Virus record (IMG/VR): IMGVR_UViG_3300028393_000210
Location: 1-33,398 of that record
DNA length: 33,398 nucleotides
Source of the DNA: a virus
Reading direction: 5' to 3' (one strand)
The stretch's first letter is position 1. Each line of letters opens with the position of its first letter. The position numbers were made by a program, and so were the translations under genes. A model generated the notes under the pieces. That model did not search any database. It had not been told where the DNA came from and saw only the letters and a list, made by a program, of their open reading frames with translations. Shown one piece after another: positions 1-33,398 of the stretch.

Positions 1-282
1 GCATGCTGTAAGATAACAGGAAGAAATATCATCTAAAAATTTCCGTACATCATCTATTAGAACTGGCACGCCATTACTATCAATAAAAACTACATCAATT
101 GTATTGCCAAGATCAACTACAGTTTTAACATAACTAATTAACTCTATTGTAATTTGAAATGTGCTACCATTAATATAAAATATTAACTGTTGCTTAAATT
201 CTTCTTGTATTATTCTTTTTTGATTCGAAAGCGTGGCCATATAATTGGCAGTTTCGAACGCTTTTTCAATTCTTTCGTCCAT
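1..282 (-). CDS. Conserved hypothetical phage protein, C-terminus cut by window edge
   Basis: An open frame of 94 codons begins at the ATG at 282 and runs off the left end without a stop, so the C-terminus is missing. It is preceded by an ACGGAG Shine-Dalgarno sequence about 8 bases upstream and by a strong sigma70-like promoter (303-331). The protein starts MDERIEKAFETANYMATLSN and looks soluble, with an N-terminal amphipathic helix (about residues 1-34) followed by beta strands and an acidic stretch near residues 76-86 (LIDDVRKFLDD). There is no signal peptide or membrane segment. From memory it resembles a small conserved protein of marine T4-like phages that starts in the same way, but no function is known to me. 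It has its own promoter and so probably belongs to a different transcription unit from the fibre genes on its right. Confidence 0.75.
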   Translation of the reverse strand, partial: MDERIEKAFETANYMATLSNQKRIIQEEFKQQLIFYINGSTFQITIELISYVKTVVDLGNTIDVVFIDSNGVPVLIDDVRKFLDDISSCYLTAC

Positions 283-302
283 AGATAAACTCCGTAATGT
301 AT

Positions 303-331
303 ATAATACACTACAGTAATTAGCTTGTCAA
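303..331 (-). promoter_or_regulatory. Sigma70-type promoter
   Basis: Read on the minus strand, this is a perfect -35 hexamer TTGACA (plus-strand bases 326-331), a 17-base spacer (309-325) and a -10 hexamer TATTAT (303-308). The predicted start is near 296, about 14 bases before the ATG at 282, which leaves room for the ACGGAG ribosome site. It lies just after the stop codon of the 306-residue gene. It differs from the ATAAATA motifs that precede the structural genes, so this downstream unit is probably read by unmodified host polymerase. Confidence 0.7.
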
Positions 332-342
332 GAGATTAGATA

Positions 343-1263
343 TTATAAAGCTGAGTTTACGTAAGTTGGGGTACCAACTGATACGTTTGAACCAGTAGGT
401 GTTATTATCTGCGAGACGCTAGATAAAGTTCCACTGGCAGCTTCCAGCACATTACCGCCGGCTGTGTAACTCCAAGTTGGAGTAAAAATAATTTGCGCAT
501 TGGTGGCGCCAAATCTTGCATATAAATCGTATTGATTAGGACTATAAGTTGGAGTGTATGCTGGATCTACTAGTTTGGTAAACATTAATTGATTGCTTGT
601 TGTAAGATCAAAAAATCCTTTAGCTTGTGGAGTGCCCGATCCGGTGTTAGTAGTAGCATGCGCCCCAAAAGTAATTGTTCCCATGTTTGCTAACAAAGTT
701 GCCCACGACTCGTTTACTGTTCGCGACCCATCAGTTGTATAGTTTGAAAAACTAGCACTAAATTTTACTAGTCCGCCGGCATTAAAAAATGCTCTAGCAT
801 TATTAATTGCAGATACTACTGTTGAACCGCTGGTATATCCTGGAAAATTTAATGTTAGTGTATAACTAACTGTACTTGCCCAAGGGTTTGTTCGAGTTAC
901 AGTTGGAACTGTAGTTAATGAATATTGAGATGCTGGGGGTGTAACTAGTCTATTAGTAAGAATAGTATCTGCAAACGTGTTATAAGCAGACCTGTCTGCT
1001 TCCTTGATAGTGGTGCTACTAGTTGGTAATGCTAGTTGGCCACTTTGATCTGAGCCTGTTTGGTGTTGTCTTGCTAATAATAAATCAGTACGAAGATTAT
1101 TCCATTGATTAACTGTAATTTTGGTGTTAAGATTGTTAACTTGACTGCTTAATACTTGTTGACAATAGCCGTAATCTGACGATCCTGTTCCAAGAACTAA
1201 TGCGATTTTTGCTTGAATTGTGTTGTAATCGTTTGCTACAATTAAATTACCTTGGCCGGCCAT
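343..1263 (-). CDS. Probable tail fibre or virion structural protein, 306 aa
   Basis: This is the last gene of the structural cluster. The N-terminus MAGQGNLIVANDYNTIQAKI, followed by VLGTGSSDYGYCQQVLSS and ITVNQWNNLRTDLLLARQHQ, resembles a family of structural proteins seen near tail fibres in marine T4-like phages (recalled, not searched). The remainder (about residues 100-306) is rich in Thr, Ser, Asn and Gly with alternating hydrophobic residues, as expected of a beta-rich fibre or tip domain. There is no signal peptide or membrane segment. The start at 1263 is supported by AAAGGT seven bases upstream and by a TATAAATA late-promoter motif 21 bases upstream. Family membership is moderately secure. 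A role as a receptor-binding or fibre-connecting protein is inferred from position only. Confidence 0.7.
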   Translation of the reverse strand: MAGQGNLIVANDYNTIQAKIALVLGTGSSDYGYCQQVLSSQVNNLNTKITVNQWNNLRTDLLLARQHQTGSDQSGQLALPTSSTTIKEADRSAYNTFADTILTNRLVTPPASQYSLTTVPTVTRTNPWASTVSYTLTLNFPGYTSGSTVVSAINNARAFFNAGGLVKFSASFSNYTTDGSRTVNESWATLLANMGTITFGAHATTNTGSGTPQAKGFFDLTTSNQLMFTKLVDPAYTPTYSPNQYDLYARFGATNAQIIFTPTWSYTAGGNVLEAASGTLSSVSQIITPTGSNVSVGTPTYVNSAL

Positions 1264-1284
1264 ACATTTACCTTTAGTTGATGT

Positions 1285-1292
1285 TATTTATA
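1285..1292 (-). promoter_or_regulatory. T4-type late promoter motif TATAAATA
   Basis: The minus strand reads TATAAATA, an exact match to the T4 late-promoter core. It ends 21 bases before the ATG of the 306-residue gene. The stop codon of the upstream fibre gene (TAA, 1288-1290) lies inside the motif, so promoter and stop share bases. Known T4 late promoters consist of this -10-like element recognised by gp55 with the sliding clamp. Use by this phage is inferred. Confidence 0.65.
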
Positions 1293-2778
1293 GTACGATT
1301 ACTTCGATAGTGCCAATTTCTGAACTGCCATCGAAGTTTTCTAGCGCAATTCCGAATGGGTAAAGTGTCGGAGCACTGACATCATTGTTTATAGACATAC
1401 CTACGCCGCCGTTTGTAGCAACTAATTGATCACCTTTATTAATAGTACCAGTAACTTTACATGGAACTCGTCCCTTGAGGGCAATATATGTTCCTCCGGC
1501 TAATTCGCTATTCATCATATAAGCTGGGTTTGTTGATACTACTCCAACTGCTCTATCACCCCAGACTGTTGCTCGAACTTCTGCAGAGCCGCCAACAGCT
1601 ACTACAGTGCCTGCTTCTAATTCAACATCTGTTAAATATTTTTCTGCCAAGTCAGCATAATTAGCACTTGTAGCAGTTCCTTGGAACAAATTAGCGTTTA
1701 AGTTGCCGTTACTGTCTCGAACTGCAATGGTATTAATGGCACTGGCTATACTTGCACTTCTATATGTTCCACTAACACTCAAAGCGTCAGCTTGTTGTGC
1801 TGTACCATATACATAGTTAGCATAAAGATTGTTCCACTGTAATGTTGAAGATCCAATATTGTTGGTTAAATTTGTGCCTGGCAACATGTCTGCGCCCACT
1901 AAATTCAATGGATTTTTAGTAACAGCGTTGACTGTTGTTTGGAATGTAAGTGTATCGCCTACTTGATTAATAAAAGTAGGTGTTGTAGCGGCATTATTGT
2001 AAATTTTCAACTTAGCTGGAGTAGCTCCAACCGTAAAACCTGCATCACTAAACTGAACTAGACTTGAGAATATTGCGTTTCCAGTTTGGATAAAACTACT
2101 AGCACTTAGTCCACCCAGGCGATCTGAGTTGGTACTTGTTCCCCAAAATCTATGATTACTAGTAGTTTGGCCAGGTAGAGAATCGTTATTTGAATAAACT
2201 AGGGTAACACCCTGGTGTATTTTTGTAAATCCTGTAATAGCATTAGCTGAAGAATTTAATGTAAATTCAGCATCTGAACTAATCGTGAATATAACATTGC
2301 CACTATCAATAGCTTTGATAATAGTATGGGCGCCACCATTAGAATCTAACACACTTGCTGTTTTTAATTCAGTAGTATTTGCGCCTGCAGAACCTTGCGG
2401 ACCTACTAGTGTAAATCCAGAGCCGTTATAAGAGTAAAGTTGTTGATTAGCGGTATCCCACCAGAAATCACCAGTAGTTAACCCAGTTGGTTGAGTAGCC
2501 GATATCTCTGCACCACCTGCAATTCTAAATTTACCATTAACATCGTAAAATTTTAACTTGTTTGTGTTACTATCAAACCATAGTTGACCGCTTACAGGGC
2601 GAGGAGGTTGGGTGGAGCCGGCAAAATTTTCTAGCAAATATACAAAATTTTCGTTCTGTACAGCTCCGTATCCTGCGTAATTCTTACCAATTAATTTAAG
2701 ATCTAGTGTAGAATCAATGGTTCCATCAGCAATTACTGATACTTGAGTTCCATTAAATCTGTTTATAGTATATGACAT
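1288..2778 (-). CDS. Tail fibre paralogue C (496 aa)
   Basis: Third of three neighbouring fibre genes that share an N-terminal anchor. Residues 1-130 carry LKLIGKNYAGYG, YLLENFAG, GQLWFD and QQLY motifs that align with the 734- and 556-residue fibres on its right, and similarity continues weakly to about residue 230. The middle is low-complexity beta-rich shaft. The C-terminal domain (about 373-496) begins ADLAEKYLTD and contains GTVVAVGG, GVVSTNPAYMMNSE and GRVPCKVTGTINKGD. It recalls tip domains of marine phage fibres and is reminiscent of the G2 (IMC) self-cleaving tip domains, though I cannot confirm catalytic residues. The start at 2778 is preceded by AAGGAAC at good spacing and a late-promoter motif. 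It is probably a structural fibre that contacts the host. Confidence 0.8.
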   Translation of the reverse strand: MSYTINRFNGTQVSVIADGTIDSTLDLKLIGKNYAGYGAVQNENFVYLLENFAGSTQPPRPVSGQLWFDSNTNKLKFYDVNGKFRIAGGAEISATQPTGLTTGDFWWDTANQQLYSYNGSGFTLVGPQGSAGANTTELKTASVLDSNGGAHTIIKAIDSGNVIFTISSDAEFTLNSSANAITGFTKIHQGVTLVYSNNDSLPGQTTSNHRFWGTSTNSDRLGGLSASSFIQTGNAIFSSLVQFSDAGFTVGATPAKLKIYNNAATTPTFINQVGDTLTFQTTVNAVTKNPLNLVGADMLPGTNLTNNIGSSTLQWNNLYANYVYGTAQQADALSVSGTYRSASIASAINTIAVRDSNGNLNANLFQGTATSANYADLAEKYLTDVELEAGTVVAVGGSAEVRATVWGDRAVGVVSTNPAYMMNSELAGGTYIALKGRVPCKVTGTINKGDQLVATNGGVGMSINNDVSAPTLYPFGIALENFDGSSEIGTIEVIVL

Positions 2779-2801
2779 GTCGCCCGTTCCTTATTCTAGT
2801 G

Positions 2802-2809
2802 TATTTATT
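2802..2809 (-). promoter_or_regulatory. Late promoter motif AATAAATA
   Basis: The minus strand reads AATAAATA, one base off TATAAATA and matching the relaxed NATAAATA form reported for T4-like cyanophages. It lies in the 41-base gap between two fibre genes, 23 bases before the ATG at 2778, with an AAGGAAC ribosome site between them. Confidence 0.5.
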
Positions 2810-2819
2810 CTATTTTGCA

Positions 2820-4490
2820 TCACAATTGAGTCTGATATGCCCATGTGCCAGCTAATAACTGGAACTGCCTAACTGTAGTAGTGCCGCCATCAGTACAAAC
2901 AACCCTTGCAATAGTGTTGTCAGGATGCTCGCCTCCCGGAAATACTTTACTTAGATAGTTACCTGCAATTTGTGGGTTTGTTAGTCCGGTTGTTGTTAAA
3001 CTTATTGCTAAAGGTGCCTTAGCAATAGCAGTATCTACGTAAGATTTATTTGCGGCATCTCCATTAGCTGTAGGAGTGGCTAGGTTAGTTATCTTAAAAT
3101 TTCCAATATCTACGCTACCCGATCCCTTTGGAACTAGATAAATGGTACCATTAGTCTGACTGCTATTTGTATAGGCTATTGTTGATTCAGTACCAGTGCC
3201 GCCAAGTGTCATGTAACTGACACCTACTCCTGCTAAAGTTCCAACACTGACTAATCCCGGAGCACTGGTAACTGTTGTACCTAATTGAGTTTGGCTTAGG
3301 ACGCTAAATCCTCCAACTTTAAACGATTTGCCAGCAGTCAAGTTAATATTTTCACTGCTGTTGAAACTTAAATTACTTAAATTCCATAAAAATTGTTTGT
3401 CAGTATCGTTGCCGCCAGCAATTGTAAAGCCGCCGCCGTCTGCTGTAGTGTTACTGGGCGTAGTTACTTTGCCTAATGTAATAAATTTGTCAGCAATATT
3501 AATTACACTTGTACTAATTGTTAAAGTGCTTCCTTTTACTGTAAGATTACCACCGACTGTAACATCTCCATTAACATCTAGTGTACTAGTAGGTGTGTTT
3601 GTGTAAATTCCAACATACTTATTAGCAGTATTAATAAACACGCTATTTTGAAGACCGCTATTATTTAAAGTGTTAATTCCAAAATTTTGATTTATTGTAT
3701 TTGATTTAATCTGGAATAAAGTAGAAGTTGTATCAATTTCAGTATTTGCGCCTACACCTAATACAAGTGGTGTAGTATTTTGAATTGTAATTGTTCCAGT
3801 TGTACTAGAACTATCCGTTGTACTTAAAAAATTAGCGGCTGTTTTTCTTGACCCGTCTGGAGCTAGCAAGTAATCTGCTTGCGTAGTTGGAGTTGTAAAT
3901 TTAAGGCCAGCATAAGTGCCTATATTAAATCCTGCGGTTATGCTACCGCTAAATCCGCCAATTGGTGTAGCTGGTGTAAAATTATCTTTGCTGAAAATTC
4001 CAATTAATGTTTGTGCAACATATAATAATAGAATTGTTCGGCTTATACTGTTAGTATCTAATACATCTTCTGTACTAAATCCTGTAATGCCCTGACTTGA
4101 TGTGTATATTGGGCCAGCTAGTTTTGTGCTTGTTCCATCATTAAAATAAAGTTGTTGTCTATTACTATCAATCCATAAATCTCCAGCAGTTATGCCGCTA
4201 GGAGCGGTATTAGATATAATCGTGCCGCCGCTAACTTTGAATGTAATTCCATCATATACTTTTAATCGATTTTCACTAGTGTCAAACCATAACTGTCCAG
4301 TAATTGGATGTATAGGTTGAACTACATTAGAAAAATTTTCTAATAAATGTACAAAATTATTATCTATATAATTACCGTACCCGCTTGCATTTTTTCCAAT
4401 TAATGTAAGGTCAGTTGTTGTTTGGTCTAATACTCCGTCTGCTACCTGCGTTAGTGTAGAGCCATCTGTTTTAGTGATCAGATATGTCAT
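2820..4490 (-). CDS. Tail fibre paralogue B (556 aa)
   Basis: Second of the three paralogous fibres. Residues 1-130 carry the shared anchor (LTLIGKNASGYGN, NFVHLLENFS, GQLWFDTSENRLKVYDG, GDLWIDSNRQQLYF). A middle shaft around residues 300-400 has motifs typical of phage fibres, such as TLDVNGDVTVGGNLTVKG. The C-terminus ends with a distinct beta domain (about 485-556) containing NKSYVDTAI, NYLSKVFPGGEHPDN and ARVVCTDGG. It has neither the collar domain of paralogue A nor the tip domain of paralogue C, so the three fibres share a base but differ at the tip. Its ATG shares one base with the stop of paralogue A (TAATG), with a GGAG site nearby, so translation is probably coupled and it lacks its own promoter. 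Confidence 0.8.
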   Translation of the reverse strand: MTYLITKTDGSTLTQVADGVLDQTTTDLTLIGKNASGYGNYIDNNFVHLLENFSNVVQPIHPITGQLWFDTSENRLKVYDGITFKVSGGTIISNTAPSGITAGDLWIDSNRQQLYFNDGTSTKLAGPIYTSSQGITGFSTEDVLDTNSISRTILLLYVAQTLIGIFSKDNFTPATPIGGFSGSITAGFNIGTYAGLKFTTPTTQADYLLAPDGSRKTAANFLSTTDSSSTTGTITIQNTTPLVLGVGANTEIDTTSTLFQIKSNTINQNFGINTLNNSGLQNSVFINTANKYVGIYTNTPTSTLDVNGDVTVGGNLTVKGSTLTISTSVINIADKFITLGKVTTPSNTTADGGGFTIAGGNDTDKQFLWNLSNLSFNSSENINLTAGKSFKVGGFSVLSQTQLGTTVTSAPGLVSVGTLAGVGVSYMTLGGTGTESTIAYTNSSQTNGTIYLVPKGSGSVDIGNFKITNLATPTANGDAANKSYVDTAIAKAPLAISLTTTGLTNPQIAGNYLSKVFPGGEHPDNTIARVVCTDGGTTTVRQFQLLAGTWAYQTQL

Positions 4491-6694
4491 TAAATAACTC
4501 CAGTGTAAATAATATAATTAATAGTCAAGTACGGATTCATTACGTTTAGCGCATTTCCCAAAGTTGTATTTTGATCTGGAATAACTCCGCCGCTGTTTGG
4601 AAGTCCTGAACCAGTACTAAAATTAGGCAAACCGTAAGACGGAATTGCCGCTGGATCTGGAACACCACTAGGTAGTCCCGGAGCATAGTATTGAGCGGCA
4701 TTACTGCTTAAATTATGTTTGTGATCAGGTAAATTTCTAGTTTGAATTGTTACTTGTTGCAATCCTGAACCTGTTCCTAATGTTTTTCCAGTAATGTCCG
4801 ATACTCGGTTAGCTGATCCGCCGCCGGCATTTATTAATGTGCCGGTCCCATCGTTGCTAGGAATCTCATTTTGATTATCCATGTCATCTTTGCCTAAAGG
4901 CACTCTGCCTCGAAGATCTGGTAAGCCGAAAGTTCCCAGTCCCTGTAACGATACGGATGCTTTGTATGTGTAACCAATTACGCTGAACAGCGTGGGGTAA
5001 GCCGAGGTCAAAACTTCACTGCCATCGCATAATAAATATCCTGTAGGTACAGCACTAGCCGAGCCAGCAAATGGAAATATAATTCCTACTGGAATTTGAG
5101 GAATATGATTAAACAAAACTGACTTAGACATACTAACAAGACCTGAGTTAGATCTATAAACTAACAACTGGTCAGTTAAAAACGAATCGGTAGCCGCTGA
5201 TTTAGTTGATATAAAGTCTGGGCTAATAACTGTGTTTAGAATTGCCCTGCCGTCGACAGTTTGGCCAGTGAACGCTGTTCCGCCGTCACTACTTGCAACG
5301 TCACCTGCAAGACTAAACTCTGTTGCGCTTGCTAATCGTGCGGCAGATCCACTAATATTGCCTTGTAATGTACCAGTAAACGTGCCTGTAAAATTTCCTA
5401 CAAAACTACTAGCGTATATGTTTCTAAAACTAAGACTGGCACTGCCAATGTCATAAATTCCAGTCGTTACTGGCAGTAATGCTGATCCTGTCTTAGGTAT
5501 ACCCGTAACACCGTCTATCCAATTTAAATAAAGTTGTCCGTTAACTGTAGTGTCATCGCCTAATTTGGTACTTTTGGCAACACTTAAACCCCCCAAAGTT
5601 TGTATACTTGCTCCGCCTGGATCTCCTAACCCTGTACTGAGTGCTCCGACATCCGAAGTCCCGTTTACAAGCAATCTGCCCAACAAACTAGAGGCAGTAT
5701 CATCTCCAATGTTAACTTGACCTATCACATCTAAAGTGGCCTGGGGACTTGAATTATTTTTCCCAATGCCTACTTTTAAACTGGAATCTATGTATAGTGC
5801 AGTATATGGAACATTGGACTGAGTAACACGTATACTCATACTCTTGTTACTAGAGTTATTATACAACACTCCGTTACCAACGTTATCAGTTACCAAGCTG
5901 ACACTTAATGCACTACCTACAGTTATACCACCGTTGGCTCTAACGCTGATAGGAAAACTACTTACGTCGGCAATGTCTTTTCTTAAAAAATTAGTTGCTA
6001 CAACTGGAGTTCCGTTATAAACTAACGAAGTAGCTTGTTGAGCAGTTCCCCATATACCCGCACTTGACCCGGTCTCGAGACCTAAATCACCGGTATCTGT
6101 ATATAAATTAATACCTTTATTAAAAGAAATAAATCCGGTTATTGTAGATTTTGGTGTGAAAGAATCCTGACTGATAATAACTACGGGAGTATTGTTTGAA
6201 TATATTGTAACAACACTGTGCGAAACATTTAATGTATCGATAATATTTTCAACTTGGGGGCCTGTTAATGTGCCTTGACTAAATTGAGGGCCGACTAATA
6301 CCCAGTTACTACCTGTAAAAATATACAACTGACTATTAGTTGTGTCAGCCCACAAGTCTCCAATAACACTATTTGCAGGTGGAGGTTGCTGACTGCTAGG
6401 ACTTTTCTTAACCGATCCTGCTGCCGTCCAAGTTGTACCGTCATAAATTTTTAATAAGTGAACACCGCTGGTATTATCATACCATAACTGACCTTCTATT
6501 GGATTGCTCGGGGCATGGTCGGCTGCAAAATTTTCTAATAAATGTAAAAAATCAGTAGCAACAATAGGAGCATATCCAGCATAGTTTTTACCAACAAAAG
6601 TCAAACTAGTTTGACTATTAAGTGATTGATCAGCTACTGTAATTGGCGGTTTAGCTGGATTAGTGGAGTCTGTAAATGTAACTTGATATGACAT
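4490..6694 (-). CDS. Tail fibre paralogue A with phage tail collar domain (734 aa)
   Basis: First and longest of the three paralogous fibres. The anchor (residues 1-140) contains LTFVGKNYAGYAP, FLHLLENFAADHAP, GQLWYDN and NSQLYIF. A long beta-rich shaft follows, with a GNFTGTFTGTLQGNISG stretch. About residues 530-601 form a tail collar domain: VGIIFPFAGSASAVPTGYLL, then CDGS, then FGLPDLRGRVPLGKDD. The C-terminal part holds NLPDHKHNLS (655-664) and ends LTINYIIYTGVI, as in collar-type short fibres such as T4 gp12, where histidines and the collar fold form the receptor-binding head. The start at 6694 has AAGGAA upstream, overlapping the stop of the preceding gene. It is very likely a receptor-binding fibre. 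The receptor is unknown. Confidence 0.88.
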   Translation of the reverse strand: MSYQVTFTDSTNPAKPPITVADQSLNSQTSLTFVGKNYAGYAPIVATDFLHLLENFAADHAPSNPIEGQLWYDNTSGVHLLKIYDGTTWTAAGSVKKSPSSQQPPPANSVIGDLWADTTNSQLYIFTGSNWVLVGPQFSQGTLTGPQVENIIDTLNVSHSVVTIYSNNTPVVIISQDSFTPKSTITGFISFNKGINLYTDTGDLGLETGSSAGIWGTAQQATSLVYNGTPVVATNFLRKDIADVSSFPISVRANGGITVGSALSVSLVTDNVGNGVLYNNSSNKSMSIRVTQSNVPYTALYIDSSLKVGIGKNNSSPQATLDVIGQVNIGDDTASSLLGRLLVNGTSDVGALSTGLGDPGGASIQTLGGLSVAKSTKLGDDTTVNGQLYLNWIDGVTGIPKTGSALLPVTTGIYDIGSASLSFRNIYASSFVGNFTGTFTGTLQGNISGSAARLASATEFSLAGDVASSDGGTAFTGQTVDGRAILNTVISPDFISTKSAATDSFLTDQLLVYRSNSGLVSMSKSVLFNHIPQIPVGIIFPFAGSASAVPTGYLLCDGSEVLTSAYPTLFSVIGYTYKASVSLQGLGTFGLPDLRGRVPLGKDDMDNQNEIPSNDGTGTLINAGGGSANRVSDITGKTLGTGSGLQQVTIQTRNLPDHKHNLSSNAAQYYAPGLPSGVPDPAAIPSYGLPNFSTGSGLPNSGGVIPDQNTTLGNALNVMNPYLTINYIIYTGVI

Positions 6695-6704
6695 TTCTTA
6701 TTCC

Positions 6705-7322
6705 TTAAACTGACACTAGGCCGGTTAAACTTTGAAGCCTTACTGTATAATCAATTTGTATAAGTCTATTAAGGCTTTTTTGTACAGGGTGGAAAATTAC
6801 GTGTGTTAATAATAACGGATTTCCAGTAGCACTGTAACTTTTTAATCCAAGCTCGTCAAATACAAACGTACTGTTATTATTATTTGTATTATCAAATGCG
6901 CTTTGTCCTGCATCATTTCCATCGCCATAATCTAATAAACAAGTCACAAATATGTCACTATAATTTGTGCCGGTGACGTGTCTAACTTCCATGTAATTTC
7001 TTGTAGGATCTGCATTGCTACTAGAATTTTGATTGACTATTTTATGATATGTTTCATTGTATAAACCAGCATTACTACCTGTACTATTCGGAGTAAAATA
7101 TGTAATAATTCCAGTTGGATCGATTGCGGTTCCGCCGTTACCAAACGACATTTGGCTGATAAATCCGCCATCGTTATTGTTGGATAAACTGTTGGCTAGG
7201 GCTGTACTAATGTTTTCGTAATGAATTGCGTTACGTTTATTAATATAGACTTCCTTACTTTCAGGATCCCATATTTTAATATGTCCTTCAATGTGGATTC
7301 CGGTTAGATCTTTACTCTGCAT
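6705..7322 (-). CDS. Conserved marine-phage structural protein (205 aa)
   Basis: It recalls a family common next to fibre genes in marine T4-like phages. Key motifs are GHIKIWDP (13-20), KRNAIHYENISTALANSL (29-46), MSFGNGGTAIDPTGII (58-73), FDELGL (155-160) and LLTHVIFHPVQKSLNRLIQI (171-190). The ending resembles a compact beta fold. There is no signal peptide, membrane segment or known enzymatic motif. It sits between the peptidase and the collar fibre and has its own late-promoter motif (7343-7350), so it heads the unit that includes the three paralogous fibres. A role as a fibre attachment or baseplate accessory protein is inferred from neighbourhood. Family resemblance is from memory and not verified by search. 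Confidence 0.7.
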   Translation of the reverse strand: MQSKDLTGIHIEGHIKIWDPESKEVYINKRNAIHYENISTALANSLSNNNDGGFISQMSFGNGGTAIDPTGIITYFTPNSTGSNAGLYNETYHKIVNQNSSSNADPTRNYMEVRHVTGTNYSDIFVTCLLDYGDGNDAGQSAFDNTNNNNSTFVFDELGLKSYSATGNPLLLTHVIFHPVQKSLNRLIQIDYTVRLQSLTGLVSV

Positions 7323-7342
7323 GTTGGTCTCTCTTTATCTAA

Positions 7343-7350
7343 TATTTATC
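7343..7350 (-). promoter_or_regulatory. Late promoter motif GATAAATA
   Basis: The minus strand reads GATAAATA, fitting the NATAAATA late-promoter form. It lies in the 49-base gap after the peptidase gene, 20 bases before the ATG at 7322. It would let the 205-residue gene and the three fibres be transcribed independently of the peptidase. Confidence 0.5.
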
Positions 7351-7371
7351 AATGTTTATAATGTGCTAGTT

Positions 7372-8958
7372 TTATCGGGCACCTGTTGTTTTCCGAGGAT
7401 AAACTGGGCCTGTAGACCTAAATCCGTAATTTTGTTTAGGGAATGTCGATCCGGTATGGAAGTATTTGTAAATTTGATCTACCTTTGGACTGCCTAACCC
7501 TGTGGCAGCATCCCAGCCTGCGGTTGTAGTATAACCAGTAGTATATCCATTTCTATTATCACCGCTTGTAGTATCAGTGAACATTGAAGAATTACTATAC
7601 CAAATAGACATATCAAACGGTACTCTAGTGCCTAATAGTGCAGTTAATCTTGCCCAAGTGCCTGCTAAAAACGGTGCGCTGGCGCTGGTACCGCCCCAGG
7701 TCTGCAAGGAGTTGTTTACATAAAATGTCCAGCCGGTAGACGGATTTGCAGGAGCACTGATATCAGGAACACCTCGGCGAGGTAAAGCAGTTGGAGAACC
7801 TGTTGAGCTGGCTGTTTTAGTAGTCGAGGTTAAACCAGTTTGCCAACTGGGCAAGGGCACTGAACTGCTAATACCGCCGCCACTTCCGCTCCATGCAACT
7901 TCGCTACTGATGTTATTACTGCCATCTAGTACTGTAGTCGTGCCACCGGCTGATACCATATATTGACTGCAACAAGTTTGCGCCATACTTAAATTGTTTG
8001 CACCGCTATCGCCTGAACTAACAAAAACTGTAATGCCTTTGGTCACGCAGGCTTGCAATGCTGAATCAAATACTGTGCCATCGCCAATTCCCCAGCTTAT
8101 ATCAAGTACGCAAGGATTGTTTACAGTATCGTTTGCACACGCATTGATATTGTCAATGATGTTCTGTGTTCCACCATTTGGTGCTGTATAGTATGCTATT
8201 TTTGCTCGAGGCGCGGCGCCTCCTGAACAATAAATGTCCAGCATACTTTCTGCATCGCTGGTTGAACTTACTGTTGCTCCATTTACATTTATATTTGTAA
8301 TTGTTGGAGCAGTTAGCCCGATACGAGAAAAGCTATTTGTAACATCCGTGGCGTTATATCCTGTAACATAACCACTATAAGTTAATTCAAAAATTCCAAT
8401 ACACACACCATATCCGTCACCGGTCGGTGATTTATAAGCTGTACTCATTTGTATGGGTGTTACTGCTATTGCAGGATTAGCAATCGTAGGATCAGCGCCA
8501 GGATAATCTAGAGGATCATATTTTGTTGCATGTTTTACAGCAATAAAACTTTCGTCAAATCCAGGAACACTTTCAATTATACCTATCATTGCTTGAGGAA
8601 TAGTCGGAGCAACATTTGGCATCATGTAAGTTCTACCACCATCCGTCACATCTTGTAATGTAATGTTAAATGCACTATTAAAAGCACCCACTGACCCTGT
8701 AACTTTGACTACACTTTGTCCGTGATGCGATTCATGAATAGAAAAATTATTTGCACGGGCCCAGTCTATAGCTTTTTGCAAATTTTCATCTGTCGCACCA
8801 AATTGATAAACAAACGAACTGTGACCTAAAATTGGTTCTTGGCCTTCAAGCACAGCATCTGCATATTCTTTTAAAGTCATTCCATTTTCGTGGGTATCTC
8901 TTACAAGATACAGACTAATCATTATCTGGTCGTTGACATTTTTATTGACTGTGGTCAT
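7372..8958 (-). CDS. Sedolisin (family S53) serine-carboxyl peptidase with pro-domain, 528 aa
   Basis: A complete sedolisin/kumamolisin-type endopeptidase. Residues 1 to about 150 form the activation pro-domain (LKEYADAVLEGQ, VKVTGSVGAFNSAFN, PQAMIGIIESVPGF). The catalytic domain spans about 165-500. Expected residues are present: Glu237 and Asp241 in SDAESMLDIYC (the E-x3-D pair), Asp317 in VSSGDSGA (oxyanion Asp) and nucleophile Ser425 in WGGTSASAPFLAG. Also present are RGVPDISAPANPSTGW (395-410) and a Ca-site-like C-terminus with Asp462 (FTDTTSGDN) and GWDAATGLGSP. There are seven cysteines and no signal peptide or membrane segment. A Pro/Arg/Lys-containing tail (501-528) follows the catalytic fold. 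Start and fibre stop are one base apart (TAA-T-ATG), and the ribosome site is weak, implying coupling. Known family members are acid-active and self-maturing. Its place in a virion is inferred. Confidence 0.93.
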   Translation of the reverse strand: MTTVNKNVNDQIMISLYLVRDTHENGMTLKEYADAVLEGQEPILGHSSFVYQFGATDENLQKAIDWARANNFSIHESHHGQSVVKVTGSVGAFNSAFNITLQDVTDGGRTYMMPNVAPTIPQAMIGIIESVPGFDESFIAVKHATKYDPLDYPGADPTIANPAIAVTPIQMSTAYKSPTGDGYGVCIGIFELTYSGYVTGYNATDVTNSFSRIGLTAPTITNINVNGATVSSTSDAESMLDIYCSGGAAPRAKIAYYTAPNGGTQNIIDNINACANDTVNNPCVLDISWGIGDGTVFDSALQACVTKGITVFVSSGDSGANNLSMAQTCCSQYMVSAGGTTTVLDGSNNISSEVAWSGSGGGISSSVPLPSWQTGLTSTTKTASSTGSPTALPRRGVPDISAPANPSTGWTFYVNNSLQTWGGTSASAPFLAGTWARLTALLGTRVPFDMSIWYSNSSMFTDTTSGDNRNGYTTGYTTTAGWDAATGLGSPKVDQIYKYFHTGSTFPKQNYGFRSTGPVYPRKTTGAR

Positions 8959-8959
8959 A

Positions 8960-11623
8960 TTATGCTTCTAGTTTTAAGTACGTGATTGTAACTGTTATTG
9001 CAGATGCACCGGCACTGTTATTATTATAAATCTTCAAATACATGTTTGTCCCCGGAGTGCCGTCTGCATTGAATCCCATTACAGCTGGAGTAAAATAAGT
9101 TGTATTTGATACTGCACCAGTAGTAATTATCTCTGCTATTACACCGCTTCCCGGTGTGGGATCAGTAGTTATTGCTCGTGAACTATCTGCACTTTGCGCA
9201 CTTGAGCTTGTATAAATTGTAATCCAGGCGCCTGCACTTGCTTGTATACTGTACAATGCATAACCTTTGGCTGCTACTACCGTTGCCGTGGCGCTTGTTT
9301 GATATGCAATGCTAGCTGTTGTCGTTGAAACTGTTGTTCGACTAGACAAGCCTGCACCGCTAGATGTTAATTGTCCGCTACCATTAATAGATATAGTCGT
9401 GCCATCTATTTTAACAGCACCAAGTTGTGTTGTAGATGCTGCCGAAACACTGATAACTCCACTGGTAATTGTTATTGTGCTGTTGTCAACTTTGACGCCG
9501 CCCAATTGTGTGTCGCTTGCAGTGGCTAAACCAATAGTGCCTGTACTATTTGTAATGCCGCTGGTTGCCACAGCTGGAATTTTTACACCTCCTGTAACAC
9601 TGGTGGTAGCCGTTGGTAAACTATACTGGGCGGCTGGCGTGAAAAAGAATGTATTACCGCTGATACTCAGTGCACCGCCACCGCTGGCAGAATTAGTAGT
9701 TACTGTATAAGTTGGTACTACAGGAATAACTGGAGGCGTGAATGAAAATACACTTCCATTTAAACTTAACGCTCCGTTTCCGCTTGGTGTGTTTGACGAC
9801 ACTGTGTATGTTGGCACTAAAGCCGGAGTGAACGAAAATGTGTTTCCACTTAAACTTAAACTTCCGTTACCGCTAGCTGTATTAGATGTTACTGTATAAG
9901 TTGGTACTGTAGGTATTAACGGAGGAGTATATGTGAATGTATAACCGCTTAATCCTAATGCACCAGAACCACTTGCACTATTTGTTTGTACATTATAAGT
10001 TGGTATGCTTGCTGGAGTAAACAAGAATGTAGTTCCATTTAAACTTAAACTACCGCCGCCATTAGCTGTTGGACTTGTTGACACACTATAACTTGGAACG
10101 CTGGCCGGTGTAAAAGTAAATACTCCACCACTGTAACTTAAAGAGCCACCACCACTAGCAGTATTGGTAAGCACACTTAAACTAGTAGATTGTAAAGGTG
10201 TATACCCTAATGCTGTAGTAACTTGATTACCAGTAATTCCTGTTAAGTATGTTGATAGATTTGGCGGTGTAAACGAAAACACTCCATTCAAATAACTTAA
10301 TGCACCAGTTCCGCTGGCTGCATTTGTTGTTATGCTTAAACTATTGATATTAAGATATGTTGATAAATTTGGAGGGGTATATGTGAACACACCGCTAGCA
10401 TAACTGATAGCTCCAGATCCGTTGGCGGCCGCATTTGCTCCAACACTTAGACTACTCAACTGTATTGGAGTAAATCCTAACGCTGAAGTTATTTGACCCG
10501 TTGTTAATGTTCCGCTATAAATTCCAGTTATAGTACCAGCAGTTCCACTTACATTACCAGTTACGTTACCAGTTACGTTACCAGTTACGTTACCAGTTAA
10601 ATTTCCAGTGAATGTGCTGGCAACAATAGGAATATTACTTGTAAAACTAGTATTAGCGTGAGTATATAAAAAAGTAGGATTTGGCGTTGGGCCGTACACT
10701 TGTAATCCGCTACCATCACTTAATGCACTACTTGTACTGCCGTTACTAACAATAATTGTTTTATTAGCTACACTTAAAGTGCTAGTACTGGTACTTGTTG
10801 TTGTACCAGTTACTGTTAGGTTTCCAGTAATAACAGTATTTCCAGTAACGTTCAAACCTGATAGTGTTCCAACGGTTTGCAAACTAGAATTAATAACTGT
10901 TGTAGGTAGTGTTGTTAAAGAACTAGCAATAGTAGTAGCGGGAACTGTGATATTTGCAGTTCCATCAAAACTAACACCATTAATAGTACGAGCAGTTTGC
11001 AAAGCTGTTGCTGTTCCAGCATTGCCTGTTATTGTGGTAGTTGCGGCTGGAGGTACAAATGTAAATAAACCTGTAGAACTATTATAAGATATGCCGCCAA
11101 CGCCAGATGGTGTAGTATTAATAACACTTAAACTAGTTAAGGAAATCAAAGACGATACATTTGGTGGAGTGTAGGTAAAAACACTTCCGCTTATACTTAA
11201 ACTACCTGTGCCAGCAGGACTAGCCGTATTAATAGTATATGTAGGCACAACTGGTGGTGTGTAAGTGAATTGTCCGCCGGAATAACTCAACGCTCCGTTA
11301 CCGCTGGCAATACTTGTTCTAACTGATAAACTTTCAGCAGTTAAATAGATTCCTAAATTTGGAGTGTTTATTAATTTTGAATAGTTTAAACTAGTAATCC
11401 AAGCAGGATCTGAATAGGCAGCCGTAGTGACTACTCCGTTAGTTGCTTGGAATGGTTGCCAGCTAACAAGGTTACCGTCTGTTGTTAAATATTTTCCGCT
11501 ATTTCCAATCAGCGATGGCAAGGATAGCGAATATAGTTCAGTAAAATTACTGTTGATTTTAGCGGCGCCAGATTTTAAACTATCTGCGGCGCCTGCTTTT
11601 GTATTAATTATTAGTTGCGACAT
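8960..11623 (-). CDS. Repeat-rich tail fibre (887 aa)
   Basis: A long beta-rich fibre just downstream of the giant gene. The N-terminus MSQLIINTKAGAADSLKSGA then AKINSNFTELYSL carries the KINxNFxELY motif frequent at the base of marine phage fibres. About 11 copies of a 20-22-residue unit (consensus SGxGxLSxSGxxFTFTPP) lie between residues 105 and 663, in two blocks separated by a segment (193-396) holding a GN(L/V)TGNVTGN run (340-358). Residues 665-760 hold QLGGVKVD and QLGAVKID repeats, and 761-887 form a different, probably globular tip (GYALYSIQASAGAWITIYT, then VTITYLKLEA). A strong AAAGGA site precedes the ATG at 11623. The repeats probably form a trimeric shaft, and the tip is the best candidate for receptor contact. 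No enzymatic motif is visible. Confidence 0.82.
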   Translation of the reverse strand: MSQLIINTKAGAADSLKSGAAKINSNFTELYSLSLPSLIGNSGKYLTTDGNLVSWQPFQATNGVVTTAAYSDPAWITSLNYSKLINTPNLGIYLTAESLSVRTSIASGNGALSYSGGQFTYTPPVVPTYTINTASPAGTGSLSISGSVFTYTPPNVSSLISLTSLSVINTTPSGVGGISYNSSTGLFTFVPPAATTTITGNAGTATALQTARTINGVSFDGTANITVPATTIASSLTTLPTTVINSSLQTVGTLSGLNVTGNTVITGNLTVTGTTTSTSTSTLSVANKTIIVSNGSTSSALSDGSGLQVYGPTPNPTFLYTHANTSFTSNIPIVASTFTGNLTGNVTGNVTGNVTGNVSGTAGTITGIYSGTLTTGQITSALGFTPIQLSSLSVGANAAANGSGAISYASGVFTYTPPNLSTYLNINSLSITTNAASGTGALSYLNGVFSFTPPNLSTYLTGITGNQVTTALGYTPLQSTSLSVLTNTASGGGSLSYSGGVFTFTPASVPSYSVSTSPTANGGGSLSLNGTTFLFTPASIPTYNVQTNSASGSGALGLSGYTFTYTPPLIPTVPTYTVTSNTASGNGSLSLSGNTFSFTPALVPTYTVSSNTPSGNGALSLNGSVFSFTPPVIPVVPTYTVTTNSASGGGALSISGNTFFFTPAAQYSLPTATTSVTGGVKIPAVATSGITNSTGTIGLATASDTQLGGVKVDNSTITITSGVISVSAASTTQLGAVKIDGTTISINGSGQLTSSGAGLSSRTTVSTTTASIAYQTSATATVVAAKGYALYSIQASAGAWITIYTSSSAQSADSSRAITTDPTPGSGVIAEIITTGAVSNTTYFTPAVMGFNADGTPGTNMYLKIYNNNSAGASAITVTITYLKLEA
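9635..11311 (-). repeat. Array of about 11 degenerate fibre-shaft repeats (protein level)
   Basis: Within the 887-residue fibre, units with consensus SGxGxLSxSGxxFTFTPP occur near residues 105, 133, 170, 397, 434, 486, 516, 547, 580, 611 and 643. Copies 6-11 are close to regularly spaced, 30-33 residues apart, joined by linkers such as VPTYTVxTN. DNA similarity between copies is visible (repeated plus-strand words such as cttaaacttaaacttcc), so recombination could change copy number. Confidence 0.8.
10554..10601 (-). repeat. 12-base tandem repeat, three exact copies plus one degenerate
   Basis: On the plus strand the unit ttaccagttacg occurs exactly at 10554-10565, 10566-10577 and 10578-10589, followed by ttaccagttaaa at 10590-10601. 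It is in frame with the fibre gene and encodes the TGNVTGNVTGNV run. As an exact in-frame repeat it could change length by slippage without breaking the frame. Confidence 0.9.
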
Positions 11624-11641
11624 TTTTATTATTTTCCTTTG

Positions 11642-14600
11642 TTACCACGTATCTGTACTATCATCGAATCCTGTACTACTATTATCAAAAGTTCCCGTAA
11701 ATGTTGTACTTGTTGTCAATACAACTTTATCATGATACCAAATTCCAGGTGTTGCTTTTAAGAAATTAGCAATAGCATTATCATCATATTGAATATTTAA
11801 CGAACTATCCCATCTTGTGCCTTTTCGTCTTACTACAGTAATCTGAGTGCCAGCAGGTATTAAATTTGTTAATCTTAAACTTGGACTAACACCGTCTACT
11901 GCAAATTCTGCATCCAGCTTAACATCTCCGGCAGGGCTATATGGAGATATTGTTTCATTATGTACTTTATAAGGTTGTTTTTTCAATCTTAAATTTCCAA
12001 CAAAGAATTGCCAATTGGCTTTATCATTTAGGAAGTTTGTTGAGCTAGTGTGCGCCGAAATGCATCTATAGGTATAACTTGCCACTTTAACGATTACACC
12101 AACTGTATAACTTGTTTTTTCAATCCACTCTATTGCGTCATTATACCCTGCAATGAAAACTTCAAGCTCGTCGCATTGTTCAAATCCCACAGGAACTTTG
12201 GTATCGTATAGTTCCCAATAAACTTTGTTTGTGGGAAGAATTATATTCTTCTTATCAAACACATAGGTTTTTATATTTACATAATACAAATTGTTATAAA
12301 TTACCACATCGTTGATTGTGTATCCATTTGCCCCATTATGGTTGTCTTTGAGTGTGAATCCCAATTTTGTAAACCACTGTTTGATACCAGATTTTGTCGG
12401 TACAAACGGTAAAGGCACAATATTAGTACCAGTGCTAATCACTGTTGTTACTAATGAAGATTCCGAATACGGCAGTGTTTCACTTGGCCCAATATCTTGC
12501 ACTGGAGTTCCAATAGGATGGATTCTTGGAGTGCCAGTTCCGTGTGTGCCTCGTCGTAACTGGCTTAATGTATTACCTTCAATTTGATAAAACTCAATAC
12601 GTTCTCCGTAAATTTCAATCACACCCGGTTTGTTTAGTGTAGTGTTTGGTAAATCAAAATTGCTAGCATCAATTAACTGAATAGCAATATCGTTATAACG
12701 TAAATCTGTTGCTAATTTTGTTTGTTTATTTTTACTTAATCTCTTAAAATGTGTTCTGTTAAGCATATCTTTAAATTGCATATACGAAATTCCAGGAACT
12801 AGAACGTTATTGTTAAACGTCATCAAAGAGTACACATCATTACGAGCTGGTGTAATTTCTAGTATTATAGATTTTTTATTGTCTGACAACTTATAGTCAA
12901 CGGACGGAGTTAACAACACATTATTCTTCATTACCCATACATAAGCATCACTAAGTACTGTTCTATCAACCGGTAGAATTCCTGCTCCAAGACCAGTATA
13001 GGTAAAATACGCTACTGTATCTTGTGTATAAGATATGTTAGTGGTTATATTAAATGCGGTTCTTTCAATATCTAAAATATCGTGATTATAAAAACTCATT
13101 ACTTCAATAGTGTTTGAAGGAGTGTAGACAGTATTAAATAAAATTTGCTGAGTATCTGGCAAATATGTATAGCCGTTAGTTTGTATAATACTAATAGCTA
13201 ACGTCTTACCTTTGTATATATTATAATTTTGTTTAGTTATATTTACAGTTATGCCGCCTAAGTCGATAACATAGTCTGTTCCTAAATTTAATTTTTTTCC
13301 AGATACATATACTAGAATATTACTGATTATGATACTGTAAGGAAGTGCTCTTGCCTTATCAATAGTGTAGCTAAGATTATTATTTTCAATAGTAAAATAC
13401 TGATTAGTTGGATTTGGTAAAATCGTATTATCTACTCGTACAATTATATTAGATTCAGCCGGCAAAGTATTTCCCACTGGGTATGATAAATTATATGTAT
13501 TTTTAACACCGTCGGCAACAATTGTTTCAGTCTTGGCTATACTAAATGTTTGTTGAGTTCCACTAACAATTACATAATTGATTACAGAATCAACTAATGG
13601 AGCAAGTCCAAATCTAATTCCTGTACGGTTTGCCGAATCATATGTTGAATCTGTTTTGAATAATTCAACTGATGCCGCAACTCCGTTTACGTATACAAGA
13701 CCTGTTTCGTATGTTAGCCAAGGTGCTTTGGTTAAAAATTCAGTAGTTGATCCATCACCCACAAAAGAATCAATGTCTATTATATTAGAACCGTTAAATC
13801 CAAAACTGAATATACTAATAATATTTCCAGCATTTGGAGCAAAAGTAAAATTAACTAATTTATTCTTATAATCAACAACGTAATCTGTAGTATATGAACT
13901 AATTACATTATTATTTTTAACAATAATTGCTCTTTCATTATTAAATGTCTGTGTAATTGCAAATGATTTAGTCTTACCGTCGGCAAAATACTTGTCTACT
14001 TTAATATTTGCACTTCCAGAATTAGGTTGGTCATACACTTTAATAGCTAGTGCATCAACTATTTGACCGGGAACTACTTCTTCTGGGGCAGGACTAGTAG
14101 TTGGGCTAATTAGATCATCACCGTCCACGATAATCTCATCCGGCGATATACCCGTTGCTGTACTATATACCATATTGCCGCCAGATAACGCAGTGTCATA
14201 GTCTTGCTCAAGAGGTTTAATTGATCCGTCACTGGTGCTTTGTCTTATAATAAATTGATCACCGTCGTACACATCAAATGTGTCAGGTATGACAAAAGTA
14301 TTGGTATTATTATCACCTACTGGAGAAACCATTACAGCTGACTGATTTGTTTGATACGGATTATCAGGGTGCGCTGGATCAAAATCAACTCCATAGTATG
14401 GATCGTCTAATCTTATAGAATCTAATACACCTGTTATTATAATTCTAGTTCCAATTGCTGCCGGTGATGGCAATATAGCATTGTAATTATAAAAAACTAC
14501 ACTGATCTTACGTGAGAAAGTTATAGTAGTATTGTAAGGAACAATCCTGTAAATTATTTGATTCAGTTTTACTATTTTATTAACTGTGTCCACTCCAACC

Positions 14601-17600
14601 ACAACAGTATCATTGCCAAAACAGGATGAAACTGTTGTGGATACTAGATCCCCTACCAATACACCGTCAGCATTGTCAACGTATAAATTAAAAGAACCGG
14701 GAATATTAAAAGTAAATGATAACACTCCAACTGGGCGCACATTTGGTGGAGAAGTTAGCAACACAGTACTGTTGACTGAATTAACACTAATCACTTTTTG
14801 CAATGGCACAAGAGTTTTTGGATCGACCACAAACCCTGTGCCAAACACTGACATTCCTGGACGTATTCCAACGGTGCTGGTAACTCTTATTGTGGTAGAA
14901 GCAATATAAGTAGGTGGAGCAACGTAAGAAGTTTGTATAGTTACCGAGACTGCATCATATTCTGCGCTTGTTTCCACAAAAGTATCCCGTAAAGAGAAAG
15001 GATAGTTTAAATTTACTCCATCAGAAACGCCCACATCTACATTTTTTTGTATGTAGTAGACATTGAGTTGTGTGCCAGTTGAAGGAGTATACGGCAATGT
15101 AAACGAATGAGTATTGGCTCTCACTGTTACAATGTAATCATTAAATGTTGGATCAGCACTGTCCCACTTGTCGCTGTAATAAGGCAATGTGCCCCAGCCA
15201 GTTGCTACATCAAAACTTAGTCCATCTATAATGACTCCACCATAATCTATCCCCGTCATCAGCTGAGCAAGATCCGATCCAACTGTGTTCTTACTTGATT
15301 GATAGTAATATTGTATTCTGTCGGCAGCATTTAACAAAGATTCGTCTTTATTGTAATTAACAATGACGACTGAACCAGTCGCTGGTGCTGTCAAGAATGT
15401 TATTAAACCAGAATATTGTGTGGTGTTATTCTTTTTGGAGGTTATTATTGTTAACTTGTATAAATCTCGTAGCACTACTACACCGTCGACAGTTACAGAA
15501 CTATTTCCAATTTTAATGTCTGGTGCCCATTTTAATTGGAATTGTACAATGCCAGATCGTCCGGCAAATGTTTGAGTGACTGAAAGTTGTGTTACATAAT
15601 AAGAATAAGTAGTTCTATCAAATTTAATTTTAATCAAGTTAGATCTCACTACGCCTTTTCCAATAACTGCGGCGGCCGTGGCCTGCGTTCCGCCTACCGA
15701 CAAACCACCCGATATTGTAATTGTTGGAGCCGATAAGTAGCCGGCTCCCGGAGTTAGTAATGTAATTCTGTTAACTATTCCATTTGCAAAAAATGCTCTT
15801 GCTGTAGCTCCGCTACCAGAATCGCTAGTGATTGATACTACTGGTTCTGAAATATACCCAGAGCCTCCGTCGACTATATTAATACTAGTTATAGTAAATC
15901 CTACATTTTGTAGCCAATTTTTCCAAGGATAAACTTGTATGTTAGCATCGTCTACTATCATACTGCCATTCTTAACATAAGGATTAATTACTGTATTTGA
16001 ATTATCTTCAAAAATTGGCGGTAAATCAAAGTCTGATATTAAGGTGTTTTCTTGATCTATAGCAGTATGAGAACTAATATACTCTCTAATTGTTGTTCTG
16101 TAAGGAACAACTTCTGAAATGTAGTCTTGGAAATTACTTAAATTATCAGGACGATATGTCACTGGTTGGTCTAATAATCCAACATTATGCGTTGATTTAA
16201 TAAAACTTGTTTTAAAAATCCAATCAAGATACAACTGTTCGCTCAGTGCATACCTTATTGTAGTAAAAAATAAATTTAAATAATCTTGTTTTAAATTCCC
16301 AATTAGAATATCATCTTTTAAAGTTTCTAATATAATACGTAATTCAATATTTGGGCTATTATCATATACAACATTATCGTATATTGATCCGTCATATCCT
16401 AGTGGTGTATTAATACTTTGATATAAAGAAGATTTCAATTGTATCGTACCCTCTTGTAACCCTACAACACGATACGATTGTGTCCAATCTGAAGATTTTG
16501 AGTTAGCATATTTTTCTAGTAAACTCCAGCCACCAGCATTTGTGTTTCTAATTTTAACAATTTGTGTTAATTCTGTAGTTATTGTGTTTAATCCGTAATA
16601 GTTGTCCACAGAATAATCAATAGGAGAAAATTTATTAAAACCCGGAGCATACCAATCAGCATATTCCCAGAAATTTCTTACATCATAGCTTTGTGTTTGT
16701 ATTCTAGACCAGATTTTTGTAGAAGGTTCATATGAATAGATGCTCCAAAATCCTTCTGCTTCACTATCACTTTCAATTAATACAGAAAAATTTCTTATAG
16801 ATGCAGTGGTATTAACAGTATAACCTTCGCCTGAATTTATAATAGTAACACCTGTAATTTGTCCTGCGGCATTAATTACTGATTGAACTTTTGCGCCTAT
16901 TCCAGTTCCCACTATAGTAATGTAAGGAGCAAACAAATAGCCTCGTCCTGCATTAATTATTGGAATATCAATAATTTTTCCGTTTGAAATAGTTGGTTCG
17001 CCTAATATTGGTTTACTAAATGCTCCTGTGTTAATTAAAGGAATACTAACTTCTGTTGTTTTAACTAAGTCGTAAAGTCCTGTATTCTTACTAGGCTGTT
17101 TATCGTAAGATTTTAAACGTGAAATATTTCTAGTTTTTACTATTTGATTAAGAGCTAATGTTGAATTTACACGGTCTGCTAATTCTTTAAGTGCTTCAAA
17201 TCGGTTTACAAACATGCTTTGTCTTGGTCTGTTTTGAATACCGTATTTTAATTTTGGAGGCAGGGCAGGATCTGGGACTAGTCTTCCGAATAAATCATTC
17301 CCGCATAAACTATCGGCCCATTTTTGTTCTATTATTGTTGGCAATATAGTGTTGGCATCATTACTAATTAATTTATACTGACTATGAATATTCTGGTCAA
17401 GTTTATCTATAGTCCAATACTCTACAGACAATACCACGTTTACATCAATTAGATCATTTGCAACGTTTACTAAGCTAAAACTGTTTGCGCCAGTTAACGC
17501 CAAATAAGAATAGTTATATCCTCTTGGATTTGAAATAAGCAATGAAACATCCAACGCTGACAAATATCTACCAGAAACATTAGGTATTATTTTTTTATTT

Positions 17601-20600
17601 TTGACCCAAAAATAATAGGTATATTTGTTGGTTTGTGCAATGGTATCAAACTTAGTTACCTTACTATAAACTGCATCTCCGTATAAACTAGTTCCACTGA
17701 TATTCGCGGCAAGTCCAGCTGTAGTGTCTGCTCGTTTATCCCACACCGATGGTAATATTGTAGATTCTACCCATTCGTAAATATCAATGCTGGCGCCGGT
17801 TGCTAGTGTATTCCAGTTAGTATTTCTGTATACAACATCGTTATCATAAGAATCAATAAATTTAGCTGTAGATAAATTCCACCATAGCATGCCTACTTGA
17901 GATTTAGTCCAAGATTGTTGGCTATCTTGGACTACAGTATACACACCAGTAGACTCTGAATATATTGCAGGATCATAGAATGTTTTGAATTTTATTTCTT
18001 CTTCGGCAGCGCCGGCAATTTTTCCCTGCGATACATCGATAACATCTAAGTATTTGATTAAAGTTCCAGTTGCTTTATTGTATAAAAACGCCTTTTTAAT
18101 TTTCTTTGGATCTGGTTTTTCTATCTCGTAGTGTGCTACATTCCAATTTAACGCATTTAATTTTTTATAGTAGTCGTAAATTTTTCCTGATTTAAATATG
18201 GAATCTAGACTAAATGGTGCTCCTACTAAAATATGATTTGCACCCACAGCAAATCCTAGCCCGAAGCCGTCAAATTCTTCATTAGTAGTTTCTAAAGTGT
18301 CGCTATAAACCCATTTTGTCAAGTAACGGTCATAGATATCAATTCTTCCACTGTTTGTATGTGTTGCTGTAAACACTGTAGATCGTTTATCAAAGGTAGT
18401 TAATTTTGCATCAAATTTAGTATTTTGACTAGTATCTTCGTCTTGGCTATAAATTACTAGTGTTTGTTCCCCGTTCATGAATCCTAAATTAGTTCCGAAA
18501 TATCCAGAAGATTTTGATGCATGGTTGGTTAGAACTTGATAAGGTTCAAATATTTCAGACTCAGTATTAAATTTAAAAATACTAACACTTCCTTGATTTA
18601 TTTTAGAAACACTAGTTGTAATATCTCCAATAGCTAGATAATTTCCACTAGAACTTAAATCCAAACCTACACCAAAGAAATAATCAGCACCCATAATGAC
18701 AAAATATTCTGGAGAAGTAGTTGCAGAGTTAGGACGATTATAGATATAAACAGTGCCATATGCACCTTCTGAAATGCCGGACACTACTAATTTACTGTTA
18801 TCTAGACTAACACGTAATTTATTTCCGTAGCTATTTGTAGGTTGAACAACAGCATCAAATAGGACAGCACCGCCACCAAAGCCGCCCGGAGCCCGGCGAT
18901 TATAAGGAGTGTTATCGGCTGTGTCGGCAGTAGTTGCCACGGTGTAAGTTAACTCTGTAGTGCTACAGCTAGTTACCGTAAATGTTCCGTTAAACGTATT
19001 GTAAGGAGTTCCTGAAACAGTTATCTGACTGCCAACTGTATACAAGGGCGAAGTATAATCAAACTCAGTTCCTATAGCAAATTTTACTGTGGCTGTTGTT
19101 CCGTTTCGAATAAACGATTGAGGGAAATTTGTAGTGCCTATTGGGCCGCGATGGCCAGACAAAGTAAAATCTAAATGCCAATAGGTGTTAGAAAAATTAA
19201 GTTCTCCTGAGGGTGTGCTGGTTGGGGCAACACTGAGCTGTAATCGTGTTGAGTCTATAACTGAAACTACATATTGATTAGTAAATCCTGTGCCGGTCAC
19301 CGCCATGTTCGGAAGGATACCTATCGTGGATGTTACTACAACCGTTGTGCCCGACGAACCAACAGGGTTATATGCCGACGTTGCAAATATAACTTGATCG
19401 TAAGCAAATTTTCTCACTATGCCTTGTTTGATATATGGGGCATAAAAATGTTGGTAGACAGATGTATAATCTAATGTTTTATATCCTGGAGCGGATACCC
19501 ATAACACATTGTCAGCAAAAACAATACTCGATCCAAATTGTTCATCAGCAGTGAGATTAGCACTTACAAAACCGTTAGGTGTAAATGTAGTTGTGTCTCT
19601 AGATGTTGGGCTAACAATGTGATCTACCAAAGTAAAAATATTGTTTCCATCTTTTTGATATAAAGAAACTACACCTTCGTTAGCAAGATAAGACGGTGTT
19701 CCATTAACATCTAAAGTAAGATACGGTATTTTTTTCCACTTAGTAAGATCAGGCATTTGTGTGGTAGCATTATACCCGCCGTAATGCAAGCTCAGTGACT
19801 CATAAAATTCAGCAACCGAACTAGAATTTGTAAAAGAGACAACATCCTTTACCTGATAATATCTTACTACTGAAAGTTCACCTTTGTATTTTGTTGGAAT
19901 ATTGCCAGCCAGCGGTGAACCTACTGCTAGCCATTTTGCATCATCACTGATTGCCAACACTGTTGATAAATTATTGGGTGTATTAGTTCCTACTAATTCA
20001 ACTGGCAGGGATATTGTTTGGCGCTCAACCCAAGAACTTGCTTGCCCGGCCTTATCCCATATACGAATTTCGCCAGTACTCATTGCGGTTACTGCTATAT
20101 TTCCGTCTTTGTTAATTATTAAATTTTTTCCAAAATTTAAATTATCAGCTGGAAACGTGTTAGCTATCTCAGTTTTATTATAGACTAGCGAGTACTCTAA
20201 CGTAGCCCATTTTCCAAAGCCATTATCGTCTACCCAAACTTTGTCGCCAGTAGACGGTTGCGCGGTAATAATATTGTCTAAATCATCAAGTTTTGCTACA
20301 CGCTGACTAACAAACCCATAAATTACCAACTGTCCTGCTTGGGTAAACGGTGTTGGGAAACCAGAAATCTTAGCGTCTAGTGTAAAAGAGTTTAATTCTA
20401 CAGATGATACTTGATAAAATCCTGTTAGTATGTCTACTTGACTTATGCCTATATAATCACCTACCGATAGATTTATTAAATTTCTTGTAGTTAATGTTAA
20501 AATAGAATTTGCATAAGAAACATTCGTTATTGAAATTTGTAAATCTGTAAATTTATAAACATTCCAAGAGCTTGCATCAAACGCAACATGCACATAACAG

Positions 20601-23600
20601 TTGTTATCAAAAGTTGTTATATTGTATTTTGCGCCAGTTTCAGGATCTATTCCTGTTATGTCTCCTAAAGTTTTAAGACTTTTAAAAACTTCTGATTTTC
20701 TTACATGGCCCGAATTATTTAAAAACTTTTGATAATTTTTATTTAAAGGCCACGGTGATGAATTATAACCTGCTGGTTTTAAATATATGTCATTAGGAGT
20801 TTGTCTAATAATAAAATCTTTAACAACATTATATTCAACTGCATTTACTAGCTCAAAGCCTTGAGGATTATTAGTAAACGTTGTTCGATCTAACGTAAAT
20901 TCAATATTTTCAAATGCGTTATTTGCTCCGTACTGACCAACACGAATTGCCCACTCTTCATAAAATGTTAGACTTTCTTTATTGTCGGCGCTGAGTACGT
21001 CAAACAATTTATTAAGTACATTTTGAGTACCTTTTTCACGAATCATTCCTTGATAGAATTTGTATTCGCTAACATCATCTTGAATAATATTATCTAAGTA
21101 TTGTCGTTTTTGATATCCAATAAGGTGTTGTGCCACTCGTTGTTGGCCGCTATCAAAGTTTTCACTATCGAGACTATAGAAATCTGTAAACTGTCCAGCT
21201 TTATATGTCCAGTTTGGTAATAATTGTGTCGATGGTTTTTCGTTTAATTTGATCCAATCATTGTCAACAAATTTAGCAGATCCTGCTAAAAATTTACTAG
21301 CGGTATAATAAAATTCTTTGTGTTTAACAATGTCGCCTAGATCATAATCAGTCCAAGTTTGCCACTCTGTTATTTTTGCTAAATCTAAAATAAATCCTGG
21401 AATATCAAAACCGCCATACCAGTCAGTGCTAACATAGCCTGAAACTTTGATGCGATCTTGTTTATAGCCAGTAGGCGGGTTATACAATGTATCATTGAAC
21501 ATTGTATTATTGTTTAATAGCACCACATGTTCGTGCTGTATTAGATAAAACGTTGCGCCGTATATACCGTCACCTGTCCTAGGACTATAACTTACTGCGT
21601 TATCAGATCTATAAGAGTTTATAAAAATTGCTTCGAGTGGCGTGCCATCTACTTTATAAATTTCGTATCCATTAAATTGATTACGAATGTCATCGACTAC
21701 ACTCAGCGTAGTGTTAAAAATTATTTTATCGGCGGCTGGGCTTAAACTTAATACAGAATTACCTTGTGTATTTAAACCGTCAAGTTTTGCAAAGCCGGCA
21801 ATTTGAAAAACAATGTTAGGTAGTATATTTTGAATAGCTTTATAATATTCTCCATTGTATCTAACAATGTCATTGTATGCAAATCCTTTACTAGGAACCC
21901 AGTCGTCCCATTTATCCTGACCAGAACTCCAGTTTTGTGTGGTCCAAAATAAAAATTCTTTGGCACTTGTTTCCCAATTGGTAACAATTTGTAAATTAGC
22001 ATTAAAGTCATCAAAGATGAATCCTTGATCTTTTAAATATTCGCCGTAGCCTAATAAAAAATCTACTACTTCTTGTATGGTTTCAAATTGTGTTCCATAA
22101 GGAACAGTTATCTTAGTTGATCGGTCCCATGTTTTTCTAAAGACAGCAGATTTTCCGCCAATGATTGGCAAACTTCCTAATGATGCAAAATACTGAGTCT
22201 GTATCGTATCCGTAGACACATGCGATGTTTTAACTCTGTAGTATTGATTAACGTATCGAACAATCTTGCCTGCAACATAGTTTTCGTTTGGAGTCCAAAC
22301 TGTATATGCTTCGGATATTCCGCCGATAGTTACCGTTGTCCCAGATTGTAAATATGGGTAGTACACAAAATAAGGTTGGGTAGTAGTATACCCCCGTACT
22401 TCAAATCCGTTAGCAAGTTTAGTTATTACTACACCGCTGTAACAAATCTTTTTAATAGGACTGGATTTATTTAAAATAACAGTATAGTCTTCCTGCGGCA
22501 CAAATACGCTATTTGTACTAAGCGGTGTTTTACTGTCTAATATTAAATTAAATTTTTGTTTGCTAGTAAATCCGCCAATTCGATGACTTAAATTAGTCTG
22601 AATATTAGTTAAATCGTATTTGTATGCAGTATATGATTTAAGGTTATCACTTAAAATATAATTTACAATATAATTTATAATACCAGAAGTTTGTACTCTA
22701 ACACTATTAGAAGCAATGCTTGGTAATATCACATCGCTAGGTTTAATTACTAACCCAGTAGGTGAATAAATTATTTGATTAGATATATTTTTAACAACTC
22801 TGGATCTATCTAACAGTACAGAAAAAGCATGGGCTGGAAACAACAACATGTTAGCTAATAATACACTAAACGGATAATGACTACTTCTTCTCCATGCAGA
22901 TTCAACTGGGCCAATATCTCCAAATTTAAAATTATTTTCTATAGAGGTAGTTAAAGCTCCGATAGCAAGGCCTGCGGCTGCCGGGCTAATTAAATTGCCA
23001 GATTCATCTACTGGAATGTGATTTAATAAAAATGATTTAATATGTTTAGGATTTATGACCGGCGGAGAAGTGCCATCGCCTTTAATTAATCCTTTAGAAA
23101 TATCTGACCACATTACTAAATTGTCGCTGGTATAAGGGCTTGGTCCGTATGCTGTAGTCCACCACTCTGGTTCTAAAGTAAACCCTAGCATTTCCCAAGG
23201 ACATAAATTAGGACGATCAGTATTATAAAAATATCTAAATATTCCTCTCCAATATCCGGGTATGTCTGTACCAGTAGGCGATGCTGTGCCTATATAATTA
23301 TATGTAAAAGGATTTGCAGGACTGAACGATGTATTTTTTGTGTAATCTTGATCTATCAAAGACATCCATTTATAAAAACTAGGAGCTATTACTTGATTAT
23401 ATTCGGCTAACGAATAATCAGTTTTTCTAGTATAACTTGGAATAATATCATCTATATCAAATAAATCAGCATCATAACTTATTTTTATATTATTAAAAAT
23501 TCGTTTTTCCAGTTCAAGAATAATATTATCTCGATAATCATTGTATGCAAGAATCTGACTGCCGTCGTGACCTTGTATCATCGTACGTGGCGTTATTAAT

Positions 23601-26600
23601 GTTGTATCTAAATAAATCTTTGGAGCAAATTTTGGAAAAATTCCTAATTTGGTAGGAGTTTCAGGTATAAAGCATCCGTCTGTGCTGTCGTATTCGTATA
23701 TAGACACGGAATCGCCGTTGCTTAATGAATATGTTATAGTCACAAAACCTTGCAAATTAAATGTGTAATCTTGTCCGTAAATTAATTGCACATCGTTTAC
23801 ATATACACCTACTGCCTTTTCAGATAGCGTGTCTAAATTAAAAATATTATTAAGTGGATAATTTTTTATTCTGTAATCAATAACTTCAATTGTTGTGCTT
23901 ACGCTACTACCGTAAGGAGACATATCACTAAAATAATATGGCTGAGAATTAATCTTGTCAGAGTTGATAATTTTTAAAATCTCGTCAACTTGTTTGCGAG
24001 GAATATTATTATTACTAATAGTTTCAGCAACAGACACAAATAATTTTTTAAATTTGATATAATCGTCTCTGCTTTGTTCAATTGATTTAATTGCATTATT
24101 TGCTTGTGACGTAATATGATACAAATTCAAACTTGCGGGAGCACTATGTTGCACAAATTTTGTACCGTATTGTGTTATATTGCCTAAATCCCTGACGTTA
24201 ACGTAATCGGGATCAAAACTTTGATTTGAAACTGTATTTTCAGCAACAGATGACAACACCTTCAAAGGTATGTTGCTTACTATAGAACTAAAATGATCAA
24301 TAACTTCGCCTAGAGTAAAATTTTCTATGGCATCGTTTAACGGATTATTTTGTAAATTAATAGGAATTTCATAATGACCGTTAGAATTAATTGGTTTATT
24401 TGAATATGTTTTAATTGTTAAAACATCCGTTAATCCAATAGAAGTTTTTAATAATACTTGCTTATATTGTCCGGCGTCAATAATAGAATAAAAATTTCTA
24501 TTTAAAAATATACCGTTGATAAAAACTTTTACTTCTAAATCATCCAAGTTGTCAGTGTCATCAAAAACATCTATATTGAAATTATTAGTAATATTAGAAT
24601 TTTTGTAAATTCTTATTCCAGCTTGAACCGCGGTATTACTACATTTTTGCCAGCCGTTAACATACTCTGTATTACCAGAGTATGTTTTATAACTTAAAAA
24701 TCCTGTAGAAATATTTTTATTAATAACTGTTGTTACATCTTTGTATATAAATGAATCTAATATTAAATTGAAATTAAAAACAATGTCGCCAATATTTGCA
24801 ATATTTTTATAAGTTAATGGAAATTTTAAATAAGGATCAACTGTACCAGTTGAAGAAATTTTATAAGAAAAAATCTTTGTTCCTGCAAATGTAGATCCTT
24901 CATAAACAGTTAAATCACTAAAACTTTTTCCGTTACTATCTACAACGTCAAATAACGGCGCTTGATTTATTGCAGTTTTTGTTTGAGTTTTAATCCAAGT
25001 CGTGCCGTTATACCAATACATTAAGCCTTGATTAGTCGTACCAGCTCGCACTAACACAACTTGATTTAATTGGGGTTCTGCTATTTTTACTAAATGAAGT
25101 TGACGACTACCAGAGTTTAGGTGTTTTACATCAACAAATTCAACTTGATAGATATTATTTTTTACAAATTTGTCAGTGTCCGCTGTAAACAATATTTTCT
25201 GGCCTTGACTTAATGCTATGCTGTCAACATTATATCCCTTACTACCTTCTATAATTGAAAATGCATCTGTTGTAAAGTTATCTATTAAATCAATGTCGGC
25301 TACGGCTGATGTGCCAAAATTAAATAATTTTAAATTAGCCTGAAATTCTATAATAGGACGAATTGCTCGTTGCAGTTGATCAGTATCAGGATAATTCCCG
25401 TTAAAATGTGCGCTGGCAGCTATTACATCTTTATGAAACCAACGATTGTATCGACTCCACGGATTATGATCCGTGCTAGCACGATTAATTGTAATATAAT
25501 CTTTTAATTGTGCAAAGGCGCTTGTATCACTAAATGCCGTGCTGTCAAAAGGAGTAGCATCAAATAGTATAGTTTGTTCTACTGTATAAACGCTACTGAC
25601 TTCTAAAACTTGTTTGTTTATCAATACAATTGATGAGCCAACACCTTCGACGTAAAACTCTCCAGAAGCATACTTAGCAGGTGACACATTTCCAGCAAAT
25701 GTTACTTTCATGCCGTTACTTAATGCGGTTCCATTACTAAGTGTATATGTAGCTTTTCCTAAAATTTCCGATTCAACATCAATATAACTATCTTGATCAA
25801 TAGATAAAATTTGAAATGCGCCACCTAACGTTAATTCTCTATCGCTTTGATAGTACAAAATATTAGGAGCATCTGTAGGAACTTTAAAAATTATAGTGCC
25901 CGAATCAACAGATTGCTGACTAACTCCAGTATTATACTTGTCTAAAGATTGCAACGATCTTGCTAATCTAATACTAATAGGATTGTTTGGAGTGTTAATA
26001 TTAAATGTATAAGTCTGCCCCCTATACAGTTTAATCACTGGATTGGGTGCAAGGCCATCGGGAGTAAAGACTAACTGATTATTAGAGCCTTCAACTTGCA
26101 AATCAATATTGAATGTACTAATTGCAGTTGCTTGCTGTCCGTAAACCCTGATAGTTTCTGGGCCGTACGGCAACCAATAATAATTTTGGAAATTAACAAA
26201 TTTATCCCAATCAATATGCGGATCCCAACTGTAGAATTCTTCTTTGTTAATTCTCGCGTGATTGGATGTGTTTGCGCCTAGGACTGATAACTGATTTATG
26301 TAATCAATATAGTCTTTAAAAAATAAATTATTTCCTAATGTATCGTTAACAGTGATCCCAGGTTCTAATTGATAATTTTGTCTGTCTGTAGTAGCCGCGT
26401 TGAGAAAAATATCAGTACCGACCGTAGCTTTAGAATCCTGTCTTCCTATAAATCCATTAATTTTTTTAACAACGCCAGGCTGTATTAACTGATCTACAGT
26501 TGCTTGTAAAAATCTTTTATTAGGATCTGTTTTATAAAAATTAGGTAAAAGTTCAACCGACAGCGGTTTTTTATCTCCAAAAGGATTAGTAATATCAGCC

Positions 26601-26602
26601 AT
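11642..26602 (-). CDS. Giant baseplate/tail structural protein at gp7 position (4986 aa)
   Basis: An uninterrupted frame of nearly 15 kb. Its ATG overlaps the gp6-like stop by 8 bases. Modules by rough residue: conserved N-terminus (1-150; LQATVDQLIQPGVVKKINGF, WDKFVNFQNYYWLPYGP); cupredoxin-like segment (about 175-270; YRGQTYTFNINTPNNP, VPTDAPNILYYQSD) lacking the His/Cys copper ligands; carbohydrate-binding-like W-Y repeats (1434-1784 and 4744-4867); FG-GAP-like beta-propeller (about 2163-2815); a conserved block near 3100 (GIQNRPRQSMFVNRFEALK); GxGY repeats (3213-3265, 3575-3650); and a C-terminal module with GERIEFYQIEGNTLSQLRRG (about 4660-4685). There is no signal peptide, membrane segment or catalytic motif that I recognise. 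T4 gp7 is 1032 residues, so this is almost five times longer. Identity as a wedge protein is inferred from position and the marine-phage-like N-terminus. It could be a fused wedge plus fibre. Confidence 0.8.
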   Translation of the reverse strand: MADITNPFGDKKPLSVELLPNFYKTDPNKRFLQATVDQLIQPGVVKKINGFIGRQDSKATVGTDIFLNAATTDRQNYQLEPGITVNDTLGNNLFFKDYIDYINQLSVLGANTSNHARINKEEFYSWDPHIDWDKFVNFQNYYWLPYGPETIRVYGQQATAISTFNIDLQVEGSNNQLVFTPDGLAPNPVIKLYRGQTYTFNINTPNNPISIRLARSLQSLDKYNTGVSQQSVDSGTIIFKVPTDAPNILYYQSDRELTLGGAFQILSIDQDSYIDVESEILGKATYTLSNGTALSNGMKVTFAGNVSPAKYASGEFYVEGVGSSIVLINKQVLEVSSVYTVEQTILFDATPFDSTAFSDTSAFAQLKDYITINRASTDHNPWSRYNRWFHKDVIAASAHFNGNYPDTDQLQRAIRPIIEFQANLKLFNFGTSAVADIDLIDNFTTDAFSIIEGSKGYNVDSIALSQGQKILFTADTDKFVKNNIYQVEFVDVKHLNSGSRQLHLVKIAEPQLNQVVLVRAGTTNQGLMYWYNGTTWIKTQTKTAINQAPLFDVVDSNGKSFSDLTVYEGSTFAGTKIFSYKISSTGTVDPYLKFPLTYKNIANIGDIVFNFNLILDSFIYKDVTTVINKNISTGFLSYKTYSGNTEYVNGWQKCSNTAVQAGIRIYKNSNITNNFNIDVFDDTDNLDDLEVKVFINGIFLNRNFYSIIDAGQYKQVLLKTSIGLTDVLTIKTYSNKPINSNGHYEIPINLQNNPLNDAIENFTLGEVIDHFSSIVSNIPLKVLSSVAENTVSNQSFDPDYVNVRDLGNITQYGTKFVQHSAPASLNLYHITSQANNAIKSIEQSRDDYIKFKKLFVSVAETISNNNIPRKQVDEILKIINSDKINSQPYYFSDMSPYGSSVSTTIEVIDYRIKNYPLNNIFNLDTLSEKAVGVYVNDVQLIYGQDYTFNLQGFVTITYSLSNGDSVSIYEYDSTDGCFIPETPTKLGIFPKFAPKIYLDTTLITPRTMIQGHDGSQILAYNDYRDNIILELEKRIFNNIKISYDADLFDIDDIIPSYTRKTDYSLAEYNQVIAPSFYKWMSLIDQDYTKNTSFSPANPFTYNYIGTASPTGTDIPGYWRGIFRYFYNTDRPNLCPWEMLGFTLEPEWWTTAYGPSPYTSDNLVMWSDISKGLIKGDGTSPPVINPKHIKSFLLNHIPVDESGNLISPAAAGLAIGALTTSIENNFKFGDIGPVESAWRRSSHYPFSVLLANMLLFPAHAFSVLLDRSRVVKNISNQIIYSPTGLVIKPSDVILPSIASNSVRVQTSGIINYIVNYILSDNLKSYTAYKYDLTNIQTNLSHRIGGFTSKQKFNLILDSKTPLSTNSVFVPQEDYTVILNKSSPIKKICYSGVVITKLANGFEVRGYTTTQPYFVYYPYLQSGTTVTIGGISEAYTVWTPNENYVAGKIVRYVNQYYRVKTSHVSTDTIQTQYFASLGSLPIIGGKSAVFRKTWDRSTKITVPYGTQFETIQEVVDFLLGYGEYLKDQGFIFDDFNANLQIVTNWETSAKEFLFWTTQNWSSGQDKWDDWVPSKGFAYNDIVRYNGEYYKAIQNILPNIVFQIAGFAKLDGLNTQGNSVLSLSPAADKIIFNTTLSVVDDIRNQFNGYEIYKVDGTPLEAIFINSYRSDNAVSYSPRTGDGIYGATFYLIQHEHVVLLNNNTMFNDTLYNPPTGYKQDRIKVSGYVSTDWYGGFDIPGFILDLAKITEWQTWTDYDLGDIVKHKEFYYTASKFLAGSAKFVDNDWIKLNEKPSTQLLPNWTYKAGQFTDFYSLDSENFDSGQQRVAQHLIGYQKRQYLDNIIQDDVSEYKFYQGMIREKGTQNVLNKLFDVLSADNKESLTFYEEWAIRVGQYGANNAFENIEFTLDRTTFTNNPQGFELVNAVEYNVVKDFIIRQTPNDIYLKPAGYNSSPWPLNKNYQKFLNNSGHVRKSEVFKSLKTLGDITGIDPETGAKYNITTFDNNCYVHVAFDASSWNVYKFTDLQISITNVSYANSILTLTTRNLINLSVGDYIGISQVDILTGFYQVSSVELNSFTLDAKISGFPTPFTQAGQLVIYGFVSQRVAKLDDLDNIITAQPSTGDKVWVDDNGFGKWATLEYSLVYNKTEIANTFPADNLNFGKNLIINKDGNIAVTAMSTGEIRIWDKAGQASSWVERQTISLPVELVGTNTPNNLSTVLAISDDAKWLAVGSPLAGNIPTKYKGELSVVRYYQVKDVVSFTNSSSVAEFYESLSLHYGGYNATTQMPDLTKWKKIPYLTLDVNGTPSYLANEGVVSLYQKDGNNIFTLVDHIVSPTSRDTTTFTPNGFVSANLTADEQFGSSIVFADNVLWVSAPGYKTLDYTSVYQHFYAPYIKQGIVRKFAYDQVIFATSAYNPVGSSGTTVVVTSTIGILPNMAVTGTGFTNQYVVSVIDSTRLQLSVAPTSTPSGELNFSNTYWHLDFTLSGHRGPIGTTNFPQSFIRNGTTATVKFAIGTEFDYTSPLYTVGSQITVSGTPYNTFNGTFTVTSCSTTELTYTVATTADTADNTPYNRRAPGGFGGGAVLFDAVVQPTNSYGNKLRVSLDNSKLVVSGISEGAYGTVYIYNRPNSATTSPEYFVIMGADYFFGVGLDLSSSGNYLAIGDITTSVSKINQGSVSIFKFNTESEIFEPYQVLTNHASKSSGYFGTNLGFMNGEQTLVIYSQDEDTSQNTKFDAKLTTFDKRSTVFTATHTNSGRIDIYDRYLTKWVYSDTLETTNEEFDGFGLGFAVGANHILVGAPFSLDSIFKSGKIYDYYKKLNALNWNVAHYEIEKPDPKKIKKAFLYNKATGTLIKYLDVIDVSQGKIAGAAEEEIKFKTFYDPAIYSESTGVYTVVQDSQQSWTKSQVGMLWWNLSTAKFIDSYDNDVVYRNTNWNTLATGASIDIYEWVESTILPSVWDKRADTTAGLAANISGTSLYGDAVYSKVTKFDTIAQTNKYTYYFWVKNKKIIPNVSGRYLSALDVSLLISNPRGYNYSYLALTGANSFSLVNVANDLIDVNVVLSVEYWTIDKLDQNIHSQYKLISNDANTILPTIIEQKWADSLCGNDLFGRLVPDPALPPKLKYGIQNRPRQSMFVNRFEALKELADRVNSTLALNQIVKTRNISRLKSYDKQPSKNTGLYDLVKTTEVSIPLINTGAFSKPILGEPTISNGKIIDIPIINAGRGYLFAPYITIVGTGIGAKVQSVINAAGQITGVTIINSGEGYTVNTTASIRNFSVLIESDSEAEGFWSIYSYEPSTKIWSRIQTQSYDVRNFWEYADWYAPGFNKFSPIDYSVDNYYGLNTITTELTQIVKIRNTNAGGWSLLEKYANSKSSDWTQSYRVVGLQEGTIQLKSSLYQSINTPLGYDGSIYDNVVYDNSPNIELRIILETLKDDILIGNLKQDYLNLFFTTIRYALSEQLYLDWIFKTSFIKSTHNVGLLDQPVTYRPDNLSNFQDYISEVVPYRTTIREYISSHTAIDQENTLISDFDLPPIFEDNSNTVINPYVKNGSMIVDDANIQVYPWKNWLQNVGFTITSINIVDGGSGYISEPVVSITSDSGSGATARAFFANGIVNRITLLTPGAGYLSAPTITISGGLSVGGTQATAAAVIGKGVVRSNLIKIKFDRTTYSYYVTQLSVTQTFAGRSGIVQFQLKWAPDIKIGNSSVTVDGVVVLRDLYKLTIITSKKNNTTQYSGLITFLTAPATGSVVIVNYNKDESLLNAADRIQYYYQSSKNTVGSDLAQLMTGIDYGGVIIDGLSFDVATGWGTLPYYSDKWDSADPTFNDYIVTVRANTHSFTLPYTPSTGTQLNVYYIQKNVDVGVSDGVNLNYPFSLRDTFVETSAEYDAVSVTIQTSYVAPPTYIASTTIRVTSTVGIRPGMSVFGTGFVVDPKTLVPLQKVISVNSVNSTVLLTSPPNVRPVGVLSFTFNIPGSFNLYVDNADGVLVGDLVSTTVSSCFGNDTVVVGVDTVNKIVKLNQIIYRIVPYNTTITFSRKISVVFYNYNAILPSPAAIGTRIIITGVLDSIRLDDPYYGVDFDPAHPDNPYQTNQSAVMVSPVGDNNTNTFVIPDTFDVYDGDQFIIRQSTSDGSIKPLEQDYDTALSGGNMVYSTATGISPDEIIVDGDDLISPTTSPAPEEVVPGQIVDALAIKVYDQPNSGSANIKVDKYFADGKTKSFAITQTFNNERAIIVKNNNVISSYTTDYVVDYKNKLVNFTFAPNAGNIISIFSFGFNGSNIIDIDSFVGDGSTTEFLTKAPWLTYETGLVYVNGVAASVELFKTDSTYDSANRTGIRFGLAPLVDSVINYVIVSGTQQTFSIAKTETIVADGVKNTYNLSYPVGNTLPAESNIIVRVDNTILPNPTNQYFTIENNNLSYTIDKARALPYSIIISNILVYVSGKKLNLGTDYVIDLGGITVNITKQNYNIYKGKTLAISIIQTNGYTYLPDTQQILFNTVYTPSNTIEVMSFYNHDILDIERTAFNITTNISYTQDTVAYFTYTGLGAGILPVDRTVLSDAYVWVMKNNVLLTPSVDYKLSDNKKSIILEITPARNDVYSLMTFNNNVLVPGISYMQFKDMLNRTHFKRLSKNKQTKLATDLRYNDIAIQLIDASNFDLPNTTLNKPGVIEIYGERIEFYQIEGNTLSQLRRGTHGTGTPRIHPIGTPVQDIGPSETLPYSESSLVTTVISTGTNIVPLPFVPTKSGIKQWFTKLGFTLKDNHNGANGYTINDVVIYNNLYYVNIKTYVFDKKNIILPTNKVYWELYDTKVPVGFEQCDELEVFIAGYNDAIEWIEKTSYTVGVIVKVASYTYRCISAHTSSTNFLNDKANWQFFVGNLRLKKQPYKVHNETISPYSPAGDVKLDAEFAVDGVSPSLRLTNLIPAGTQITVVRRKGTRWDSSLNIQYDDNAIANFLKATPGIWYHDKVVLTTSTTFTGTFDNSSTGFDDSTDTW
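12000..12370 (-). repeat. Two C-terminal carbohydrate-binding-like W-Y modules in the giant protein
   Basis: Residues about 4744-4797 (GYTINDVVIYNNLYYVNIKT, then VYWELYD) and 4821-4867 (IEKTSYTVGVIVKVASYTYR, then CISAHTSS and WQFF) have the pattern Y..GD/N.V.Y.x..Y.....H....W of small chitin/cellulose-binding (CBM5/12-like) folds. Pattern recognition only; binding is not shown. Confidence 0.5.
15655..15880 (-). repeat. GxGY beta repeats, second cluster, in the giant protein
   Basis: Residues about 3575-3650 contain GGSGYISEPVVSITSDSGSG and GAGYLSAPTITISGG, with a following A-rich stretch. The consensus GxGYxxxPxVxIxGxGxGA is a beta repeat also seen at residues 3213-3265 and widespread in phage tail proteins. 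Confidence 0.6.
16810..16965 (-). repeat. GxGY beta repeats, first cluster, in the giant protein
   Basis: Residues about 3213-3265 contain NAGRGYLFAPYITIVGTGIG followed by AKV and then TGVTIINSGEGYTVN, the same repeat family as the cluster at 15655-15880. The intervening 310 residues carry no further clear copy. Confidence 0.6.
18160..20115 (-). other. FG-GAP-like beta-propeller segment of the giant protein
   Basis: Residues about 2163-2815. Several blades show the pattern of repeated strand, 'VGSP/IGD/VGAP' turn, then 'G.V.iY/iF': NIAVTAMSTGEIRIWDK, WLAVGSPLAGN, GVVSLYQKDGN, LWVSAPGYKT, KLVVSGISEGAYGTVYIYN, YLAIGDITTS with GSVSIFKF, and HILVGAPFSLD with GKIYDYYKK. An inserted GTGF-type module sits at about 2404-2470. 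The fold is inferred from sequence pattern. Known FG-GAP propellers bind proteins or glycans. Confidence 0.6.
21250..22300 (-). repeat. Three carbohydrate-binding-like W-Y modules in the giant protein
   Basis: Residues about 1434-1467 (WTPNENYVAGKIVRYVNQYY), 1557-1597 (WVPSKGFAYNDIVRYNGEYY) and 1741-1784 (WTDYDLGDIVKHKEFYYTAS, then WIKLN) share W...Y..GDIV.Y...YY, the look of small carbohydrate-binding modules. Two related modules lie near the C-terminus (12000-12370). Confidence 0.5.
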
Positions 26603-29600
26603 TTAGATTTCCGTATGTTGCGCTAGTAATAGTTTGATTGGAGACAGAGTTAAGAGCTGTTCCGGTAACTGATTTAATATTTCCGCTAGTAATGCCGGTG
26701 ATAATTTCTATATTAGCAACTGTTGCAGTGCTAATAAAAATCTGGTCGCTAGGACAGGATATTTCAAATAAACTACCAAAATATGATCCGCTTTGTGTAG
26801 GCACAATGATAAAGTTTGTTATGTCCGGTGCTAACTGATTCATTACATAAGTCGATAACTCTGTAAAATAAAACGTGTCTCCAAAATTCCAATTATCCAA
26901 TGTAAAAAATTGATTAATTGCTGTGATTATTCTAGACTGTATATCATTATCCGACACTACTGAATTTATATTTTTCGTAACTTTAAATTTAGCTTGTAAA
27001 TCAGAACTTGCAGAAACTCCAAACAATGCCCTATAACTTACAGGGTGGTATATGATTTCATCTGATATTGGTTTAATAACATCCAATGTTGCGCCAATTA
27101 AATTACTAAGTTCATCTGAACTAGGTGGTAATGGTTCTGATATTGGAGCACCGTCTACCCATTGTCTAAAAGATGTATCGTACGACTTAGTTAATACGTA
27201 AACATCCATAATATTGCTTACACCTGGATCAATTCTACTTTCATAGTTTGCACTATGGGTGTATTGAAATTTCAAATTATCTCTACCAACAAAGACCTTG
27301 TAATCTAATGTTGGAATTAATGATCCTGTTACAATATTTAATTGTTTTACTACACCTGTACTAGTAAAGTAAAAATATTGGCCGTCTTTATAGTTGTTGT
27401 AAGACAACAGCTCACTTTCTGAATTAAGAACAATCATAAGATTATTAGTATTAGCAACATATCGATAATCTTCTTGGCCTGTAGAAATAAAATATTTTTG
27501 TTGAACAATATATTTGGTTGTTGGAGAAGTAGTTGGATCTACTATGTCTAAAAATAGCTGAGGATTATCTACTACACCGTTATAATCTGTATCCGCAAAT
27601 GATAAAACAATTTTTTTATTATCAATATAGCCATCTAAGCCTCTATAAGCCGATGTTACATCCCATACATAATCTTCAGTAAAAGGATAAACTTTTGTAG
27701 GTTGTCGATTTATATTTAAAATTTTAATTTGATCTCTAACTGTTGAATTAGTAGTGTTATCGTAGATAGTTAAATCGTCATCAAAATAAAATGATAGTTC
27801 GGAATCGCTTTCAAAAATGTATCTTAATAATCGAGTAGTAATTGTATATGTTTCGTTATCAGTTGTAAACAATAACATCCAGCTTGAATCTTGATTGGTG
27901 TTGGTTGCATCTGCTTGTTTTGCTAGTGTAAATGCAGATGATTGATTTAAATTAGTTTCAAAAATAATTTGCCAATTTTGCGTAGTACCATCGTAACGTA
28001 GTCCAAATGGTCTATTACTAAAAATTAAATCTATCATTGTAGTAATAACTGTAGAATTTAATGTAGTTGAAAATTTTGGAATAATTTGTGAAATAACTGC
28101 GGAGCCGGGTACGATTGTATTCAACATTATAGGGCCTGGAATGCCTACAGTTGGAACTCCGTTACCGGTAACGCTAACTACTTCTGCCCACAGATAATCC
28201 GCACTGCCTAATGCTCCGGTTGATCCAAAAACTAATTTGTTTGAATTTGTTTTATCAAAATAGTAACCAGTTGGGGCTACAAACCTAATCAATGAGCCAG
28301 GCGTTAAATATTTTAAATCCGTTGCAGTGTATCCGCCCACTGGAAAGGGGATCGCCCCAACAATATTTCCAATGTACCCAGTACTGCTAGAGCTTGTAGA
28401 GCTAGCTTGGTACCAACTAATATTAAGACTAGTAGTTAAAAAATTAATAAAATTATTGTAATAAAAATTTCTTAAATCAATAGTTTGTAATAACTCATAA
28501 ATTGTATTATAAATTATTCCTTCAATATCAACTTTAGTTGCGTACTGGAACGTAGTAATTTGAGAATAGAAATCTTGATATATAATTCCATCATTTGCAT
28601 ATAAATTTGTCGAACTATATTTTCCAGTCGGGTCTTTTAAATCAAAGTATCTACTAATACCGCTAGACGTTCTATTAATACTTTTTACCTTGGCAACTTG
28701 CTGGGTAACTGATAGAGGACTAATATTATAATCCTCGGCAGTTATCATTCTATTTTGTGTATAATATGTTTGCGGTGCATTGGCTTTAATACTAGCATTA
28801 GTTTCAGACACAGCAGAATTTGAAACACTAGTTTGTAAATTCATCGTGATAGATAGAGTTTCAGTTTGGCCTTTTCTGCTAGTATAAGGAACTGATATTG
28901 TAACATTACGAACATCAGCAGGGTTTACTACATAAGATAATCCATTACTAACTCTATAGTATGTTCTAAAATCTCCTAATGGAAGATTTCCAAATACACC
29001 ATCGCTAAATGCCAAGCTAATAGTGTCACTTGCTCGTGTAATAACATTATAAATGTTTTTTATGTTTTTATTTAAACTATTATAGATAATGTTATTACCT
29101 GATATAGTTGGCACTGGGGTCCATAATTCCGACTCGGCGCCATTTTGATTTAATCTATATAACCAAACATCGTTATTGTTAATGTTTGTTGTGTTGATAT
29201 CTACACTTTCATTACTGCTAGGATGTGTAATTGTAAATGCACCAATGTTCAATGTGCCCTGTGTAAAATTCAAGAAAAATCCGTTGCTATTACTGCCAGC
29301 GCCTTGGCCGTCATCTCGATAAATGCAAGCAAGTTTGTTTCCTAACTTAGGAGCTTCTTCATAAATGTATTGTTGACCACTAAAAGTTGTGCTGGTGATT
29401 TCAAAGTTCATTGAACGCCCTGCTACTGTTTTAGTAAAACTGAAAACAGGAACATTAGTACTAGTAGTTTGGAAACGATACTGACTTGTTGGAATTCCGT
29501 AAATTGTATCTTTAGCAGATGGATTTCCAAATTGTTGTGTTGAAGGCATGGCCGCATTTATTATTTTAATAAATTGATCATACCAGTTGGCATTTGCAGG

Positions 29601-30038
29601 GTCATTCCAAGTTACTACTTGTCCTGACAAATTTCTGCCGTTGCTGTCAACAATAGTTTCTGTGCTACGAATAGTAGTAAATTTCAACAACCCTTGTGCA
29701 GGTATATTTCTTTTAGCATTGTAACTAATTAAACGTGCTAAACGTAATACACTGTCCCGGCGCTCCGCTAGTTCTAGAAAATTTTCACGGGCATTTAAGT
29801 CCACACGGAAGGCAACACTTTGCCCAACAAATGCTACTAAATCTATTAAAGCCAAATATTCTGAGCTTTCAATATAGTCATTAAAATCTTCTGGGTAATT
29901 TGTGCGCAAATACGTAATCATAGTTCTGCGTAAATTTTCAAAATCATAACTTTGAAAATCAGCATTTTTAAAAGACTGGTATATTTTTTTCCAATCTTGA
30001 TTAATTAGCAGATTATTTTGTCTATCAGTTGAGCTCAT
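26595..30038 (-). CDS. 6: Baseplate wedge protein, T4 gp6-like (1147 aa)
   Basis: The N-terminus (residues 1-120; DWKKIYQSFKNADFQSYDFE, YLALIDLVAFVGQSVAFRVD, NARENFLELAERRDSVLRLA) is characteristic of gp6, the wedge protein that forms the inner iris ring of T4-like baseplates. A baseplate-J-like core includes FSDGVFGNLPLGDF (about 344-353) and an ITAEDYN motif (about 430). The C-terminus holds NFGDTFYFTELSTYVMNQLA near residue 1049 and PDITNFIIVP just after, also gp6-like. T4 gp6 is 660 residues, so this version carries several hundred extra residues between the core and the C-terminus. The start at 30038 has AGGAC at good spacing and a late-promoter motif. Its stop overlaps the giant gene's start by 8 bases, suggesting coupled, stoichiometric translation. 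Confidence 0.92.
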   Translation of the reverse strand: MSSTDRQNNLLINQDWKKIYQSFKNADFQSYDFENLRRTMITYLRTNYPEDFNDYIESSEYLALIDLVAFVGQSVAFRVDLNARENFLELAERRDSVLRLARLISYNAKRNIPAQGLLKFTTIRSTETIVDSNGRNLSGQVVTWNDPANANWYDQFIKIINAAMPSTQQFGNPSAKDTIYGIPTSQYRFQTTSTNVPVFSFTKTVAGRSMNFEITSTTFSGQQYIYEEAPKLGNKLACIYRDDGQGAGSNSNGFFLNFTQGTLNIGAFTITHPSSNESVDINTTNINNNDVWLYRLNQNGAESELWTPVPTISGNNIIYNSLNKNIKNIYNVITRASDTISLAFSDGVFGNLPLGDFRTYYRVSNGLSYVVNPADVRNVTISVPYTSRKGQTETLSITMNLQTSVSNSAVSETNASIKANAPQTYYTQNRMITAEDYNISPLSVTQQVAKVKSINRTSSGISRYFDLKDPTGKYSSTNLYANDGIIYQDFYSQITTFQYATKVDIEGIIYNTIYELLQTIDLRNFYYNNFINFLTTSLNISWYQASSTSSSSTGYIGNIVGAIPFPVGGYTATDLKYLTPGSLIRFVAPTGYYFDKTNSNKLVFGSTGALGSADYLWAEVVSVTGNGVPTVGIPGPIMLNTIVPGSAVISQIIPKFSTTLNSTVITTMIDLIFSNRPFGLRYDGTTQNWQIIFETNLNQSSAFTLAKQADATNTNQDSSWMLLFTTDNETYTITTRLLRYIFESDSELSFYFDDDLTIYDNTTNSTVRDQIKILNINRQPTKVYPFTEDYVWDVTSAYRGLDGYIDNKKIVLSFADTDYNGVVDNPQLFLDIVDPTTSPTTKYIVQQKYFISTGQEDYRYVANTNNLMIVLNSESELLSYNNYKDGQYFYFTSTGVVKQLNIVTGSLIPTLDYKVFVGRDNLKFQYTHSANYESRIDPGVSNIMDVYVLTKSYDTSFRQWVDGAPISEPLPPSSDELSNLIGATLDVIKPISDEIIYHPVSYRALFGVSASSDLQAKFKVTKNINSVVSDNDIQSRIITAINQFFTLDNWNFGDTFYFTELSTYVMNQLAPDITNFIIVPTQSGSYFGSLFEISCPSDQIFISTATVANIEIITGITSGNIKSVTGTALNSVSNQTITSATYGNLNG

Positions 30039-30056
30039 TTAATTGTCCTAGTAGTG

Positions 30057-30064
30057 TATTTATT
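30057..30064 (-). promoter_or_regulatory. Late promoter motif AATAAATA
   Basis: The minus strand reads AATAAATA in the 47-base gap between the gp25-like and gp6-like genes, 18 bases before the ATG at 30038. It is the same octamer as the motif at 2802-2809. It would start a unit of about 21 kb covering gp6, the giant gene, the fibre and the peptidase, as there is no other such gap until 7371. Confidence 0.5.
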
Positions 30065-30085
30065 TGTAAAGAATATGTGCGTAGT

Positions 30086-30529
30086 TTATCGCACTACTAA
30101 GCCGTTGGTCTGGTCAAATTGTAATTGTAACGTTTGTTGTAGGTTATAGGGCACATAAAGCAAGGTTAATTCAATCTGAATTCCAGTATCATAAGAAGTT
30201 ACTATAACATTTTCTGCTTGTACTCTAGGATCATAATTAACTATAGTATTAACATTTTTCAGCACGATATCTTTCACAGCCTCGGTTAATGGCTCGAATA
30301 ATATATCCCAAATGGCGCATCCGAAAGCCGGGTTCATCAGTCTTTCCCCTTGTCTGACATGAAAATGATTTAATATGTCTTGTTTGATTAAATCAAAATC
30401 ATAAAGATTATAGTTTTCTGTATTGCCACTAATAGTGCTAAACCCTTTATACATTTTTGTAGGGCTATCTGTGAGTTGTCTAACTGCTGGTAAAACAATT
30501 TTATCGTATAAATTACTGTTTGATGCCAT
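30086..30529 (-). CDS. 25: Baseplate wedge protein, gp25-like (147 aa)
   Basis: Member of the GPW/gp25 family. The diagnostic core is at residues 58-82: VRQGERLMNPAFGCAIWDIL followed by FEPLT, with conserved Gly61-Glu62-Arg63, Pro67, Gly70 and Trp74. Residue length is usual for the family (T4 gp25 is 132). In T4-like tails gp25 sits in the wedge next to gp6 and primes sheath polymerisation. Despite an old lysozyme label, no glycosidase activity is established for this fold. It lies directly upstream of gp6, matching its physical partner. The start at 30529 has an AAGGAAT ribosome site in the 14-base gap after the small 52-residue gene. Confidence 0.93.
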   Translation of the reverse strand: MASNSNLYDKIVLPAVRQLTDSPTKMYKGFSTISGNTENYNLYDFDLIKQDILNHFHVRQGERLMNPAFGCAIWDILFEPLTEAVKDIVLKNVNTIVNYDPRVQAENVIVTSYDTGIQIELTLLYVPYNLQQTLQLQFDQTNGLVVR

Positions 30530-30543
30530 GATTATTCCTTATG

Positions 30544-30702
30544 TTAAGCATTGGCTTGATCTTCTGAGTCCGCAGGAGGCGGGGGTCTATCAAACACATC
30601 TTTATTTGTTGAGTAGGCTTTCCAATAGTCTTTTGGAACTTCTATTGCTGTTCCTATAACTGGTTCTATGCTTGGTGTTAATTCCGTAGGAGTATCTGCC
30701 AT
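30544..30702 (-). CDS. Small proline-rich acidic protein (52 aa), hypothetical
   Basis: A 53-codon frame with ATG at 30700-30702 and TAA at 30544-30546. It fills the gap between the gp25-like gene and the 186-residue gene, with an AAGAGAA site about 8 bases before the ATG and the next gene's ribosome site just after its stop. The product begins MADTPTELTPSIEPVIGTAI, has a central VPKDYWKAYSTNKDVFDRPP and ends acidic (PADSEDQANA). It has no membrane segment and is probably disordered. The single Trp-Tyr cluster in the middle could be a binding motif. I do not recognise a family. Coding status rests on packing, ribosome site and lack of any other content here. Confidence 0.7.
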   Translation of the reverse strand: MADTPTELTPSIEPVIGTAIEVPKDYWKAYSTNKDVFDRPPPPADSEDQANA

Positions 30703-30714
30703 ATAAGTTCTCTT

Positions 30715-31275
30715 TTAAGTAGCCGGTTGAACAAGTGTCCACTGTCTTGATTCAACTGTAGTTCCACGGCTGTTAGAAGCAGTGATAGTAAAGCTAGCAC
30801 CTTTAAAATCTGATCCTCCTAATGTAGGAGTAATTGGGCCAAATCCAAATTGTCCTGGGTTGGTTTGTAGCAATGTTATATAAGGACGCGAATCAACAAT
30901 TGAAAAACTGGTAGCCCCTATAATTTCCCAACTAAAATATATAGAGTCTTGGTTGTTTGCTACAACTACTAGCTGGGTTTTACTGCACCCAATTTTAATT
31001 ATAGGAGGAGTACTAAAAACTACTGGCGCTGAAGGTACTGGGCTGGGAAGATTAGCTCCGCTAATTTTACTAGCTGTGTCTAATAATTTTGTTGCCGTTC
31101 CTGCTAATTTTGTTGCTGTAGTAATTGCGCCAGTGAGTCCAGATGTTACGGCACCTAATTGTTTTGAAATTAAAGATTTGGCAGCATCGATGCTAATGCC
31201 GTTGCCAAGGTGTGCAATGCTTGCAAGTTTTTTAACTTCACCTAAGTCTGTACTAATTCTAGAAAATATACTCAT
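30715..31275 (-). CDS. Hypothetical structural protein with Ig-like C-terminal domain (186 aa)
   Basis: Residues 1-72 are probably helical (FSRISTDLGEVKKLASIAHL; then AAKSLISKQLGAVTSGLTGA and small-residue-rich repeats TATKLAGTATKLLDTA). A proline-rich hinge follows (NLPSPVPSAPVVFSTPP, 75-91). Residues 92-186 look like one Ig/PKD-like beta sandwich (KTQLVVVANNQDSIYFSWEI and FTITASNSRGTTVESRQWTL). There is no signal peptide or transmembrane segment. It lies between the gp5-like spike and gp25-like genes, starting three bases after the spike's stop, so it is probably made with them. Ig-like domains are common weak adhesins on phage virions; an adhesive or hub-capping role is inferred. I do not recognise a named family. 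Confidence 0.65.
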   Translation of the reverse strand: MSIFSRISTDLGEVKKLASIAHLGNGISIDAAKSLISKQLGAVTSGLTGAITTATKLAGTATKLLDTASKISGANLPSPVPSAPVVFSTPPIIKIGCSKTQLVVVANNQDSIYFSWEIIGATSFSIVDSRPYITLLQTNPGQFGFGPITPTLGGSDFKGASFTITASNSRGTTVESRQWTLVQPAT

Positions 31276-31278
31276 ATG

Positions 31279-32970
31279 TTACCCCGATACTTGTGATTGT
31301 GCCGAACTATTTGCGGCGTTGGCATCTGTTTTATCTCGTTTAAATAATTCTGGATTTAAATTTTCATGATGCGGATATGGTTCTGTTGTAGGCACTCTTA
31401 ACATAATGCTGTTAATTGTTGTTCCGTCTGTTTCAGTTGGATTAGGATATACAGCTAAAGCTACAGGAATTTTAGCCTTAGTAGTTTTTGTTGCTTCTGT
31501 AGCGGCTGTGGCAGCTGGTCCGTTCATATGAATTTGCGCGGCTGTTTCCACATGATTGCCTCCGCTCTTGATGTTTGTGGCTTTGCCAGCAGTTAGATTA
31601 TTTCCGCCAGTTGTTTTAACGTTAAAATCTTTTGCACTAGTAATAGCAGTTCCGCCAGTGACATTTATATTAGTATCTTTGGCAACTGTAATCCCTAAAT
31701 TTCCATTTAATAGTTGGCTATAATCGCCTTGTATTGATAAATTGGTAGCACCTATGATAGTTTCGTCGTGTGTACCTTTTACACTTATTGTTCTATTACC
31801 AGTTACGATGATAGTTTTATTTCCTATAACTTCTAGTTGATGATTGCCGCCTGCTTTGATATTGATATTTCTAATAGCTTCTAAATTAATATCTCTGCCT
31901 GCAAAAAAATTCATGTCATTGTCTGTATGCACACTAATACTATCTTGCGCATACACATCTATTTTGCCATCGCTGGTCATTTCAATCCAGCTAGTACCTC
32001 TACTATTTGTGATATAAATTAAATCTTCAGTAGTGTGAAATAATATTTGGGCACCAGTTCTTGTACGCAATCTAATTAGTTCATTGTGTAAAAGTGTTGG
32101 ATCGCCGTCAGTCTCACCATCTTCTACACTGGCGTATACCGGAGGACCTTTACTGGCACTAGTCTTACGGAGATATTTGTTATGGCCGTCGTCCATAACA
32201 AAAGTACTACCACCAAGTCTACTAACAGGAGCGTCTGGCACACTTGCATTTGCAGTTCCAAGACTACCTGTTTTTCCTAATTGATCCACCGGGCCAGGGG
32301 TGCTTATTCCAAACACGCTACTAGGTGTTTCTCGTCTAGCACTGCTAGTAGTGATGCCGCGCACATCATCTAACAATAATCCTTGAGCATCTAAATATAA
32401 TGCTAACGGATGAACTGATTTTTTAAATGTAGTAGGCGGTTGAGCTCCTGAATTTTCAGGAACTTTTTTGTTATATTCTGAAACTGGAACTCGTAATTCT
32501 CTGCCTTGACTATCTTCTGTTGCAGAAAGACTTGCATCATCTAAGAACGCAAATTTAGTTGCGGCAAGACCTGGGGTCATAAAATTTACAAATGAATCTT
32601 CCTTAGGTACACAGCCTATCCAAAATCCTCTTTTAGGATCGTTGGCTAAAAACATTACTAAAACCGTTGATCCCACGTCCGGTGGTATCATCCACATGCC
32701 GTAACTTTTTTGTGAATTGTCGTAGTCGTTGGTTTCTGTGGTAAAATCAAAACTAGTAACACCCATAAACGGGCTCATGTAATCAACAGTTCGAGTTTGC
32801 CCGGTGGTATCTTTATTTCCAGAGCCCGGACGTTCTATTAATACTTTAAGACGTCCCATATATTTTCCGTCTTGATGCCCAACTACCGTGGCTAAAAACG
32901 GGCCGGACGGAGTCGACGGATACTCTGAGCTAGAATAATGAGTACTATTAGGTGTTGTATAATTTGACAT
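31279..32970 (-). CDS. 5: Baseplate central spike, gp5/gpV-like, OB fold plus beta-helix, no lysozyme (563 aa)
   Basis: Residues 24-125 are a gp5/VgrG-type OB fold (FLATVVGHQDGKYMGRLKVL; MWMIPPDVGSTVLVMFLAND; PKRGFWIGCVPKED). Residues about 250-330 carry GGSTFVMDDGH and LRTRTGAQILFHTTEDLIYI. Residues 335-485 are intertwined beta-helix repeats (FFAGRDINLEAIRNINIKAG; GNKTIIVTGNRTISVKGTHD) ending in HMNGPAA. The C-terminus has RVPTTEPYPHHENLNP (525-540), a motif of marine T4-like gp5 proteins. The trimeric needle would pierce the outer membrane. T4 gp5 has a lysozyme domain between the OB fold and helix; I see no such insertion. Its ATG follows the preceding stop immediately (TAAATG), with GGAAC as ribosome site. 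Confidence 0.9.
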   Translation of the reverse strand: MSNYTTPNSTHYSSSEYPSTPSGPFLATVVGHQDGKYMGRLKVLIERPGSGNKDTTGQTRTVDYMSPFMGVTSFDFTTETNDYDNSQKSYGMWMIPPDVGSTVLVMFLANDPKRGFWIGCVPKEDSFVNFMTPGLAATKFAFLDDASLSATEDSQGRELRVPVSEYNKKVPENSGAQPPTTFKKSVHPLALYLDAQGLLLDDVRGITTSSARRETPSSVFGISTPGPVDQLGKTGSLGTANASVPDAPVSRLGGSTFVMDDGHNKYLRKTSASKGPPVYASVEDGETDGDPTLLHNELIRLRTRTGAQILFHTTEDLIYITNSRGTSWIEMTSDGKIDVYAQDSISVHTDNDMNFFAGRDINLEAIRNINIKAGGNHQLEVIGNKTIIVTGNRTISVKGTHDETIIGATNLSIQGDYSQLLNGNLGITVAKDTNINVTGGTAITSAKDFNVKTTGGNNLTAGKATNIKSGGNHVETAAQIHMNGPAATAATEATKTTKAKIPVALAVYPNPTETDGTTINSIMLRVPTTEPYPHHENLNPELFKRDKTDANAANSSAQSQVSG

Positions 32971-33398
32971 TTAAGTTCCGCTTTCTTCTGCAGAGTCGTC
33001 TGGAGAATCCATCGATCCGCTTGGATTTGTTGGATCTGGTATTGCGGCAGATCCTGCCAATTCTTCTGGTGTTGCTGTTAGTTCAGATTCTTGATCAGCA
33101 CGTCGAAAAGCATGTATTGTTTGCGTAAATTGACCGCGTTCATCAAATACATTGCTCACCGATGTTACACAATAAGCTCCGCTAAATCTGTTAACTGGTG
33201 CTGTTTTAGTGTTAGGGCCAAAGTTATAAAGCCCTGTAGTTTGATTAATATCTATCGGGGACCTGAAATTAACAATAATATCTACTTCCCCGTTTTCGTA
33301 ATTCATTGTGCCGTCAGCATTTAAATTTGCATACTGTGTAGCTTCTGAAGTATAATTTCCTAAACCACTATGCGCAATATAATACGGGTCTCCCATAA
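32971..33398 (-). CDS. C-terminal part of a probable baseplate hub protein, 5' end cut by window
   Basis: A frame of 141 residues from the ATG at 33396 to the stop at 32971-32973, but the ATG is two bases from the window edge and is probably internal. The sequence starts GDPYYIAHSGLGNYTS, then GEVDIIVNFRSPIDINQTTG, FSGAYCVTSVSNVFDERGQF and TQTIHAFRRADQESE. The pattern 'GxYxVxxVxxxFxxGxFTQTxxxxRR' is typical of the C-terminal part of tail hub/tail-tip proteins. The last 40 residues are acidic and Pro/Ser-rich (LTATPEELAGSAAIPD). It directly precedes the spike gene, as expected for the hub on which the spike sits. Which hub family (gp27-like or other) cannot be settled from this fragment. Confidence 0.6.
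   Translation of the reverse strand, partial: MGDPYYIAHSGLGNYTSEATQYANLNADGTMNYENGEVDIIVNFRSPIDINQTTGLYNFGPNTKTAPVNRFSGAYCVTSVSNVFDERGQFTQTIHAFRRADQESELTATPEELAGSAAIPDPTNPSGSMDSPDDSAEESGT

Follow-up and report, generated by a model that had tools for sequence, protein, structure and literature searches.

Why a tailed phage should carry a sedolisin-type (S53) peptidase gene directly behind a tail-fibre gene was examined for IMG/VR virus record IMGVR_UViG_3300028393_000210 (the whole stretch analysed, 33,398 nt, is referred to as the window). A sequence-only reading had described a complete S53 enzyme and argued for a role in the particle or its assembly. It had overlooked that the gene lies on the minus strand, that it belongs to a two-gene module, that the slot is filled by either S53 or S8 peptidases, and that a C-terminal tail unites the two.

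A complete kumamolisin-type peptidase

The gene occupies 7372..8958 on the minus strand (start codon ATG at 8956-8958, stop codon at 7372-7374) and was identified by Pfam, PDB comparison and modelling as encoding a kumamolisin/sedolisin-type serine-carboxyl peptidase of 528 aa. Plus-strand frame 1 across 7372-8958 is riddled with stops. On inspection of the 528-aa protein by eye, no signal peptide was seen. Pfam matched the pro-domain (Pro-kuma_activ, PF09286, 4.3e-11; residues 26-135, 8554..8883, minus strand) and, at clan level, Peptidase_S8 (PF00082, 1.1e-11). PDB sequence searches retrieved kumamolisin 1t1e at 8.9e-50 over residues 44-492, followed by sedolisin 6m9c (3.4e-10) and TPP1 3edy (2.9e-7). 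The protein had zero matches in PHROG at E<=1e-3, and none of 5 proteins compared with NCBIfam scored above a curated cut-off.

The catalytic domain (residues 164-502; 7453..8469, minus strand) was delimited by PDB alignment, conservation and model. Glu237, Asp241, Asp317 and Ser425, the catalytic residues proposed from the letters alone, aligned with what we take to be Glu78, Asp82, Asp164 and Ser278 of kumamolisin. The superposition that had been called for was performed with an AlphaFold model of intermediate confidence (pLDDT 69 on average; low-confidence stretch at residues 132-164, after the pro-domain). Using VIA-align, pro-kumamolisin 1t1e was matched with Z 39.1 over 428 residues at rmsd 13.2, a value that places the pro-domain differently in the model, and mature kumamolisin-As 1zvj with Z 37.3 over 309 residues at rmsd 2.3. 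At this model quality (pLDDT 69), Z was 36-39 for kumamolisins, 33-34 for sedolisin and about 25 and less for subtilisins. With triad, oxyanion Asp, fold and pro-domain all present, the protein is a complete kumamolisin-type S53 peptidase, as had been claimed. Membership of S8 (subtilisin) was ruled out by Glu237/Asp241/Ser425 in place of the Asp-His-Ser triad. Residues 503-528 (7375..7452, minus strand) lie outside the kumamolisin match and contain R514...Y520-P521-R522, the proposed docking tag.

Scanning IMG/VR with the window protein yielded 31 loci with 21 distinct proteins, all open (one, L027, with its start cut off). E237, D241, D317, S425, D462 and D483 were invariant in 21/21, and the two last residues, Asp462 and Asp483, would supply the C-terminal Ca2+ site predicted earlier. 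dN/dS was 0.05-0.30 in 8 close pairs, which indicates that the enzyme is under purifying selection. A chance ORF or pseudogene was excluded by the 21 open frames and by dN/dS well below 1. A further scan with an alignment of S53 relatives (A1) gave 78 loci, the initial loci included. Glu, Asp, Asp and Ser were kept in 46 of the 47 further loci, the exception (L106) being without Glu and the first Asp. Many distant relatives (about 408 aa) lack the pro-domain, and a sister group is without PF09286. Seven relatives are embedded in longer ORFs of 649-1430 aa, in 5 of which Pfam detected Ig-like, cadherin-like or glycine-rich domains (in one of the 5 just below the cut-off). In one ORF of 1362 aa (L094:1787-5872), an S8 domain (about 139-504) is joined to an S53 domain (739-1088) by a stretch that is weakly cadherin-like.

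In a midpoint-rooted tree of 148 S53 domains, a phage-only clade of 58 members (support 0.998) comprised 8 other viral sequences and all 50 S53 proteins linked to the fibre domain described below; 10 other viral sequences were placed outside. It held none of 80 cellular S53 domains, these being the best 80 of 494 genome-contig relatives obtained with a wider alignment (A5). The genome-contig scan with A1 returned zero S53 relatives among 44 pattern matches. That the contig was mis-binned and the gene belongs to a host was therefore rejected, the A1 scan being without relatives and the best 80 of the 494 A5 relatives all falling outside the phage clade. tblastn against 50,697 GenBank phage records gave zero matches with the window protein (E<=1e-3) and with a relative devoid of the pro-domain (E<=0.01), so that all S53 evidence comes from IMG/VR contigs.

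A two-gene module of fibre domain and protease

Upstream of the peptidase gene lies a tail-fibre gene of 887 aa (8960..11623, minus strand), matched by phrog_15343 (1.2e-34, unknown function) and by phrog_1833 (tail fiber, 6e-6). Its stop (8960-8962) is followed by a single base (8959..8959, minus strand) and then the peptidase ATG. Its C-terminal domain (CTD; last 130 aa, about 125 aa conserved; 8963..9352, minus strand) was modelled as a beta-sandwich with pLDDT 92.6 and probably forms the fibre tip. Foldseek returned nothing from PDB at E<=1e-3, and the best matches (capsid jelly rolls, HFTV1 turret) reached TM 0.3-0.5, which is insufficient to assign a family; PDB sequence searches with the CTD gave zero matches at E<=1. 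The next gene of the window-type backbone, outside the module, encodes a 205-aa protein (phrog_11259, p11259; 6705..7322, minus strand). Elsewhere in the window, a lone ORF of 4986 aa (11642-26602, minus strand) has a gp6-like baseplate gene on one side and fibre genes on the other, and its relatives travel with the module in the window-type backbone. The gp6-like protein was nearest to those of jumbo myophages such as Phosso and Atu_ph07 (36-37%). As regards the host, no psbA-type gene was found in 9 contigs, a negative of limited weight because all of them are fragments.

The claim that the gene is locked one base behind a fibre stop held throughout. In every IMG/VR locus that includes upstream sequence (30 of 30, all close relatives), the S53 gene starts 1 nt past the stop of a CTD-ending fibre gene. 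The pairing spans about four gene backgrounds: the window-like one (giant protein, p11259, collar protein), that of L003/L006/L015/L021/L026, that of L017/L018 and that of L023/L024/L025/L029/L031. The slot of the window-like backbone holds S53 either with the pro-domain or without it (L072-L079), and in L019 p11259 is 94% identical to that of the window as against 67% for the S53 catalytic domain; the protease thus seems to be swapped while the backbone changes less. L004/L005 have an additional fibre-like gene (11661-13421) that separates the S53 gene from p11259. S53 distances correlated weakly with CTD distances (Mantel r 0.33, p 0.02, 16 loci; for comparison, S53 vs p11259 0.20 and CTD vs collar protein 0.31), so that tight co-evolution of the two gains little support.

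For CTD-picked loci, IMG/VR was scanned with S53-linked CTDs (A2) and with CTDs linked mostly to S8 or to the NTGW proteins described below (A4); A2 gave 338 relatives, and A4 at least 564, these being among the first 600 matches. The best 80 loci were kept per scan, a few contigs being common to both. A serine protease followed directly behind 150 of 161 CTD-ending ORFs (51 S53, 99 S8), a proportion that is not to be read as a population frequency because the kept loci are those most similar to CTDs known to be protease-linked. Behind the remaining 11 were 10 unclassified proteins and 1 NTGW protein. Of 122 distinct proteins downstream of the CTD, a number of them truncated where the contig ends, 116 were proteases. 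When all sets were combined, S53-picked loci included, 79 distinct downstream proteins were obtained, with Pfam matches to PF00082 in 63 and PF09286 in 32. Sorting by motif left 25 of the 79 as 'other', and sorting by HMM, which was used instead, left 5.

S53 and S8 subtilases belong to one fold clan and differ in their triads. The spacing of S8 genes behind the CTD gene was variable, mostly -4 to 6. Of 75 complete S8 proteins, 73 kept the catalytic Asp and all 75 kept His, Asn and Ser; E/D/D/S were kept in 50/50 CTD-linked S53 proteins. From this, activity appears to be selected. The putative Ca-site region of the latter retained Asp462 in 48/50 and Asp483 in 49/50.

In GenBank, CTD matches were found in 45 phage records, every one named Synechococcus phage, cyanophage or marine virus. 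For 14 of these regions, with 16 CTD-ending ORFs, the next gene encoded S8 in 8 cases, an NTGW-type protein in 6 and another protein in 2. The NTGW family ('NTGW...PYY[LIM]PDDF', about 600-930 aa; L197:4349-6319, L200:4326-6152, L202:4348-6678, L203:4308-7097) occurs behind CTD genes of marine cyanophages. It is a non-protease filling the cargo slot of S-SCSM1, S-BM3 and ACG-2014i, and the one member submitted to Pfam had zero matches. The two-gene module of fibre CTD and protease accordingly exists in several gene backgrounds and is widespread in tailed phages. It is apparently undescribed: neither a phage sedolisin nor such a module was found described in the portions of the open-licence literature available. 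Two candidates were discarded. The 'sedolisin' of PMC3339403 is subtilisin-like, takes its name from its cluster and is encoded among phage-type genes at a bacterial locus; in PMC9004378, 'sheath subtilisin' is a figure-legend label.

A C-terminal tail of proteins encoded behind the fibre domain

S53 and S8 proteins behind CTD genes have a common tail, R-x(3-9)-[YFW]PR. Among the 79 proteins directly behind a CTD it was present in the last 40 aa of 60 and anywhere in 69. By class, it occurred anywhere in 50/50 S53 (48 C-terminal), 19/21 S8 (12 C-terminal), 0/3 NTGW and 0/5 other proteins. As a comparison set, 720 other complete ORFs of at least 80 aa contained 11 with the tail. Three of these (L023, L060, L132) are cargo, with a CTD gene that the contig end truncates, 6 are small proteins at least one gene further on in CTD regions, and the last 2, on the minus strand, look spurious. 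The small tail-bearing proteins are S-SCSM1_233, two of S-BM3, ACG-2014i_167, one of AG-345-F15 and P-SS2 gp090, the last lying three genes past the CTD gene. Where NTGW fills the slot, the small gene after it carries the tail.

S53 proteins without a CTD gene had the tail in 0/21 (two of them truncated), as against 50/50 with one (Fisher 1.8e-18, with proteins treated as independent, which they are not). Cellular S53 proteins had it in 0/80 within the last 45 aa and in 2/80 anywhere. Complete S8 proteins carried it in 47/58, 13/15 and 7/8 of three sets (67/81 in total), so that some S8 proteins lack the pattern or have a variant; by eye, the tails of L114 and L192 are a longer-spaced variant. 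Some tails are internal, with more domains downstream (L110, L113, L138). In one of these (L113:4386-7310, ACG-2014h), the S8 protein extends past the tail; by eye, this part resembles an esterase-type domain followed by a cupredoxin-like terminus, and Pfam found the S8 domain alone.

Several S53 genes without CTD and without the YPR tail (L080:1-1812, L085:1605-5251, also L083 and L096) adjoin other fibre-like genes, 2-3 nt behind them (L080, L083, L096) or overlapping (L085). In L080 and L085 the fibre-like gene product ends in ...GDIWYQTF and the S53 protein similarly in ...WTK...WxQT[FY]. Judging from these endings, the two may possibly represent a second fibre-end/protease pair, which hints at more than one docking code.

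Proposed role and known counterparts

We propose an exchangeable module with the fibre and its CTD tip as first half and the S53 gene as second. Encoded just behind the fibre and without an evident secretion signal, the protease would assemble on the fibre tip via its R...[YF]PR tail and ride on the particle, where the pro-domain, if present, would be removed or displaced. During adsorption it would cut a host-surface protein, uncovering or processing a receptor, and would thus be to protein what the depolymerases of phage spikes are to polysaccharide. To this reading as a whole we assign a probability of about 0.6. Of the role suggested by the sequence-only reading, the part that concerns the particle stands as the best interpretation; the location of the protease on the virion, its docking, its activation and its substrate are what we infer. 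The same reading was to be given up if phage homologues were known in number and had some other, established role; homologues proved numerous, but none with an established role was found in the searches made.

Published virion data bear on this in part. S-SCSM1 virions yielded 45 proteins by mass spectrometry according to the available text (PMC9602691), and GenBank labels the CTD fibre (231) and the NTGW slot protein (232) of this phage as virion proteins, labels that presumably derive from those data. An S8-bearing protein of 1411 aa, S-SCSM1_228, is likewise labelled '(virion protein)' and matches CTD-linked S8 at 3e-25. S-SCSM1_232 is a non-protease, and S-SCSM1_228 does not lie behind a CTD gene within the stretch read. 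The latter (L204:3077-7312) has an S8 domain and, by eye, lectin-type domains, and its record name, 'baseplate wedge subunit', may be wrong. For P-SS2, the excerpted table of structural proteins gives gp087 (CTD) 11 and gp090 (tail-bearing) 4, apparently in a peptide column (PMC2784084). For S-CREM1, 14 virion proteins are stated in the accessible part of the report (PMC9964418). Within these portions of the data on S-SCSM1, P-SS2 and S-CREM1, none of the proteins confirmed in virions was a CTD-linked protease. In the available text on the S-CREM2 virion proteome the prohead protease is the sole peptidase named (PMC10665884), and in that on P-HM1/P-HM2 an S8 peptidase and syntenic peptidase genes appear as genome content (Sullivan 2010, PMC3037559).

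Among other explanations, the protease may act in assembly as a maturation factor, either trimming the fibre or serving as an assembly factor of the Tfa/gp38 kind, without necessarily remaining in the virion. The linkage is indeed to the C-terminal end of the fibre in all 30 loci, and the slot directly behind a fibre gene is the place of known fibre assembly factors. However, S53, S8 and the non-protease NTGW share this slot, a poor fit to specific trimming, which is less likely with different catalytic families and at times no protease at all; the slot protein of S-SCSM1 is, moreover, labelled a virion protein. We regard maturation as unlikely. Release at lysis, with the enzyme acting on medium or debris and the fibre operon serving just for late expression, is more improbable still. 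A complete zymogen with its own pro-domain resembles secreted sedolisins, but late expression leaves unexplained both the 1-nt linkage to one fibre domain and a tail almost confined to CTD neighbourhoods. The least probable explanation is an adhesin on a subtilase scaffold with incidental catalysis, since catalytic residues free to drift are instead intact in S53 and nearly all S8 proteins, even though NTGW shows that a non-protease can fill the slot in S-SCSM1, S-BM3 and ACG-2014i.

Beyond docking of the protease on the fibre tip, a broader idea is tentative and stands at somewhat less than even odds: CTD and tail may act as a general socket and plug by which interchangeable cargo is mounted on one fibre-tip domain in several kinds of tailed phages. 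The cargo would be S53, S8 or an NTGW-type protein with its own small tail-bearing protein, and the enzyme could be swapped while the fibre stays unchanged. Most known enzymes of phage fibres and spikes cut polysaccharides. If real, a protease module that is widespread at fibre tips would mean that many phages attack surface protein at adsorption, and would explain the 'orphan' subtilases of cyanophage genomes; it also offers a testable docking tag between fibre and enzyme.

Compared with known systems, the window protein shares with kumamolisin and sedolisin (S53; 1t1e, 1gt9) the fold, pro-domain, Glu-Asp-Ser triad, oxyanion Asp and the Asp of the Ca site, and differs in a clade without cellular member among the 80 tested, in the added R...YPR tail and in its fibre-locked gene. 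Subtilisin-like proteases of cyanophages S-H9-1, S-CREM1 and S-H38, and hypothetical proteins of S-RSM4 and S-CAM4, occupy the same slot behind a CTD fibre and have a similar tail; the proteases, annotated one by one, differ in S8 catalysis (Asp-His-Ser). PSSM2_297 of P-SSM2 (PF00082, T4-GC 292) resembles the window gene in being an S8 gene flanked by cyanophage tail-fibre genes, whereas its record is without CTD match and a YPR tail was not evident in the translation. gp38 of T-even phages and Tfa are encoded behind the fibre gene, tied to the fibre C-terminal end and exchanged as a module, and are not proteases; the window gene is likened to them by position alone (downstream of the fibre and CTD-linked, as in the 30 loci and the 150 of 161 CTD ORFs). 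Tailspike polysaccharide depolymerases are enzymes on the adsorption apparatus that clear the host surface. By analogy, the module would have the same role, with proteolytic activity and with the enzyme forming a subunit of its own, whereas the depolymerase is itself the spike.
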